This document shows, piece by piece, positions 1-55,866 of a stretch of 55,866 nucleotides of DNA. The stretch covers positions 1-55,866 of the forward strand of contig JAGOIH010000003.1 in assembly GCA_017995755.1 (NCBI GenBank), read 5' to 3'. A program made the translations under genes and the position numbers. The number at the start of each line of letters is the position of its first letter. The stretch's first letter is position 1. The stretch comes from Sedimentibacter sp. (GTDB lineage Bacteria > Bacillota > Clostridia > Tissierellales > Sedimentibacteraceae). Under the pieces are notes generated by a model. The model ran no database searches. It was given only the letters and a program-made list of their open reading frames with translations, and was not told where the DNA came from.

Positions 1-1928
1 AAAGCTAGATACTCTACCCCTAATCTGACATTAGATAATCTTTTTATTGGTATATGATAAAATTTATTTTTCAAATATGCATCTAAATGATTTTTATCCT
101 TTACATTTACAACCATGACATTTTCCAACTTAAATTTTGCATAATCATCATACTCATCTAATGCTATTCTTTTATTTTTTGCCTCAATGTTAGACTGATT
201 AATTATCTTATCCAAATGTTCAGTAATTAATTTAGTGCTTCCCGGCAACATCGGAAATGCTCCTACATTTACTTCCTCAATACTATTATAGAACTTATGA
301 TTTATATACTTTTCTTCATTTCCATAAGGAAACATCACGTAAGCACCAAAAGTCTCATATTTATATTTAAAATCGTCATTCATCTTTGACACTATAGCAT
401 CTCTATACCTATGCATTATATTAATATCATCTTCCATAGGTCCCACTGTTCCTTTTTCGTCTATCGTAATTCGATATTTTGCATCAAATATGTACATTCT
501 GTTATCATTAACATTTGAACTTGTGATACATAAAACTGTATCTGGTCTTTGATTGGTAGTAGGTAAATTATAGGATTTATTATACCACAGCACTAGTTTA
601 TTGCGATTATTTTTATAAATCATCTTAGCCTCTGAATCCTGCAATAAAAATAAGTGCATACCATTATCTTTGTATTTAAGAATCCCATACTCCTCTACTT
701 GATAACCCAAATCAATCAATATTTTATGGATCTTTATGTAGCACCAAATTTCATATAAATCGTATAGTTTTTTAGGAGTTATTCTAAATATATCCTCACC
801 TAAATCTAAGCCCTTATTTAGAATCGAGTACTTTTTGTACATTTCCTTATATCCAGGCGCCATTTGAAAAACTAAACTCATGCTTTTATTTCCAGTTAAA
901 TTTCTAATGTTTTGAAAATAATTTTTATAATATGATTCTAAAATTTTGTTTTTCCTTCTTATTGATTCTAAAGTGTGTTTTTCATGAGGGTTGTCTTCTC
1001 TTAATAATTTTTCGATAGAGAATAATCTGTTAATTATTCTCTGAATCATGTATTTCACAAAACGATTCTCAAATATATCTGTAGTTGTGATTTTTATTTC
1101 TTCAATTACTGTAGTTGAATTATACTGTTCACCATTTATATTAATAAAGCCTTTATCTGATTTCATTAATATCTCAGGATGCTTACGTATATGACTTACG
1201 CTCTTTTTAGAGATCTTTTTAGCTTTATGAATATCTGCAATCCTATCTTCAGTTATTACATTATGCTTAAAATTGTTAACAATCCTCTTTAGAGACTTTA
1301 CTAAATCGTCAAAAACAACATCAAGAATACTAATAAATTCAGCATTTGTTTGATGTTCAACATCTTTTAATTTACCCAAAACATAAGTCTTATCAATAAA
1401 CTTAAACGCTAAAGAACAAACTTCCTCATTTATCTCATTAATTATTTTCTTATAGTCTTTGAGATAGTCTAGCTTACTTGGGAATATTTCAATGGTAACC
1501 GTCAGTATTTTTTTTGTTTCTTCGTATATATCTATATTTGAATATCCAATATCAGAACTAAAATCAACAATCCCTATGTAAAAATTACCAACAACTTGAA
1601 AATCATCTGTTATTCTTATTCCACCAAGAAATATTTCATATTCCTTTTTTTCTTTAACTTCTAATATCAGCTGATACCGCCCGTTTTCAAAAAAACAAGG
1701 CATCATAGTGTTTCCGCTATTTTCAACTAGTTCACCAAAGTCTGTAATAGTCTTTAAAGTAACATTTTCATTATTGTAACTATAAACTATTATTGCAGCT
1801 GGAATATTAACATTAGATCTTGTTATTTTGCTTTTATTTCTTTCAACATCTCCGGTAATTAGTAATGAATAATTGTTGGTTATTATCTCAATTAGCTTAG
1901 ACCTATTGCCAGAACGAAGCAAATCCAT
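1..1928 (-). CDS. mcrC: McrC-like nuclease subunit (DUF2357), 3' end outside window
   Basis: Partner nuclease of the McrB GTPase in a type IV (modification-dependent) restriction system. I translated the minus strand from 1928 and found it open to position 1, giving about 642 codons, so the C-terminus lies beyond the left edge. A PD-(D/E)XK core is visible: RPD with D463, then IFDAKYR with D482 and K484. The long region before it fits the DUF2357-containing McrC/LlaJI class. The ATG at 1928 is preferred because AAGGGG lies 8 nt upstream; an ATG at 1934 is too close to it. The start overlaps the end of mcrB by 26 bp, so the two are translationally coupled. Family is seen by motif and context; target specificity is unknown. 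Confidence 0.85.
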   Translation of the reverse strand, partial: MDLLRSGNRSKLIEIITNNYSLLITGDVERNKSKITRSNVNIPAAIIVYSYNNENVTLKTITDFGELVENSGNTMMPCFFENGRYQLILEVKEKKEYEIFLGGIRITDDFQVVGNFYIGIVDFSSDIGYSNIDIYEETKKILTVTIEIFPSKLDYLKDYKKIINEINEEVCSLAFKFIDKTYVLGKLKDVEHQTNAEFISILDVVFDDLVKSLKRIVNNFKHNVITEDRIADIHKAKKISKKSVSHIRKHPEILMKSDKGFININGEQYNSTTVIEEIKITTTDIFENRFVKYMIQRIINRLFSIEKLLREDNPHEKHTLESIRRKNKILESYYKNYFQNIRNLTGNKSMSLVFQMAPGYKEMYKKYSILNKGLDLGEDIFRITPKKLYDLYEIWCYIKIHKILIDLGYQVEEYGILKYKDNGMHLFLLQDSEAKMIYKNNRNKLVLWYNKSYNLPTTNQRPDTVLCITSSNVNDNRMYIFDAKYRITIDEKGTVGPMEDDINIMHRYRDAIVSKMNDDFKYKYETFGAYVMFPYGNEEKYINHKFYNSIEEVNVGAFPMLPGSTKLITEHLDKIINQSNIEAKNKRIALDEYDDYAKFKLENVMVVNVKDKNHLDAYLKNKFYHIPIKRLSNVRLGVEYLA

Positions 1929-3639
1929 CTTCATAACCCCTTAACATCATAAGAATTTTACTTGCAGATTTAGGATATAATGCAGTTTCTAAGTTTTCTT
2001 CTCCATATTTTATATAATCAATGTCACCGATAATTTGTCCATCCAGGTTACAGTAATTGTATAGCTCAATAAGTATATCTTTAACAATTCTGTCACTTCC
2101 AGTAATAGTTGGCAGAATTTTTTGCATAATCTGATAGTCAAAAGCTAAACTTTCATCTAACAATTTGTTTTCCTTATTTTCTAACAAATAAAAAATGATT
2201 TGATCTCTTATTCGATATCCAAAATGTTTATTTCCCATAGCTAAAATATTATTGATTTCAATTATTTGGTTATTTATTTTTACTACATAATCTTTATCAA
2301 AAGCTAAGGCATCCTTAATAGATATGAATCTGGTCTTGAAACAACTATTATCCAAATCTAAAGGTTTAATTAAATTTAGTAACTCAAAGTCAAGGACTTC
2401 TAGTCTTACATCGTTAAATTCTATAGTATTTGCTCTATCCAGCACTTTTCTGCTAAATGAAAATGTTGTATCATCCATATTTACTGTACCAATAATATAA
2501 ATATTTTCAGGAATAATTAAATCTTTATAAATACTATCAGCAGATAAGTAACCATTGGGAAATACTTTGTCAGTCCTTATAACATCATCCTCATGAAAAC
2601 ATCTGGATTCTAATATGCTTAAATATTCACTTAAATAATATTCCACTCTCGCTAAGTTCATTTCATCAAGACATATGAAATATGGTTTGTACATATTTTC
2701 TGGCCTTGAAGCTTCTTCCATAATTTTTGTTAATTGTCCAGGGATGAATCTATTATTTATATCTTTATATCCAAAAAGCTCAGTACTATCGTTCCAATCT
2801 GGTTTGACACTAATGATATGGTAGCCATTGTTAGCTGAAGTTGCATTTATGGCTTCACTGAATAATTTTGTCAGCTTTGATTTTCCTGTACCACTAATTC
2901 CAGCTAAGATGACAAATGGTTTCGTTTTTAAGCTAAGATAAAAATTACATAAATCCTCATATGCAAATATAAACCCTCTAGATTTAATATAACTTTCTAT
3001 TTTAATAATATTATCTTTCACATCCGAATCTCCCATATGAACTAATTGGATTTCACTATTTGATTCATTTCCCTTTAAAAATATTAATTTATAATACTTT
3101 TCATATACCGAAATCATATCTTCCAAATCTTTTATAAACTCTTCTTCTTGTGGGAATTCATCTGCTATGTACTCTTTATAAAAAATTGAACCAATCTCGT
3201 AATCTATATTCCCTATTATTAGTTCATTATCAGTATTAAAATTGTAATTATCAATAATACTCCTGATATTTTCTCTGGTACTTACCATAAGGTCCCTTGC
3301 TGCTTTGGTCCCTAATTCTTTCTTTAAGTTAGTGCAGCCTTGATTTAAAGACAAATAAACTCTGCTCATATCTTGAGAAAACAAGTAAACAATATAAACT
3401 CCTCTTTGAATTGTAGTAGTTATTTTATCATTATATATTGCAATCCAAGGATAGTTCGTCCATCCGCCTGCTCCACAGGAACCTTTAGCTATTAAATTAT
3501 ACTTTTTAGCTATTTCATTCACTGCATTTGTTGTTGTATAATTTATCAGTTTAAACATTTCATGGTTTTTATTAAATTTTCCATTACTGATACTGTTAAG
3601 ATAGTTATCCAGTATCTCCTTAAAATAATTAGTAAGCAT
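1903..3639 (-). CDS. mcrB: McrB-like AAA+ GTPase, type IV restriction
   Basis: Motor subunit of McrBC, which recognises modified DNA and drives McrC cleavage. The 578-residue protein has an N-terminal DUF3578 (MrcB_N)-like domain (about 1-190), then an AAA+ domain with Walker A GISGTGKS (247-254), PDWNDSTELFGY, the Walker B region FICLDEMNLARVEYYLSEYL, and TVNMDDTTFSFSRKVLDRA, which is the McrB signature region. In McrBC the N-terminal domain reads the modified base, so the DUF3578 variant probably sets specificity here. It is the first gene of a coupled pair with mcrC. Upstream lies debris of a DUF5655 gene and an IS, so this pair forms its own module at the left of the island. Confidence 0.92.
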   Translation of the reverse strand: MLTNYFKEILDNYLNSISNGKFNKNHEMFKLINYTTTNAVNEIAKKYNLIAKGSCGAGGWTNYPWIAIYNDKITTTIQRGVYIVYLFSQDMSRVYLSLNQGCTNLKKELGTKAARDLMVSTRENIRSIIDNYNFNTDNELIIGNIDYEIGSIFYKEYIADEFPQEEEFIKDLEDMISVYEKYYKLIFLKGNESNSEIQLVHMGDSDVKDNIIKIESYIKSRGFIFAYEDLCNFYLSLKTKPFVILAGISGTGKSKLTKLFSEAINATSANNGYHIISVKPDWNDSTELFGYKDINNRFIPGQLTKIMEEASRPENMYKPYFICLDEMNLARVEYYLSEYLSILESRCFHEDDVIRTDKVFPNGYLSADSIYKDLIIPENIYIIGTVNMDDTTFSFSRKVLDRANTIEFNDVRLEVLDFELLNLIKPLDLDNSCFKTRFISIKDALAFDKDYVVKINNQIIEINNILAMGNKHFGYRIRDQIIFYLLENKENKLLDESLAFDYQIMQKILPTITGSDRIVKDILIELYNYCNLDGQIIGDIDYIKYGEENLETALYPKSASKILMMLRGYEDGFASFWQ

Positions 3640-3671
3640 TTCCCCTCATCCTTTCAATCCTTTTTTTTAGA

Positions 3672-3826
3672 TCACTCAGAATCATTTCTATTATTCATCT
3701 GCCTTTCAAACGATTGGCGTACTAAACTCATTATATACGGTAATTCTTCAATATCTGAAAAACCTACTTGAACTTCTCCATTGCCCCATCGACCCACATC
3801 AGCTACATTTTCACACAAATCTTTTG
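3672..3826 (-). pseudogene. C-terminal remnant of a DUF5655-like protein
   Basis: The reverse strand reads an open tail of about 51 codons ending at a TGA at 3672-3674. It contains DVGRWGNGEVQVGF, then IEELPYIMSLVRQSFE. The 'G-W-GNG-ev' block followed by an 'LpyIMsLvrQSfe' helix resembles the C-terminus of DUF5655 proteins, which are often found beside restriction genes. No start is present; the reading frame is replaced near 3826 by an IS3-type transposase remnant. I infer a gene destroyed by insertion and deletion. Family assignment is from pattern memory only. Confidence 0.45.
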
Positions 3827-4015
3827 AATCGGATATTTAAACTTAGTCTGCTTAATAAAATTTTGATGAAGATCTCCATTCTGTGAATACTCATTGTACC
3901 AATTCCAAAGAGTTTCTTTAGTAGGATATCCTAACTCACGAATTACAGTTGAATAACTCATATCATACTATAGTAATAGTTTTAATGCTTTTATACGTTC
4001 TTCATATGAGAACAT
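3827..4015 (-). pseudogene. IS3-family orfA transposase remnant with internal stop
   Basis: Reading from an ATG at 4015 (AGGAGGTG just upstream) gives MFSYEERIKALKLLL, an in-frame TAG, then MSYSTVIRELGYPTKETLWN and WYNEYSQNGDLHQNF. This is the helix-turn-helix N-terminus of an IS3-family OrfA ('yt.edRikAlkLyikyd.s...virELGYPs...L.nWy.Ey'). The stop after 15 codons and loss of everything downstream show it is dead. The start of the IS end is still present at about 4032-4058. Confidence 0.7.
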
Positions 4016-4031
4016 GCGGCACCTCCTAGCC

Positions 4032-4058
4032 TAAACTAAGTCCAGGATTTTGTCCACA
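4032..4058 (-). repeat. Probable terminal inverted repeat of the IS3 remnant
   Basis: Immediately upstream of the orfA remnant the minus strand reads TGTGGACAAAATCCTGGACT, starting at 4058. IS3-family ends commonly begin with TG and lie this close to orfA. The opposite end is not recognisable, in line with a decayed, one-ended copy. Confidence 0.4.
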
Positions 4059-4232
4059 CCCCCTTGACTTAATTATAAATAAATGCTCATAACTCAAGTG
4101 GTTACAGGCACAACTCGAGTCTAAAACTATTGAAAATTCAAAGTTTTATAATTGATAAAATTATGTAATTAGTAAAATAACAGATCTTTTTCGAAGATTT
4201 CACAGGCACAGTCGATTCATAATCAATTACTA
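4059..4232. other. Intergenic stretch without a gene
   Basis: AT-rich spacer between the IS end and the SLH/transglutaminase gene. It contains AACTCAAGTGGTTACAGG (4092-4109), whose first 12 bases also occur in reverse orientation near 25.6 kb; otherwise I see nothing. Confidence 0.4.
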
Positions 4233-5489
4233 CTAATTTACCGGTAATATAGTAATATTAACTCCATTTAATTCTTCTGGCAGTTCCCCTATACCCCAAC
4301 CTGGGGCTGTTGTTTCAATATAGTAAAAATCCATGTTCATATAGGTAAAATTAGCTGTTTCACTGGCTTTTACTCCAACGCCCATATGATCCTCAGTCAT
4401 AACTAATACAGTACCATAACCAAGTTCACGCAAAAGTGATGCTAATAAAATAGATGAATCTTCACAGTCACCACCCTGGTCATAAAGTGTTTCAAGAGGA
4501 AACTTGGGATATTCATCATAACCGGTTCCAATATCATCAGGAACATAATCTAATCCCTGTACAAAGGCTGTAGCAAGCTCTATCATTTCCCAATCAGACA
4601 TACCTTCTCTTTCAGATGTTTCTACAAATACATTAGCAAGACTGTTCATGTATTCATCATCCTCCGCATGAGTTACATAAAATGAATAATCATATATGTA
4701 TTTTCTATCAATATTCCTGTAAATGTTTACGGCTTCAACAGAGATATTCAAACTCCAATCCCACGAAACCCAACCATAAGGATATTCCCAGGTATAACTA
4801 ACTTCTTTAATTTCAGGAACATAAACAGGTTGTTCAGGTGCAGCATTAATAATAACTCTATAAGTTTCATCAATTAATCTTACAATCATAGTTGACGCTT
4901 CAGCCCTGGTTCCTGTTTTGCTACCTGCAAAGGTTCCTTTATTATCAATACCTGCTATTAATCCTTTCAAATACGCTTGTTCAACAAAGTATACATACTC
5001 ATTTGGAATTTTATTGTAGTCTGCAATTAGATTACCAACACTTGAAGAATAAACTTGTTCATTAAACAGAATATTCTCATCGACTCTAACAAAAATTTTC
5101 GCCATTTCATACCGTGTAATAAATGTTTCCAATGAATCAGCTGTATTTTGTATTTCATGTTCATTTACAATTCCAAAATCATATGCAGCAACTAAAATAT
5201 ATGACGCCCAATGACTATTTGTATTATCATTACCGTAATACGAAATCAATACATCATCACCCAACAATACTGACATAACAACCTTCAAGAACTCTCCCCT
5301 TTTCATAAGGTTATCAGGTTTAAATGTACCGTCAGGATACCCAACAATGCCACCTTCGTTCACCAGGGTTTCTATATAATCCTTTCCCCAATGATTTTGT
5401 ATATCATAAAATTCAACACCCTGTGCATGGACATGATTAGTTGTTAGAATTAATAGTAAAATTGTTATTATTAATATTTTATTTTTCAT
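4233..5489 (-). CDS. Secreted SLH-domain protein with transglutaminase-like domain
   Basis: Predicted exported cell-wall protein of 418 residues. A signal peptide (KNKILIITILLLILTT, 2-17) is followed by three S-layer homology repeats: FYDIQNHWGKDYIETLV... GYPDGTFKP (about 27-75), NSHWASYILVAAYDFGIV (about 91-135) and YVYFVEQAYLKGLIAG (about 165-206). The C-terminal part has a transglutaminase/cysteine-protease-like triad pattern: GGDCEDSS (C342), EDHMGVGV (H368) and FYYIETTAPGWGIGE (E392 or nearby). Start ATG has AAAGGGG 5 nt upstream. SLH repeats bind pyruvylated wall polymers; the catalytic domain could cross-link or cut peptides at the surface. It is an odd resident between defence genes and may be carried along rather than defensive. 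Confidence 0.8.
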   Translation of the reverse strand: MKNKILIITILLLILTTNHVHAQGVEFYDIQNHWGKDYIETLVNEGGIVGYPDGTFKPDNLMKRGEFLKVVMSVLLGDDVLISYYGNDNTNSHWASYILVAAYDFGIVNEHEIQNTADSLETFITRYEMAKIFVRVDENILFNEQVYSSSVGNLIADYNKIPNEYVYFVEQAYLKGLIAGIDNKGTFAGSKTGTRAEASTMIVRLIDETYRVIINAAPEQPVYVPEIKEVSYTWEYPYGWVSWDWSLNISVEAVNIYRNIDRKYIYDYSFYVTHAEDDEYMNSLANVFVETSEREGMSDWEMIELATAFVQGLDYVPDDIGTGYDEYPKFPLETLYDQGGDCEDSSILLASLLRELGYGTVLVMTEDHMGVGVKASETANFTYMNMDFYYIETTAPGWGIGELPEELNGVNITILPVN

Positions 5490-5609
5490 ATATTCCCCTT
5501 TAACTCTTGACTATAATCTCCTTTACTCTGTTCTAATACTTGTTATAGTCTACCAAGCATAATACTTCTGATGCAGTTACTTTTGTACATTTTAAGAGAA
5601 TGAATTATC

Positions 5610-6200
5610 TTACCTTTTGGAGAGTTCTTCAATAGTCCCAAATATTTTATCATATGCATTTTCATTAGTGATATCTACGAGATTATGTTTTTTTCTAACA
5701 ACTCGTTTAAGGGTCTTAAATTGATTAGATATATTTTGTTCCTGACCTTTACGAGGCAAAACTTCATCATATCCTTCATGTTCTGTTGTTTCAAATGCTC
5801 CATTTTCATGTATTGGATTGTAGAACAAATTGAAATGTGGTGTAAATCCACTGCTCCATTCCTTAATATTATTAAACTCAAACTTGGTAATAATCAACTC
5901 AGGCTCCGGCTTCTCACATGTGTCAGGGTCCAAATTAATTTCCATTGCGTATACCGGTGCATCAATCCAATTGTTTTCATTAATTGAACCGTCATTAAGT
6001 CGTTGGAATAAAACAATAAAGCTCCAATAAACCCAACCTTCATAATCAACATCCGAACTATATCTTAAAAATCTTAATAACGGTAGATGATACTTTTTCT
6101 TTATTTCATTGGTGCTGCAAAACTTTATTAATTTATCCACACTTTCAAATGTATCAAGAACAACTCGAAATGCATTATGCATGTTTTTTCCCGAATCCAT
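5610..6200 (-). CDS. Hypothetical protein paired with PD-(D/E)XK nuclease
   Basis: I do not recognise the family. The product (196 residues from ATG 6200, or 212 from an upstream ATG at 6248) is soluble, acidic to neutral, with no signal peptide or membrane segment. It is rich in W/F in the middle (about 57-65 YEGWVYWSF, and KEWSSGFTPHFNLFYNP) and ends in a basic helix (FKTLKRVVRKKH). The ATG at 6200 is preferred because GGGGG lies 8-9 nt upstream; it then overlaps the end of the nuclease gene by 26 bp. The coupling suggests that the two proteins work together, for example as nuclease plus specificity or immunity partner. That is inference from layout only. Confidence 0.6.
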   Translation of the reverse strand: MDSGKNMHNAFRVVLDTFESVDKLIKFCSTNEIKKKYHLPLLRFLRYSSDVDYEGWVYWSFIVLFQRLNDGSINENNWIDAPVYAMEINLDPDTCEKPEPELIITKFEFNNIKEWSSGFTPHFNLFYNPIHENGAFETTEHEGYDEVLPRKGQEQNISNQFKTLKRVVRKKHNLVDITNENAYDKIFGTIEELSKR

Positions 6201-6915
6201 AATATTCAACCCCCACTTGTATTTTAGTATTAAAACTGAATATATCATTACTTCCTTTATACTTCCAGCAATCTGTGCTGACTAATTGTTCCTCAAAATT
6301 AAACCCTTTAAATCTTTCAAAACCTTTCTTAATTAATAACTCATTCAAATCTCCCACCATGATTTTTTCATAGTGATTTTCAGCTTTAATTTTCCCTAAA
6401 CCTTCTAATGCATCCTCCCAGCTCAAATACCCAAAAATAATTTCTTTATCTAATAAGTTTCTTTCATTTACAACTTCATTATATACATTTTGACATAGTT
6501 TTTCTTTAGCTACAAAAATTAATATTTTCTTTTTATCCGGAGCCCATTCCTTCAGCATCCTTGCTTCTCTGTTTAATTGGTTTTTACTTTCTTTTAAAAT
6601 CCTATCATCGTCTTCGGTTTCATCATAGCTAATATCATCATCCGATGACAAATTACTGTCTAATTTTACTTCTATACCTATAATAAAATCTTGAAATTCT
6701 ATACAAACGTCTATTTCTCCTAACCCGTTGCGTGATCTTCTCCAAAATTTAATTTCTTTTCCCCATTCCTCCACATCTATTTTGTCAACAATATCGGCAG
6801 TACTTTTTGGGAAAATACCATTAGAAAAAATCTTTTTTAATCCCCTATTAAAAGACATATAACGTAATATTCCAAAAAAATCACCCGTTAGTTGGTCTTC
6901 CATTCTGTCATGCAA
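6175..6915 (-). CDS. PD-(D/E)XK nuclease family protein
   Basis: Putative DNA nuclease. Numbering from the TTG at 6915 (246 residues), the core is GEIDVCIEF (D69) followed by IGIEVKL (E82, K84), the D...ExK pattern of this superfamily. It is preceded by helices typical of the DUF4420/PDDEXK class (NRGLKKIF, WGKEIKFWRRS). Coding probably starts further upstream: the frame is open to a stop at 6973-6975 and reads EIHNKISKDGRNLHDRMEDQ across the TTG. There is no ATG/GTG there, but GAGGGGGG (6967-6974) lies 6 nt before a CTG (6960), with ATT codons at 6966 and 6957. A rare start near 6957-6966 is therefore likely. The 3' end overlaps the downstream unknown gene by 26 bp. Confidence 0.75.
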   Translation of the reverse strand: MHDRMEDQLTGDFFGILRYMSFNRGLKKIFSNGIFPKSTADIVDKIDVEEWGKEIKFWRRSRNGLGEIDVCIEFQDFIIGIEVKLDSNLSSDDDISYDETEDDDRILKESKNQLNREARMLKEWAPDKKKILIFVAKEKLCQNVYNEVVNERNLLDKEIIFGYLSWEDALEGLGKIKAENHYEKIMVGDLNELLIKKGFERFKGFNFEEQLVSTDCWKYKGSNDIFSFNTKIQVGVEYYGFGKKHA

Positions 6916-6975
6916 ATTTCTTCCATCTTTGCTTATTTTATTATGAATTTCCGCAATCAGATTAATCCCCCCTCA

Positions 6976-7202
6976 TTTTCGGTTTAAGACCAAGTTTCAA
7001 TAAAATAAAGATATTTGTTCAACTGATTTTTTACTATCTATAAGTTCTACATCATCATACCCACACTTGATCTTCAAAAGCATCTAAATCAAACACTAAT
7101 CATCAATAAGTTTACAATACATTAATCAAAAAAGATACCGCATACTTCAAATAATCTAATCATTGAAATTACAACATAAAATAAGTTTACTTCCCGGTAC
7201 CT
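6976..7202. other. Intergenic stretch; GGTACCTGGCACC-type repeat at its end
   Basis: No gene seen on either strand. At 7196-7210 it carries GGTACCTGGCACCAT, a palindromic intergenic motif that recurs near 49.5 kb and, in degraded form, near 42.19 kb. It lies directly after the truncated end of the TrlF-like remnant. Confidence 0.45.
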
Positions 7203-7223
7203 GGCACCATCTTCTTTTTTAGC

Positions 7224-7840
7224 TTAACAAATACATGGTACTAATCTGCTAAAAACAGACTGATTATCAAGATTATCTTCTGGTTGATCAATTATAATAA
7301 GCAGATCACTCTTGTTTAAAGCTAAATAAAACATTAATAAACAATATCTCTCTCCTGGAGATAATTCTATAAGAGATTTTCCTCCCATTGTCATTTGATA
7401 ATCTACTTCTACATATAACAAACCAAATATTTGATCATAATAGCTTTGCTTATTAGGAATTTTACTTTGTGATGTATACATATTTTCATATACGTCTAAT
7501 ATAATCTTCTGAATTAATTGAATAATGCTATCTTCACTGCTAAAATCTGTCATTTCAATAAATTTAGATAATTTCTCATCTGTTTCTTTTTGTCTATAAA
7601 AAGTCCCTTTGTGATTCAATTTATTATGGGTGATTACTATATCTTTTAATAAATCATTATCAATGAAGATTCGCACCAAACTCAATCTTTTTCTCTTGAA
7701 TATCAAGTAATTGTTCATTTTCTTTAGCAATCAGGGTATATATATGGCTTCATATTCTTCCTTAATTATTTCCTTTACTTTAAGTAACTTCTTAACTATT
7801 TCAATTCTCTTATTTAATGCTTGTTTATAATCAAGTTTTT
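7224..7840 (-). pseudogene. TrlF-like ATPase, C-terminal remnant with frameshifts
   Basis: The end of a large PHP/ABC-type ATPase of the TrlF kind. Starting near 7840 the minus strand reads a helix (LDYKQALNKRIEIVKKLLKV), then stops at TGA near 7731. After a frame change it continues to an ABC-type C-terminal half: signature LSPGERYCLLMF and Walker B LLIIIDQPEDNLDNQSVF, followed by SRLVPCI and a premature stop where 'kea.k.rq.iivTHN' is expected. The Walker A half and any PHP domain are missing. About 168 residues of the C-terminal piece remain open (7224-7730). It abuts the 3' end of the BREX-linked ATPase gene, so arrival of the BREX block probably cut it. Confidence 0.65.
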
Positions 7841-7863
7841 AACTTATTAGATTATCACCAGTA

Positions 7864-10029
7864 TTAATCAGTTTCAAAATTGAATCTTATTCTTTCATCA
7901 GCGACATATCGTTCGGCATCTGCTATGTAGTTGTCAGGTACGATGTTAAAGTGGCGAATATCAAGAGAGTAAAGATAGTCGTTTTCAATGTGGTATGTTT
8001 CATCAACGTACTTTCTTAAGACGTCATTGTATTTACGAAGTCGTTCACGTGCATCGTTGTCTAACTCCGTGTATGCTCGTAGTATCAATATTTTGATATA
8101 TGCGGATGTTTCTGTCGCATACCGCTCTATCAAGCATTGTGGCGTACATTGAGCAAGAACAGTATTATAATCGAAGCTTGGAATAAATCCTTTGATATAT
8201 TCATTTCCAGAAGACACTTGTTCCCCAGTGAGCTTGTCGATTCCTTCCTTGTCAAGCGTAGGCTCACTACGACCATGGATAAGGCTGGAAAGAATATTAT
8301 AAGCATTCGACTCAGTCTGAGGATTTTTGTACTGATGCTCTATAAACTTTCTCAAACATCCTATTCTTGCCACCATGTCAATTGTGGTGTCAGAGGCTAA
8401 TTCTTTAAGAAGGACAACAGATGACATTAAATCGTCATCTTTGCGAATCTGAGTGCATTGCAACTGCCCATTTTTATTTTCAAAATAGTTAGCACAGACT
8501 GATGTTGACTTCTGCCGGCCAGAGTTTGTTTGGATATAATCTATGACCGGTTCAAAGTCGTGTGTTAACATCAAAACAGTTCTTTCGTATAGACTGTTTC
8601 CTCTTTCTCCAGTCTTAAATAACCTATTGATAATGGCATACTTTTTGTTGCTATCAAATGATGATATAGGGTCATCGAGAATTATTAGCTTCGCGTCATT
8701 TCTGATAGCATCAAACATAAATAGTATCAGGGCAAATGAGTGCTTTTCGCCCCAACTCAAATGTGAACCGGGAGACTTAACATCACTGGGGTTGCCATCT
8801 GGCAAAACGAACTTAAGCAAAGCCCGTGCACTATTCTCGCCATCTACTTCAACATCGAAGGTGTACTTGAAACCAGCAAGGTTCAAAAAGTCATTGATAT
8901 CCTGTTTTCTATCTTTGATTTTGTCCTGGATGTACTTGTTATACTTGCCGATCTCACCTTTCAAAACACTAACTTTTTCTAACAGGCTATCGATTTCCTT
9001 GTTAACTGAACCCATTTCTACCTTAGTTAAATCAGAAATAAAATAGACGTCAATTGCACGAAAGTCGACCTTCATATCTGCAAGTTTGGATTCTAACTCA
9101 GTGATGTTATCCCTATCTACAGAAGAACCATTGAATTTTACGATTGCAGTCAAGCGTTCATGAAGATAACTTGCTTCTACGCACAACTTAGTTAATTGTG
9201 CTTCAAGGACCCTTAGGTCTTCTTTGACACCGAAAAGAGATACCAAATCATCTATTTTCTCTTTGCTGAGGTACGGTGTTAATCCTTCTAAAGCCTTGAT
9301 AATGGCAGCTGCTGTTTCTACACTGGCTTTATCAAAGCTATCTATAAAAATCTTGTTTATGGTTTCCGTTTTTTCCGTATCTCCTGTTGAACAATAAGGA
9401 CAGCAGCCTTTCTGGCCATATTGTTCATAACCTAGCAAGCGCCATGCTGCCCATTTAGATACAGTATCTTCTTCAAAAAACGGCTTCAATTCGTTTAATT
9501 CTTCGGGCGGTTTGAAATATGCCCCTTTACCCTCAAGAATACCTTTTGCTCCACCACGCTTTGCAATTTTATTACTGGATGTGAATTTAATGGTGTCTAT
9601 CAAAACACCAATCTGCACCTGCAAGTTGATGATTTCTTGCCGCCCTGTTATTGTAGTCTTAATTTTTGCCAATGCATCATCTATGTTCTTTTTTGCCTCG
9701 TCATATTCTTTTGAGCGGATAAGAACTTCAAAAGCATCCTTAATGAGCGAATCAGGCTGATAGACGTACTGTCTGACATAATTATCGTCAAAGATAGCAA
9801 CACTTCCAGCCTCTACACCTTCAATGCTCGGCGATGCATCTTCGTTTACTCTTCCATAAGGTGCAAGTTCAGTTAAGGGCTTTCCTTGTGAGAATAAATA
9901 TATAGCCCTTGCTATTGTCGATTTACCTGTGCCATTTGGCCCGAATATTATGTTCAGCTTATCGTCGCAAATAGCAAGTTCTCCGTTTATTATGTTGTTA
10001 CAGTTCTGTATTTTTATTAAATCGGACAT
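7864..10029 (-). CDS. PrrC/RloC-like ABC-ATPase, putative anticodon nuclease
   Basis: ATPase of 721 residues likely to act as a toxic RNase released on infection. Visible: Walker A GPNGTGKST (30-38), long coiled coil with a CPYC zinc-hook-like motif (C210, C213), degenerate signature LSWGEKH (424-430), Walker B IILDDP (449-454), H-loop LTHD (H490). The C-terminal domain has LRKFIEHQY (R560, E564, H565) and SSLIHGR (H585). PrrC and RloC tRNA-anticodon nucleases use an Arg-X3-Glu...His triad in a HEPN-like domain; R560/E564/H585 match in order, though the E-to-H gap (20) is shorter than in PrrC (31). The gene follows brxL by 41 nt on the same strand with a strong RBS, as the seventh gene of the BREX operon. 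PrrC guards type I R-M enzymes; by analogy this may guard BREX. ATPase certain, nuclease role inferred. Confidence 0.75.
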   Translation of the reverse strand: MSDLIKIQNCNNIINGELAICDDKLNIIFGPNGTGKSTIARAIYLFSQGKPLTELAPYGRVNEDASPSIEGVEAGSVAIFDDNYVRQYVYQPDSLIKDAFEVLIRSKEYDEAKKNIDDALAKIKTTITGRQEIINLQVQIGVLIDTIKFTSSNKIAKRGGAKGILEGKGAYFKPPEELNELKPFFEEDTVSKWAAWRLLGYEQYGQKGCCPYCSTGDTEKTETINKIFIDSFDKASVETAAAIIKALEGLTPYLSKEKIDDLVSLFGVKEDLRVLEAQLTKLCVEASYLHERLTAIVKFNGSSVDRDNITELESKLADMKVDFRAIDVYFISDLTKVEMGSVNKEIDSLLEKVSVLKGEIGKYNKYIQDKIKDRKQDINDFLNLAGFKYTFDVEVDGENSARALLKFVLPDGNPSDVKSPGSHLSWGEKHSFALILFMFDAIRNDAKLIILDDPISSFDSNKKYAIINRLFKTGERGNSLYERTVLMLTHDFEPVIDYIQTNSGRQKSTSVCANYFENKNGQLQCTQIRKDDDLMSSVVLLKELASDTTIDMVARIGCLRKFIEHQYKNPQTESNAYNILSSLIHGRSEPTLDKEGIDKLTGEQVSSGNEYIKGFIPSFDYNTVLAQCTPQCLIERYATETSAYIKILILRAYTELDNDARERLRKYNDVLRKYVDETYHIENDYLYSLDIRHFNIVPDNYIADAERYVADERIRFNFETD

Positions 10030-10070
10030 TTCGTGCCCCTCCTCATATATTGGTCATTAACTATTTCCAA

Positions 10071-12140
10071 TCACTCAACCCCCAACGCCTTAAACACCGC
10101 CTCCTGTGGTGTTGAATAAAATATTATGCTAAAAGCACCCATCAAATCTGCCGGCACTGTTCCCATCTCTGCTGCAGAAGTAATAGGTAATAGTACTTTC
10201 TTTGCTCCACTGTCAATACACACTTGCAATACATTAGCCAATTCCTCTACTTTTAAAATTGTTCCGCTGATGCTAATGTCGCCTAAAACGGCAAGGCTGC
10301 TTAAAGTTGGCTTGTTAAGTGATGCTGATGCAATCGCAATCAATGATGGAAGTGTTAAGTATTTAGTAATCCCGATTCCATTTAAATCCTGATAATTAAT
10401 AATATAATCCTTTGTTGTTGTACTAATAGAGTTGCTGATTGAACGACTGTTAGCCTTTAAATAGTTAAATGCTGTGTTAGTAGCCTCCTTAGCTTCTCTA
10501 TCTGAACCAAGTCCTGTACGCTCAAATTTCCCATTTCCGGGCAAAACTTGTGTTTCCAAACGATATACACCTATCATTCCCGATTTGCCTCTTGATACGG
10601 TATATACATGACCGGGGTTACTGAGACCTTCAGGAATTAATTTGCCACCACCTTGTTCCGGAACAGATACATAATGTTCTTCAAATGTATCATTATCTAT
10701 GTAGGAGAAATTCACATCGTAAAATTCCATTCCACCGATTTTTTTAAGCTGTTCTTTTACACGTCTTCTCAGCTCAAGAGATATTGTTAATATTTCAGCT
10801 ATGTCTTCTTTTGTGAATTCGCCATTTGGATAAAGAAGCTTAGCAAACCCTGATATCATTTTTCTAACACCAATAACATCTCGTTGGTTTAAGTTCGTTC
10901 CAAATCTGAAATATTTATCACTTATATCACTAAACTGTTCTTTACGCATTTCACGCATAAATTCAGAAAGATAATCCGTTATAAAACCATATTCATTTGT
11001 AAAGAAGTCTGGTCTATACTTTGGTATTTCCCATCCTGGTACATAGCAATGCATACGGTCCAGGAAAGCAGTATCGTAAGCCATTGCTTCTGGGAATGGC
11101 TCAAATAAATGAGATGTTTTTAACAGCACATCAACACTTTGATTAATATTGCCTACAAAAACCATAGAAGCACTTGCAGCCTTTTCCTCCTTACCACGAG
11201 CAAAGGAACCTGATGCCATATAATCCTTCATAATCTGAACACCATCTTTATCTTTAAAGGTAATCCCGGCAACCTCATCAAAAGCTACACAATCCCACAA
11301 TCCTACGAGGCCAACTGTTTTATTTGCCATGTTATAAAAAAGATTAGCAACTGTAGTTTGTCCTCCGGATACAAGAATACTATTAGGTGATATTTCTTTA
11401 TAAATATGAGATTTTCCGGTACTACGAGGGCCAAGTTCACAAAGATTAAAATTATTTTCTACTAATGGAATCATACGAGCAAGTAGAAGCCATTTTTCAC
11501 GTTCAGTAAACTTATCTGATTCCATACCGGTAGAACGAAGCAAAATATTAATCCACTCTTCTTTTGTAAATTCTTTTCTTGCTTCCTTTATTTCATCTAA
11601 GTCAATATGAGGCATCTGAATTGGTGTAAGCTTCCTCACACGAATAGGCATAGCTCTCCTATCTTCTTCTGAAAATTCATATTCTAATTGAACAATGCAC
11701 CAAATACCACCACAAAGTAATCTGTCAAACTTTGACACATAATCAGGAGCAAGTAATATCTCTTTTACTCCTAAATTAGAAAACTCTGCTTCATACCTAT
11801 CTTGCTTAATATTTAGTTTAGCAGTAATACGGTCTATTACTGTATAACTGCCTTGTTCACGTAAAATTGATAAAACCTTTTGTGCTTCATCAGGGCGAAC
11901 AAAATTGTCTGCTAAAATCTTTTTTACTGTTTTTACACCTTCTTCAATAATATCTGGATCATCAGAGCTACAATATTGTCCCAATAAAAATTCCAATACA
12001 TAGATTGGGACATTTGCTCCCTCTTTTATAGATTTTGTCAAATCCTTTCGGACTATCTTCCCATCAAAATACTGCCTTAACTTTTTATTGATGACAACAT
12101 TGGGATTATTTACCTCATCATACCTGTTTAAATCAGCCAT
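10071..12140 (-). CDS. brxL: BREX protein BrxL, Lon-like AAA+ ATPase
   Basis: Last core gene of type 1 BREX, 689 residues. Walker A is GPRSTGKS (237-244) and Walker B CVAFDEVAG (284-292). The C-terminus resembles the Lon protease domain: LPSLIAIASA (S599) and GTILKVEELANVL (K630), then GAKKVLLP, the order of the Lon Ser-Lys dyad. Known BrxL proteins are DNA-binding AAA+ rings needed for phage exclusion; whether the Lon-like site cleaves protein is not settled. AGGAGG precedes the ATG; the gap to pglZ is 17 nt, so it is cotranscribed. Confidence 0.95.
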   Translation of the reverse strand: MADLNRYDEVNNPNVVINKKLRQYFDGKIVRKDLTKSIKEGANVPIYVLEFLLGQYCSSDDPDIIEEGVKTVKKILADNFVRPDEAQKVLSILREQGSYTVIDRITAKLNIKQDRYEAEFSNLGVKEILLAPDYVSKFDRLLCGGIWCIVQLEYEFSEEDRRAMPIRVRKLTPIQMPHIDLDEIKEARKEFTKEEWINILLRSTGMESDKFTEREKWLLLARMIPLVENNFNLCELGPRSTGKSHIYKEISPNSILVSGGQTTVANLFYNMANKTVGLVGLWDCVAFDEVAGITFKDKDGVQIMKDYMASGSFARGKEEKAASASMVFVGNINQSVDVLLKTSHLFEPFPEAMAYDTAFLDRMHCYVPGWEIPKYRPDFFTNEYGFITDYLSEFMREMRKEQFSDISDKYFRFGTNLNQRDVIGVRKMISGFAKLLYPNGEFTKEDIAEILTISLELRRRVKEQLKKIGGMEFYDVNFSYIDNDTFEEHYVSVPEQGGGKLIPEGLSNPGHVYTVSRGKSGMIGVYRLETQVLPGNGKFERTGLGSDREAKEATNTAFNYLKANSRSISNSISTTTKDYIINYQDLNGIGITKYLTLPSLIAIASASLNKPTLSSLAVLGDISISGTILKVEELANVLQVCIDSGAKKVLLPITSAAEMGTVPADLMGAFSIIFYSTPQEAVFKALGVE

Positions 12141-12157
12141 CCTGACATCCTCCTAAA

Positions 12158-14677
12158 CTAAACATTAAAACCAAAATCATCAACAAATGCTAAGTCTATC
12201 TTCACCTCATGACGAATCACTTCAAACTCATTTTTCATATCATAGGCTACAAGATAATATTTTCTGTTTTTAGCATATTGTTTATTTTTAAAAGTGAATT
12301 TTAAACGGAATATTCGCTTACTTGCATCTTTATCCTTTTTATCTGCAACATAGATATTATCATTTGAAATTTTCTCATTATCATCTGTGATAAAAAATAG
12401 TTTATAAACTGTTTCTTTATTAATATCTGTAACCGGATCTGTCTGAATAAAATCAAGATTAGTCATAAGATTGGTAATCTTATGAACCAAGCTCACAAGT
12501 CCAATACTTACTGTCTTAGTTTCTGTATGATATTTATTAGTTCTTACATCTATAACAGGAATAATCAATTCCTGTAATGAAGACCCGCCATGGACATAAT
12601 TTTGACCTCCTCCGGCAACTTTGAAAACATCACTTCCTATTGGAACTGAAACTACTCTTTTGTCATCGTTTCCTAATATATCACCTAACGTAAAACTTCC
12701 AATACCATATGCATTAACTTTTTCCTCTGCAACAACATATCGTCTGCCAACAAATGCATTATTCTTATGAAAGCCGCTTATTTTATCACTTTCAACTAAC
12801 TTGTCACGTTTATAAATAAATCCATGATCTGACGTTATTATAAAATGAATGTTATTGGCACTGGTAAGTCTTTTTATCATTGTATAAATTTCTTCTACAG
12901 CTTCTTCACAGGCAATAAATACTTCATTTTCAGTGTTTAGTTTATCACCTCTTGCATCTATTTGATTATGATATATATATACAACATCTTGTCCAACGAA
13001 CATCTCTTTCAAATCAGCTATCTTCATTGTTTTTATATCATCAAACTGGACTGTTCGACTATTTGGTATATAAGTTTGCAGTATTTGTTCTCTCGTCTTT
13101 AAATCATCACATACCTTGCCATCTACTAAAACCTTATAACCATCACTCATAGAAAGTTCTTTATGTGGCAACAATGCTGACATGCCAAATCTTGTATATG
13201 AAGGTAAAACACTTTGCATTGCTGTTATCTTTGCTGTGCATTTTTCATCTTCCTGCAACCTTTTCACCAATGTTTGCCCTGCTTCAAAGCGTAGTGCATC
13301 AGATATTATAACAACTGTACGCTCTTTTGCAGTTCTTATATATTTATTAAAAAATTCCTGCTGTTTAACAAGTCCTGTATTCGCCTTTGCTTCTATTAAG
13401 GCACTATTCCACGCTACTGATAATTTATCTAAGAACCTATTGGTATAAATATTCTCCACTAATTCACGAAGGGTTTCGTATGAATTGTTATCTTCTACTT
13501 TATCAAAGTGAAAATAGAAATAACGATATTTCTGATCAATAATATAATCTTTTTCAATATATTGTTTTGCTATTTCTTCTATTGTTTTTTTAGGCTCAAA
13601 ATGAGCGGTACGAATTATATGATATGCATTTTCAATAATATAATAATGAGAATAATATACCTTCCTATAGTGCATCTTCCTTCTTAAACGGCAAATTTCC
13701 GGTATAGAATATCCATGCAATTTAGCATCGGTATCTTCATTCTCAAGCCTTTCAATAAGCCATTTAATAATAAAAATATCAACCTTACGGAATATTTCAC
13801 AATCAACTATATTATCTGTACCAAGTCTTTCAAAAATGTCGTCTCCTTTTAAGCTAGAATACACCATCTGTGAAAGTTCATCAAAGTTATCGCTATATAT
13901 CAAGCTATTCATTAAACTGTCCAAAAATGCCATTATATTTCCTGATTTGTAGGAGCAATAATTTTTCCAGGCTGTAGGAAGCTCTGTATGAACTACCTTT
14001 GAAGTATATGTCACAAATAATGTATAAATAAGCTTTGATAAAGAAGGTGTAACATCTGTATATCCAAATGTTTCCTCACACATTTCCCAGAAAGGATTTA
14101 TTAAATCATATTTCTCAAGTTCAGCCAAATATTTATTATTATCTAACTCTCCCTCTGTAATTACAGTTCTGACGATTTCCTCAAAAGAAACAACCTTAGT
14201 CTTGCAAATAACACTCATAAGTGCTATTTCTATAACCTGTTTATTAAAATTTTCAATCTCTAATTCATAAAACTTCTGTGTTCTATCTTTCGCTCCAAAA
14301 AACTTAATGTAATGTTGCAATACCGGTTTATACTTCTCATCAATACCTAAATCGATAGCTAATAATGAGGCTCTATCTGCAAAAAATTCCTTAGAATATC
14401 GTATTGTATCTGCCAGATGATTATCTTTAAGTGCCGGCTTTGGAAAAGGAGCGTATATTAAATAATTCGTCTTTGTATCTTCGCGTTCTAATATATATTT
14501 CGTATGAAACTGATTGTTTCTCTCCAGTTTCAAAATCTTTGCATTTTCAAGTTCTAATGTATCTATATCTAATACAAATTCTGCATTAGCATCATACCAG
14601 AACACCAGCTTGCGGATATCTGATGCAAATTCACTATTCAATTTATCTGTTATTTGTTTTAAATTCAGTTCTGCCAC
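12158..14677 (-). CDS. pglZ: BREX-1 alkaline-phosphatase-superfamily protein PglZ (type A)
   Basis: Core BREX component of the alkaline phosphatase superfamily. Recognisable parts are the N-terminal RKLVFWYDANAEFVLDID, the metal-site segment VVIISDALRFEAGQ in the middle, and HFIITSDHGFIYKRDKL, followed by a C-terminal beta-rich domain. Start choice: the frame is open to a TTG at 14734 that overlaps pglX by 14 bp (858 residues), but GTG 14677 has AAGGCGGTG about 6 nt upstream and gives MAELNLKQITDKLN, which fits the usual PglZ N-terminus, so I prefer it (839 residues). PglZ pairs with PglX in modification and exclusion. Cotranscribed with pglX and brxL. Confidence 0.92.
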   Translation of the reverse strand: MAELNLKQITDKLNSEFASDIRKLVFWYDANAEFVLDIDTLELENAKILKLERNNQFHTKYILEREDTKTNYLIYAPFPKPALKDNHLADTIRYSKEFFADRASLLAIDLGIDEKYKPVLQHYIKFFGAKDRTQKFYELEIENFNKQVIEIALMSVICKTKVVSFEEIVRTVITEGELDNNKYLAELEKYDLINPFWEMCEETFGYTDVTPSLSKLIYTLFVTYTSKVVHTELPTAWKNYCSYKSGNIMAFLDSLMNSLIYSDNFDELSQMVYSSLKGDDIFERLGTDNIVDCEIFRKVDIFIIKWLIERLENEDTDAKLHGYSIPEICRLRRKMHYRKVYYSHYYIIENAYHIIRTAHFEPKKTIEEIAKQYIEKDYIIDQKYRYFYFHFDKVEDNNSYETLRELVENIYTNRFLDKLSVAWNSALIEAKANTGLVKQQEFFNKYIRTAKERTVVIISDALRFEAGQTLVKRLQEDEKCTAKITAMQSVLPSYTRFGMSALLPHKELSMSDGYKVLVDGKVCDDLKTREQILQTYIPNSRTVQFDDIKTMKIADLKEMFVGQDVVYIYHNQIDARGDKLNTENEVFIACEEAVEEIYTMIKRLTSANNIHFIITSDHGFIYKRDKLVESDKISGFHKNNAFVGRRYVVAEEKVNAYGIGSFTLGDILGNDDKRVVSVPIGSDVFKVAGGGQNYVHGGSSLQELIIPVIDVRTNKYHTETKTVSIGLVSLVHKITNLMTNLDFIQTDPVTDINKETVYKLFFITDDNEKISNDNIYVADKKDKDASKRIFRLKFTFKNKQYAKNRKYYLVAYDMKNEFEVIRHEVKIDLAFVDDFGFNV

Positions 14678-14720
14678 TAATTTCACCGCCTTGTTTCTGA
14701 TTGCATTTTCGAATGTTCCT

Positions 14721-17700
14721 TTATATTTTAGCAAGAATGTCTAATTTCTTGCCATCCTGCCCTGTTTGAACTTTATCATAATTAACTTTAACGCCATCAT
14801 CTAAATCAATTTCTATACGGCTAAGAGCTATATGGGCAATTTTCTCATCATATTCTTTTGTTTCTTTAAGCTGTTTTACAAGTTTTTCTTTACGTTTTTC
14901 TGCCTTTGCAACTTCACGAACTTGTGTACTGTTTTCAATTGTATCTTGCATACGATCGATTTCATTCATGTAAATTTTCTGCATTTTATGAAGATAATCT
15001 ACACGTACAATTCCTGTTGTATCGGCATTATAACGGTGCATGTATATAAGAGCTTTGAATCCATCTTGTTTGCCACTGTCATATAACCAATATATTGGAC
15101 ACTTTTTATAAACTTTTATATGGTCTTTATAAAAATCTTTTACAAAATAATTACGAATAATCTCTCTTGATGTACTACTTTTATTTCCTAATGCTTTTGC
15201 AATAAAATCAAGGTTCTCTTCAAGAGTTTCAGCTCCATATACTTTCTTTACAAATGCGACAAATAATCCAACAATATCATCTTTAAAATATTCTTCGTCG
15301 GTAATCGGAATAACATTATCATTGTCAGGTATAAAAGTAGTATATTTACTATCATCCCATTCACCACCTGCGTAAGCAAGGCCTTCTGCATCAAGTGAAT
15401 ATCTTCCGAACATACAGCCAACTGCATAGGATATGAGGCTTTTAATATCTCTTTGTAGGTCTGCCTTGCGGACAGTTACATCCTTATCTTCTACCTCGGG
15501 AGTAAGTTCATCTTGTAAGCCGTATATTTCTATGAAAATATGATTGAGTTTCTCTTCGTTGGCTTTGAGTTTTGCAAATTGTCCTTCTGCATATATCTCC
15601 CATGCTTTGAAAGCTGACGAAATCTTGCATATAGGTTTTGCATTTCCCCAAGCGTAAGCACCAGACATTCTAAATTTGATTAACGGATGAATTTGAAAAT
15701 CCCATGAGTTCTCAAAAGAATCCCAGTCTGCCTTGGATATTGATATGTTAGTTTCAGTTATAGAAACAACATTTTTAGCTATATCGTTATTCTCAATTAT
15801 CGGCAATCTTCCAATATCACCAGCTTGAAAATTAATAGTAGGTGCTAATATTTGTAGGACTTCTAATGAAATCGGTGTATTACAAAACGCTAAATAGTAC
15901 AACACCTTTTCTTTTGTTGTATAAAAAGACATGCCTGCTATGTCGGATAAGTTGTTCTCTTTATATCTAAACGCTGGCTGTCCTGATGTAATTAATGACC
16001 AGGATGCTGAAGGTGAAAACTTCAATTCATCTGGATAATCTTGTACATTTCTACCATCAACTTTAGCATATTCAAAAATTTCTGTTCCTTTGTTTTCCCA
16101 ATTTATTATATAGTCGTTATTACCATACCACTTTCGGAATTCCCCACCCTTATTATATGGAAACCATTTAGCATTAGAGATTACTGCATTATCTGTATTT
16201 TTTGCATTAAAATTACATTTAAAATTTGCAACTTCCCACCACAATCTCAAAAACCTTCCATTATCTCCAGTTTTCATACCATTTCTTACCACTGATAATT
16301 TACCAAGGGAAGTATAATTTTCAAACATCATAACTATTTTTTCGCTCGCCCAATATGCAATCGGCGACCCAGGAATTTTAGAGAAATTTTCTGCATTTGT
16401 TTCATAACAATATTCACATTCTTTATCTTCAATTGCTTCTAATACTTTTTGTTTCTGTACTACCATACCACCCTTAAAATCAGATAACTTAAAGTAAAGT
16501 CCTTTTGCTTTTTCTTGTCCGTTTTTTAGAACAAAGGAACAAATAGGTACAATAGCTTCCTCAAAAGCAGAATATTCCATCTGTATGAGAGTTGTTATCG
16601 ACTTATGGTTAATGATATATTCTCTCAAATTCTCATAGGTTTTTATAAACATCCATACAAATGGTGTCATAAAAGCAGAATATCCATCCTGCCTGCAATA
16701 TCCAAAATTACGATACATAAACACAGAGAACAAATCTCCACTATAAGGCTTATACTCCTCAACTACAAACTTTTTAAGATTACCTTCTAACTTATTCATA
16801 TATGGTGGATTAGTACAAACAACAGTATATTTTTGTGACATAATATGTGCTTGATTTGCAACTTTTAACATTGTCGGCAAAATATTGCTAATCCAATAAT
16901 CGCTATCGATTGTAATCTGTCCGGAAGCATAACAAGTATTTAAATATTCTTTAAACTCATTATAATTTCTATTTTCTATAGATAATAAGCTTCCTATTTC
17001 TTTTGCGTGCATATAAGCATTAACCAGGTATTCACCAACTTCGTTCTGTTCTACATCATAAGTAACACCATCACAGCTAAATCTTTTAATTGTATTAGTT
17101 TCCACAATTACAGAAACGTTGGGTTTAAGTTTCCTAGTCAATAACCTTCTATCATAGCTACGAGCTTTCATCATAACTGCAAAATAGGCAAGCTGATAAG
17201 CACGGTTATCTATATCAAGTCCAAATAGATTGTTTTCAACAATTGCCTGTGCTGCATCTCTATCTACATAGCCACATTCTCTATAAATCTCCATAAGGAT
17301 ATCAAAAGCATATACAAGAATATGTCCGCTTCCCATGCAAGGGTCAAAAAACGTCATCTCTTCAGGGGTAACTTTTTCATTAATATATTGAATTTCACCA
17401 TTTTTAGGTGTCACAAAATATTTTAATTTATCTTGTAATTTGCTGTTTGGATTTCTTTCTATCCAATAACGACCTAGAGAGTTATCCACCATATAACGAA
17501 CAACCCAATCTGTCGTAAATAATTGAGTAGCTGCAGGTATATCGTCCTTTTTAATTGTCCCTTTATAAATATTTATAACCTCATTCTTGCGTTCTTCATT
17601 ATAATATTGATAAAGCCATCCTATAATCTCTACTGCTTCTTTAAAATCTTCTTCATCTATATCATTAACTAAATGATTTACAAGACCGTCCTTATCCGTA

Positions 17701-18296
17701 AAAGAAATATTGAGTAATAATTCTGTATAGTCCAATGTCTTTTCGAAGAGTTCAGGTAGAACCTCATTTAATTTATTACATTGCTTAATAAACAGCATAC
17801 GAAATAATTCATCTAATTTGTTTTCATCTTTTAATTGCATGATTCTGTCTTTTTCATAGGGCGAGAAATCCATATCAGTATCAAAGGGTGTCGTCACCAT
17901 ATCCGGTTCTGACTTTCCCTTTGTTTCACTTGAAAGTACACGGATTCGTGAAGGCAAATAATCATTAACTTCCATAAATCGAATGGCAATTAAGCGATTA
18001 AACCATGTATAAGCAACTTCTTCAATAACAAATTGAAAAGCAGTTTTGTAATCAGATGTACTTTCTTTTTCTTTGATTCTCTTTATTAGAGCATTGCGTT
18101 GCTCAATTTCATGATTTGAAATTTCTGTGGGTTTACCCGTACCAATATCAAAAAATTGCACATTATTTGTAGATATTGGCAATGGTTGTAATATAGTTTT
18201 ATCATTGATACCTATAGTCCCCGCTTTATATGTAATATCACTGATAAGTTTACGTCTGGCCCAAATGGCAAAGTTTTTTATTGCTGTCTTGTTCAT
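14721..18296 (-). CDS. pglX: BREX-1 adenine-specific DNA methyltransferase PglX
   Basis: Methylates the non-palindromic BREX site to mark host DNA, and is also needed for exclusion. The 1191-residue protein has SAM-binding motif I FFDPCMGSGH (316-325) and catalytic motif IV NPPY (496-499), the signature of N6-adenine methyltransferases. Target recognition sequences follow (about 600-900), and the C-terminus ends with a charged helical region. Length is normal for the family and I see no break. AGGAGG lies just before the ATG; 12 nt separate it from brxC. The recognition sequence cannot be read from the protein; methylome data would give it. Confidence 0.96.
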   Translation of the reverse strand: MNKTAIKNFAIWARRKLISDITYKAGTIGINDKTILQPLPISTNNVQFFDIGTGKPTEISNHEIEQRNALIKRIKEKESTSDYKTAFQFVIEEVAYTWFNRLIAIRFMEVNDYLPSRIRVLSSETKGKSEPDMVTTPFDTDMDFSPYEKDRIMQLKDENKLDELFRMLFIKQCNKLNEVLPELFEKTLDYTELLLNISFTDKDGLVNHLVNDIDEEDFKEAVEIIGWLYQYYNEERKNEVINIYKGTIKKDDIPAATQLFTTDWVVRYMVDNSLGRYWIERNPNSKLQDKLKYFVTPKNGEIQYINEKVTPEEMTFFDPCMGSGHILVYAFDILMEIYRECGYVDRDAAQAIVENNLFGLDIDNRAYQLAYFAVMMKARSYDRRLLTRKLKPNVSVIVETNTIKRFSCDGVTYDVEQNEVGEYLVNAYMHAKEIGSLLSIENRNYNEFKEYLNTCYASGQITIDSDYWISNILPTMLKVANQAHIMSQKYTVVCTNPPYMNKLEGNLKKFVVEEYKPYSGDLFSVFMYRNFGYCRQDGYSAFMTPFVWMFIKTYENLREYIINHKSITTLIQMEYSAFEEAIVPICSFVLKNGQEKAKGLYFKLSDFKGGMVVQKQKVLEAIEDKECEYCYETNAENFSKIPGSPIAYWASEKIVMMFENYTSLGKLSVVRNGMKTGDNGRFLRLWWEVANFKCNFNAKNTDNAVISNAKWFPYNKGGEFRKWYGNNDYIINWENKGTEIFEYAKVDGRNVQDYPDELKFSPSASWSLITSGQPAFRYKENNLSDIAGMSFYTTKEKVLYYLAFCNTPISLEVLQILAPTINFQAGDIGRLPIIENNDIAKNVVSITETNISISKADWDSFENSWDFQIHPLIKFRMSGAYAWGNAKPICKISSAFKAWEIYAEGQFAKLKANEEKLNHIFIEIYGLQDELTPEVEDKDVTVRKADLQRDIKSLISYAVGCMFGRYSLDAEGLAYAGGEWDDSKYTTFIPDNDNVIPITDEEYFKDDIVGLFVAFVKKVYGAETLEENLDFIAKALGNKSSTSREIIRNYFVKDFYKDHIKVYKKCPIYWLYDSGKQDGFKALIYMHRYNADTTGIVRVDYLHKMQKIYMNEIDRMQDTIENSTQVREVAKAEKRKEKLVKQLKETKEYDEKIAHIALSRIEIDLDDGVKVNYDKVQTGQDGKKLDILAKI

Positions 18297-18308
18297 TACT
18301 TCCTCCTG

Positions 18309-21300
18309 CTAAAATTCTATGTTTAAAATTGTATCCTCTTTAATATTTTGCTTTAATTTTGCCTTTAAGACTTCAACATAACGGTCTACATCTGCTTCTG
18401 TTTCAATTCTCCAGGTAGCCTCTGAGTTTATTGATTTGATACTTATAGTCTTTTGTACTTTTAATTTCGGCTTAGGTTCAGCAACTTTGCCTGCTCCTGG
18501 TTCAGGTGGCGTTGTCGGTGGTTTAGCTGCTATAATACGTGCTTCTTCTGCACTTATCTCATTAAGCAAGCGAACTTTTAATGCATCTGCTTCAATTTTG
18601 ATGTTTTGTAGAGTGGCTACATTATTACAGCTTTTTGCCTTATCCTTAATTTCTTTAAATCGCTCGTACACCTTTTCGGAAAATACAACTTTACATTCTT
18701 TTCCTTCAAGTTCCTTTACAACACGAGAATGTGCTGCTTCAATAGCAGCAAGTACAGGTTGCTCCATTTTGTCAAGCATTGCATTATAAAGATCTGTATA
18801 ACGCTCAAGCAATTCAGGTATCTTTCTGATTTCACTATATGGAGATGACTTTTTCATAATCCCTTTTATTTCAGCAACCACTGTTTCAATTTCTTTATTG
18901 ACTATAAATGTCTTGCTATCGTCATATATTTTTATCAAGCGTAAACTTCTGTCCCAAATTCCAAGCTGTTCACCAGAAAAGAAAGCTTTTATAGGTTCAT
19001 ACTTTTCTGCAAATTGCAATATTTCATTTAATTTATTATCAACAGTCTTAAAAAATTCTACTGAATATTTAATACCTAATAGATTTATAAGCATAGATTT
19101 TCCATCTTTAACAACATTGAAACCCGGATAGCTTGGTTCGTTTTTGTAATGGATTTCTAACTTTTCAAGATCAGTTTTTAGGTTAGCTGCGTATTGCTGA
19201 AAACTCTTTAATATTGAATCATCTTCATCACTCATAGGTGTTACATTAAACAATTCTTTCATCACTTCTCTTACAGCTTTCTTCTGCTTGTCATTGGCCT
19301 TTTCTCTTTTCTCTGTAAGAAGTTTTTCAAGATATTCTTTACGACTAAGATAGCGGTATACCTCATCCTCTGTCTTGGTTAGTAAAGTTACCACCTCATT
19401 GTTAACAAAGAAAGCTATATCTCCATCTTTAAATAGTTTAGTAATTAGCCACTGAACATCATCTTCTATAAATCCGTATGGTTCTTTTGTAAATCGTTCC
19501 ATTATAGACTTCATGGATGTTTTCACATGTCTTTGGGTGTTCATGCCAATAAAATCTAAGGCATCATTTAAAGCTAATTTATTAGGTGTTTGTTCAGTTC
19601 CACCAATAGAAATCTGATTATTATTTCCTTTCAAAACCGCTCTTATATGAGATTCTCCCATAGCAGTGTCTATATAGTACAATTTATGGTATACCGTATG
19701 TACAAGTTTACCAAGAGCATCATTGATACGCACAGTTATGTCTTTTGATGCATTCTGTATTTTGTCACCATTTGTATATATATTAGCCTCTTTTAACGAC
19801 TCCTCTAAAAAGATTCGAGCATTTGAATTTCTTTCACGCATTTCAACACGTTTTGCTTCTTTGATTTGCTCATACTTTGTTACAACGCTAGATGTATTTA
19901 ATCTCAAATATTTTTCAATTTTTAATGCAGAACGAATCTCATCTATAAATGCTTTATCATCCGGTAGAGCCACAATAACGCATTTACTCTGTCCGCTCAT
20001 CATACGAAGTGTTGTTTCATCTGTACCAAGTTCATAATTTGGTGTTAATACTTTAAGTGAAATATCGTAATTCTGATTTCCCTTATAAGGTCTGTCATCT
20101 ACAATCTGATTATATGCAAAATTATATCTGCCGTTAAATGCAGGATATCTATATTTTTTCTCTGAATATAAGCCATCAAAAATTAACTCTGATACTTTTG
20201 TGATAACTTCAGAAATTTCAACATGTTGACTTTCAATTTCTCTATTAATCTCCTGTTCTTCATCCGTTAAAAATACATATAAGTCACTGGTTTTTTGTAT
20301 AAGCGTTTGACGTACAAGACGTTTTAAAGACTGTTCAACTTTATCTTTTAGTGCAATTCTATCATCATCTATATTAGAGACCATTAAGCTTGTTATGTTC
20401 TCTAAATTAGCTACAATTTCTTTGACATATTTAATCATAAAAAGTGTCTTCAAAACATTGACATCAAAACAATCCTCCAATTTATCAGGATTTAAATATT
20501 CATTATCATAGGCACGAATAATTACACCTTTGTGACTATGATCTAAAAATTGCTCAAGAGCATCATAGAACAGATTGAAAGGAACAATTGTGCCTTCGGG
20601 ATTCTCCATAATTTTCATAGCAGACTCTTTAAATAATGCTAACATAGAGCGTTCACCTTCAGCTAAATGCTTACCACTCGCTCCATGGGTCCTTATTGAA
20701 GTAAGAACACTTGCCAGCAGATTAAATTGATATGGAACGAAAGGGTATACAGCAGAAAAATCATTTCTGTCCGAATATAGTTTCTTTTCTATGCCATCAT
20801 TAAAAATAATAAGGTTTTTGATTATTGTTTCTTTTTCATCGTAAAGAAGTCCTAATGTTTGTCTTCCGGTTTCTGTTTTTTCAAGTATTCTCTTTCTGAT
20901 AACTTCATCCACGTTTGCTGATGACAAGGAAAGCCTTGTATCAAATCTACCTTGAATTTTAGAAAAATCATTTCCCTTTGTTTTTGTAATACTATCAATA
21001 TCCTGCTGACTTGTTACCACAACCCAGGCTTTACCGTGACAGGCAACTCCCAATTCTTCTACCACTGTCTGTAGGTTTAGCATCAATTTTGAATTATCAC
21101 CTATATATTGACCCATTTCATCCACTAAGAAAACAATATGATGATTCTTACTTTTTTTATTTATATATTTTTTAACCATATTTGCAAAGGTTATTATATC
21201 GATATTATAGGTGCCTGTTGAACTTTCACACCAGTTTTTTGCAGCATCCATACTCATATAATTGATTTGAACCAATGCTTTACATACATAGTCTTGAATA

Positions 21301-21914
21301 AATCTAAACTGATGTCTCGAGTCTAACCATTCTTTACCGCGTATTTCAGCAAATGCTTTTTTGAAATCTTCATACTTGCCTTCCTCTGTAAGTTGTCTTT
21401 CTAAATCTGCCAAAAAGGGGTTAGCTCCATAGAACCCTAAGTGTTGATTAAAGACTTTTAAAAACACAGAAAGAATAGCTTCTTTGTTATTCTGAGAATC
21501 GCCCATTCCGCTTTTAGAATCAATATTAAACAATATAACATCACTTGATACATTAGCTGCGAGTTTCATGTCTGCAAGAACCATTTCATTTTTTATCTTT
21601 TTATCCTCGATAAAATAATCAATTGCTGTTTTTCCATCAACAACTCGATTTTCCAGTAGGTAGGATAGTATTTTTAAGAAATGTGATTTACCACTTCCAA
21701 AGAAGCCGGAAATCCAAACTCCCATTGCATCTGTATTTCCAATAATTCCCCTTTTATAACTGGAGAAAAAATCAGCAAAGTGTTTTTGCAGCTCTCTTGT
21801 TACTACATATTCTTCAAGCTCCTGCTTTACATTTTCATCATCACCTTGTCCAACTTTAATAACACCTTTTATATTTCTGTCAATTGGTTTAGCAAACATA
21901 TTCTTAATATACAT
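18309..21914 (-). CDS. brxC: BREX P-loop ATPase BrxC
   Basis: Large ATPase (1201 residues) of the BREX core, related to PglY. The N-terminal AAA+ domain has Walker A ISGFFGSGKSHFLK (68-81) and the Walker B stretch HHIVFLVDEMGQYIG (about residues 261-275). A long helical middle and C-terminal region with a proline-rich linker (PPTTPPEPGAGK) is followed by a short terminal domain. Length is normal and the frame is intact. AGGTGGAGG precedes the ATG; the gap to brxB is 13 nt. BrxC is required for both methylation and phage blocking in studied systems. Confidence 0.95.
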   Translation of the reverse strand: MYIKNMFAKPIDRNIKGVIKVGQGDDENVKQELEEYVVTRELQKHFADFFSSYKRGIIGNTDAMGVWISGFFGSGKSHFLKILSYLLENRVVDGKTAIDYFIEDKKIKNEMVLADMKLAANVSSDVILFNIDSKSGMGDSQNNKEAILSVFLKVFNQHLGFYGANPFLADLERQLTEEGKYEDFKKAFAEIRGKEWLDSRHQFRFIQDYVCKALVQINYMSMDAAKNWCESSTGTYNIDIITFANMVKKYINKKSKNHHIVFLVDEMGQYIGDNSKLMLNLQTVVEELGVACHGKAWVVVTSQQDIDSITKTKGNDFSKIQGRFDTRLSLSSANVDEVIRKRILEKTETGRQTLGLLYDEKETIIKNLIIFNDGIEKKLYSDRNDFSAVYPFVPYQFNLLASVLTSIRTHGASGKHLAEGERSMLALFKESAMKIMENPEGTIVPFNLFYDALEQFLDHSHKGVIIRAYDNEYLNPDKLEDCFDVNVLKTLFMIKYVKEIVANLENITSLMVSNIDDDRIALKDKVEQSLKRLVRQTLIQKTSDLYVFLTDEEQEINREIESQHVEISEVITKVSELIFDGLYSEKKYRYPAFNGRYNFAYNQIVDDRPYKGNQNYDISLKVLTPNYELGTDETTLRMMSGQSKCVIVALPDDKAFIDEIRSALKIEKYLRLNTSSVVTKYEQIKEAKRVEMRERNSNARIFLEESLKEANIYTNGDKIQNASKDITVRINDALGKLVHTVYHKLYYIDTAMGESHIRAVLKGNNNQISIGGTEQTPNKLALNDALDFIGMNTQRHVKTSMKSIMERFTKEPYGFIEDDVQWLITKLFKDGDIAFFVNNEVVTLLTKTEDEVYRYLSRKEYLEKLLTEKREKANDKQKKAVREVMKELFNVTPMSDEDDSILKSFQQYAANLKTDLEKLEIHYKNEPSYPGFNVVKDGKSMLINLLGIKYSVEFFKTVDNKLNEILQFAEKYEPIKAFFSGEQLGIWDRSLRLIKIYDDSKTFIVNKEIETVVAEIKGIMKKSSPYSEIRKIPELLERYTDLYNAMLDKMEQPVLAAIEAAHSRVVKELEGKECKVVFSEKVYERFKEIKDKAKSCNNVATLQNIKIEADALKVRLLNEISAEEARIIAAKPPTTPPEPGAGKVAEPKPKLKVQKTISIKSINSEATWRIETEADVDRYVEVLKAKLKQNIKEDTILNIEF

Positions 21915-21927
21915 AATCCTCCACCTC

Positions 21928-22512
21928 TCAATCTACGAGCTTAAATGCTCTGTAATAGTTATCATCTTTAATTTCAGAAAAAAGCATCAATGATTGACCA
22001 TCATACTTTCCGGGAAAAAACATTACCACTGGAACTTCATCTATAAATTGGTGTAAATTGTTTAGAACCTTATGTGAACGCAAAATAGGAAAACACTTCC
22101 CTACACCTGTTAAAAATATAATTGAATCCTTTGGTGTATTATTCTTAATATGAGCTAATATTTCATTACTTTGGTTATCTTCTTCCATACGAAGCAGCTC
22201 ATTGACTGATATTGTTACCTCTTGAAAACCTTTAGTCTTTTCAAAATCTTCACAAATTTCTAAAAAGCCTTCTTGTATCAACAAATCTATAATAATATCA
22301 TATAAATCAAAAACAACTATCTTGAAATCATGAACATTTTTTTCATACTTTGATTCAAGATATCGCACTCTTTCTCTCACAATGAGCTCTTGCTCTGCTG
22401 GATAATCAAATACATAATAACCTACTTCATTGCCAAGACCTTTGTTTTTTCTGAAATTCGGTTGTTTTATCTTTTCTTCTAACTCATTAAGCCTGCTCTC
22501 TAAATTACGCAC
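21928..22512 (-). CDS. brxB: BREX protein BrxB (DUF1788)
   Basis: Small core BREX protein, 194 residues, DUF1788. It begins NLESRLNELEEKIKQPNF, then NEVGYYVFDYPAEQE, and IIFLTGVGKCFPILRSHKVL with PVVMFFPGKYDGQSL near the end, typical of the family. The start is GTG 22512, directly after the brxA stop, with AGGGGGG inside the brxA end serving as RBS. Known work shows BrxB interacts with other BREX subunits; it has no clear enzymatic motif. Confidence 0.95.
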   Translation of the reverse strand: MRNLESRLNELEEKIKQPNFRKNKGLGNEVGYYVFDYPAEQELIVRERVRYLESKYEKNVHDFKIVVFDLYDIIIDLLIQEGFLEICEDFEKTKGFQEVTISVNELLRMEEDNQSNEILAHIKNNTPKDSIIFLTGVGKCFPILRSHKVLNNLHQFIDEVPVVMFFPGKYDGQSLMLFSEIKDDNYYRAFKLVD

Positions 22513-23109
22513 TTAATCTGTCCCCCCTATAGCTTTTAACATCTGTTTTTCGCCATTTTCTTTAAGATAATTTTCCAATGAAATATCTAATATCGGCGGT
22601 GTGATTCTTTTTTGGTTGTCTATTACGGTTAAAAGTCCGGCATCTTTTAAAAAGTTCATATATGTACTGCTAAGTCTTTTTAAAGTCGCATCCGTCCATT
22701 TGCTGATATCTTCATCTTGCTCCTGTTTATTTTTAAAAAATATGCTAATGTCACTATCTGTAAGCTCTATATCGCCTAACAGTGCCTTTTCCCTATATAG
22801 TTCATATAAAAACTCAAAAAACAATTTATTTTTCTTTGCTATTGCAATAATATTTATTACTTTCTGTGTTGTTAAATCTGCATTAATAAATATATTTATT
22901 AGTCCTTCATCAAGTACATCGACTCGACTTTTTAAATATCCATAAATTCGTTTTGCTCTATACTCTTTTGAAATACCAAGTAAGTTATCATTTAAACATA
23001 AATCTCTGATATCATCCCAAGATTTACCGTCATATTTTAATTTTATAATCTTTTTAAATTCAATAAACCAGAAAGACTCTGATACAAGTCCCGAACTATA
23101 TTTCTCCAT
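22513..23109 (-). CDS. brxA: BREX protein BrxA (DUF1819)
   Basis: First gene of the BREX operon, 198 residues, DUF1819. Recognisable by the N-terminal segment LVSESFWFIEFKKIIKL, followed by YRAKRIYGYLKSRVDVL and a winged-helix-like C-terminus (SSTYMNFLKDAGLLT). Studied BrxA proteins are small helical DNA-binding proteins. The ATG has GGAGG 7 nt upstream. A 368-bp region without genes precedes it, with a plausible promoter near 23.22-23.25 kb, so BREX expression probably starts here. Confidence 0.95.
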   Translation of the reverse strand: MEKYSSGLVSESFWFIEFKKIIKLKYDGKSWDDIRDLCLNDNLLGISKEYRAKRIYGYLKSRVDVLDEGLINIFINADLTTQKVINIIAIAKKNKLFFEFLYELYREKALLGDIELTDSDISIFFKNKQEQDEDISKWTDATLKRLSSTYMNFLKDAGLLTVIDNQKRITPPILDISLENYLKENGEKQMLKAIGGTD

Positions 23110-23218
23110 AGATTTTCCTCCAAAACATCATGATTATATTAATATAAAAAACTCACGCTAATCGCAACATCTCTTTACGAATCTTATCTTTTTACAATTA
23201 TTATTGTAACATAATTAT

Positions 23219-23247
23219 AATATATAAAGCTACTTAATAAACTTCAA
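23219..23247 (-). promoter_or_regulatory. Candidate promoter of the BREX operon
   Basis: On the minus strand TTGAAG (23247-23242), a 17-bp spacer and TATATT (23224-23219) form a sigma-A-like promoter about 110 nt before brxA. The region is very AT-rich, so chance matches are possible. The rest of 23110-23477 shows no gene. Confidence 0.35.
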
Positions 23248-23477
23248 CTAAACCGTTTAATATATCAAAATAATACAAATTCATAGTTGATTCATTATAA
23301 CGATTAAATTATATATTGCCGATATCTCTGTAAAGAATTGGAGAAATCCGGAGTGCTTTTCTTCTTAGAAAGACATCCATCTAGCTGATGAAATATGAAA
23401 TATTGAAAACTAATACTTGCCACAAAACCCCTTGGTATTAAAACTTTAATAAATTGGGATTCGCTGTTCCTTTTTAA

Positions 23478-23909
23478 TTAATATCCTCTTAAATTATGTA
23501 ATGAAGTGCTTAATTCTTCATTTTTCTTTATAAAATTTTGCAGATAAGTTTCTGTGACTATAAACTGTTGATTTCCATCTTTAATCCGAGTTTTTGTAGC
23601 TAACACTTGTTCACCGTTACTTGTTATTTGAAAGCTATGAACTATTCGATTTCTCATAATCACAAGTTCATCAAATAGATTTGCTATTGATTCATCAGTT
23701 TTTTGAGTAATTGTATTTTTTATTGGTAATGTAAGTTTTCCCGATTCTAAGTCTATCAAGTGATACCAATTATATTGACTATTGTCATCCAAACGCAATG
23801 TGTTTTCTATAATAAATGCATTATTCGAATTAAATACGCACAGTGCACTTCCCAACAATTCTCGATATCTTTTTGAAGGCAATGCTTGCCTTGTATAATT
23901 TTCATACAT
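23478..23909 (-). CDS. Small protein with HEPN-type RNxxxH motif
   Basis: Protein of 143 residues, family not recognised with certainty. It begins with YTRQALPSKRYRELLGSALC and carries FDELVIMRNRIVHSFQI (R86, N87, H91), which matches the RNxxxH motif of HEPN-domain RNases within a predicted helix. HEPN domains are about this size and are common in defence islands and toxin-antitoxin pairs. No obvious antitoxin (MNT) gene is next to it. The ATG has GAGGT about 8 nt upstream. It is separate from BREX by 368 bp and may be transcribed on its own. It could also be a non-catalytic member. Confidence 0.6.
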   Translation of the reverse strand: MYENYTRQALPSKRYRELLGSALCVFNSNNAFIIENTLRLDDNSQYNWYHLIDLESGKLTLPIKNTITQKTDESIANLFDELVIMRNRIVHSFQITSNGEQVLATKTRIKDGNQQFIVTETYLQNFIKKNEELSTSLHNLRGY

Positions 23910-24029
23910 AGTATTTACCTCAAATTATGCTAATTTTCATTTATTACTTTTACTTTTTATAAGCTGTTCTCATATGCCTATATTCTTCATATTTAAGTTC
24001 GACATTCAGAGGTCAAACTAAAACTGTTT

Positions 24030-24221
24030 TTACAATGCCTCAATAGTTGTCTTAACCAATGTTTTACTTTCTATTTTAGTTTTAATGGCAGTATATAAAT
24101 CTACATCAATTTCCGGTGTTTCTATGGTTACTATTAACGAGTATCTAATTTGGAATATTTTTAAAATTGAGTTCTTGTATTCTACAATTATGTAACAAGA
24201 TATGAGGTTAAAACATCCTAT
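24030..24221 (-). pseudogene. Open remnant without start codon, unknown family
   Basis: The minus strand is open for 63 codons to a TAA at 24030-24032, with no ATG/GTG/TTG start at its head. It ends IETPEIDVDLYTAIKTKIES then KTLVKTTIEAL, which looks coding (alternating strand and helix) rather than random. It follows directly on the downstream side of the UDG-like gene. I read it as the tail of a lost gene; I cannot name the family. The rest of 23910-24221 shows nothing. Confidence 0.3.
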
Positions 24222-24731
24222 TCATTGAAAATACTTTTCTTTCAAACCATAAAGTGTTAGCACAATTATTAGTTCTTCACGATATTTTCTTTGATTTCCA
24301 TTGCTAGGGAACGGAAGAAAAAATATGTTATTTCCAACTTGGTAGGTATGCATAATGTCAGAATCCCTAATTTTCGGCTCAACTAAAGTTTTTTTACAAA
24401 CAATAATTATCTTAGGAGATTCTTGTTTTATGAAACTTTCTAATTCAGGAATATTTTCCTGAATAGTACTTCTCCTTTCTTCATTACTTAAATAATTTAC
24501 TGGATTTTCACAAATATCGTATAGCCAACAACCCCATAGTTTAAATTTGTCTAATTTAAATATATCTTGATCAAAGTATTTGTCAAAAGCCTTTTTTGTC
24601 TCTTTATATAGTGCAGAATCCCCTTGATAAAAAAATGTTCCTCCTTTCGGTCTTGATTCTCCAACAAACAAAACCTCAATATTATCAGGCTTATAAGTAT
24701 TTCTTAAATTTTCAAAATTATTATTTTTCAT
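24222..24731 (-). CDS. Uracil-DNA-glycosylase-superfamily-like protein
   Basis: Protein of 169 residues from ATG 24731 (a GTG at 24743 would add 4). Near the N-terminus it has IEVLFVGESRPKGGTFFYQG, like motif 1 of the UDG superfamily (vGe.Pg...yqG), and near the C-terminus FFLPFPSNGNQRKYREE, at the place of the 'hPS.lN/r' motif 2. A central KIIIVCKKT strand fits the fold. Such proteins sit in many defence islands; the substrate is unknown, and the lack of canonical catalytic residues could mean DNA binding or another base. The family call comes from motif shape only. Confidence 0.55.
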   Translation of the reverse strand: MKNNNFENLRNTYKPDNIEVLFVGESRPKGGTFFYQGDSALYKETKKAFDKYFDQDIFKLDKFKLWGCWLYDICENPVNYLSNEERRSTIQENIPELESFIKQESPKIIIVCKKTLVEPKIRDSDIMHTYQVGNNIFFLPFPSNGNQRKYREELIIVLTLYGLKEKYFQ

Positions 24732-24851
24732 ATTCCTCACCACTCATTATTATTTTTTCAAATGTTAAAAATTAATAAATTTACATTATCCGAGTCAAAT
24801 ACCTCTTTTGAAATATTTGGTAGACATTGTTATATATTCAACATAATCGCT

Positions 24852-25565
24852 CTACTCTAAATCAATTACCCATGCATCCTGTATATGGTCCTCAATAATC
24901 TTTCTTGATAGGTTGAACCAGCTTTTACACTCATCTAAAATAATCGAATCACCGGTTACAATTCTTTCCTTGCCGGCTAATACGGCATCCACATTGGGAA
25001 TCAGGTCCACATCAACCGGCATCCCCCATTGTTCTGAACATTCAAGTATCTTTGTTTTCAGTCTGCCTGAATTTGATACGGGAGAATCCAGATAAAATTT
25101 AACCATCGGTACAGATAATTCTTGCAGTGTCTTTCCTATGAGATTTAAAGCATTATCAGTCTTATCAATAATTCTGTAAGTACCGCGAAGTCCAGCCAAG
25201 TCCCTGTACACCCCGTCTTTACCAAGCAGTATGGGGCTTCCCGACATTGCAACTTCCAAAGTAATGATTATATTGAATCCGTCAATATTCAGACATCCAG
25301 CCTTTGCGTATTCAAAAGGAAGCATTGTAGACCTTCTTTTTTCATAATCAGCCGTTGAAGATGTTGTTCTTTGAAGGGCTGTTCTTGCCCTTGCTGATAG
25401 AAGATAATGGTTGCCTGTGAATTCTATTATTTGCTTTAGTTTGTATCCTCTGTCAAGCAGCCACTGTATTTCTTCTTGGGCGATTTTTAATTCTGCAATG
25501 CTTTCTTTTGAAAACATCTTTAAATCATCCGGGTCAAAACCTCTTTTGACATTCTTTGTAGACAT
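24852..25565 (-). CDS. DUF434 domain-containing protein
   Basis: Soluble 237-residue protein. The N-terminus (FDPDDLKMFSKESIAELKIA then EEIQWLLDRGYKLKQIIEF, HYLLSARARTALQR) is DUF434; the rest (FYLDSPVSNSGRLK, RIVTGDSIILDE) matches the DUF434-associated C-terminal domain found in archaea and anaerobic bacteria. Function is unknown; conserved Asp residues in short strands (DSPVSNS, GDS) suggest a Toprim/PIN-like metal site, which is inference. A diverged copy of its first 30 codons sits at 26.8 kb, so the gene was once duplicated or lay directly after the DUF2779 gene. Confidence 0.75.
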   Translation of the reverse strand: MSTKNVKRGFDPDDLKMFSKESIAELKIAQEEIQWLLDRGYKLKQIIEFTGNHYLLSARARTALQRTTSSTADYEKRRSTMLPFEYAKAGCLNIDGFNIIITLEVAMSGSPILLGKDGVYRDLAGLRGTYRIIDKTDNALNLIGKTLQELSVPMVKFYLDSPVSNSGRLKTKILECSEQWGMPVDVDLIPNVDAVLAGKERIVTGDSIILDECKSWFNLSRKIIEDHIQDAWVIDLE

Positions 25566-25719
25566 CTTTACCTGCTTTCAGTGGTGACAAGCACCACTTG
25601 AGTTTAGTTATTTTGAATATAACTTTTTCAAAAACACGAATGTAAACCATACTAAAGTAATTATCACGCTTCATAATTGGATTTTTGGTTGCCAATTATT
25701 ATTTATAAACTGTCTATAT

Positions 25720-26253
25720 TTATTTTGTTAGACTTACTGAACCTGTAAGCAATTCTATTTCCAAGTATGAAAAATCTACAGGACTTATCGAAGGTAGTAT
25801 TATCTCAACCTTATTCCAAGCTCCTTCATTTAGTTCAGAGCTTAATTTTGTATCTTTCTCCTTTAGTGATTCCTTCCATATGGTATATGAAGAATCTGTA
25901 CTACTAAAATCAAACTTTGTACCATATCTTGCCTTTATTGTAACCCCACTATATTTTGCGTAATTTGGATTACCTATTGTTAAATAAACTTTAACACCAT
26001 CAAGATATTCTTCAACCTCAGAAATCAAAACTAAAAAATCACCAGAATTTGAATATCCCTCACTAGTCGGATCAAGATATGCTACATTTGATAAATTACC
26101 TTCCAACATAATGATTTTTAGTTCTAATTCAGATACTTTTTCCTGTAAAATATTTATAGTAGTCTGCATTTCAGTATTTACTGGTTGTGTTGTACACCCA
26201 GAAGTAAAAAATAAGTTAAAAATTACAACAAGCACTAACCAAAATCTTTTCAT
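25720..26253 (-). CDS. Predicted lipoprotein with coiled coil
   Basis: A 177-residue protein with a type II signal peptide (KRFWLVLVVIFNLFF then TSGC, Cys20 as lipidation site), a short coiled coil (INILQEKVSELELKIIMLEG, about 34-53) and a C-terminal beta-rich domain (VYLTIGNPNYAKYSGVTIK). Expected on the outer face of the membrane. Family not recognised. It stands alone between DUF434 and gene debris, with no clear link to defence. Confidence 0.65.
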   Translation of the reverse strand: MKRFWLVLVVIFNLFFTSGCTTQPVNTEMQTTINILQEKVSELELKIIMLEGNLSNVAYLDPTSEGYSNSGDFLVLISEVEEYLDGVKVYLTIGNPNYAKYSGVTIKARYGTKFDFSSTDSSYTIWKESLKEKDTKLSSELNEGAWNKVEIILPSISPVDFSYLEIELLTGSVSLTK

Positions 26254-26496
26254 AATAATATACCTCTATTCCTTTTTATTATATTTAATGTTTAAGGATA
26301 AATCATTGCTCTATCAATGTAAGAAATCCATGTAAAGAGCTAAAGTCAATTTTAGTAGAATTACCACTTAAATAATATTTACTATCAATTTCGTCTATAT
26401 AATATCTTCTTGCACATAGAATCTTAATTATCTTTCTTAGTCTCACTACATAATATTTTACTAATAAACTCTTTAATGTTAATATAGCCCATAACT

Positions 26497-26713
26497 TCAC
26501 ACTCTTTTATACATTTCCTTTAATAATGTTTTTTCACCCCACTCATAATAAATCGAACGTAATTCATTATCAAGATAAGTAAGTGCCTTTTCTTTTATAT
26601 CCTCCGGAACTCCATAATACGCTTCTGCAATAGCCCCTGTAATTGCTGCTAATGTATTTCTGTCTCCCCAAAGCTGTTATAGAGCTTGGGATTATCACTG
26701 AAGCCCCAGCGTC
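26497..26713 (-). pseudogene. Remnant of a second ADP-ribosylglycohydrolase (DraG)
   Basis: The minus strand reads GRWGFSDNPKLYNSFG, then a deletion and frame change, then GDRNTLAAITGAIAEAYYGV and PEDIKEKALTYLDNE to a TGA at 26497-26499. These match two separated blocks of the intact DraG gene at 28.8-29.6 kb (GWGISNSLEPYNSWG and GGDSDTLACITGGIAEAYY). The start and the middle third are gone. It is a degraded paralogue, not a functional gene. Confidence 0.75.
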
Positions 26714-26829
26714 CAAACATTCCACCATATCAAAAATCTCCCTTCAATTTTTAATCCTGCAATGCTTTCTTTTGAAAATATCTTCGTGTCATCCGGGTCA
26801 AATTCTCTTTTGACATTCTTGTTAGGCAT
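26695..26829 (-). pseudogene. 5' fragment of a DUF434 gene fused to DraG debris
   Basis: A 44-codon frame starting at ATG 26829 reads NKNVKREFDPDDTKIFSKES then IAGLKIEG, nearly the first 28 residues of the intact DUF434 protein at 24.9-25.6 kb. It then runs out of frame into the DraG remnant and stops at 26695. The start overlaps the stop of the DUF2779 gene by 8 bp, which suggests that a DUF2779-DUF434 overlap was the original operon arrangement. Confidence 0.7.
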
Positions 26830-28774
26830 CATGAATCATATCCTTCCACCCCTCATAAATCATTACCATTGCCAAGGTATCCAGCTCGCAGTATTTAAGA
26901 AGGGCTTTTTGTACTTCGCTTCGTTCATAGTCTGACATTTCGGTAAACTGAAGCATTGCATAGGCGGTCATAGCTGCGCCGCCGTCTCTTAATTGGTCAT
27001 TACTAAGGAGTATAAAATCCTTGTCTGATACATCCTCAAACATTTTAGGCAGGAGCTTGTAGGGGTCTGTAACCATATTGTTTTCAAATTTAACCCATGT
27101 CCAATCCTTGTAGTTTAAGCTTGGGATATTTTGTGTTCCGTAAATGGGTTTGGAATACTTGTCCTTAAGGAATCCGGAGCTGTTTAAAAGGGCAGGAAGC
27201 ACTGCCTTGATTGAATTTGAGCCTTTCATTGCAGGGTCATAATAGTATTTCTTGACAAGCTCGCACATATCAACCATGCTGCGATTACCTTCCCATTTTT
27301 CACTATTGCCACCTACTGATTTAGTAATGCTTCTTATAAATTCGCACATGTCTTCCCTATCTGGAATATCGTTTTTATCTTCCTTTAATTGTCTGTAAAT
27401 CATATTCAAATATGAATTCTCATGGGCGGCATATCTAAAGATTGTCCCATTATCATGGTCTAAATCCGCCTTTAATTTTCTCACAAAATCATAGTTTGGA
27501 AATACTCCGGGCTCAGTATTTAAATATTGTCCACGATGCTCAATATCTCCATTTTCTCCGACGATATGGTGGGAAAATTGAAAAGCGATTCCCTCATAGG
27601 GTCTTCTACCCTTATTAAATGGAATGGCAGCCATGGATGTTTCAAAATCAATAAAATGAAGAGGATAGGTCCATGAATTTATTTCCAATGATAAATTATC
27701 CTTGTCAATCCAATATGTAGTATCTTTATTCTGTACTTTTTTTATTTGCAGTAGCTGCCTTTCCGTAGTTGAAATCCCCGGTCTGTCAGAAGGTTTAAGA
27801 TTTATATCATCTTCAGTTATTTCCGTCAGCTTGATACGCCCTTGGGATATCAGTTTGTCTGTGCCTCTAAAATTCCATATGTCAAGTACGGTTCCCTCTT
27901 CAAAATCCTTGTCTGTCCATCCAAGCATCTCTTTCCAGCATTCATGAAAGCCGCTTTTATAACCTGCTTTCATATCATCATCAGTTGCTTTAAATTCACA
28001 GCCCTTGCAGTTTTTGCTTATACCGGACTTTATTTTTAGGTCCTTATGGTAGTTCTCGGCAAATATATTTATCAGTTCAGAAAAACTAAGAGTATTATTT
28101 TGGTATTCATAATCATAACTGTAAATCATCCTGCATGCATCGTCTGTGTCTATTTTACACAATATGGGCTGTGACAGGTCCTCTTCAGACAAACTTTCTG
28201 ATACCATTATCCTTTTCCTGCCCTTTTCTTCTATAATCCTGAATTTTTGGTTCAATCCATCTGTAGGGCATTTGGCATCCTTGTCAGCCAGCATTAAATA
28301 AGCTGTAACCTTATAATCAGGGAATGCCTTGCAGACTACATGCTTCTGAAAGGCAACATCCAAAAGATAGGGTTTCCATTCAGCTTTGATGCCGCTCTTA
28401 TTATAAAAGTCACCAGAAGATTTAGCTTTAACTTCAATGAGTTCAATGTTTCTGCCGTTTTTTATCAATATGTCCGTCCGTATAAAGAAATTTCCGTATG
28501 TAACAGCAGCTTCATATATTATTACCTTATCTCTCAATAAAAGCTCATTTGTCTGTCTTAAAGCTTCACCGTAATCTAAGGTTTCAATATCGTATCCTCC
28601 CGCAAAGTAATGCTTTGCAAGCTCCCCTACCTGAAACCCTCCCTCAGCCAAAGCAAGAAGAAAGGAATCATCTATATTTTGATTTATGTACTCGTCCTTG
28701 CCTGTATAGAAAAGCTTGGTCGGGCATTCCATTGCAAGCTTGAACCTTGATTTAGTCAGGTATCTCTTTGACAT
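26822..28774 (-). CDS. DUF2779 protein: Cas4/RecB-like nuclease fused to DnaQ-like exonuclease
   Basis: Putative two-domain nuclease, 650 residues. The N-terminal half looks like a Cas4/RecB-type nuclease: FKLAMECPTKLFY (C17), D101 in RTDIL, IELIEVKAK (E114, K116), and a cysteine group KNCKGCEF...FHECW (C256, C259, C279), which with C17 makes a possible Fe-S site. The C-terminal half begins LHFIDFETS (D376, E378) and ends YCELDTLAM (D632), the DEDD pattern of RNase-H-fold 3'-5' exonucleases. GAGGGG lies 7 nt before the ATG. It is downstream of DraG and upstream of DUF434 debris. DUF2779 assignment is firm; the nuclease reading comes from motifs. Confidence 0.82.
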   Translation of the reverse strand: MSKRYLTKSRFKLAMECPTKLFYTGKDEYINQNIDDSFLLALAEGGFQVGELAKHYFAGGYDIETLDYGEALRQTNELLLRDKVIIYEAAVTYGNFFIRTDILIKNGRNIELIEVKAKSSGDFYNKSGIKAEWKPYLLDVAFQKHVVCKAFPDYKVTAYLMLADKDAKCPTDGLNQKFRIIEEKGRKRIMVSESLSEEDLSQPILCKIDTDDACRMIYSYDYEYQNNTLSFSELINIFAENYHKDLKIKSGISKNCKGCEFKATDDDMKAGYKSGFHECWKEMLGWTDKDFEEGTVLDIWNFRGTDKLISQGRIKLTEITEDDINLKPSDRPGISTTERQLLQIKKVQNKDTTYWIDKDNLSLEINSWTYPLHFIDFETSMAAIPFNKGRRPYEGIAFQFSHHIVGENGDIEHRGQYLNTEPGVFPNYDFVRKLKADLDHDNGTIFRYAAHENSYLNMIYRQLKEDKNDIPDREDMCEFIRSITKSVGGNSEKWEGNRSMVDMCELVKKYYYDPAMKGSNSIKAVLPALLNSSGFLKDKYSKPIYGTQNIPSLNYKDWTWVKFENNMVTDPYKLLPKMFEDVSDKDFILLSNDQLRDGGAAMTAYAMLQFTEMSDYERSEVQKALLKYCELDTLAMVMIYEGWKDMIHDA

Positions 28775-28816
28775 TTTCTATCCCCTCGTGTGTTGCTTAA
28801 AATAGTTCAATCCTTC

Positions 28817-29578
28817 TCATTTTTCATATAATTTATTAACTAAATCCATCATTTCCTGTGGCAGTATTCTTTCAACTTCCGATAAAATGCTGTCAGGGAT
28901 TTCTTTGTAATAAGCTTCGGCAATGCCTCCTGTTATGCAGGCAAGAGTATCGCTGTCTCCACCGATTGATATGGCATTTCTTATAGCATCTTCAAAATCA
29001 TTAGATTCTAAAAATGCGATGATTGCGGGCGGGACTGTTCCATGGCGGGAAACATCAAAATCATACCATTTTCTGATGCTGTCCAAGCTTTCACTCAAAT
29101 CATAGCCAAATCTTTTTTCAATAAACTCTTTGATTTCCTGCTTTTCTTTGTTATTTTTAGCTAAATAAATTGCTGCAGCTGTTGCATGAGCTCCTTTTAT
29201 GCCTTCTGGATGGTTGTGTGTTACTGCTGAACTTTCTTCAGCTTTCAAAAGAACTTCATCTAAATTATCGTAATAATAACCTACAGGACTGACTCTCATG
29301 GCAGACCCGTTCCCCCAGCTGTTGTATGGTTCCAGGCTGTTTGATATTCCCCAGCCCATAAAATTACCGCCATAACCCCTGTCGGGATATTTTCTGAACC
29401 ATTTTTTATAGCTATCGGCAAATGGCATATCGTTTATTATTGAGTCAATTGTTGCTATTGTCATAACCGTATCATCTGTAAAATCAGATTCTTTTGTAAA
29501 TAATTCAAATTCCTTTTGCTTGATATTGTTCCATTCAAAAACAGAACCCACAATATCTCCTGTAATTGCTCCTATCAA
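28817..29578 (-). CDS. ADP-ribosylglycohydrolase family protein (DraG-like)
   Basis: Enzyme of 253 residues predicted to remove ADP-ribose from proteins or nucleic acid. It has the family start MIGAITGDIVGSVFEW, the metal-binding TDDTVM (34-39), NSWGNGSAMR, THNHPEGIKGA and the second metal motif GGDSDTLACITGGIAEAYY. All metal ligands are present, so it is likely active with Mg2+. In defence contexts such enzymes can reverse ADP-ribosylation toxins. A 64-bp copy of its 3' end lies at 32.14-32.20 kb and a broken paralogue at 26.5-26.7 kb. Confidence 0.9.
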   Translation of the reverse strand: MIGAITGDIVGSVFEWNNIKQKEFELFTKESDFTDDTVMTIATIDSIINDMPFADSYKKWFRKYPDRGYGGNFMGWGISNSLEPYNSWGNGSAMRVSPVGYYYDNLDEVLLKAEESSAVTHNHPEGIKGAHATAAAIYLAKNNKEKQEIKEFIEKRFGYDLSESLDSIRKWYDFDVSRHGTVPPAIIAFLESNDFEDAIRNAISIGGDSDTLACITGGIAEAYYKEIPDSILSEVERILPQEMMDLVNKLYEK

Positions 29579-29795
29579 TCAATTCACCTTCTTTCTTTAT
29601 AATGATTAATAGTATAGATTAAAATTCCTCGACAAGGTCGCTTACATTGCGACATTTTCTATCCCCCTGTCCTGTTAAAGCTCTGCAAGCTTGACAACTA
29701 CATCCATCAAGACATTTGCATCTACGGCTAAATCAATTTTGATATCCCTTTACAACCTCATCTAAATGCTTAATAAAAGGATAAAGATTATATTT
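29579..29795. other. Junk junction: DUF2779-type leader, unknown tail, WYL 3' end copy
   Basis: On the minus strand, 29777-29740 encodes the last residues of the WYL protein (FIKHLDEVVKGYQ), followed by an open stretch IDLAVDANVLMDVVVKLAEL ending in TAA. Next comes GGGGGATAGAAAATGTC (29667-29651), nearly the ribosome site and start of the DUF2779 gene, which then diverges. It is a patchwork of gene ends and starts without a gene of its own. Confidence 0.6.
29740..29777. repeat. 38-bp direct repeat, copy A (WYL 3' end)
   Basis: The sequence starting TGATATCCCTTTACAACC is identical over 38 bp to 32201-32238, where it is the coding 3' end of the WYL gene. The two copies, in the same orientation, bracket the MBL and PD-(D/E)XK genes. 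Confidence 0.9.
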
Positions 29796-31094
29796 TTATA
29801 TACTGAAAGTATTTCCATCTTTTATAAGAACAACTTTATCTGAAATGCCAGTAAAAGCATCCGGATTCATAGTATGAACCGGTACAATCTGTTTTGGATT
29901 TAATTCTGATATGACTCTTTGAATATCAGATACTGATGCATGTCCGCTTGTATGGAGTTCATCTAACGCAAATCCTGTATTTTTCAGATAATCCTCAAAA
30001 GTTTTTTGGTAATCGCTATAACGGTATCCACTCCACATTGAATACAAAAACAGACCATTATGGAGTCCTGCTATTTCAATATCCCTTTTCATTGAAGGGC
30101 GTACAGTCATAACAATGCTGTTCTGTTCCTCTTTCAGCTTTTCTTTAGATATATAAAATGGTGAAAACCGCTTAGCATAATCTTTCCCAATTTCGTCAAA
30201 AATCTTCTGTGTAATCCTATGAGGATAAAACACTTTAATATTTTTATATTGTTCAGACGGATAAGGCAGCCGATTATTCCCAAGTTGTTTGAGCTCATAT
30301 AGTACATTAGCTGTGTAGATATCAATGACAAAGATTCTGCCAAGTCTCGTTGCAGCCTTGTAAAAACTCACAATTCTGTCAATATTCTGACTCGATGATT
30401 GAAACAGCACCGGACCATTGAATTTATCCATTTTATTAATAATCTGTTTTTCAAGTTCTTGCTCAGTTAAAACTTTTTCGTCCTGTCTCCCCAGCATAGT
30501 TCCTTCAGTAATAAGTACATCTGTACCTTTTTTTGATTTGTTGATAAACATATCAAGACAGACTATTTTTCTTCCGTGTCCGCGAAAATCTCCAGTATAG
30601 ATAACAGTTTTCTCATTATCGGATATCTCAAAAGCTGCAGCGTCGAAGGCCGAATGATCCATCAGAAAAGGCATAATTCTAAAGCAGCCGATTTTAAACG
30701 GCTCATACATTGAAAACTCATTAAACGCTGCAGAAATTTCTTCAGTAAGTTTAAATAATACTGATATATCTATTAACATTTTAGTACCCTTTGATAAATA
30801 AACAGGTATAGCAGGATTAACAAATTTCAACAACCCATAATGATCTATATGCGCATGTGATATAATTACTGCATCAAAAGCAGGCGAATCCCAGGCATAT
30901 AGTCCTTTAACATTTGGAAGCACACCAAGTTTCAGGAGTTTTTCATGACTTAAAGCTGATACTGAATTATCAATAGGCTGATTATTTAAAAACAGCGGAT
31001 AACCGGCATCAATGAGTATTCTGCTATTTCTTGATTTAATCTCAATGAGTGTGCCGCCAATTTCATGAGTACCTCTATAAATTATGATATCCAT
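29796..31094 (-). CDS. MBL-fold beta-CASP-like hydrolase (RNase J-like)
   Basis: Putative metal-dependent nuclease of 432 residues. It has RILIDAGYPLF, the zinc motif SHAHIDH (H80, H82, D84, H85), FLMDHSAFDAAAF, YTGDFRGHGR, and late motifs HTSGHAS and VPVHTMNPDAF. This order and spacing match beta-CASP/RNase J-type enzymes, although the protein is shorter than RNase J and has no C-terminal RNA-binding domain. It starts 9 nt after the stop of the PD-(D/E)XK gene (GAGG before ATG), so the two form an operon. I infer RNA or DNA cleavage; a small-molecule hydrolase is a weaker alternative. Confidence 0.8.
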   Translation of the reverse strand: MDIIIYRGTHEIGGTLIEIKSRNSRILIDAGYPLFLNNQPIDNSVSALSHEKLLKLGVLPNVKGLYAWDSPAFDAVIISHAHIDHYGLLKFVNPAIPVYLSKGTKMLIDISVLFKLTEEISAAFNEFSMYEPFKIGCFRIMPFLMDHSAFDAAAFEISDNEKTVIYTGDFRGHGRKIVCLDMFINKSKKGTDVLITEGTMLGRQDEKVLTEQELEKQIINKMDKFNGPVLFQSSSQNIDRIVSFYKAATRLGRIFVIDIYTANVLYELKQLGNNRLPYPSEQYKNIKVFYPHRITQKIFDEIGKDYAKRFSPFYISKEKLKEEQNSIVMTVRPSMKRDIEIAGLHNGLFLYSMWSGYRYSDYQKTFEDYLKNTGFALDELHTSGHASVSDIQRVISELNPKQIVPVHTMNPDAFTGISDKVVLIKDGNTFSI

Positions 31095-31103
31095 TTGTTT
31101 CCT

Positions 31104-32111
31104 CTACTGATTTAATGATGAATCAATTCTAATAATTTGATTGTCTTTCTCTTGGAAATATATATAGTGGAGACTGATAATATCACCCCCGACTTGAATT
31201 TCCTTGTTTGCAAAAGAATAATCATTACCTTTATCTGATGGCATTGCACAAGCAGCCAATATGGTTATTTTTTTTGGAATTTGTTTGCTGAAGCCAAAAA
31301 GCTTCCACCAATCGTTTCCTGATTCACTGCGAAGCAGCTCACGAATAAAAGCAGCATAAGCTACTGCCTGTTTTACCACATCGATTGCCGGTTCTTTAGG
31401 ATTATTCTCATCTTTCAATTCTATGACACATAATTTTGCTGAGCTTCCTGATTTACCGACTCTTGCGAAAATATCAATTCCGCCGCCATATGCCTTGGAA
31501 TATTTGACTGATTTATGATAACTTGCGCTTATAGGTGTTGGCATTGGGAATCTAATGCCTCCGATTTTAACAGGTTGTATGTATTTCAAGGCTTTTCCGG
31601 TTGATTGTTGTTTTGAAAACTCTGATAACAACAAACTTTCAATTCTGTGCTCCTCATTACGTTTGGAAGTAATTTCAATTCTTTGTGGATGTTTTTTAAA
31701 ATAAGCCCTAAATTCTTTCGCTTCCTTACCACGCCAATCAACCATATTCAAACTTTTATGCCAGTCAAAATATTTTGCATTCTTTACATTGTATTTTTTT
31801 GTATTTAAAAGTGGCGTATTACTCTTTGATTTATCGAAAATCAACTCAGCAACCTCTTGTCCAATATAACGAACACCAAGAGACAAATAATTTGATGCCT
31901 TTTTAGCATTGCTTACATTTAAATAAAATTTTAAAGGTGCCCATTCACGAAATGAGCTTCGTGCCTGTTTGATTTCATCCAAATTTTGCATAATTATTTT
32001 TGCATACTCATGATAACGGCTAACCCATTCATTATTTTTGCTAACTAATTGTAGTACCTCGGAAACCACGTTATTGAATTCTTTTAATTGAATATCATTT
32101 TTTATTCCCAT
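31104..32111 (-). CDS. PD-(D/E)XK-type restriction-endonuclease-like protein
   Basis: Protein of 335 residues. The C-terminal third has YGGGIDIFARV (D213), then KLCVIELKDENNP (E231, K233), the D...ExK nuclease core, followed by a helix with QAVAYAAFIRELL. The N-terminal 150 residues are helical and unknown. Start: an ATG at 32141 forms an ATGA overlap with the copied DraG stop, but ATG 32111 has GAGGGCGG 8 nt upstream and is preferred. With the MBL gene 9 nt downstream it makes a two-gene module just after the WYL regulator. Specific substrate unknown. Confidence 0.72.
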   Translation of the reverse strand: MGIKNDIQLKEFNNVVSEVLQLVSKNNEWVSRYHEYAKIIMQNLDEIKQARSSFREWAPLKFYLNVSNAKKASNYLSLGVRYIGQEVAELIFDKSKSNTPLLNTKKYNVKNAKYFDWHKSLNMVDWRGKEAKEFRAYFKKHPQRIEITSKRNEEHRIESLLLSEFSKQQSTGKALKYIQPVKIGGIRFPMPTPISASYHKSVKYSKAYGGGIDIFARVGKSGSSAKLCVIELKDENNPKEPAIDVVKQAVAYAAFIRELLRSESGNDWWKLFGFSKQIPKKITILAACAMPSDKGNDYSFANKEIQVGGDIISLHYIYFQEKDNQIIRIDSSLNQ

Positions 32112-32140
32112 AAGATTTTCCGCCCTCATGATTATAATCA

Positions 32141-32204
32141 TTTTACATATAATTTATTAATTAAATCCTTCATTTCCTGTGGCAGTATTATGTCAACTTC
32201 TGAT
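32141..32204. repeat. 64-bp copy of the DraG gene 3' end
   Basis: About 57 of 64 bp match 28821-28884. On the minus strand it encodes EVDIILPQEMKDLINKLYVK and a stop, compared with EVERILPQEMMDLVNKLYEK in the intact DraG gene. It is joined directly to the last codons of the WYL gene, so the current WYL C-terminus (QKLT) is read from DraG sequence. Confidence 0.85.
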
Positions 32205-33171
32205 ATCCCTTTACAACCTCATCTAAATGCTTAATAAACAGTTCTGTAACGTTTTCCGGCGAAACAATTTTAACCTTGTTTCCAAACTGAAAAATCCACC
32301 CCAAAAATGGAGGGCTTACTTCAACCTTCAATATTGCAATAAAAGAGTTTTCATCAGCCTTATAAGTTACGGTGTCTTTCCCGAACCTGTCTATGACCAC
32401 GCCTAACAGCGAATTGTCGAATTGAATTCTAACTGTTTCTTCTTCACCTGAATACATGCTGAATATTTTCTTTGTATATTCAACGATATCTATATCTTCC
32501 TTGTGGCAGTCAAAGTCAATAATTTCAATGTCTTCCATCTTGTCCACCCTGAAATGGGTTATGCCCTTATATTTTTCGTAGTAGGAAATCATATAATAAT
32601 TTTCATTGTCCCAGGTCAGGGCGTAGGGACTTGCTGTGTAATTGTTCCCTTCATTTCTGTATCTTTTTTTCTTATCTATTGTGAATTCAAAGTATTTGAA
32701 TGAAATTTGTTTTTTGCTGTTTATTGCCTGATTAATTATGTCAACATTGTAGTAGATTTTTTCATTCATGGTTTTTACTCTGCCGGCTACAATAATCTGT
32801 CTTGCCAGCTGTTTTGCTTCATGGCTGCTGGTCAGGCTGCCGATTTTCTTAATTAATTGTCTGGATTTCTTCTCAGTAATGAATTTTGATGAGGCTACAG
32901 CGTCTGCGAGGAGTTTTACTTCTGCCAGTTCAAAGGTTCTGCCGGCAATATAGTAGTCATAGGTCTTTGATTTTTTGCACAGGATATCAATCCCAAAGGT
33001 TTTTAGAGACTCGATGTCATCATAAATGCTTTTTCTTTCAGCACTTATGCCGTATGTATTTAATTCTAGAATCATTTCTTGAACTGTCAGTGTGTGGTTA
33101 GTATCTGTTTTTTCCATTAGGATCTTCAACAGATATAATAGTTTTAGCTTTTGATTTGACTTTTTAGACAT
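32188..33171 (-). CDS. WYL-domain transcriptional regulator
   Basis: DNA-binding regulator of 327 residues: N-terminal winged helix (LYLLKILMEKTDTNHTLTVQ then YDDIESLKTFG) followed by a WYL domain (KKISFKYFEF, SPYALTWDNENYYMISYY, FRVDKMEDIEI) and a WCX-type C-terminal domain (VRIQFDNSLLGVVIDRFG). WYL proteins commonly control defence islands, BREX included. Start: ATG 33171 with GAGGGGG 6 nt upstream is preferred over ATG 33186. The 8-bp inverted repeat over its own -10 suggests autoregulation. It is probably the regulator of the genes downstream on the same strand. Confidence 0.88.
   Translation of the reverse strand: MSKKSNQKLKLLYLLKILMEKTDTNHTLTVQEMILELNTYGISAERKSIYDDIESLKTFGIDILCKKSKTYDYYIAGRTFELAEVKLLADAVASSKFITEKKSRQLIKKIGSLTSSHEAKQLARQIIVAGRVKTMNEKIYYNVDIINQAINSKKQISFKYFEFTIDKKKRYRNEGNNYTASPYALTWDNENYYMISYYEKYKGITHFRVDKMEDIEIIDFDCHKEDIDIVEYTKKIFSMYSGEEETVRIQFDNSLLGVVIDRFGKDTVTYKADENSFIAILKVEVSPPFLGWIFQFGNKVKIVSPENVTELFIKHLDEVVKGYQKLT
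32201..32238. repeat. 38-bp direct repeat, copy B (inside WYL gene)
   Basis: Identical to 29740-29777. Together the copies flank a 2.4-kb block with the PD-(D/E)XK and MBL genes and the DraG tail. Confidence 0.9.
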
Positions 33172-33197
33172 GAGTTTCCCCCTCATTATCTAGATAT

Positions 33198-33233
33198 TAC
33201 ACCTCCTGCTATTAGTATAACACATGAGGTGTA
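33198..33233 (-). promoter_or_regulatory. WYL promoter with inverted-repeat operator
   Basis: TACACCTC (33233-33226 on the minus strand) and GAGGTGTA (33205-33198) are perfect 8-bp inverted arms 20 bp apart. Between them lies an extended -10, TGTTATACT (TATACT at 33219-33214). A dimer bound to the arms would cover the promoter. Expected as the WYL autoregulation site; inferred. Confidence 0.5.
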
Positions 33234-33312
33234 CAATAAAACGGTCAGTAATTTTGTATTATGCTATACATACATTATATAATAAAATTCGTCATTTTTC
33301 AACACATATAAA

Positions 33313-33350
33313 AAAGGAAAAACTTATTATTAAGCCTTTCCTTTGTTTAG
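33313..33350 (-). terminator. Terminator after the flavodoxin gene
   Basis: Hairpin with arms AAAGGAAAGGCTTA and TAAGTTTTTCCTTT (minus strand, two G-U type pairs, TTAT-class loop), then a T run reading TTTTTTTATATG. It lies about 85 nt past the flavodoxin stop. Confidence 0.55.
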
Positions 33351-33387
33351 ATTGCTTATTTATTGTTTTACCAATTCAAAAAATCTA

Positions 33388-33416
33388 TTGACATTAACGT
33401 TGCGTAAAGATATACA
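33388..33416 (+). promoter_or_regulatory. Second copy of the MerR-type promoter/operator, facing the flavodoxin antisense
   Basis: TTGACA (33388-33393), 17-bp spacer and TATACA (33411-33416), with the near-palindrome TTAACGTTGCGTAAA in the spacer. It is almost the same as the tipA-like promoter at 34037-34065, but no plus-strand gene follows; transcription from it would run antisense into the flavodoxin gene. Confidence 0.6.
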
Positions 33417-33434
33417 CAATTAATGATTATCATG

Positions 33435-33914
33435 TTAATTATTCATTTCCATCGCTAATTTTTTAATATTGTCATGTTTTATGTTTGATTTGTTTGATGT
33501 TATTTTGATGATTTTCTTAATTATAATTTTTTCCATGAAGTTCATCTTGTTAAATATAAACTCTCCCCCGAAATATTGAACCGATTTTGCACTGGCTAAC
33601 AGGTCCGGATGAAAGTTATCGGTTATTTCATTATCAAGGGTTTCTCCTTCTTCCTGCATACCGCAAATAAATAGACCGATTTGCTTTTTCAAAAGTTCGT
33701 TTAGGTTTGAATTTATAAATTCTGTTACTTCTTTTTGGATTTTCCCAATATAGACAGAACCTCCTATTATTACACTGTCGTATTTGTTTAGGTCGATTTT
33801 GTTGTTGTTTTTTAAATTAATTATTTCTACATTGCCATCAAGTTCTTTTGATAATTCTGTTGCACATTTTTCTGTACATCCGTGCTTTGTTCCATAAGCA
33901 ATTAATGTATTCAT
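33435..33914 (-). CDS. Flavodoxin-domain protein
   Basis: FMN-binding electron carrier-like protein, 159 residues from ATG 33914 (GGAGGGG 4 nt upstream). It begins MNTLIAYGTKHGCTEKCA, the flavodoxin phosphate loop, and has VIIGGSVYIGKIQKEV and GLFICGMQEEGE, as in the flavodoxin/HemG (protoporphyrinogen oxidase-like) class. It lies opposite the MerR gene, and both ends of the region between them carry the same operator, so the two genes may share control by that regulator. Confidence 0.8.
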   Translation of the reverse strand: MNTLIAYGTKHGCTEKCATELSKELDGNVEIINLKNNNKIDLNKYDSVIIGGSVYIGKIQKEVTEFINSNLNELLKKQIGLFICGMQEEGETLDNEITDNFHPDLLASAKSVQYFGGEFIFNKMNFMEKIIIKKIIKITSNKSNIKHDNIKKLAMEMNN

Positions 33915-34036
33915 TTTCCCCTCCAAATAAAATATTTAATACTACTTATTATAATATAATAATACTGTGAACTGAAGATATTGTAAATAACTTATCACCA
34001 TAAAATAGTTTAATTTATTTTTTAAGAATTAACCTA

Positions 34037-34065
34037 TTGACATTTACGTTGCGTAAAGGTATACA
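34037..34065 (+). promoter_or_regulatory. MerR-family promoter with TTTACG-TTG-CGTAAA operator
   Basis: TTGACA (34037-34042), 17-bp spacer, TATACA (34060-34065). The spacer contains the inverted repeat TTTACG/CGTAAA with a 3-bp centre, where the MerR-like protein encoded 20 bp downstream is expected to bind. Confidence 0.7.
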
Positions 34066-34085
34066 CTTGTCTTAGGAGTGATGAA

Positions 34086-34850
34086 ATGGAATATACAATT
34101 AATAAGCTTGCAGCTTTGGCAGGCGTTACCACCAGAACATTAAGATATTATGATGAGGTTGGAATTCTTAAACCGGCAAGAATTAATTCTTCAGGATATC
34201 GGATATACGGGAAAAATGAAGTTGACAGGCTGCAGCAAATTTTGTTTTATAGGGAATTGGATGTAGGATTAAATGAAATAAAGGAAATGTTGTTATCCCC
34301 TGTTTTTGATGAAACAAATGCGCTTAAAGTGCATTATGAAAAGCTTCTTGAAAGAAGACAGCGACTAGATAAATTAATTTCAAATGTGCAAAAAACTATT
34401 CTAACGAAAGAAGGGAAGATGGATATGAGTGATAAGGAAAAATTTGAAGGTTTTAAAGAAAAGCTTATAAATGATAATGAAAAACAGTATGGCAAGGAGA
34501 TTAATAAAAAATACGGAGAGGAAGTTGTTAAAAAATCAAATGCCCAATTTAAAAATATGACTCAAGAACAGTATAATGAATTCCAGAATTTGACCAATTC
34601 AGTGCTGGAAACATTAAAGGTAGCATATGCAGATAAAAATCCGGCAGGTGAGCTTGGGCAAAAGGCAGCAGAACTTCATGCCAAGTGGATTTCATTCTGC
34701 TGGGGAAGCTATGATAAGGAGGCCCATGCAAATTTAACTCAAATGTATGTGGATGATGAGAGGTTCAGAAATTACTATGATAAGGGCCAACCGGGTACTG
34801 CTGAGTTTTTAAGGGATGCAGTCTGGATTTACACAGGAATGAAAAAATAA
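34086..34850 (+). CDS. TipAL-like MerR transcription factor
   Basis: Regulator of 254 residues: MerR helix-turn-helix (YTINKLAALAGVTTRTLRYY then DEVGILKPARI, about 2-34), a dimerising coiled coil (about 75-115) and a C-terminal TipAS domain (about 130-254, with SFCWGSYDKEAHANLTQMYV and FRNYYDKGQPG). TipAS domains bind thiopeptide-like or other hydrophobic drugs and activate their own promoter. AGGAG lies 7 nt before the ATG. Autoregulation is supported by the operator upstream. Confidence 0.9.
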   Translation: MEYTINKLAALAGVTTRTLRYYDEVGILKPARINSSGYRIYGKNEVDRLQQILFYRELDVGLNEIKEMLLSPVFDETNALKVHYEKLLERRQRLDKLISNVQKTILTKEGKMDMSDKEKFEGFKEKLINDNEKQYGKEINKKYGEEVVKKSNAQFKNMTQEQYNEFQNLTNSVLETLKVAYADKNPAGELGQKAAELHAKWISFCWGSYDKEAHANLTQMYVDDERFRNYYDKGQPGTAEFLRDAVWIYTGMKK

Positions 34851-34853
34851 AGT

Positions 34854-34898
34854 AAATCTCCCAGAATTGTATTTTGGACAATTCAGGGAGATTTTTTT
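34854..34898 (+). terminator. Rho-independent terminator of the TipAL-like gene
   Basis: 17-bp arms AAATCTCCCAGAATTGT (34854-34870) and ACAATTCAGGGAGATTT (34878-34894), one mismatch, 7-nt loop, then a run of T. The hairpin also closes the convergent SDR gene. Confidence 0.85.
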
Positions 34899-34926
34899 AA
34901 GTAACGAGTTTATTTGCTTGCCGGTA

Positions 34927-35691
34927 TTAGAAGGCTCTCCATCCTCCGTCAACGGCAATGCATTGGCCATTTACAAATGATGCATCATCGCTGGCCAGGA
35001 ACACGGCAACTGTTGCAATTTCACTGCCTTCCCCCATTCGTGGATTAAGTGCCATTCCTATTCCGGTTCGTTTTGCACCATCCATATTAATATTCCTCAT
35101 GGTTTCAGTGCTGCCTATCTCTGTAATTATACCTCCGGGGCATATTGCATTACATCTTATATTTTTCAAAGCATACATAAATGCCGTATTTTTAGTTAAG
35201 CCCACTACCGCGTGCTTGCTTGCTGTATAAGCTGCTCCTGCAACGCCCCCGTATAGTCCTCCCACAGAAGCTATATTAATTATTATCCCGCCGCCAACTT
35301 CTTCGAAATGTTTTACGGCTTTCCTCATAGCATATAATGCTGATTTTACATTTAAATCAAATACTTTATCAAATATTTCATCCTTGACATCACCGACTGC
35401 ACTCATGTCATCCATGATGCCTGCATTATTTACCAATATATCCATTCTGCCAAACTGATTTATAGCTTCATCAATCATGCCGTTTACTTTTTCGCTGTTA
35501 GTTATATCTGCAGAATATGCAACGACCTTGCCTTCAAAATCTTTTGTTTTTTCAACCAATTCGTTCAGTCTTTCAGTACGGCGTGCAACTGCTACAACAT
35601 TTGCCCCTTCCTTGGCAAAATAATAAGCAATTTCTCTTCCCATACCTGAACTTGCACCTGTTACTACTGCAGTTTTCCCTTTTAGTTTCAT
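34927..35691 (-). CDS. Short-chain dehydrogenase/reductase
   Basis: NAD(P)-dependent oxidoreductase of 254 residues. Classical SDR motifs: TGASSGMGRE (cofactor loop, 12-21), NNAGIMDD, the catalytic serine in INIASVGG, YTASKHAV with Tyr and Lys, and a C-terminal CIAVDGGW, the glucose/3-oxoacyl reductase type. The exact substrate cannot be read. A GGGAGG lies ahead of the ATG. Convergent with the MerR gene. Confidence 0.9.
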   Translation of the reverse strand: MKLKGKTAVVTGASSGMGREIAYYFAKEGANVVAVARRTERLNELVEKTKDFEGKVVAYSADITNSEKVNGMIDEAINQFGRMDILVNNAGIMDDMSAVGDVKDEIFDKVFDLNVKSALYAMRKAVKHFEEVGGGIIINIASVGGLYGGVAGAAYTASKHAVVGLTKNTAFMYALKNIRCNAICPGGIITEIGSTETMRNINMDGAKRTGIGMALNPRMGEGSEIATVAVFLASDDASFVNGQCIAVDGGWRAF

Positions 35692-35754
35692 TAAATCCTC
35701 CCTTTTATTAAAATTATTTATAGTATAATACCCTTATTTAAAGTGCTTTAAACA

Positions 35755-35800
35755 AATCTTCCTGAATTGTATTATGCAAAATTCAGGTAGATTTTCTGTC
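35755..35800. repeat. Hairpin related to the 34.87 kb terminator
   Basis: Imperfect inverted repeat AAATCTTCCTGAATTG...AAATTCAGGTAGATTT. Sequence and loop (TATTATGC versus TATTTTGG) resemble the terminator downstream of the TipAL-like gene. It sits before both divergent genes, so it may be a copied element rather than a working terminator. Confidence 0.45.
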
Positions 35801-35870
35801 AACTATTAAAATTTACTATGTGAATACAATCCAAAAGCATCAGCGTTTGTTATTGAGAATGAGAACTTGC

Positions 35871-35899
35871 TTGACATGCAATAAACATTGTAATATCAT
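35871..35899 (+). promoter_or_regulatory. Promoter of the DUF1836-DegV operon
   Basis: TTGACA (35871-35876), 17-bp spacer, TATCAT (35894-35899), about 50 nt before the DUF1836 start. Strong -35, one mismatch in the -10. Confidence 0.6.
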
Positions 35900-35948
35900 G
35901 TATGTAGTTTCCATAATTATATGTCATAGTTATCAATAAAGGTGAAAA

Positions 35949-36530
35949 ATGGAAAAGTACTCAGAGCTGTTGGAATTCAGTAAGATTATGAGTGAAGTTA
36001 AACTTGTCAGGTGGAAAGACTTGCCGAAATTCCCCATTTATGCTGACCAGCTATTGCAAATAGTAAAAGATGAATTGTCTTTTATCCAAACAGGGGATGA
36101 AAAATTAATTACCAAAAGCATGGTAAACAATTATGTTAAATGGAAAATGATGCCTGAACCGGTTAAGAAAAAATATGAAAAACTGCATATTGCATCTTTA
36201 ATTGTTATTACCATACTTAAACAAGTTGTGCCTATCACAAAAATCAAGGATGGAATAAAATTGCAGATTGTTTTGCAGGGGAGTGAAGGAGCATATGATT
36301 CTTTCTGCGAAGCATTTGAGGAATCTATGCAACTGACATTCCTTCCGATTTTAAAAGGACAAAATCCATACGTTTTAGAAGAGCGTAAAATTGAATACGA
36401 AAAGCTTGCTATTTCTTCTATTACAATGGCATTATCCAACAAACTTCTCACAGAAAGAATTATTGAAATAAGGAATAAATCATATCACAACCAAATAAAT
36501 TACGCCAAAGAGGTAGAAGAAAATGAATGA
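35949..36530 (+). CDS. DUF1836 domain-containing protein
   Basis: Protein of 193 residues with a MerR-like helix-turn-helix arrangement: WKDLPKFPIYADQLLQIV, LITKSMVNNYVKWKMMPEPV then KKKYEKLHIASLIVITILKQ are typical of DUF1836, a Firmicutes family of probable regulators. The stop overlaps the start of the degV-like gene by 8 bp, so the pair is coupled. Function unknown. Confidence 0.85.
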   Translation: MEKYSELLEFSKIMSEVKLVRWKDLPKFPIYADQLLQIVKDELSFIQTGDEKLITKSMVNNYVKWKMMPEPVKKKYEKLHIASLIVITILKQVVPITKIKDGIKLQIVLQGSEGAYDSFCEAFEESMQLTFLPILKGQNPYVLEERKIEYEKLAISSITMALSNKLLTERIIEIRNKSYHNQINYAKEVEENE

Positions 36531-37383
36531 AAATAAAATTGCAGTAATGACAGATTCCTGTTCAGATGTACCACAGACTTTATTAGAAAGATTTAATATT
36601 TATCAATTGGCACTAAGTATCAATTACAAAGCAAAGTCCTATCGCGACAGAATAGATATTACTCCTGAAGAAGTATATAAAAATTTAGAAATTGAAATAC
36701 CTCATACCAGCCTGCCTGCTATGGGGGAAATCCATGAATTGATTGAAAAAATAATAGCAGATGGATACAAGCAGATTATCATCCCGGTAATTTCATCGGG
36801 ATTGAGCGGTACCTATAATGCAATAAAAACAGTTTGCGATCAATTTGACAGTATTAAAACTGCAGTGATTGATACGAAAAATATAGCCCTTGGGTCTGGT
36901 TTTTTATCAATCTATGCTTCACAATTAGTTGAAAGAAATTTAAGCTTTGAGGAAATTACCAAGAAGGTGGAGGACAAAATCAAAAATTCTCATATCTACT
37001 ACAGTCTGCAAACTCTTCAGTATCTTGTAAAGGGAGGAAGACTCGGTCGTGTAGAAGGTGCATTTGGAAGCTTGCTTCAAATTAAACCAATTATCTCCTG
37101 CGACAAGGATGGAATATATTATACAGTAGCAAAGGTTCGCGGAAGAAAACAAAGTATAAATAAATTAATTGAAATCGTGGAGGAAGAGCTTAAAGATAAG
37201 AGTAATTATTATCTTGCTGTCTGCCACGGATATGCTCAGGATGAAGCGGATAAAATCAAAGAAAGAATTCAATCCTATGTAGACAGGGCCACAATCTATA
37301 TGGAGGGACAAATTTCTCCGGCTCTTGGTGTACATACAGGACCAGGCCTTGTAGGAATCGGCTTTTTTGATTTGGATGATTGA
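36523..37383 (+). CDS. DegV family fatty-acid-binding protein
   Basis: EDD-fold protein of 286 residues that binds fatty acids and works with fatty acid kinase FakA. Motifs: MTDSCSDVPQ (N-terminal strand and loop), VISSGLSGTYN with the phosphate-contact serines, LVKGGRLGRVEG, and CHGYAQDEAD near the C-terminus. Overlaps the DUF1836 gene and shares its promoter. A hairpin terminator follows at 37.48 kb. Confidence 0.92.
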   Translation: MNENKIAVMTDSCSDVPQTLLERFNIYQLALSINYKAKSYRDRIDITPEEVYKNLEIEIPHTSLPAMGEIHELIEKIIADGYKQIIIPVISSGLSGTYNAIKTVCDQFDSIKTAVIDTKNIALGSGFLSIYASQLVERNLSFEEITKKVEDKIKNSHIYYSLQTLQYLVKGGRLGRVEGAFGSLLQIKPIISCDKDGIYYTVAKVRGRKQSINKLIEIVEEELKDKSNYYLAVCHGYAQDEADKIKERIQSYVDRATIYMEGQISPALGVHTGPGLVGIGFFDLDD

Positions 37384-37477
37384 GAAACTCACTTTTTGAA
37401 AACAGGAAAAGTGTCAGCAACAATATTCTCTCTATTTAAAATTCCGTCCTGGAATAGAAAAAACGTAATTATAAAAT

Positions 37478-37510
37478 AAACTACCTCGCATTGCAAGGTA
37501 GTTTGTTTAT
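37478..37510. terminator. Bidirectional terminator between degV-like and MerR genes
   Basis: Perfect 9-bp arms AAACTACCT (37478-37486) and AGGTAGTTT (37496-37504), 9-nt loop, T-rich on the plus strand and A-rich before it, so it can serve both converging genes. Confidence 0.7.
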
Positions 37511-37566
37511 TACTCTTATTTTATCTCAAAAGCTTCTCCATCATTTAGCAATTTGACATTGCTTTC

Positions 37567-38373
37567 CTATTTCATTTCAACCGGTATTTGAATTTCAGTA
37601 AGCCACTCTTCATCGCTTTCTTTATTCCAAATGCCGTCAATATAGCTTTCACGAGGTGCTTCTGAAACTACGTACCCGTTTTCTTCTATCCATTTCATTG
37701 CAAAAGCATATGCTTCACCAAGGCGGGAATAGGGTCCCTTATGCATTACAGAAACCACCTTTGCGGCCTCAAGCTGCTTAAACACCACATCGTCGAAATC
37801 AGGTTTTCGCTGTTCTACGGCTTCGCACAGCTCAACTCTTATATCTTTGTCTTTGTATTCACCGTCAAGATAACGGATAATGCAATATTCAGGTACCGAA
37901 CATTTTAAATCGGGATATTTTTCTTCAAGTCTTGCACCGATAGCAGGAATTGTTTCAAAAAAAGAATCATAATCAGGGGCAGTAAACTCCACAGAATAAA
38001 CCAAACATTCAGGCACTTCCTTGATAATGGCTGAATAACTCATAAAAATTTCCTCCTGTTTTTGTAATATAAATTCAATTCGGGAGAGCCGGTCCTTTGC
38101 ATTGTTAATTTCGGAGATAATTTCCTCTTTGCGCTTATTGAAAATCTGTTCTGTATTTTTACCGGCTAACAGCATTTTAACTTCATCGATGGACAGGCCG
38201 ATCTGCCTGTAAGATTGAATTTTGTGAAGTTTAAACAGCTGGTCTGTTGTATAAAGTCTGTAGCCTGTAAATTTGTCTGTTTCTTCCGGTTTAAGCAGCC
38301 CTATTTCATCATAGTAACGCAAAGCTTTAATTGTTGTTTTGCTCATTTTTGAAAACTCACCGATACGATACAA
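37567..38373 (-). CDS. MerR-family regulator with GyrI-like effector domain
   Basis: Regulator of 268 residues, BmrR/AraC-effector type. It starts at TTG 38373, giving MYRIGEFSKMSKTTIKALRY, the standard N-terminus of this group; AAGGAAGGAG lies 7 nt upstream, whereas the GTG at 38382 touches the RBS. A coiled coil (about 75-110) joins the HTH to a C-terminal GyrI-like domain (YSVEFTAPDYDSFFETIPAI, VVSVMHKGPYSRLGEAYAFA) that binds drugs or other hydrophobic cations. A 19-bp-spacer promoter precedes it. Confidence 0.9.
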   Translation of the reverse strand: MYRIGEFSKMSKTTIKALRYYDEIGLLKPEETDKFTGYRLYTTDQLFKLHKIQSYRQIGLSIDEVKMLLAGKNTEQIFNKRKEEIISEINNAKDRLSRIEFILQKQEEIFMSYSAIIKEVPECLVYSVEFTAPDYDSFFETIPAIGARLEEKYPDLKCSVPEYCIIRYLDGEYKDKDIRVELCEAVEQRKPDFDDVVFKQLEAAKVVSVMHKGPYSRLGEAYAFAMKWIEENGYVVSEAPRESYIDGIWNKESDEEWLTEIQIPVEMK

Positions 38374-38399
38374 AAAACTCACTCCTTCCTTGTAAATTT

Positions 38400-38430
38400 A
38401 TCTTAATCCATCCCCTAACAGGAGAGTCAA
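38400..38430 (-). promoter_or_regulatory. MerR-type promoter with 19-bp spacer
   Basis: TTGACT (38430-38425), 19-bp spacer with the inverted repeat CTCCTGTTAGGGG, and TAAGAT (38405-38400), 27 nt before the gene start. The overlong spacer with a central palindrome is the hallmark of promoters twisted by MerR-family activators. Confidence 0.75.
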
Positions 38431-38459
38431 CAGCTAAAATAATTATTTTTTAAAATTTT

Positions 38460-40880
38460 TTATATTTTTATTAAATACCCGCCCAATAAATTTGCCGTAT
38501 CCGGGCTGCAGGTTGTAAATATCACCTGGTGTTTTTTGGCAAACTGACCGATAAGCTTTACTGCCGTATCTTTTCTGTCTGGGTCCAGGTCCACCAGGCA
38601 GTCATCAAGTATTAAAAATCCCTTGTTGTCTCCCAGTATATATTCTGCTATTGCCAGCCTTAAGGCCAGTGCCACACAGTCATATGTCCCCGAGGACAAG
38701 AGGTTGAGGGGCATGACTGTCTCGTTTCCATTTTCCAGCTTTAAATTGAAATCATCATCTATATCTTTTGCCTTGTAATTGCCGCCTGTCAGTAAATTCA
38801 AGTAATCAGAGAAAGCAGTAATTACCGGGACAAATGACTTTTCATCCATTTTAAGCTTGATGTTTTCAAAGTTTTCCTGTATCTTTAAGAGTCTTTTCCC
38901 TTTTTCCAGTCTTTTTTCAAACAGTTTTTCTGCTTGCGGCAATGACTCGGACAGCTCCTCATATGTTGATTCGGGCAATTCATTTTCCAGCCGGTAGTAT
39001 TCTTCTTTTTGTTTTGCCAAAACATTTACATAATTACCATAGCTACTTCTGATTTGTGTCAATATTGTCCTGAATTCATCTGCTGTCTTGTATTCTTTAG
39101 GAAGGTCTGCCAATTTGTCAATACTTGCTTTTATTTCCTTTTGACTAAATTTTATTTCTACGGTTTTATTGAAGAGGCCGTCCATATCCTTGTACTCTTC
39201 AACCCATTTGCTGATATTGCTCTCCAATAGTTTCTTTTCTGAAATCAGGTCAATTTTTTCAGTGTTTACAGTATTTATATCAGACTCAATTACTGCCGTG
39301 TTTCTAACAAGGGACAGGTCTCCGAATTCTTTTATCCTGTCTTTTAGTTCTTCATAGCTAAAGTCTCCGAGATATTGGCTTTTTTGCAAATTGTATGATT
39401 CCAGGGTCCTGTTCAAGCCGTCTAATTTCTCCTTGTTCAACTTTGCTTCTTCAAGATTTTTTACTTCCAATGTTTTTAGCAGCTGCTCATAGTTTTTATT
39501 ATAATTCTCGTATTGAATTCTTATTTCATTAAAATCAATATCTCCTGATTTGATTTCAATTTCTATGAGGTCTTCTGACTGCAACTTCATAAAACCCTTG
39601 GCGGTGAAGCTGTCTCCTGGATTGACTTCTTGAGGCTCTTCCAGGTCCTTGGTTACAAGGAGCTTTTTCCCTTCAGGAAAATAATTAAGCTTTGCCATAA
39701 TTACTCCTGCCTTCATCATGGCTTCTGCCTTGGTCATGCCGCTGTAATTTGTTTCAAGGGTTTTTATGTCTTCCTTTGTAACAGGTTTTATTCCTGATAT
39801 CTGTGCGTTTAGATTCTTTAGTTTTTCATTTATCTCATCGACTTTAATTAAATTCTTTTCCAGAGTATTTTTTTCTTGAACTTTTTTTGATAGCGTCTTT
39901 TCTTCTTCGAGTTTTTTGAATTTATCATCCAGCTTCCTTAGGTCTGAATCTAACTGTTTTACTCTTTCGTCGCTGCGGGGCCATTCCTGATTAATCTTCG
40001 AAAGAGAGGATATTTCCTTATCAAGCTGCTTTATCTGCGGTTCAAGGATTGACCTTTGGATTACATCGTTTTCCAAGATTTCCATCGATTCTTTCTTGTT
40101 TTTAAGCTCTTCGATTTTTTCTTCAGTATCCTTGATATTTAAGCAGATTTCGTTGAATTTCTTTTCAGCTTCCTCTGCCCTGGCCATGTTTTGTTTTATT
40201 CTTTCCTTGGCATAGTAGCTTTCAACCACCTGGCCAAAGCCGACCTTGTACGGATTGTTGATGCCCTTGTTATTCTCAGGGTAGTTTCTTTCCACATCCC
40301 ATCTTTTTAATAAAGTGTCAATTTCGCTTTGAATCTTTTGCCCTAACTTTTCAAGGGAAACCCCGTCAAGCTCCATGATTGTGCCTCTTAAGAGGGAACT
40401 GATTTCACCGGTCGCTTCTTTGTTTTGTACTATCCTGTTGATTGCTTCCTTAAGATAATATTGCTTCAGGAAGAACACGCTGCTGTATGTCCCTTCGCCG
40501 TAAATGTACACATCCTTTAAGGTGTCATTGATGCTTATGTCGCTTTTTATTACAATTTTATTGGGCATGGTGAGTTTAGAGGAAGGACCTTCTCCCCATT
40601 CCTTGCTTAATGTGTAGATTTCTCCCTTATGCTCCAAATCTATCTCTCCGTCTATGCTGTCTCCTATTGGATAAGGCATGAATTTAGAGTGAAACTCTTT
40701 GTCCTCTGCTGATTTTCTGCCTATTCTGCTGGGCTTAAAAAGCACTGAATGAATCCCTTCAACCAAGGTGGATTTTCCTGACTCGTTTGAACCCAGGATT
40801 ACATTGAGCCCGTCTTTAAACTCCACTCTTACATCCTTAATGCCTGCAAATCTACCGCTTGTATATTTTTTAATTATCAT
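38460..40880 (-). CDS. SbcC/YhaN-like SMC-family ATPase
   Basis: DNA-repair ATPase of 806 residues. N-terminal Walker A GSNESGKST (30-38), two long coiled-coil stretches (about 215-360 and 440-680), and a C-terminal half with signature LLSSGTYDCVALALRLA and Walker B GFLILDDCLVDLDPDR. It lacks the CxxC zinc hook of true SbcC/Rad50 as far as I see, like YhaN. Works with the phosphoesterase partner encoded just upstream, with which it overlaps by 11 bp. Confidence 0.88.
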   Translation of the reverse strand: MIIKKYTSGRFAGIKDVRVEFKDGLNVILGSNESGKSTLVEGIHSVLFKPSRIGRKSAEDKEFHSKFMPYPIGDSIDGEIDLEHKGEIYTLSKEWGEGPSSKLTMPNKIVIKSDISINDTLKDVYIYGEGTYSSVFFLKQYYLKEAINRIVQNKEATGEISSLLRGTIMELDGVSLEKLGQKIQSEIDTLLKRWDVERNYPENNKGINNPYKVGFGQVVESYYAKERIKQNMARAEEAEKKFNEICLNIKDTEEKIEELKNKKESMEILENDVIQRSILEPQIKQLDKEISSLSKINQEWPRSDERVKQLDSDLRKLDDKFKKLEEEKTLSKKVQEKNTLEKNLIKVDEINEKLKNLNAQISGIKPVTKEDIKTLETNYSGMTKAEAMMKAGVIMAKLNYFPEGKKLLVTKDLEEPQEVNPGDSFTAKGFMKLQSEDLIEIEIKSGDIDFNEIRIQYENYNKNYEQLLKTLEVKNLEEAKLNKEKLDGLNRTLESYNLQKSQYLGDFSYEELKDRIKEFGDLSLVRNTAVIESDINTVNTEKIDLISEKKLLESNISKWVEEYKDMDGLFNKTVEIKFSQKEIKASIDKLADLPKEYKTADEFRTILTQIRSSYGNYVNVLAKQKEEYYRLENELPESTYEELSESLPQAEKLFEKRLEKGKRLLKIQENFENIKLKMDEKSFVPVITAFSDYLNLLTGGNYKAKDIDDDFNLKLENGNETVMPLNLLSSGTYDCVALALRLAIAEYILGDNKGFLILDDCLVDLDPDRKDTAVKLIGQFAKKHQVIFTTCSPDTANLLGGYLIKI

Positions 40881-41985
40881 TTTTAACCTCCATAATCAGC
40901 TCATAAGCAAGCTGCAGAGTGTCTTCGTCATCTGAAAGTGACAGCAGAAGTTCCTGAGGGAATGAGCCGTCCGAAAATTCCCTGTGGATTTTTTCGGGTG
41001 TTATCTTCATTTTAAAATCAAAATCTTCAACAACTAAATATATGATGGTCTTTTCAACGGAGCTGTATATTTCCTGCCTGTACTCAAACACATCCTCATC
41101 AACGCTGCCCTTTAAGCTTATGCGGGCAATTGTATTTTCAGGGTCATCCTTTTTAAGCTCATCAAGTATTGTGTCTAAATCATCTTTGTCTTCTATTGTG
41201 TAGACCCTGTCCGTGAATTTGTATGTGCCTGTTTGTATCAGCCTGGCATTTGTTTTCTTGTTGTCATCGACAGTGATAATCCAAGCCTGTCCCCTGTGTT
41301 TGCAGTCCATTCCGTCAGGCTCGGGAGTGCCTGGGTTAAATATTTTTTCATTGGCAATGGGTGACTTGTCAGGATATGTAATATGTGTGTGCCCTAACAG
41401 CCACAGGTCCACAGGAATGCTTTGCAGCTCATTTACCGACATGCTGAAGTAGCTGTTGTCCAAATCCGGGGACAAACCTTCAAGGGCCCCGTGGGCAATG
41501 CCGATGTTTATTAGTGCATTATCTGTTTTTTCTTCTTTAATCCACTGAAGGTTGTTGGTGGTTGAATGTTTTTTATGGCATGGTGCCGGATATACAAGAA
41601 CATTAAGCCCATAGTCCTCCAAGGAATAGGTCCGCTCTTCGTTTATGAAAACAATCTTGTCAGAGACAGCTTTGCTGAAGCTATCCCAAAGATCAATCAT
41701 ACCGTTATCGTAATCATGGTTGCCGGGCATAACCAATACGCACTCACCTTGAAAATTTCTTAGTGCATTTATTACCCGGTCCTTGGTTTTTTTATCTATT
41801 CCAGTTATTTTGTCAAACAAATCTCCAGCAACGACAAACAAATTGCACTTTTCTTCATTGGCAAGCTTTATCATGTTATCCAGCACATCCACTCTTGCTT
41901 CCTGCAGGTACCCTTTTACAGGCTCCGGATAATTGCTGAACTTCATTCCAATATGTATATCTGCTGTATGAAAAATCTTAATCAT
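40870..41985 (-). CDS. SbcD/YhaO-like metallophosphoesterase nuclease
   Basis: Nuclease subunit of 371 residues. Mn2+-binding phosphoesterase motifs in order: FHTADIHIGMKF, VAGDLFDKI, MPGNHDYDNG, and LGHTHITYPDK. A C-terminal cap follows (about 270-371). The frame is open to 42096, but ATG 41985 has GAGGTGG 4 nt upstream and starts exactly at the family's N-terminal strand (MIKIFHTADIHIG), so the longer form is rejected. First gene of the pair. Confidence 0.9.
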   Translation of the reverse strand: MIKIFHTADIHIGMKFSNYPEPVKGYLQEARVDVLDNMIKLANEEKCNLFVVAGDLFDKITGIDKKTKDRVINALRNFQGECVLVMPGNHDYDNGMIDLWDSFSKAVSDKIVFINEERTYSLEDYGLNVLVYPAPCHKKHSTTNNLQWIKEEKTDNALINIGIAHGALEGLSPDLDNSYFSMSVNELQSIPVDLWLLGHTHITYPDKSPIANEKIFNPGTPEPDGMDCKHRGQAWIITVDDNKKTNARLIQTGTYKFTDRVYTIEDKDDLDTILDELKKDDPENTIARISLKGSVDEDVFEYRQEIYSSVEKTIIYLVVEDFDFKMKITPEKIHREFSDGSFPQELLLSLSDDEDTLQLAYELIMEVKNDN

Positions 41986-42208
41986 TTTTCCACCTCTATT
42001 AATTTTTGAGATACCTCTCCGCTTACCTTTTTTTATCCCCTTTCCCACCCTCGAATAATCAAATTCAGCACTGGTTTTTACAATAAATTTTAACAAATCC
42101 TTTTCAGCTTCTGTTTATATTATATAGTAGAATGCTCTAGTTTTCAATAAATTAAAAAAGTGAAAATCCTTAAAGCAGCAGGTTTATGCCAGGTACTGAA
42201 TTTTCTTC

Positions 42209-42253
42209 TTGACATAGTTAGGTACCTAAGTTATAATATAGTTAGGTACCTAA
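42209..42253 (+). promoter_or_regulatory. Consensus promoter with two MarR operators
   Basis: TTGACA (42209-42214), 17-bp spacer and TATAAT (42232-42237), a full consensus sigma-A promoter. The 12-bp palindrome TTAGGTACCTAA occurs twice, in the spacer (42218-42229) and just after the -10 (42242-42253), 24 bp apart. Binding there by the MarR product would block RNA polymerase. Confidence 0.85.
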
Positions 42254-42275
42254 ATTGTTTAAAGGAGGAGTTTTT

Positions 42276-42713
42276 ATGGAACAAATAGATATTATGGACT
42301 ATATCTTGAAGCTGGCACGGCTGGCGAAAAGAAGGCCCATGGGTGAGCACCGGCTGCCCAGAAGTGCATACAGGGTTTTAAAAACTATAGATGGTGAAGA
42401 CAAGGTCCAGCTCAGTGAACTGGCAGAAAAATTAGATATCCGTCTTTCGTCGCTAAGTGAAATAATTTCTAAGATGACGGAGCATGAACTGGTAGACAAA
42501 ATTAAAAGTGAGGAAGATTCCCGTATAATCTATGTGTCTGTCTCCGATAAGGGGCGGACCCAGCTGAGACACAATGAAGAGGTTTATACTGCGTTGAAAA
42601 ACAAGGTGAATGAAGCTTTAACAGCTGAGGAAAAAAGACAGTTTGCAGCCATATGCGAAAAGCTGATTGTAGAGCTTGATTCCGCAGGCAAAGATGAGGG
42701 AGAATACAAATGA
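42276..42713 (+). CDS. MarR-family repressor
   Basis: Winged-helix repressor of 145 residues: LPRSAYRVLKTIDGEDKVQL, LAEKLDIRLSSLSEIISKM (recognition helix) and the wing SEEDSRIIYVSVSDKGR. ATG 42276 follows AAAGGAGG; a TTG at 42255 would lie inside the operator and is rejected. The stop overlaps the ABC transporter start (ATGA). Likely represses its own operon and is released by a drug or metabolite. Confidence 0.92.
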   Translation: MEQIDIMDYILKLARLAKRRPMGEHRLPRSAYRVLKTIDGEDKVQLSELAEKLDIRLSSLSEIISKMTEHELVDKIKSEEDSRIIYVSVSDKGRTQLRHNEEVYTALKNKVNEALTAEEKRQFAAICEKLIVELDSAGKDEGEYK

Positions 42714-44566
42714 TGTATTCGGGACGCATGAGCGGCGGCAGGAATTACGGCATGGCAAGTGACGAGGAAATTAAGAACAGACCAAAGGTAACAAAGGAGC
42801 TTATCTTCCGCATTTTCTCTTACTTGAAACCCTACCGGATCTGGCTGTTTTTCTGTATTATAACAATCGTTCTTATCTCTGTGCTCAATGTGATGCCTGC
42901 TGTTCTAACAGGCAGGATTATTGATGAAGGGTTCATAGGCGGTGATTTTTCGCTGCTGGTCATGCTTATTGCTGCATCGCTGGGAGTGATGATTGCATCG
43001 AACCTCTTGAGTCTTTTTGAGAATTATTTAAATGTGCGGATATCACAGAGTATTACAAAGGACATGAAAAATAACCTGTATGCTCATCTGCAGCAGATGG
43101 CGCATAGATTTTTCACTGTCAACAAACAGGGTGACATCATCACACGTATGACCAGCGATGTCAATGGAGTTCAGAGTGTCATATCCACAACCCTCACAAG
43201 CACTGTTTCCGATGTAGCTGTTTTGGTGACTTCTATGGCTGCAATGTTTCAAAAGAATTTGATCCTGTCCCTTGTGGGCATTCTAATACTGCCTCTCTTC
43301 GTTATCCCGACAAAAGCAGTGGGTAAAAAGCGCTGGGAACTTGCACAAAAAACCCAGATGAAATATGACGATTCCAACCAACTTTTAAATGAAACTCTCA
43401 GTGTGAGCGGGCAGCAGCTGGTAAAGCTCTTTACCAATGAAGAGGAAGAGTACAAAAAATATTCGGAAATAAACGAAGATATCATGAAGCTGAGGATTCG
43501 GGAAAACATGGCAGGGCGGTGGTTTCGCATGGCAATCAGCACTTTCACAAACATGGGGCCCATGCTCATCTACCTTGTTGGTGGCGTGCTGATTTTAAAA
43601 TATAATACCCAGGGGCTGACCGTGGGAGATATTACCGTCATGGTTACACTGCTAACAAGAATGTATAGGCCGGTAAGTTCACTGCTTGGTGTGCAGGTTG
43701 AGTTTTACAGGGCTCTCATATTATTTGAGAGGATATTTGAATATCTGGATATGCCCATTGAGATAAAGAGCAAGGCTGATGCGGTTATTCCTTCCAGGAT
43801 TGCAGGAGATCTGGAATTTAAAAATGTGAATTTTCACTATTCCAAGGACAAGGAAATTTTAAAGGATGTTTCATTCAGGGTGCCTGCCAAAAGCATGACA
43901 GCTGTGGTAGGACCATCCGGTTCAGGAAAAACCACTGTTACAAATCTCTTGTTGAGGCTCTACGATGTGGTGGATGGTAAAATTACCATTGACGGAATCG
44001 ACATCCGTGATTTAGACCTTAAATTTCTTCGTGAGACCATCGGCATGGTGACACAGGATGCTTATCTTTTCAATGGGACGATAAGGGAGAACCTGAAATA
44101 TGCCAGGAAGAATGCAACCGATGATGAGCTTATTGCTGCCTGCAAAGAAGCAAACATCTATGATTTTATTTCTTCTCTTACCGATGGATTTGACACTATA
44201 GTTGGAAACCGGGGAATAAAGCTGTCTGGCGGTGAAAAGCAGCGTATATCAATTGCCAGAGTAATACTAAAAAACCCTGGGATTATTGTATTTGATGAAG
44301 CAACATCATCCCTGGACTCAATATCCGAGAACCTGATTCAAGAAGCAATAGAGCCTCTGCTTAAGGACAGAACAAGCATGGTTATTGCCCACCGCCTGTC
44401 TACTATTATGGCTGCTGACCAGATACTTGTTGTGGACAAAGGCCAAATCGTGGAGCAGGGTGTCCACGAGGAATTGCTTAAAAACGGCGGAGTCTATAAA
44501 AAACTTTATGAAACACAATTCAAGCATCTTATAAACAATATAAAAGGAATTCCTGAGGCGGTTTAA
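42710..44566 (+). CDS. ABC exporter, fused permease-ATPase
   Basis: Half-transporter of 618 residues for drug or lipid export. Six membrane helices in about 50-340 (IWLFFCIITIVLISVLNVM, LLVMLIAASLGVMIASNLL and more), then the ATPase: Walker A GPSGSGKTT, Q-loop TQDAYLF, signature LSGGEKQR, Walker B IIVFDEATSSLD and H-loop AHRLST. Only one such gene is present, so it likely works as a homodimer. Cotranscribed with and controlled by the MarR regulator. Confidence 0.92.
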   Translation: MMYSGRMSGGRNYGMASDEEIKNRPKVTKELIFRIFSYLKPYRIWLFFCIITIVLISVLNVMPAVLTGRIIDEGFIGGDFSLLVMLIAASLGVMIASNLLSLFENYLNVRISQSITKDMKNNLYAHLQQMAHRFFTVNKQGDIITRMTSDVNGVQSVISTTLTSTVSDVAVLVTSMAAMFQKNLILSLVGILILPLFVIPTKAVGKKRWELAQKTQMKYDDSNQLLNETLSVSGQQLVKLFTNEEEEYKKYSEINEDIMKLRIRENMAGRWFRMAISTFTNMGPMLIYLVGGVLILKYNTQGLTVGDITVMVTLLTRMYRPVSSLLGVQVEFYRALILFERIFEYLDMPIEIKSKADAVIPSRIAGDLEFKNVNFHYSKDKEILKDVSFRVPAKSMTAVVGPSGSGKTTVTNLLLRLYDVVDGKITIDGIDIRDLDLKFLRETIGMVTQDAYLFNGTIRENLKYARKNATDDELIAACKEANIYDFISSLTDGFDTIVGNRGIKLSGGEKQRISIARVILKNPGIIVFDEATSSLDSISENLIQEAIEPLLKDRTSMVIAHRLSTIMAADQILVVDKGQIVEQGVHEELLKNGGVYKKLYETQFKHLINNIKGIPEAV

Positions 44567-44685
44567 TTTCCATGCCCATAAGAGTTCCTTTTTGTGATAG
44601 AATACAAGAGATTTTTACTTCCGTATTGCATGCTTTTTAAAAACTTGATATACTTTATAACAAGTCTAATAATGCGAGGTTAATA

Positions 44686-45243
44686 ATGAAAAGATGTCCC
44701 TGGTGCGGCAACGATGAATTGTATGTAAAGTATCATGATGAGGAATGGGGAGTTCCCGTTCATGATGATAAAAAACATTTTGAGTTCTTGGTTCTTGAAT
44801 CTGCACAGGCTGGTTTAAGCTGGTTGACTGTCCTTAGAAAAAGAGAAAATTACAGGAAGGCTTATGACGATTTTGATGTAAAGAAAGTTGCTGAATACGA
44901 TGATGCTAAAATAGAAGAATTATTGCAAAATTTAGGCATAATAAGAAACAGAAGAAAAATTGAAGCATCAATTAACAATGCAAAGAGATTTTTGGAAATT
45001 CAAAAAGAATTCGGCAGCTTTGATAATTTCATCTGGAGTTTTGTTGATAATAAGGCTGTTAAGAATCACTGGAATGATATATCTGAGATTCCTTCCGTTT
45101 CAGACCTGTCGGATAAAGTAAGCAAGGAGTTAAAAAACAGAGGTTTCAAATTTCTTGGTTCCACAATAATCTATGCGCATTTGCAGGCTACAGGGTTAAT
45201 TAATGATCATCTGACCAGTTGTTTCAGGTTTGACTTGGTTTAA
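44686..45243 (+). CDS. tag: DNA-3-methyladenine glycosylase I
   Basis: Base-excision repair enzyme of 185 residues that removes 3-methyladenine. It has the zinc-site start KRCPWCG, YHDEEWGVPVHDD, LESAQAGLSWLTVL with the base-pocket Glu, KRENYRKAYDDFD and the C-terminal H-L-x-x-C zinc part NDHLTSCF. A possible promoter lies upstream (TTGATA, 16 bp, TAATAA at about 44646). The downstream endonuclease IV gene is convergent, 9 bp away. Confidence 0.95.
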   Translation: MKRCPWCGNDELYVKYHDEEWGVPVHDDKKHFEFLVLESAQAGLSWLTVLRKRENYRKAYDDFDVKKVAEYDDAKIEELLQNLGIIRNRRKIEASINNAKRFLEIQKEFGSFDNFIWSFVDNKAVKNHWNDISEIPSVSDLSDKVSKELKNRGFKFLGSTIIYAHLQATGLINDHLTSCFRFDLV

Positions 45244-45252
45244 ACAACATGG

Positions 45253-46083
45253 TTATACGAATTGTTCTTTCAACAGTTTGATTTCCTTTTCGTGACCGTC
45301 TAATTCGTTTGGTGTTTCTAATATAAACGGCAATTTCCTAAGCTTTGGATGATTTATTACAGCAGCTATTGCGTCTAAGCCTATTTGACCGTTTCCGATT
45401 GTCTCGTGTCTGTCTTTCTTGCTGCTAAATGGATTTTTACTGTCGTTTAAATGAATTACGTGTAATCTGTTTAACCCTATAATTTTATCAAATTCATCTA
45501 ATACACCATCCAAGTTATTGACAATATCGTAACCTGCGTCATAAACATGGCACGTATCAAGGCATACGCCTATTTTATCAGTTAAATACACCCCATCAAT
45601 AATTTGCTTTAGCTCTTCAAATGTTGCGCCTATTTCTGTACCCTTGCCTGCCATTGTTTCCAGTAATACAGTGGTAGTTTGATACTCTTTTATTACTTCA
45701 TTTAAAGCGTTGACAATATAATCTATTCCTGTTTCTACGCCTTGCTTTACATGGCTACCCGGATGAAAGTTATAATAATTATGAGGCAAATGCTCCATCC
45801 TTATCAAATCATCCTTCAAAACCATCATGGCAAATTCCCTTGTCTTTGCATCAGCAGAACTTATATTTAACGTATAGGGTGCATGCCCTACAATCTGTGC
45901 AAAGTTATGTTCTTCCATCAATTTTCTTAGTTTGTTAACATCTTTAACGTCTATTTCCCTGGCTTTGCTTCCTCGTGGATTTCTGGTAAAGTATTGAAAT
46001 GTATTAGCACCAATTTTTAATGCGTCTTTTCCCATTTTCTCATATCCATCAGAAACAGATAAGTGGCATCCAATATTTAACAT
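45253..46083 (-). CDS. nfo: Endonuclease IV (AP endonuclease)
   Basis: Zinc-dependent AP endonuclease of 277 residues. It begins [18 protein letters not shown] and has [78 protein letters not shown] and the terminal [10 protein letters not shown], which carry the His/Glu/Asp ligands. ATG 46083 is chosen over 46125 because it matches the conserved N-terminus. Acts after glycosylases such as Tag next door. Confidence 0.94.
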
Positions 46084-46155
46084 ATGTATTTTCCCTTTCT
46101 TGATAATATCTTTATCATTACTCAATTAATCCTTTTTAACCATTTTAATGATTAT

Positions 46156-46194
46156 AAAAGGAATTCCGAGGGCAGCCCTTTGAATTCCCTTTTT
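46156..46194. terminator. Terminator after the DUF488 gene
   Basis: Hairpin AAAAGGAATTC...GAATTCCCTTTT enclosing a second stem AGGG/CCCT with a 3-nt loop; T runs on both strands, in the gap between the DUF488 stop and the nfo start. Confidence 0.65.
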
Positions 46195-46206
46195 ATTACA
46201 CAATGA

Positions 46207-46569
46207 TTAGATTCTCTCTTCAATCCATTCCTTTAAAACATTGGCATGGTTATAATCTTCATTCTTAGCAGCATACAATAATGTAACATTTCCTTCATTT
46301 AATTTGTCTTTTATTAGATTAATAAATTCATCAGCATGTACATTGTTGTCCAGTTCAAAATAATACCTTATTTTGAATTCGTCCATTGTTTCCGGGTCAT
46401 GTTTAAAAGTCTTTCGCAGCTCTGTGCTCGGTGCAATTTCTTTTGCCCATTTACCAATGTTTATTTTTTCCTTACTAATTCCCCTGGGCCAGAGACGGTC
46501 TGCCAGTATTCTGTAACCATCTTCTTCAGAAGGCCCGGCATATACTCTTTTAATTTTTATATTATTCAT
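46207..46569 (-). CDS. DUF488 family protein
   Basis: Protein of 120 residues. It has IKRVYAGPSEEDGYRILADR, LWPRGISKEK, IGKWAKEIAPSTELRKTF and VTLLYAAKNEDYNHANVL, the DUF488 signature. This family has a Rossmann-like fold and no assigned biochemical function. Gene order with flavodoxins and nfo gives no strong hint. Confidence 0.88.
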   Translation of the reverse strand: MNNIKIKRVYAGPSEEDGYRILADRLWPRGISKEKINIGKWAKEIAPSTELRKTFKHDPETMDEFKIRYYFELDNNVHADEFINLIKDKLNEGNVTLLYAAKNEDYNHANVLKEWIEERI

Positions 46570-46620
46570 AATCAGTCCTTTCTAAATATTCTTTGCGCTA
46601 CTCTTCCAGAGGTTTAATAT

Positions 46621-47097
46621 CTATATTATTCTTTTGATCCATTCCTCCACGGGTTTTCTTACCTGATCAGGGGTAAGAGGGATTTCCTCAACTGTTTTAA
46701 TAAAGAATGTGTCTATTACCTTTCCGCCTTTTGCCTTAACACGTGATGAAACAGATTCATATACAAAATCATGCGCTTCTTTATTTGTCTGGGTAAGGAA
46801 AACATATACATTCTTTCCTGTGAAATTTGAGCGGCTGAGAAATGCATTGATAGGTGTTGAAGTTTTCCCTGCCCAAACAGGAGAGCCTATAAATATATTG
46901 TCATAATCCTCCAAATAAAAATCAATTGGTTTTATTTTTCCGTCCTTTTTTGTTAAGGCATTAAATCCAGCCCAAAATATGCTGATTTTCTTTTTAAGTT
47001 CAATTCTTTTGATATCGCCTTTTACTATCTTTGCTATTTCCTTTGCTACGATTTCAGTATGGCCTGTTCTCGAATAATATACAACTAAATTTTTCAT
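46621..47097 (-). CDS. Flavodoxin-like protein (copy 1)
   Basis: FMN-binding flavodoxin/NADPH-quinone-type protein of 158 residues with the phosphate loop VVYYSRTGHTEIVAKEIA and IFIGSPVWAGKTSTPINAF. It is about two-thirds identical to the 158-residue protein encoded immediately upstream, so the pair is a tandem duplication. The two have the same length and conserved FMN-contact loops. Confidence 0.88.
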   Translation of the reverse strand: MKNLVVYYSRTGHTEIVAKEIAKIVKGDIKRIELKKKISIFWAGFNALTKKDGKIKPIDFYLEDYDNIFIGSPVWAGKTSTPINAFLSRSNFTGKNVYVFLTQTNKEAHDFVYESVSSRVKAKGGKVIDTFFIKTVEEIPLTPDQVRKPVEEWIKRII

Positions 47098-47218
47098 TTT
47101 TCTCCCCTATTTATTCAATATGAATTTTAAAATTTTATGAGTTTATTATGTCTATTCCAGGTACGGTTCGTTCTCAAATCCGCGGCTGCAAGCCTGCTCT
47201 AAAAGATGTCCGTGATAT

Positions 47219-47695
47219 TTATATTATTTTTTTAATCCACTCCTCCACGGGTTTTCTTGCCTGTTCCGCGGTAACAGGGTTTTTCATATCTGTTGTAATA
47301 AAGAATTTGTCTGCAACTTTCCCGCCTTTTGCTTCAACACGGGCTGCAATGGAATCAAATACCAAACTAGGTGTTTTATCATCTGCCTGGGTGATGAAAA
47401 TATATACATTCTTTCCCGTGAAATCTGCATTGCTTAGAAATGTGTTGATTGGCGTTGAAGTTTTCCCTGCCCAGACAGGAGAGCCTATGAATATATTGTC
47501 GTAGCCTTTCAAATCATAGTCAAATGGTTTGATTTTCCCCTGTTTTCCCATTGCACTTGTACATCCTGCCCAGAAGAAGCTGATTCCCTTTATCAGCTCA
47601 ATCTTTCTCATATCCCCGTCAACAGCTTTAGCTATTTCCTTTGCAACTGTTTCCGTATTGGTGGTTCTTGAATAATATACAACTAAATTTTTCAT
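47219..47695 (-). CDS. Flavodoxin-like protein (copy 2)
   Basis: Paralogue of the downstream gene: VVYYSRTTNTETVAKEIA, IFIGSPVWAGKTSTPINTFL and a C-terminus EQARKPVEEWIKKII matching DQVRKPVEEWIKRII. FISFFWAG in the middle corresponds to SIFWAGF. Both copies look intact; divergence at the third-position and surface residues suggests an old duplication. Confidence 0.88.
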   Translation of the reverse strand: MKNLVVYYSRTTNTETVAKEIAKAVDGDMRKIELIKGISFFWAGCTSAMGKQGKIKPFDYDLKGYDNIFIGSPVWAGKTSTPINTFLSNADFTGKNVYIFITQADDKTPSLVFDSIAARVEAKGGKVADKFFITTDMKNPVTAEQARKPVEEWIKKII

Positions 47696-47786
47696 TGTTT
47701 TTACCCCTTTATATTCATGTGAATTTCCAGAATTTATAAGTTAATTATATACCCAAATCAACATCTTATACAACCTTTATTATATG

Positions 47787-47977
47787 TTTTTCGGGGCAGT
47801 TCTTTTTTATTCACGCAGCAAACATACACTACAATTTCAAGTATTTCGTGACAGTTCTTTTTTCTCACGCTGCAAACATATTCTCCAATTTCAAGTTTTT
47901 CGGGACCGCTCTTTTTGTTTTTAGGGAGGGTTCTTTTCGTCCTCACTCAGAATACATGTTCGCCAATTTCCGTCCCC
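47787..47977. repeat. Imperfect tandem repeat, about 54-bp unit
   Basis: Units start at 47787, 47842 and 47896, each with TTTCG(G)G-x-C-x-GTTCTTTTTT, a CACGC(A/T)GCAAACATA block and (C)CAATTTCAAG. The third unit carries an extra half-copy (AGGGAGGGTTCTTTTCGTCC). The same motif (GGGCGGTTCCTTTTCGTTCT) recurs at 49.22 kb. A 62-codon minus-strand frame through it is not a gene. Confidence 0.7.
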
Positions 47978-48071
47978 AATAATCTTACAAATTTAATCAA
48001 ACATTAAGACTATTTTGTGATAATATAAAAAAGCTTTTAATATAGGTTTAAATTTAGAATGCGGGGGTAAT

Positions 48072-49184
48072 ATGAAAATGAAAATATTTTTACTGTTTTT
48101 AACATTAATATCGGTAATTTTTTTATTCGCATGTGATAATAATACAAAAAGCAGCTTAAATAATGAATTGCCGGATGAGAACAATATTAATTCAAAAGGA
48201 AAGGACGATGATGTGATGGATAAGGACTTAAACGGAAATAAATTGATTTATCTTGCAGGAGGATGTTTCTGGGGTACTGAAAAATATTTAGGGTTGGTAA
48301 AGGGAGTCGTGGAAACTGAGGTTGGGTACGCAAACGGTAATACTGAAAACCCTTCGTATGAGGATGTTTGCAGAAGAAACACCGGCCATGCGGAGACGGT
48401 AAAGGTGGTATACGACCCGGAAGTGATTGATTTGGAAAACTTGCTGAAGCTGTTTTACAAGGCAATTGACCCCGTAGCTGTAAACAGGCAGGGCTATGAT
48501 ATAGGAACTCAATACCGTACAGGGGTTTATTATGTTGACAAAGAGGATGAAGCTGTAATTAATACATCCTTAGATGAGCTGCAGAATAGTTATTCCGAGC
48601 CCTTGGCTGTAGAGGTTGTAGAGCTTAAGAATTATTATCCTGCGGAAGATTATCACCAAAAGTATCTTGAAAAGAATCCCGGCGGCTACTGCCATATTGG
48701 TGAGTCAGAGTTTTGCGAGCTGGAAGAAGCTCAAAAAGATACCGAGTATAAGGTAAAATCAAAGAAGGAATTAGAGATGACTCTTACGGAAATGCAGTAT
48801 AATGTTACTCAAAACAGTGCTACGGAGCCTCCTTTTGACAATGAATACTTCGATAATTTTGAAGAGGGCATCTATGTTGATATTACTTCCGGAGAGCCTT
48901 TATTTACATCAAAGGACAAATTCGAATCAGGATGCGGATGGCCCAGCTTCTCAAAGCCCATTGATGAAGATGTGATTGAAGAAAAAAAAGACAAAAGTTT
49001 CGGCATGATAAGAACAGAAGTAAGAACAGCAAACAGTGATTCCCATTTAGGCCATGTTTTCAATGACGGTCCCAAAGAATCAGGAGGATTGAGATACTGC
49101 ATCAACAGTGCTTCACTGGAATTCATTCCAAAAGATGAAATGGAAGCAAAGGGCTATGGAGACCTGCTTTATTTGTTTGATTAA
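48072..49184 (+). CDS. msrAB: Lipoprotein methionine sulfoxide reductase MsrA-MsrB fusion
   Basis: Repair enzyme for oxidised methionine in exported proteins, 370 residues. A lipoprotein signal ([10 protein letters not shown], lipid Cys21) and a short linker lead to MsrA ([13 protein letters not shown], catalytic Cys65; [16 protein letters not shown]) and then MsrB ([35 protein letters not shown] with Cys343). The MsrB metal-binding Cys pairs found in many homologues are absent, which is common for the secreted form. The zone before it has GGGGG 4 nt from ATG 48072; ATG 48078 is an alternative. Confidence 0.92.
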
Positions 49185-49248
49185 TATTTTGGAAATTTTA
49201 GGGAACAGGTAATTTTAGGAGATGGGCGGTTCCTTTTCGTTCTAAGTG

Positions 49249-49319
49249 TTGAAGGTTACGCAAAACACCCGCTGACAATAGCCTTCGGTCCATTTAACTG
49301 TAAAATGGGTTATATAAGC
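49249..49319 (+). repeat. Inverted repeat, left arm
   Basis: About 70 bp, reading GAAGGTTACGCAAAAC...CTGACAATAGCCTTCGGTCC and TTTAACTGTAAAATGGGTTA. The reverse complement of 51096-51166 matches with about 6 differences. The arms enclose a DUF1648 gene and a radical SAM gene. Confidence 0.8.
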
Positions 49320-49323
49320 TTTG

Positions 49324-49469
49324 AAATGCTCAAAATTTCAAGTAATGTGTGAAATATATTTTGAAAAGGTTGATTTTTAAGTAGAATATGCTAAGAATTT
49401 CAAGTTATTTGTCGAATAATCGAAATTAATACAGCACAAACCACACATTACTTGAAATTTTGAGCATTT
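49324..49469. repeat. Perfect 28-bp stem with 90-nt loop
   Basis: AAATGCTCAAAATTTCAAGT... (49324-49351) is the exact reverse complement of 49442-49469. A third, decayed copy (ATGCTAAGAATTTCAAGTTA) sits in the loop at 49388. It may fold as a transcript or be the relic of a small palindromic mobile element. Confidence 0.8.
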
Positions 49470-49525
49470 TGATATAAAGAGCGGTACCCTGGCACCATGC
49501 CTGGCAGACGTCATGCATGGTACCA

Positions 49526-49990
49526 TTATCTGACCCTTATTAATCTAATCATAAAATAAGCAAGGGAACCAAATAATAAAATCATGGTTAACGGTGTGAA
49601 TAAAGCCGGCAAGGGCATTGCCAAAGAAGTGTTTACAGTTAAATATGTAAACAATAAAACCATTTGCAGCTTAATTATACCCAGCATACTCTTTACTGTA
49701 CGATATACCCTTCCCATATTTTCTCTTGTGACTTTTACTCCTGTATTCCAGGTTTTCGGAAACAATTCAGCAATAAAAATTAAAATATACATAACCCATG
49801 CCATAAAAGCAAGAAAGATTAACAGGCTTTTGCCTGTCATTCCATCAATTTCTCCCCTTGCATCATAGTGGCCCGGTATTTGGTCAGGAATATTCGGCCA
49901 TGCTATAGCTAAATACAATACAAGTCCAATCAAACACAATAAACAAATTATATCAATTATTATATCAAACTTATTTTTTTGTATTATCAT
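49526..49990 (-). CDS. DUF1648 membrane protein
   Basis: Membrane protein of 154 residues with about four helices (IIIDIICLLCLIGLVLYLA, LIFLAFMAWVMYILIFIA, LQMVLLFTYLTVNTSLA, LTMILLFGSLAYFMIRL). The loop after helix 1 carries PNIPDQIPGHYDARGEIDG, the DUF1648 motif (SdpI-like family). Possible immunity/sensor-type protein; function not known. Starts about 140 nt downstream of the radical SAM gene on the same strand. Confidence 0.8.
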   Translation of the reverse strand: MIIQKNKFDIIIDIICLLCLIGLVLYLAIAWPNIPDQIPGHYDARGEIDGMTGKSLLIFLAFMAWVMYILIFIAELFPKTWNTGVKVTRENMGRVYRTVKSMLGIIKLQMVLLFTYLTVNTSLAMPLPALFTPLTMILLFGSLAYFMIRLIRVR

Positions 49991-50127
49991 CGCTAAACTA
50001 CTCCTTTAAAGGATTTTATATGTTAGGTGGTAAACTTTTTCGCTGTCATTCAGCATCAAAGTGATACACTTTTATGGTATCATTTACAGTTAATAAGCTT
50101 AAAAATGTTTATCATCTGTTTGCTTAT

Positions 50128-51015
50128 TTAAAATAACATTTGCAGGCTTATCTGTTCATTTAATTGCTTGTCTTCAAATTCACTCAAATAAGAAAAAACC
50201 TTATCCGGCTTACACAGTATATTATGCTTATAACATTCTGAGTAGAGTATATTCATAAGTTTATTATTGTTTTTGCTATGACATTCGTAGGAATTACAGA
50301 ATTCTTTAATATACTTTTGTTTCATGCCTGAAAAATGCTCATCTAATTTTTTATAAAAATATTCTCTGTTTCCGTCTCTCAATGTTAATCCTATACCAAA
50401 ACACATTATTCCATGAACCTCTGCTTCTATACAGTAATTTAGGAGTTCTCTAAGGTTTTCTTCCGTATCATTAATAAAAGGTAAAAAAGGTGACAACCAT
50501 ACTACTGTTGCTATACCATTATTCCGAAATATCTTTAATGCTTCAAAGCGTTCTCTTGTGGTTGAAACATTAGGCTCAATGATTCTGCACAAATTTTCGT
50601 CTGATGTGGTAAGGGTCATCTGGACCACACATTTGGTTTTTTTATTTATACTTTTTAATATATCTAAATCCCTCAAGATTTTATTTGATTTAGTAAGTAT
50701 TGATAGTCCAAATCCATACTTATCTATTATTTGCAGACATTTGCGGGTATACATGATTTCATCTTCAATATGAATGTATGGATCACACATGGAACCTGTT
50801 GCAATCATGCATTTTTTTCGTTTATGCTTTAATGCATGCTCGAGCATTTCAGGGGCATTTAGCTTTATTTCTATGTCTGTAAAATCATGGTTAATCTGAT
50901 AACATAAGCTTCTACTGTCACAATAAATGCAGCCGTGACTGCAACCCCTATAAATATTCATACCGTTTTTTGCTGAAAGTATCGATTTGTATTCTTTATA
51001 ATGCAATACTATCAC
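50128..51015 (-). CDS. Radical SAM protein, spore-photoproduct-lyase-like family
   Basis: Radical SAM enzyme of 295 residues with the 4Fe-4S motif RGCSHGCIYCDSR (CxxxCxxC), IATGSMCDPYIHIEDE, LSILTKSNKILRDL and VVQMTLTTSDENLCRIIEPN, as in the SPL/Rv2578c-type radical SAM family. Substrate unknown; full photoproduct lyase has a further conserved Cys that I cannot place. It lies between the inverted repeats. Confidence 0.85.
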   Translation of the reverse strand: MIVLHYKEYKSILSAKNGMNIYRGCSHGCIYCDSRSLCYQINHDFTDIEIKLNAPEMLEHALKHKRKKCMIATGSMCDPYIHIEDEIMYTRKCLQIIDKYGFGLSILTKSNKILRDLDILKSINKKTKCVVQMTLTTSDENLCRIIEPNVSTTRERFEALKIFRNNGIATVVWLSPFLPFINDTEENLRELLNYCIEAEVHGIMCFGIGLTLRDGNREYFYKKLDEHFSGMKQKYIKEFCNSYECHSKNNNKLMNILYSECYKHNILCKPDKVFSYLSEFEDKQLNEQISLQMLF

Positions 51016-51095
51016 CTGCCTTATTTTTAAGACTGTTCGAATTTAATATATAAACACCATTACTAAATGAGGATAAAGTGTGCAAAATTTCAATA

Positions 51096-51166
51096 CTTAT
51101 ATAACCCATTTTACAGTTAAATGGACCGAAAGGCTATTGTCAGCGAACGTTTTGAGTAACCTTCCA
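51096..51166 (-). repeat. Inverted repeat, right arm
   Basis: Reads CTTATATAACCCATTTTACA and TTAAATGGACCGAAAGGC to GTAACCTTC; it is the inverted partner of 49249-49319. It lies between the radical SAM gene start and the GNAT-like gene end. Confidence 0.8.
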
Positions 51167-51191
51167 CACTCACATCAAACCGTCCCCGGAA

Positions 51192-52307
51192 TTATAGCAA
51201 GCCGCATTCTATGTGAACGGGTTTATTGTGGTCTAATATTATTTCCATATCGTTATTTGCGTAATAAATGCTGCTTTTAAATTTAATGGACCTGATTTTT
51301 TTATATATACAATCGTTGGGATGGCTGGCGGTCATTCCTATTATAAACATTTTATAATTTTTCCTTATTTCTTTTGCTATTTCATACAGAAATAAATTAT
51401 AGTAATGGCTGTTGTTATCTTTTGAATAAAACATAGTTAATGTGGGAAAATTTAAAATTTCATTTTCCTTTGGAATAGGAATATAACCCATAATTTCAGT
51501 AAACTTTGAAAACTTTTTGAAAAATTTCATATATCCCGTATATCTTGTAACTATATATTGCTTGTAATCCCTTTGGTCCCATAAGGCTCCAAAGGCAAGT
51601 ATCCTGCTTTTATCTTCCAATATATAGCAGTCCCTTATTGACAGTCCGTGAAATTGTTTAAATAAGTCTTCCGCTATTGGGGCAAAATTATATTTTTGTC
51701 CTTCCTCATTTAGAAATTTGTATACATCCTTAAGATCGGATTCCCTTATTTGTCTGAATATGTAATCTTTCTCTTTTGAACTTATATTATCCTTTGAATT
51801 TATATTATACTTTACATTTGTTCTATCTATCGGCCTTTTAATTGCATCAGGATTTATTATATAGGTAGTATATTCGCAGACAGGTAAAATTTCAGGAATA
51901 TACTTTCTTTTTTTCGAAAATATATCAAGGGCAGCCTTGTTATCCTCTAAAAATGAGCAGTAAAACATATCACATTTTGTTTGTGTCACAAAATCCGTAA
52001 TATCTTTCCAGTTAAGAATTCCCTTATAATCCTTCTTTTTTCTGATTCCCCCCACATAACCGACTCTTCTTGCTTGACCGTTTATGTAATAACTTTGCAC
52101 AACACAGGCAATTTGCAGCAAAATACTGCCTTCATCATCTTTAACAAGACCGATTTTTGCTTCTCCTTCTTTTTGGTAAGACAAACAGGCATTTGGTCTT
52201 CTGGTATAAATAAGCTCAATGTTCCCCTTTGCGGAATCTGATTCTATTAAGTTCAGCATTTCTGTGCCGTCAGATAATTCTGCCTGCATAATTTTATTTT
52301 TCATCAA
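51192..52307 (-). CDS. GNAT-like acetyltransferase family protein
   Basis: Protein of 371 residues with a two-GNAT-domain look: IACVVQSYYINGQARRVGYV then GGIRKKKDYKG near residue 65-95 is the strand-loop-helix of a GNAT acetyl-CoA site, and FIFRQIRESDLKDVYKFLNE begins the second half. Substrate unknown. It overlaps the end of the upstream radical SAM gene by 14 bp, so it belongs to that operon and may act on the same product. Confidence 0.65.
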   Translation of the reverse strand: MMKNKIMQAELSDGTEMLNLIESDSAKGNIELIYTRRPNACLSYQKEGEAKIGLVKDDEGSILLQIACVVQSYYINGQARRVGYVGGIRKKKDYKGILNWKDITDFVTQTKCDMFYCSFLEDNKAALDIFSKKRKYIPEILPVCEYTTYIINPDAIKRPIDRTNVKYNINSKDNISSKEKDYIFRQIRESDLKDVYKFLNEEGQKYNFAPIAEDLFKQFHGLSIRDCYILEDKSRILAFGALWDQRDYKQYIVTRYTGYMKFFKKFSKFTEIMGYIPIPKENEILNFPTLTMFYSKDNNSHYYNLFLYEIAKEIRKNYKMFIIGMTASHPNDCIYKKIRSIKFKSSIYYANNDMEIILDHNKPVHIECGLL

Positions 52308-53628
52308 GGTTCTCTCCTACCGGTATGCCGAAACGCTTATCAACTTCAAAGTGAAATAAAATATTTTGAATCCAATATACAAGGTTTATTAAGGGTCTTT
52401 TGGTCCTTTTAAAAAGTGTTATTCCTCTTTTGAATATTGAAGAAAAGGCAAAATATTTTTTCTTGTATATACGGCATAAATTTTTCAGTTCATCATCAGT
52501 AACCAATTTTGGTTTAAATGAAATTGTTCCGAATGTATAGCCCTCTGAAAGCCACCACTTGTCATGGGACAGCCTTTCTTCTTTTTTAAATTTTTCATAG
52601 GTTTCAGTATTGGGAAACAAAAGAAGGTGATTGAAGGCCGTCACGAAAAATTGGTGATGGTTGCAAAATTCAAGGTTCTTTTCAAAGCTTTCTTCATTGT
52701 CATAATCAAATCCAAATACAAAACTTGCATAGATGCTTATTCCGTTATTGTGGATTCTTTCTATGAGCTCATCTCTTTCCCCGAGCCTGGTTGTCCATGA
52801 CTTGTTCATCTGCCTTAAATTATCAGGGTCAATTGATTCAAATCCGATCAAAATCATCTCGCATCCGCTTTTTTTCATAAGCCTAAGAAGGTCTTCATCC
52901 CTGCCGATGTCAAGGGTAACCTGGGTAACCCATATGATATTTAATTTTGCTACTTCAGTGAAAAGTTCTTTTGCAAATTCTTTGTCTGAAAAAATACTGT
53001 CATCCACGAAAAAGAATATTTTATTGCTGCAGAGTTTGATTTCTTCAATGATTGTCTCAATGCTCCTGTGACTGTATTGCTGGTTGTAGTAGGAGTGGAT
53101 TGAGCAGAATTCACACTGATGATAGCATCCCCTGCCGATTTCAACCAGGGATATGGGCAGGTATTTCTTTGTTTTATCAGAGTAAATGCCGCGGTCTGCT
53201 ATTCCATAGTCGAGACATATATTACCTTCATATATTTTTTTATATGCACCCTTTTCTATATCTCTTAAAACCTCTTCCCACACTCCTTCAGCATTGCCCT
53301 TGACCACAATATCTGCGTGTTCAGCTGCCTCTTCAGGCATGAGAGTGGGGTGATATCCTCCCATTACAATAATCTTGCCTTTTTCCTTGAATCTTTTTGC
53401 TATTTCATAAGCTCTTTTTGCAGTGTAGGTTTCCACTGTAATTGCAATTATGTCTGAATCCGTATTGAAGTCTATGTTTTCGATCCGGTCATCGAAAAAT
53501 TCTCTTTCATAAATTTTGGGGGTAAGAGTGTTTAAAACAGCAATGGTAAGAGGCTCCATAAGCCATGATTTTAAATAAGAGTCTTTCTTTTTCTTTCCTA
53601 TTCCCGGCAGTATAAATGTGATTTTCAT
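52294..53628 (-). CDS. B12-binding-type radical SAM protein (copy 3)
   Basis: Radical SAM enzyme of 444 residues. An N-terminal Rossmann domain (MKITFILPGIGKKKKDSYL... DIIAITVETYTAKRAYEIA, KIIVMGGYHPTLMPEEA) resembles cobalamin-binding domains but has no DxHxxG ligand motif (FFDDRIENI instead). The radical SAM core follows with EIGRGCYHQCEFCSIHSYY (CxxxCxxC) and a BchE/Mg-porphyrin-type C-terminus. The start overlaps the previous gene by 4 bp (ATGA). Third paralogue in a row. Confidence 0.88.
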   Translation of the reverse strand: MKITFILPGIGKKKKDSYLKSWLMEPLTIAVLNTLTPKIYEREFFDDRIENIDFNTDSDIIAITVETYTAKRAYEIAKRFKEKGKIIVMGGYHPTLMPEEAAEHADIVVKGNAEGVWEEVLRDIEKGAYKKIYEGNICLDYGIADRGIYSDKTKKYLPISLVEIGRGCYHQCEFCSIHSYYNQQYSHRSIETIIEEIKLCSNKIFFFVDDSIFSDKEFAKELFTEVAKLNIIWVTQVTLDIGRDEDLLRLMKKSGCEMILIGFESIDPDNLRQMNKSWTTRLGERDELIERIHNNGISIYASFVFGFDYDNEESFEKNLEFCNHHQFFVTAFNHLLLFPNTETYEKFKKEERLSHDKWWLSEGYTFGTISFKPKLVTDDELKNLCRIYKKKYFAFSSIFKRGITLFKRTKRPLINLVYWIQNILFHFEVDKRFGIPVGENLDEK

Positions 53629-54971
53629 TTTCCTGTCTCCTCGTAGCCAAGATTCATACCTTGTTTTTCAAAAACTTCTCTTTTAAATATGGGATTATAA
53701 ATACAGTAGGTAATAAATCTGTATGGATTTTTCATGTTCGTTTTAAGGTCAAAAGCCCTGTATGCTATGGATTTAAAAGAATTGTATTTTTCCCTGCACA
53801 AAAATGATGCTTCCGTAAGTTCATGGGCAGTCATGTTTTTTGGGATGTAGGCAGCATAATTGAACTTGTATTCAGGGTGAAGCCACCATTTTGAGTCATA
53901 CAAAAGTCTGTTTTCCCTGTTTAGTTTATTGTAGAGTTCTGTCCCCGGATAAGGCATTAAAATATTGTAGGCTGCAAATGTAAACTTGTTTTTCAGCGCA
54001 AATTCGTAGGTTTCCCTTATGCTTTCCAAAGTATCGTCCTCATGTCCAAGGGTAAATGCCGCCCATGTCTGAAGCCCCCAGCTTCTCAGCTCTTCTATCG
54101 CATCCTTGTATTTGTTTTCAGCATATGATTTATTGACGCCTTTTTTCATGGTATTAATGCTTTCCTGTTTTATGGATTCAAAACCTATTACATGGCCTAA
54201 GCATCCGCTTTCCATCATTAAGCTCATAAGTTCCTTGTCCTTTAACATGTCCAGGCTTGCCTGGCTGACCCATTTAACATTCAAAGGTATTAAGGCTCTG
54301 AATAATTCTTTAGCTTTTTCTTTATTCCCAACTATATTATCATCAACAAAAAATAGTGTTTTTCTTTCCTGGCTTTTTATTTCTTGAATAACTTCCTGTA
54401 CGTTTCTCGTATAGTGGCGGTTTTTAAAATAAACACCGGAGGCACAGTAATTGCAGGAGTAGGGGCATCCCCTTGAAAACTGCAGAAGGGTTATTGGAAG
54501 GTATCCTTTACCCTTAAAAATATCTCTTCTTGTTATTACTCCCTCCTGGGGTATTAAAACAGGCTTGCAGGTGTAGATTTTCTTTAATACTCCGGTTCTT
54601 AAATCCTCTATCATTTCGCCCCATTTATCTTCAGCATCGCCTATCATGATGCTATCACAATGTTCAGCAGCTTCTTCAGGGATTAACATAACGTGCATGC
54701 CTCCCATTATTACCTTTACATTTCTTCTCCTGTATTCACTGCTTATTTCGTAAGCTCTTCTGGCAGTAAATGTTTCCACTGTGATGCAGACTAAATCTGT
54801 GGGCTCATCATAAAGGATTGGCTCCATTCTGTCATCATACAAACACACATCAATATCGGCCGGAGTCAAGGCGGCAAGTACTCCAAGCTGCAAAGGCTCC
54901 ATCCTTGCTTCATCTACATAGAGGCTGTGTTCTCTTCTTCCTATGTTGGGCTTAATCAGTGTAATCTTCAT
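53625..54971 (-). CDS. B12-binding-type radical SAM protein (copy 2)
   Basis: Paralogue, 448 residues. It begins MKITLIKPNIGRREHSLYVD, has LVCITVETFTARRAYEIS and VIMGGMHVMLIPEEAAEHCD, then LLQFSRGCPYSCNYCASGVYF (Fe-S motif) and LGHVIGFESIKQES. ATG 54971 has GGTGG 5 nt upstream and is preferred over TTG 54983. It overlaps the upstream gene by 20 bp and the downstream gene by 4 bp. Like copy 3 it lacks DxHxxG (YDDRMEPI). The substrate is unknown; tailoring of a lipid or peptide is possible. Confidence 0.88.
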   Translation of the reverse strand: MKITLIKPNIGRREHSLYVDEARMEPLQLGVLAALTPADIDVCLYDDRMEPILYDEPTDLVCITVETFTARRAYEISSEYRRRNVKVIMGGMHVMLIPEEAAEHCDSIMIGDAEDKWGEMIEDLRTGVLKKIYTCKPVLIPQEGVITRRDIFKGKGYLPITLLQFSRGCPYSCNYCASGVYFKNRHYTRNVQEVIQEIKSQERKTLFFVDDNIVGNKEKAKELFRALIPLNVKWVSQASLDMLKDKELMSLMMESGCLGHVIGFESIKQESINTMKKGVNKSYAENKYKDAIEELRSWGLQTWAAFTLGHEDDTLESIRETYEFALKNKFTFAAYNILMPYPGTELYNKLNRENRLLYDSKWWLHPEYKFNYAAYIPKNMTAHELTEASFLCREKYNSFKSIAYRAFDLKTNMKNPYRFITYCIYNPIFKREVFEKQGMNLGYEETGK

Positions 54972-55866
54972 ATATGCCACCAAGCTTTCTTCCTTGTTTG
55001 TTTTTAATTTGAATGTGTGAAATAATATTTAAGACTAAATATAAGTAGGCATTTCCTAAACTCCTAAAATTTGCTTTACAAAATAACCTTTTAAAAATAC
55101 TCTTATATGAGCTGAATAAATACCTGGCGTTTTTGCATCCCTTTTGCAGGTCTTCCCCTGTCATCCCCATTGGATATAACATTGCATCCCCATACCTGAA
55201 GTTCTCATTTGTCCACCATTCATCGCAGGTTAATCTATTTTCATCCTTCAATCTGTCGTAAAGCCTGGTTCCGGGCATTGCCATAAGAGGATTGAAATTA
55301 GCTATGGCAAAAGAATTTCTTATTGCAAAATCAGCAAGTTCAATAGCGCTGTCCTTATTGTCATAATCATAGCCGATTACAAATGTGCCGTAAATCATCA
55401 TGCCTACATCGTAGATATTTTTTATTATCCTGTCATATTCTATATTTTTGATGTTTGCCGATTTTCCCATCTGCTTTAAATTGCCTGTATTTAAAGATTC
55501 AAAACCGATTAAAACCATCAAACAGCCGCTTTTTTTCATAAGCTCCAAAAGCTCTTTGTTTTCACCGATATCAATGCTTATCTGGCAAACCCACTTTTTC
55601 TTAAGAGGAATCATTGCTTTAAAAAGTTTTCTTGCTTCCCTTTCATCGGTAAATAAATTGTCATCAATGAAAAAAATATATTTTTCCTTTATGTTTATTA
55701 TATCCTCAACTACATTTTCTATAGGTCTTGTCCGTATTCTCCCTTTATAAAACCCGTTGATTGAACAAAAGTCACAGTTGAATCTGCAGCCCCGGCTGAA
55801 TTGAACCAAGCCTACCGGGTTGTATTTTTTGCCTTGGAAAACACTGTAATCATACTTTACAGTCCC
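54952..55866 (-). CDS. B12-binding-type radical SAM protein (copy 1), 5' end outside window
   Basis: Partial gene: the frame is open from 55866 to a stop at 54952 (about 304 codons). The visible part begins YSVFQGKKYNPVGLVQFSRG, then CRFNCDFCSINGFYKGR (Fe-S motif), followed by IEDIINIKEKYIFFIDDNLF, LMVLIGFESLNTGNLKQMGK and the same C-terminus type as its two neighbours. The N-terminal Rossmann domain lies past the right edge. First gene seen of the four-gene overlapping operon. Confidence 0.85.
   Translation of the reverse strand, partial: GTVKYDYSVFQGKKYNPVGLVQFSRGCRFNCDFCSINGFYKGRIRTRPIENVVEDIINIKEKYIFFIDDNLFTDEREARKLFKAMIPLKKKWVCQISIDIGENKELLELMKKSGCLMVLIGFESLNTGNLKQMGKSANIKNIEYDRIIKNIYDVGMMIYGTFVIGYDYDNKDSAIELADFAIRNSFAIANFNPLMAMPGTRLYDRLKDENRLTCDEWWTNENFRYGDAMLYPMGMTGEDLQKGCKNARYLFSSYKSIFKRLFCKANFRSLGNAYLYLVLNIISHIQIKNKQGRKLGGIYEDYTD

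Follow-up and report, generated by a model that had tools for sequence, protein, structure and literature searches.

The window, that is, the whole stretch of DNA analysed here (55,866 nt; Sedimentibacter sp., GCA_017995755.1, contig JAGOIH010000003.1, positions 1–55,866), carries two adjacent genes that probably represent a single instance of a modular two-gene nuclease system, which would move as a cassette, act jointly, and serve in defence. The first is a predicted beta-CASP metallo-beta-lactamase (MBL) gene encoding an RNase J-like protein of 432 aa (29796–31094, minus strand), with matches to Pfam Lactamase_B_2 and RMMBL. The second (31104–32141, minus strand) encodes a type F, PD-(D/E)XK-like nuclease, recognised by conserved residues in homologues; the product, of 345 aa, perhaps has its true start at 32111 (MGIKND...). 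A constant, putatively RNA-cutting enzyme with a repeatedly exchanged, putatively DNA-cutting partner is what a modular bacterial immune system would be expected to show, and the genomic context makes defence against invaders the likeliest role.

The pair recurs outside the window. Profile searches with the MBL found members in Bacillota genomes and on Pseudomonadota plasmids, the chromosomes sampled being those of the window's phylum. In 26 of 29 assessable loci, the MBL gene has a PD-(D/E)XK-like nuclease gene no more than one gene away; the two usually share a strand and overlap or are separated by about 20 bp or less. The earlier note had guessed that the two genes belong together, and had named their never occurring together elsewhere as what would refute this; they were found together in unrelated genomes, and far more widely than guessed. 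In both of the plasmid searches made with a nuclease, every matched record also carried the MBL. Three loci have an MBL gene without a nuclease (L039, L040, and L088), and two members of the nuclease group have no adjoining MBL gene (L006 and G508).

Blind all-against-all clustering recovered the MBL in 28 loci and the nucleases in groups of 8, 7, 6, and 5 loci, with little or no similarity between the four groups. The variable component, a predicted PD-(D/E)XK-like nuclease, comes from any one of these divergent groups. A PD-(D/E)XK core pattern, written after the partners had been seen, occurs in 19 of 21 partner ORFs and in 0 of 298 other ORFs of the same loci. Chance adjacency, which might be suspected from the rearranged state of the window region and its several gene fragments, already fails as an account of why the genes adjoin and is practically excluded, given the recurrence of the pair in unrelated genomes and the confinement of the core pattern to the partner ORFs.

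The constant component is a predicted beta-CASP MBL with a complete RNase-type active site. Its active-site residues are D29, H80xH82xD84H85, H147, D169, E197 (motif A), H385 (motif B), and H407 (motif C), and motifs 1–4 and A–C are all invariant in an alignment of eight family sequences. A rule based on motif C separates RNA-type from other beta-CASP enzymes (PMC3095777), and the residue is a histidine, the RNA-type state, in 8/8 aligned members (His407 in the window). The RNase J family model TIGR00649 matches the window MBL at 77.9 bits, short of its curated cut-off of 400, and a match to Cas14 is weak (29.5 bits vs 800). Among solved structures, the nearest is 2az4 (EF2904; E=4e-40, about 24% identical), followed by RNase J.

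These features bear on whether the pair might instead be a machine for degrading DNA, in which the PD-(D/E)XK enzyme would introduce nicks or breaks into invading DNA, leaving ends for the MBL to digest as an exonuclease, like SNM1 or the MBLs of nuclease–protease pairs. Bacterial immunity does include MBL-fold DNases (PMC12799240). However, the motif C histidine is of the RNA type throughout the alignment, and the nearest characterised relatives of the MBL are RNase J enzymes rather than SNM1 or ComEC, so that we consider this reading unlikely.

The partner nucleases are assigned as PD-(D/E)XK-like on the basis of motifs and weak profile matches. The window nuclease matches no family in Pfam or NCBIfam. 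By homology, its putative core residues are E168, D223, E241-x-K243, and Q258, which are invariant in four to five homologues, and the predicted order of secondary structure fits an alpha-beta-beta-beta-alpha-beta core, within a model of low confidence (pLDDT 46, two sequences). The structure model was discarded for this reason, together with its uninformative fold search against the PDB. One partner nuclease has a weak match to PDDEXK_9 (E=1.6e-4). A profile–profile comparison of two nuclease groups matched over the core only (P=5e-4), and the groups are therefore called divergent rather than one family. The earlier note had recognised both enzyme types, which is supported for the MBL and, as a putative assignment, for the nuclease.

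Other searches with the nuclease gave weak matches to PDC-S11 (6e-5) and HEC-01A (0.0075), and none to SduA (DUF4263) in Pfam or PADLOC. Weak Pfam matches (TetR-C_39, TelA, BAAT, and similar) were set aside as chance. The window nuclease had no relatives among the plasmids or phages searched. A plain HMM search with it missed the plasmid partners, and the viral contigs held no relatives of either the MBL or the nuclease.

Partner exchange is most evident where closely related MBLs are compared. The MBLs of the window and G414 are 70% identical and those of G660 and G740 are 83% identical, yet in both comparisons the nucleases are unrelated, in the first case by BLAST. Between the window and G014 the relation is reversed, with the nucleases 46% identical and the MBLs 31%. 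DNA similarity between loci stops at the boundary of the MBL gene, where the comparisons show predicted nucleases of different groups to have been exchanged. On the MBL tree, the nuclease groups are distributed almost as if their labels had been shuffled: 10 changes of group are needed, against a mean of 12 for shuffled labels (range 9–15). Unrelated nucleases beside MBLs of 70–83% identity, the break at the gene boundary, and the near-shuffled fit to the tree together argue for a modular system, in which a constant beta-CASP enzyme is combined with swappable nucleases. The loci of G868 and G934 are 98% identical, with an extra nuclease gene in G868.

Toxin–antidote or plasmid-maintenance modules, in which one protein would restrain the other, also typically consist of two genes that overlap or adjoin, are carried on plasmids, and exchange partners. 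However, the predicted catalytic residues are intact in both enzymes, and nuclease-group genes occur without an MBL (L006, G508) as do MBL genes without a nuclease (L039, L040), making a module of this kind quite improbable.

In the window, the pair belongs to a defence island. PADLOC identifies a complete type 1 BREX locus, with all six genes (brxA, brxB, brxC, pglX, pglZ, and brxL) together (10071–23109, minus strand). The earlier note had left this locus unmentioned. The pair lies inside the BREX island, yet is no BREX core gene. Elsewhere, a type I restriction–modification (RM) system adjoins a related nuclease (L006), a type II/IIG RM system is nearby (L035), or a CRISPR array is nearby (L056), and WYL genes occur in five loci. 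About half of the loci have ordinary or mobile-element surroundings, without a recognised defence system.

This mixed setting could also indicate cell maintenance (RNA processing or DNA repair), with presence in islands incidental. The related RNase J and SNM1 enzymes have housekeeping roles, several loci sit among ordinary genes (L053, L055, and L058), and a more distant EF2904-type MBL gene belongs to an ABC-transporter operon that lacks an adjoining nuclease gene. However, the sparse distribution (9/398 and 13/341 genomes, own genome included) is unlike that of a core function, as are plasmid carriage and near-random exchange of partners. The window MBL, moreover, is 70% identical to one from another family, compared with 31% to that of G014 within the genus. 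Maintenance is therefore doubtful, and a defence role is preferred.

The junctions around the pair record how it may have arrived. The WYL, nuclease, MBL, DraG, and DUF2779 ORFs are all on the minus strand in the ORF list. The island is headed by a WYL-domain regulator (32188–33186; Pfam WYL and WCX, PADLOC WYL), and below the pair are a DraG-like ADP-ribosylglycohydrolase gene (28817–29578; PF03747, ADP_ribosyl_GH, E=1e-39) and a DUF2779 gene (26822–28774; PF11074), which the gene order of G013 identifies as the ancestral neighbour of WYL. The region is rearranged and contains several gene fragments.

Both genes of the pair are bracketed by a direct repeat of the WYL 3' end (29737–29777 and 32198–32238; 41 bp, 98% identical), whose last 38 bp are exact, as the earlier note had described. 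At the right junction, that note had also reported 64 bp copied from the DraG 3' end; the copy is present, and measures 68 bp at 91% identity (32138–32205, minus strand, against 28817–28884). Chance cannot explain repeats of such length and similarity within 10 kb. Two details are absent from the earlier note. At the right junction, sequences were fused at microhomology (TATC..GAAGTTGA), and WYL thereby acquired a new C-terminus, KGYQKLT in place of KGYQN. The left copy (minus strand) retains the older WYL C-terminus, reads FIKHLDEVVKGYQN-stop, and continues into a copy of the ribosome-binding and start region of DUF2779, GGGGATAGAAAATGTC (29666–29651, minus strand; again, exactly, at 28785–28770), a remnant of the old WYL–DUF2779 junction. 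A 16-bp repeat brackets DraG.

In the closest relative, G013 (locus L025), whose WYL is 92% identical, WYL is followed after 24 bp by DUF2779, and DraG is absent. Because WYL there leads directly to DUF2779, both the pair and DraG are read as insertions, at the head of the complete six-gene BREX locus. The earlier note's claim that the two genes were inserted is thus upheld, whereas the WYL–DraG locus proposed as ancestral is contradicted; DraG is itself, to judge from these junctions, inserted between the old WYL–DUF2779 junction and DUF2779. Entry of the pair between WYL and DUF2779 probably began with duplication of a segment from the WYL 3' end to DraG, after which one of the DraG copies would have been largely lost by deletion at microhomology. 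The junctions are compatible with an intermediate that was duplicated or circular. The position directly downstream of WYL has a parallel in the order WYL–nuclease–MBL on a Butyrivibrio plasmid, but may be incidental in the BREX setting. DraG was considered as a third member, the order nuclease–MBL–DraG being found also in G014, but the two DraG proteins share 26% identity and the arrangement was seen at no other locus, leaving this as a lead only.

As to function, the MBL and nuclease would be produced together and act together. Sensing and specificity may reside in the nuclease, with its variable N-terminal half, which would recognise and cut the DNA of invaders. The MBL may be the shared effector, breaking down RNA (transcripts of the phage or of the host) or nucleic acid that the nuclease has exposed. 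The outcome would be anti-phage or anti-plasmid defence, with the window pair stored in the WYL-headed front of the BREX locus as an accessory effector layer. More tentatively, the family could represent an undescribed class of modular prokaryotic immunity. One conserved RNase-type beta-CASP enzyme would then be the universal effector with which interchangeable sensor-nucleases of PD-(D/E)XK type work, DNA cleavage would be linked to the destruction of RNA, and partners would be exchanged gene by gene as phages counter them. If confirmed, this would be a compact two-gene system with one enzyme paired with at least four kinds of nuclease, in which nuclease swaps could separate phage specificity (nuclease) from the mode of killing (MBL). 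The immune effectors known outside CRISPR would also gain an RNA-type beta-CASP enzyme, and protein groups whose annotation goes no further than 'MBL fold metallo-hydrolase' or 'hypothetical protein' would acquire a function.

No such pair is described in Pfam, NCBIfam, PADLOC, or the literature searched, in agreement with the earlier note, which knew of no named system of this composition. Shedu (SduA) and the auxiliary or backup REases of BREX loci (PMC12839542) have a PD-(D/E)XK nuclease whose N-terminal half varies, as the pair is predicted to, and are at times located within BREX loci, but Shedu is described there without an MBL partner, and the text of that survey does not mention MBL or lactamase. 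Cas14 of type VII CRISPR-Cas (PMC10910872) also employs a beta-CASP enzyme as an immune RNA-cutting effector, but operates with Cas7, Cas5, and a guide RNA; no Cas5, Cas7, or CRISPR array stands beside the beta-CASP gene among the window ORFs examined. RNase J (TIGR00649) shares the MBL core, the beta-CASP insertion, all catalytic motifs, and the RNA-type motif C, but has about 555 aa compared with about 400–430 aa, while the MBL of the pair differs in falling far under the curated cut-off, in its accessory distribution, and in its adjoining nuclease gene. The uncharacterised protein EF2904 of Enterococcus faecalis (PDB 2az4) is the closest solved structure by sequence and equal in length, but the identity is only about 24%, and the EF2904-type gene sits in its transporter operon without a nuclease. 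Lastly, the MBL nuclease–trypsin protease pairs of Hachiman, AVAST, Lamassu, and DRT (HamM; PMC12799240) similarly join an MBL-fold enzyme to a partner gene and have been repeatedly acquired by different loci. Their MBL is ComEC-like and their partner a fused protease, and Pfam finds no peptidase domain in the window neighbours; in the window pair, by contrast, an RNase J-like MBL stands beside a PD-(D/E)XK-like nuclease, which is in turn subject to exchange.

The nuclease-like gene of the window (32141-31104, minus strand; 345 aa) and the beta-CASP metallo-beta-lactamase-fold gene after it (MBL; 31094-29796, minus strand; 432 aa) form a modular enzyme pair with a putative role in defence, in which the beta-CASP component is constant and the nucleases are exchangeable. 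Within the genus, homologues of the window nuclease occur in two other genomes, G016 and G014, each with an MBL gene directly after it. Homologues without an MBL were found in an Oscillospiraceae contig, adjoining a type I restriction gene, and in the genome G508, within a WYL-headed gene row. The MBL is the better probe for locating pairs. Full-length relatives are carried on alphaproteobacterial and Cupriavidus plasmids (tblastn, 32-34%, E 1e-57 to 1e-70), and a profile built from these plasmid relatives and three genus members detected 8 further genomes in a 398-genome sample of the phylum. Order and class samples added G060, G071, G660, G868, G740, G828, G934 and G770, among others.

The earlier note named as a refutation that the two genes never occur together elsewhere, and this is not the case. 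Where both MBL sides are readable, 26 of the 29 loci have a nuclease-like gene no more than one gene away from the MBL (19 of 20 chromosomal and seven of nine plasmid loci; L081, L085 and L087 were left out because a contig edge is near). The loci without such a gene are L088, where the MBL is truncated, L040 and L039. Spacing is at most 30 bp in 18 of 21 measured nuclease-MBL pairs, eight of these 18 overlap, and this close arrangement suggests that the two proteins are made jointly. A helix-turn-helix gene, possibly a dedicated regulator, adjoins the pair in four loci (L082 6711-7310, L084 8720-9376, L086 8527-9267 and L056 10066-10722). The G016 nuclease (L011 391-1980) is extended at its N-terminus by a further domain of ~195 aa, for which Pfam gives only a weak, chaperone-like match.

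Judged from sequence comparisons, the nuclease is replaceable while the MBL is constant. The MBLs of the window and of G414, from a different family of the phylum, are 70% identical, and their nucleases are unrelated by BLAST. The same is true for G660 and G740, whose MBLs are 83% identical and whose adjacent nucleases are unrelated. Window and G014, from the same genus, share 46% identity in the nuclease and 31% in the MBL. DNA similarity between partner-swapped loci ends where the MBL gene ends. Mapped on a maximum-likelihood tree of the MBL, the nuclease groups require at least 10 changes, shuffled labels averaging 12 (range 9-15). In one genus, G868 and G934 have loci that are 98% identical, with a second nuclease gene between the first and the MBL in G868, and G770 carries a third kind of nuclease beside a broken MBL. 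The difference of one nuclease gene between the 98% identical loci L083 (8732-9613) and L089 is a natural partner gain or loss.

The partner likely has a PD-(D/E)XK fold. A core pattern of this kind occurs in 19 of the 21 partner ORFs and in none of the 298 remaining ORFs from these loci, a descriptive contrast, as the pattern was composed after the partners were read. Pattern-free clustering agrees on the partner genes: the MBL cluster spans 28 loci, four clusters of nuclease-like genes span 8, 7, 6 and 5, and WYL genes form a cluster spanning 5. One partner matches Pfam PDDEXK_9 (1.6e-4), others reach NERD and HSDR_N weakly, and two nuclease groups match over the catalytic core in profile comparison (P=5e-4). 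Neither Pfam nor NCBIfam has a family for the window nuclease, and the structure predicted for it is poor, being usable for secondary-structure order only.

The MBL keeps every beta-CASP catalytic motif, including the motif C histidine, which marks RNA-processing members (PMC3095777), a rule that is not absolute (PMC7458816). Among characterised proteins, it is most closely related to RNase J enzymes. In what is probably the best model, the nuclease, whose front half is variable, would sense and cut invader DNA, and the MBL would be a shared effector acting on RNA.

The pair lies in a row coded entirely on the minus strand: the WYL regulator gene (33186-32188), a fragment of the 3' end of the ADP-ribosylglycohydrolase gene DraG (32205-32138), the pair, a WYL 3'-end fragment (29777-29737), a short stretch with the ribosome-binding and start region of DUF2779 (29666-29651), DraG (29578-28817) and DUF2779 (28774-26822). 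A repeat search recovered both duplications described in the earlier note, the WYL and DraG 3' ends. That note's reading, insertion into an ancestral WYL-DraG locus, is partly right: the two genes are an insertion, but the empty site in a relative is WYL-DUF2779 without DraG. In G013, which has the nearest WYL in the genus (92% identity over 331 aa), only 24 bp separate WYL from DUF2779 (86%). DraG, the nuclease and the MBL are all absent from this junction, which is the empty site. The left WYL fragment of the window retains the old order upstream of DraG, with the end of WYL joined through a spacer to the start of DUF2779. The right junction is new: WYL is fused to the DraG 3' end at TATC..GAAGTTGA, common to both, and the fusion alters the final WYL residues. 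In the simplest history fitting these junctions, we infer that DraG would have entered at the DUF2779 start; a stretch reaching from the end of WYL to the end of DraG would then have been duplicated, with the pair between the copies, and a microhomology deletion would have joined WYL to what was left of the first DraG copy, its end. The same junctions would also be expected from a circular intermediate.

The surrounding region is prone to rearrangement: gene debris lies at 26829-26530 (minus strand), where a copy of the DUF434 gene start (35 codons, 66%) is joined to two fragments from a different DraG. The debris DraG is 80-90% identical to those of relatives and only about 45% to the intact window DraG. 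G014 (L009 6329-9528) has the nuclease-MBL-DraG order of the window, with ~15 bp from MBL to DraG in G014; the two DraGs are only 26% identical.

Downstream of this row is a complete type 1 BREX locus, brxA to brxL (23109-10071, minus strand). With the WYL-led row ahead of it, the island is a BREX region headed by WYL, an arrangement already known for BrxR-type WYL regulators (PMC9122601), to which the window WYL protein may belong. Just upstream of brxA, a 143-aa protein (23478-23909, minus strand) has an RNRIVH motif that recalls HEPN RNases and no match in Pfam or PADLOC. Downstream of brxL, a 721-aa ATPase-like protein (7867-10029, minus strand) matches PDC-S06, a phage-defence candidate in PADLOC (E=7e-190). 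Also inside the island, 24222-24743 (minus strand) weakly matches the uracil-DNA glycosylase superfamily (E 0.015); in G508, a second UDG-like gene (L010 10391-11215) overlaps the gene for the related nuclease.

The putative role of the pair in defence is drawn from context: BREX in the window, restriction-modification genes close to L006 and L035, a CRISPR array in the vicinity of L056, WYL regulators in five loci, carriage on plasmids and a sparse distribution. No recognised defence neighbour is present at roughly half of the loci. The finding is larger than the repeats, as it concerns a modular pair with a swappable nuclease. In PADLOC, the window MBL has no match and the window nuclease has very weak matches only. 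A full-text search, mostly of non-subscription papers, found no description of a beta-CASP/MBL and PD-(D/E)XK pair in defence, and an earlier description may exist. The search returned surveys silent on the pair, MBL-trypsin pairs and Cas14, the type VII CRISPR effector.

Follow-up and report, generated by a model that had tools for sequence, protein, structure and literature searches.

The window (the whole stretch of 55,866 nucleotides analysed, which is the complete contig C40 of the Sedimentibacter-type genome G000) ends in part of a compact gene unit that, joined to a second contig, reads permease-rSAM1-rSAM2-rSAM3-rSAM4-acyltransferase. We tentatively propose, at something short of even confidence, that this operon makes one small lipid-like N-acylated amide (an N-acyl amino acid or similar) in anaerobes, with the radical SAM (rSAM) proteins modifying it serially. 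Gene content, order, conservation, intact CX3CX2C motifs and predicted folds are the direct observations on which this reading builds. If it is correct, a conserved pathway has been missed in anaerobes of gut and rumen and in sediment bacteria, and comparing hosts that naturally carry two, four or five of the enzymes could show what each of its four to five radical enzymes does. The unit would also be a rare case in which non-methylase rSAMs of the HpnJ/BchE group share a scaffold and can be studied together, along with a bacterial acyltransferase of N-myristoyltransferase-like build. No description of the gene set was found in the open-licence PMC literature; an account may exist elsewhere.

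Gene layout and recurrence

The initial annotation described three consecutive, overlapping rSAM genes with a GNAT gene. The genes, their common strand and their overlaps are confirmed (Table 1), but the rSAM genes number four. The third runs off the right edge of the window, where the terminal 127 bases match the opening 127 of contig C89 exactly. This contig supplies the missing N terminus of the cut rSAM2 and adds a fourth paralogue, rSAM1; a Trp/Tyr-type permease follows. Sequence beyond the right edge is what the initial annotation had called for. Identical gene order in two congener loci (L043 and L044) supports the join of C40 and C89. With ATG starts, neighbouring genes overlap by 20 bp (rSAM2/rSAM3), 4 bp (rSAM3/rSAM4), and 11 bp (rSAM4/GNATa); the listed TTG starts give 32, 4, and 14 bp.

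Table 1. Features of the gene unit, in window positions or, where prefixed, positions on contig C89
Feature	Position	Strand	Description
GNATa	51192..52304	-	370 aa from ATG (371 aa from TTG at 52307); two-domain GNAT protein; C terminus ...ECGLL
rSAM4	52294..53628	-	444 aa; CX3CX2C at 53104-53127; B12-binding-like domain N-terminal
rSAM3	53625..54971	-	448 aa from ATG (TTG at 54983 gives 452 aa); CX3CX2C at 54444-54467
rSAM2	54952..55866 (open)	-	C-terminal 304 aa of 440 aa; CX3CX2C at 55765-55788; rest is C89:2-535
127-base overlap with C89	55740..55866		Identical to C89 start; C89 continues upstream
rSAM1	C89:550-1896	-	Fourth rSAM paralogue
Trp/Tyr-type permease	C89:1955-3097	-	Beyond rSAM1

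When about 85,000 species genomes were scanned with rSAM3, 462 relatives were returned, and the loci studied are the best 80 of these; because they were chosen by similarity, their composition is skewed to close relatives. In all 80, rSAM2 lies alongside rSAM3, and most loci carry the whole set. Among loci clear of contig ends, 45 of 48 contain rSAM1 to rSAM4 and GNATa, and one has rSAM2 and rSAM3 alone. Measured over 295 gaps, the median spacing of adjacent cluster genes is -4 bp. An rSAM1 best match occurs in 75 loci, a count that includes the paralogue r5; rSAM1 proper is present in 68. A search of 397 Bacillota genomes that started from GNATa gave six other matches, of which five adjoin cluster rSAMs (one on the same contig as locus L141) and one, a weak match, does not. 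In three genomes GNATa is accompanied by just two cluster-type rSAMs.

The hosts are mainly Clostridia and include gut and rumen bacteria (Butyrivibrio, Ruminococcus, and other Lachnospiraceae) as well as sediment bacteria. Laboratory strains that carry the cluster include Peptoclostridium litorale DSM 5388, Butyrivibrio sp. NC2007, and Sedimentibacter saalensis DSM 13558. A few metagenome-assembled genomes from other phyla and one Citrobacter plasmid also carry the cluster; since several of these other-phylum hosts are such assemblies, a stray contig is possible for them. The spread is patchy, at 4 of 100 relatives and 7 of 398 Bacillota, with the window's own genome counted in both.

The radical SAM paralogues and the cobalamin question

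The Radical_SAM domain (PF04055) exceeds the Pfam cut-off in all three window rSAMs, which together with CX3CX2C places them in the superfamily. Among proteins of at least 400 aa, to which motif and tree counts refer, CX3CX2C is intact in every copy (68/68 for rSAM1, 78/78 for rSAM2, 78/78 for rSAM3, 66/66 for rSAM4, and 45/45 for r5). Judged from sequence, the paralogy of the four rSAMs is far beyond chance. They share 33–38% identity, whereas congener orthologues are 61–76% identical, so they are old paralogues; a recent tandem duplication was rejected on these values and on the tree. Orthologue clades were recovered for rSAM2 (SH 0.998), rSAM3 (SH 0.995, one per locus), and rSAM4 (SH 0.998). 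Because rSAM1 has no supported clade (SH 0.372) and is intermixed with r5 and the rSAMz of cluster B, clean clades are claimed for the former three only. The rSAM4 clade includes neither the Citrobacter gene that resembles rSAM4 nor the fourth rSAM found in loci L140 and L147.

The predicted model of rSAM3 (pLDDT 92.0) is closest among solved folds to AprD4 (6fd2; Z 30.5 over 384 residues, rmsd 2.8, 20% identity), which is also the top solved match in sequence. CysS (Z 25.6), MgmA (25.5), MiaB (24.8), and TsrM (24.3) are also close in fold. The best NCBIfam matches of the window rSAMs include the HpnJ, BchE, and PhpK P-methyltransferase models. HpnJ and BchE resemble the cluster proteins in having a Rossmann-like N terminus and a CX3CX2C core, but their models give rSAM2 (part), rSAM3, and rSAM4 only 85–95 bits (HpnJ, TIGR03471, cut-off 577.6) and 78–91 bits (BchE, TIGR02026, cut-off 481.35). 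In further contrast, the cluster operon usually has four to five rSAM paralogues, and the genomes tried contain no hopanoid cyclase. A hopanoid scaffold, one of those suggested initially, was therefore rejected, the squalene-hopene cyclase domain PF13243 being found in 0 of 10 genomes searched (the window's own genome is 85% complete). In the ladderane-type pathway, several rSAMs of one superfamily serve lipid synthesis; its model TIGR04072 scores 49–77 bits for the same three proteins against a cut-off of 360, and the six-gene operon here is without a fatty-acid-synthase gene.

The B12-binding domain PF02310 (cut-off 32.1) is above threshold in rSAM1 (39.0) and rSAM4 (36.6) and just below it in rSAM3 (30.7). 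Among congener orthologues, rSAM2 lies above (40.6), and rSAM4 (28.2) and rSAM3 (20.5) lie below. The DxHxxG motif is absent from all four rSAM proteins of the window's genome, including the completed parts, where the initial annotation had allowed that B12 motifs might appear. The sequences that it reported in place of the motif, FFDDRIENI and YDDRMEPI, are both present. Its use of this absence against cobalamin is nevertheless unsound and was rejected as proof: structurally known cobalamin-dependent rSAM enzymes are reported to hold cobalamin without a His ligand (PMC13331322), and rSAM1 and rSAM4 match the Pfam B12-binding domain. The absence is thus uninformative about B12 use by rSAM1 to rSAM4.

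The acyltransferase and the accessory genes

For GNATa, the GNAT label given initially is weak in sequence and strong in predicted fold. The window copy has no Pfam match, and orthologues in loci L142 and L055 exceed the Acetyltransf_1 cut-off. On the predicted model (pLDDT 90.6), N-myristoyltransferase (NMT) ranks first with both Foldseek and VIA (Z 21.4, 295 aligned residues, rmsd 4.2, through the terminal residue). In the aligned ranges of this model, GNATa appears to share the tandem GNAT fold of eukaryotic NMT over its full length, with the C-terminal residue in the NMT position; it differs in being bacterial, in its apparent metabolite operon, and in an identity of 10–13%. Another tandem GNAT protein, MAB_4324 (7q3a), ties with NMT (Z 20.2), and the Foldseek matches listed include a Bacillus anthracis acetyltransferase in fifth place and a glucosamine N-acetyltransferase, so the fold does not settle the acyl length. 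Among PDB sequence matches of the GNATa profile with E up to 1, there were acetyltransferases only, all weak, and no NMT; the 50 GNATa matches listed contain no long-chain bacterial acyltransferase. The last residue is Leu in 65 of 68 copies, and three end otherwise. In human NMT1 the C-terminal carboxylate is reported to act as base, although a truncated form retained its kcat by using a different base (PMC7048800). We infer a similar role in GNATa from the alignment range of the model rather than from inspected coordinates.

A GH3 amide synthetase is encoded in 51 of the 80 loci, nearly always with a second, small GNAT-like protein (GNATb), and a permease in 21; Ruminococcus flavefaciens 007c is one host with GH3 and GNATb; GH3 and permease never occur together. 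On the rSAM3 tree, the swap between permease and GH3/GNATb took only two changes. The GH3 of these sister loci keeps the conserved motifs of its family. Its sole NCBIfam match is the GH3-like lyso-ornithine lipid synthetase OlsH (NF052613; 48 bits, where the cut-off is 620), a member of the same family. OlsH is reported to produce N-acyl ornithine, and the tree in that paper already includes GH3 homologues from Ruminococcus flavefaciens and other Firmicutes, with no mention of rSAM neighbours; the word "radical" appears nowhere in its text (PMC12493201). In contrast to the sister form, the window's genome has no PF03321 (GH3) match, and neither have G003, G019, and G023.

Several loci depart from this pattern. 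The L140 genome contains GNATb, and GH3 was not found there. Around a GNATb homologue in Azospirillum (L155), neither GH3 nor GNATa nor any cluster rSAM lies within roughly 9 kb. One Burkholderia locus combines GNATb, GNATa, and GH3 with three desaturase domains and a Rieske protein, and cluster rSAMs are likewise absent over roughly 9 kb. An Acinetobacter locus has neither rSAM nor oxygenase and carries GH3/GNAT relatives with HlyD, MFS, and TolC-type genes. PAP2 and fatty acid desaturase genes adjoin the Citrobacter set. Near the cluster loci, neither a carrier-protein family nor a ketosynthase family is recurrent.

Proposed pathway and competing explanations

An amino acid or an amine would serve as the building block. 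Where GH3 is encoded, in the sister loci, it would adenylate a carboxylate and form an amide, perhaps aided by GNATb. In the window type the block may enter ready made through the Trp/Tyr-type permease, since GH3 and GNATb are absent and the permease stands in their place, although the family match tells little about the cargo. The enzymes rSAM1 and rSAM4, then rSAM2 and rSAM3 (often with r5), would generate the 5'-deoxyadenosyl radical and abstract hydrogen, each at a different scaffold position. This would lead to desaturation, to ring closure, or to C-C/C-O changes of a kind that aerobes achieve with diiron and Rieske oxygenases. GNATa would acylate the amine with a long chain taken from CoA or acyl carrier protein, its own C-terminal carboxylate serving as base as in NMT. 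Acylation, which the initial annotation placed last, may fall at another point in the sequence of steps. The initial suggestion that the rSAMs act serially on a single scaffold, alongside an acyltransferase, remains plausible given the separate orthologue groups of rSAM2, rSAM3, and rSAM4 and the two-rSAM genomes with GNATa. A lipid-like product gains partial support from the NMT-type fold, the distant kinship of GH3 to OlsH, and the Citrobacter desaturase and PAP2 genes.

An unlikely alternative is that the rSAMs are class B cobalamin-dependent methylases, each methylating a lipid, an amino acid, or a small metabolite. The B12-binding domains, the PhpK match, and the proximity to the methylases CysS, MgmA, and TsrM would fit, but rSAM3 is nearest to a dehydratase, AprD4, MiaB is about as close as TsrM, the non-methylases HpnJ and BchE score equally high, and no cobalamin riboswitch exceeded threshold in 14 sources. 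Known non-methylase cobalamin rSAMs are reported to perform ring formation or rearrangement (PMC13142503), which speaks for the N-acyl amide pathway proposed above. The kinship to AprD4 could instead mean radical dehydratases acting on an amino sugar or aminoglycoside-like compound, with the GNATs as N-acetyltransferases. We consider this quite improbable: the NCBIfam AprD4 model (NF033070), with its cut-off of 500 bits, gives at most 54 for rSAM2 (part), rSAM3, and rSAM4, none of the families recurring in at least six loci was recognized as a sugar enzyme or a reductase, and GH3 fits poorly. AprD4 itself is described as a single enzyme acting on paromamine with a reductase partner (PMC5461906), whereas the cluster has several rSAMs.

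That the set remodels membrane acyl chains, by coupling, cyclization, or desaturation for instance, and yields no free metabolite is decidedly unlikely. The NMT-like acyltransferase, the Citrobacter PAP2 and desaturase neighbours, and hosts such as Butyrivibrio and Ruminococcus speak for it; against it are the patchy spread, the plasmid location in Citrobacter, and the HlyD, MFS, and TolC-type neighbours in Acinetobacter, which fit a secreted compound. We regard as highly improbable a RiPP pathway in which the rSAMs modify a ribosomal peptide that the GNATs cap. There are weak matches to peptide-modifying rSAM models (ApyD), but SPASM and RRE domains were not found in the cluster proteins scanned, and no small open reading frame family occurs within 1.2 kb or in the gaps of more than 4 of 80 loci (matches of at least 95% identity excluded); a peptide scaffold with a local precursor, raised initially, was rejected on this count.

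The N-acyl amide reading can be extended, in a form that we think improbable, to an undescribed and widespread class in which an NMT-type enzyme builds the amide and two to five rSAMs carry out anoxic C-H oxidations, one position each, in place of the diiron desaturases and Rieske enzymes of aerobes. The sets rSAM1 with rSAM4, then with rSAM2 and rSAM3, then with r5 would line up as naturally occurring intermediates of increasing length; hosts of the permease form would import an early amide made by others. The single Burkholderia locus suggests that oxygenases may replace the rSAMs in aerobes. BchE and the aerobic cyclase are a precedent in which an anaerobic and an aerobic enzyme perform the same single step.

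No known element of the cobalamin, SAM, or T-box type was over threshold in 13 loci and contig C89, and regulation by one of these was rejected. The window end yielded no more than a chance match (E 0.75). The sole riboswitch in the 14 sources is a c-di-GMP-I aptamer that follows GNATa at about 1.1 kb downstream in locus L136; in L089, a drum RNA follows GNATa at about 130 bp downstream.

The cassette at the contig end and its relatives

At the end of the window, the three overlapping minus-strand radical SAM (rSAM) genes and the GNAT-like gene are seen as described in the initial annotation. The row of three holds as far as the window reaches, but a fourth rSAM gene follows on another contig, C89. 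The window is an entire contig (C40), and its last 127 bases are identical to the first 127 of C89, whose sequence completes the cut rSAM gene to 440 residues. Upstream of the completed gene is the fourth rSAM gene (448 residues), preceded by a Trp/Tyr-type permease gene (family match of 43 bits, cut-off 22). The identical six-gene order, permease-rSAM1-rSAM2-rSAM3-rSAM4-GNATa, where GNATa is the two-domain GNAT-like protein, is present on unbroken contigs of two congeners (L043 and L044), flanked by rplQ-like (L17) and ecfA-like (ECF ATPase) genes, named by eye. The four paralogues share 33–38% pairwise identity, and 61–76% with their congener orthologues.

GNATa was present in four of 100 relatives searched, including the window's own genome. 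Scanning an rSAM3 alignment against a named genome collection gave 462 relatives, of which the best 80 were kept for locus counts. By best hit, rSAM2 and rSAM3 occur in all 80 loci, rSAM1 or r5 (a frequent fifth paralogue) in 75, GNATa in 69, and rSAM4 in 68, many contigs being short. The cluster is clear of contig ends in 48 loci: 15 are permease-type with rSAM1–4 and GNATa, and 31 carry instead GH3, an amide-synthetase family gene (29 with rSAM1–4 and GNATa, two without rSAM4). One has all five rSAMs and GNATa with neither module, and one has rSAM2 and rSAM3 only. According to record titles among these best 80, named hosts include Butyrivibrio, Ruminococcus flavefaciens 007c, Alkaliphilus serpentinus, and Peptoclostridium litorale, and further hosts include MAGs labelled Synergistaceae, Mucispirillum, Anaerolineales, Gemmatimonadetes, and Calditrichaeota. 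A Citrobacter portucalensis plasmid carries GNATb (a second, small GNAT-like protein), GH3, five rSAMs, GNATa, PAP2, and a desaturase; in a near-mode search, the stretch from GH3 to the fifth rSAM matched only itself among plasmid records and nothing in E. coli genomes. An independent start from GNATa yielded six other matches in 397 Bacillota genomes. Five adjoin cluster rSAMs, one of them sharing a contig with locus L141, and the sixth is weak (E 2e-23) and has none adjoining.

Locus forms and apparent growth of the rSAM set

Among the 80 loci, 21 have the permease and 51 have GH3, never both together, and 50 of the 53 loci with GNATb also have GH3. The swap amounts to two changes on the rSAM3 tree (75 labelled rows), so the exclusion does not represent many independent events. 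The closest relative of the window's rSAM3 among the best 80 of 462 (L069, 78%) has GNATb-GH3 immediately upstream of rSAM1, the slot held by the permease in the window type. Whole-genome searches revealed no GH3 in the window's genome, in G003, G019, and G023, in two Butyrivibrio genomes, or in another copy of the S. saalensis genome. Of the seven genomes searched that bear GH3 or GNATb, six have a single GH3, and the seventh, that of L140, yielded none. GNATb was absent from all six permease-side genomes searched, counting G023 although its contig ends short of the permease position, and present as one copy in all three searched of the GH3 form.

In a FastTree phylogeny of 357 rSAMs, the rSAM2, rSAM3, and rSAM4 clades are supported at 0.998, 0.995, and 0.998, with a single member per locus. 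The separation of rSAM1 from r5 is unsupported (0.372). Citrobacter, L140, and L147 each have an rSAM4-like gene that falls outside the rSAM4 clade. The CX3CX2C motif is intact in all cluster rSAMs counted. Three genomes (G227, which is 88% complete, G714, and G594) contain only two cluster-type rSAMs genome-wide (E 1e-40), adjoined by GNATb, GH3, and GNATa; these are rSAM1 and rSAM4 in the first two, and rSAM1 and a second, untyped one in G594. Given these genomes and the presence of r5 in 45 of the 80 loci, the set seems to grow by addition of rSAM2 with rSAM3, and of r5. Such stepwise growth fits the serial action on one scaffold proposed initially.

Predicted folds and a proposed pathway

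The GNATa model, built from 28 sequences, has a pLDDT of 90.6. N-Myristoyltransferase (NMT) was the top Foldseek match (E 1.1e-12), and most of the 50 matches listed are NMTs, with a few other acetyltransferases. In VIA, GNATa aligns with NMTs at Z 20.1–21.4 over 288–299 residues (rmsd 3.7–4.5), reaching residue 371 of the model in nearly all rows. On the NMT side the alignments end at 496 in most human chains, and at 455 in yeast (2nmt), 451 in Candida (1iyl), and 410 in Plasmodium vivax, the latter three positions being the C-terminal residues of the respective proteins. A tandem GNAT of mycobacterial origin scores level with the NMTs (Z 20.2), but its alignment stops at 352. In human NMT1 the carboxylate of the terminal Gln496 acts as catalytic base (PMC7048800). 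The C-terminal residue of GNATa is leucine in 65 of 68 sequences.

The rSAM3 model (pLDDT 92.0) is closest in fold to AprD4 (Z 30.5), followed by CysS (25.6), MgmA (25.5), MiaB (24.8), TsrM (24.3), and OxsB (24.0). The absence of DxHxxG had been taken as a sign against cobalamin, an argument that falls away, as OxsB, TsrM, and TokK use other residues, namely Asn, Arg, or Trp positioned by the loop that follows strand 3 (PMC13331322). The Pfam B12-binding model scores above cut-off in rSAM4 and rSAM1 and slightly below it in rSAM3; two congener orthologues pass and two fail. Scanning 14 sources revealed no riboswitch at the start of the operon. The nearest fold, AprD4, is a dehydratase, so the cluster rSAMs may or may not use cobalamin.

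GH3 enzymes couple a carboxylate to an amine using ATP. The sole named bacterial model matching the cluster GH3 is OlsH, and the models nearest the cluster rSAMs are ring-forming or rearranging enzymes and a P-methyltransferase. OlsH produces N-acyl ornithine, and the authors of that work anticipate that related enzymes yield further N-acyl amino acids (PMC12493201). Together, the GH3/OlsH match, the NMT-like acyltransferase, the amino-acid-type permease of the other locus form, and the nearest rSAM models make a putative N-acylated amide, which the rSAMs would modify in series, the best fit.

Aerobic relatives and other loci

A Burkholderia arboris record combines relatives of GNATb, GNATa, and GH3 with a Rieske oxygenase, three fatty acid desaturase domains, and a PF10118 protein, the genes being raw ORFs as the record has no gene table at this locus. 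No cluster rSAM was found within about 9 kb. The locus is an unnamed aerobic cluster. An Acinetobacter baumannii record has the same three relatives beside HlyD, MFS, and TolC-type genes, with neither rSAM nor oxygenase. We read this, from one clear case, as a common core that may be tailored by either oxygen-dependent or radical enzymes.

Coordinates of features in the window and in related loci
Feature	Location	Remark
Eco57I-type methylase	window 14721-18296	adjoins BrxC-like ATPase
BrxC-like ATPase	window 18309-21914	BREX defence (genes at 14721-21914)
Two tandem 158-aa genes	window 46621-47695	4-5 kb from operon
MsrA-MsrB fusion	window 48072-49184	methionine sulfoxide reductase; start lipoprotein-like by eye
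rSAM, PA0069/Rv2578c type	window 50128-51015	immediately downstream of operon
Second multi-rSAM cluster	L010 (contig C24) 1-6061	window's genome
Six-gene cassette	L043 5099-12671	Sedimentibacter saalensis and a congener, within ribosomal-protein region
Complete GH3-form cluster	L055 8993-21088	mobilizable IncF plasmid, Citrobacter portucalensis
GNATb/GNATa/GH3 relatives	L154 7431-18612	Burkholderia arboris

The first tandem 158-residue gene is flavodoxin-like by Pfam, and by eye the second resembles it. Flavodoxins can support rSAM enzymes. The downstream rSAM scores 135–138 bits, below the cut-offs of the PA0069/Rv2578c-type models. Neither it nor the tandem pair adjoins the cluster in L043 and L044. 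The second multi-rSAM cluster comprises rSAMx, rSAMy, rSAMz, a methyltransferase, a FemAB-like protein, and a GNAT-like protein, and full or partial sets like it occur in L049, L051, L054, L064, L065, L067, and L068. Its rSAMz shares 30–34% identity with the window's rSAMs.
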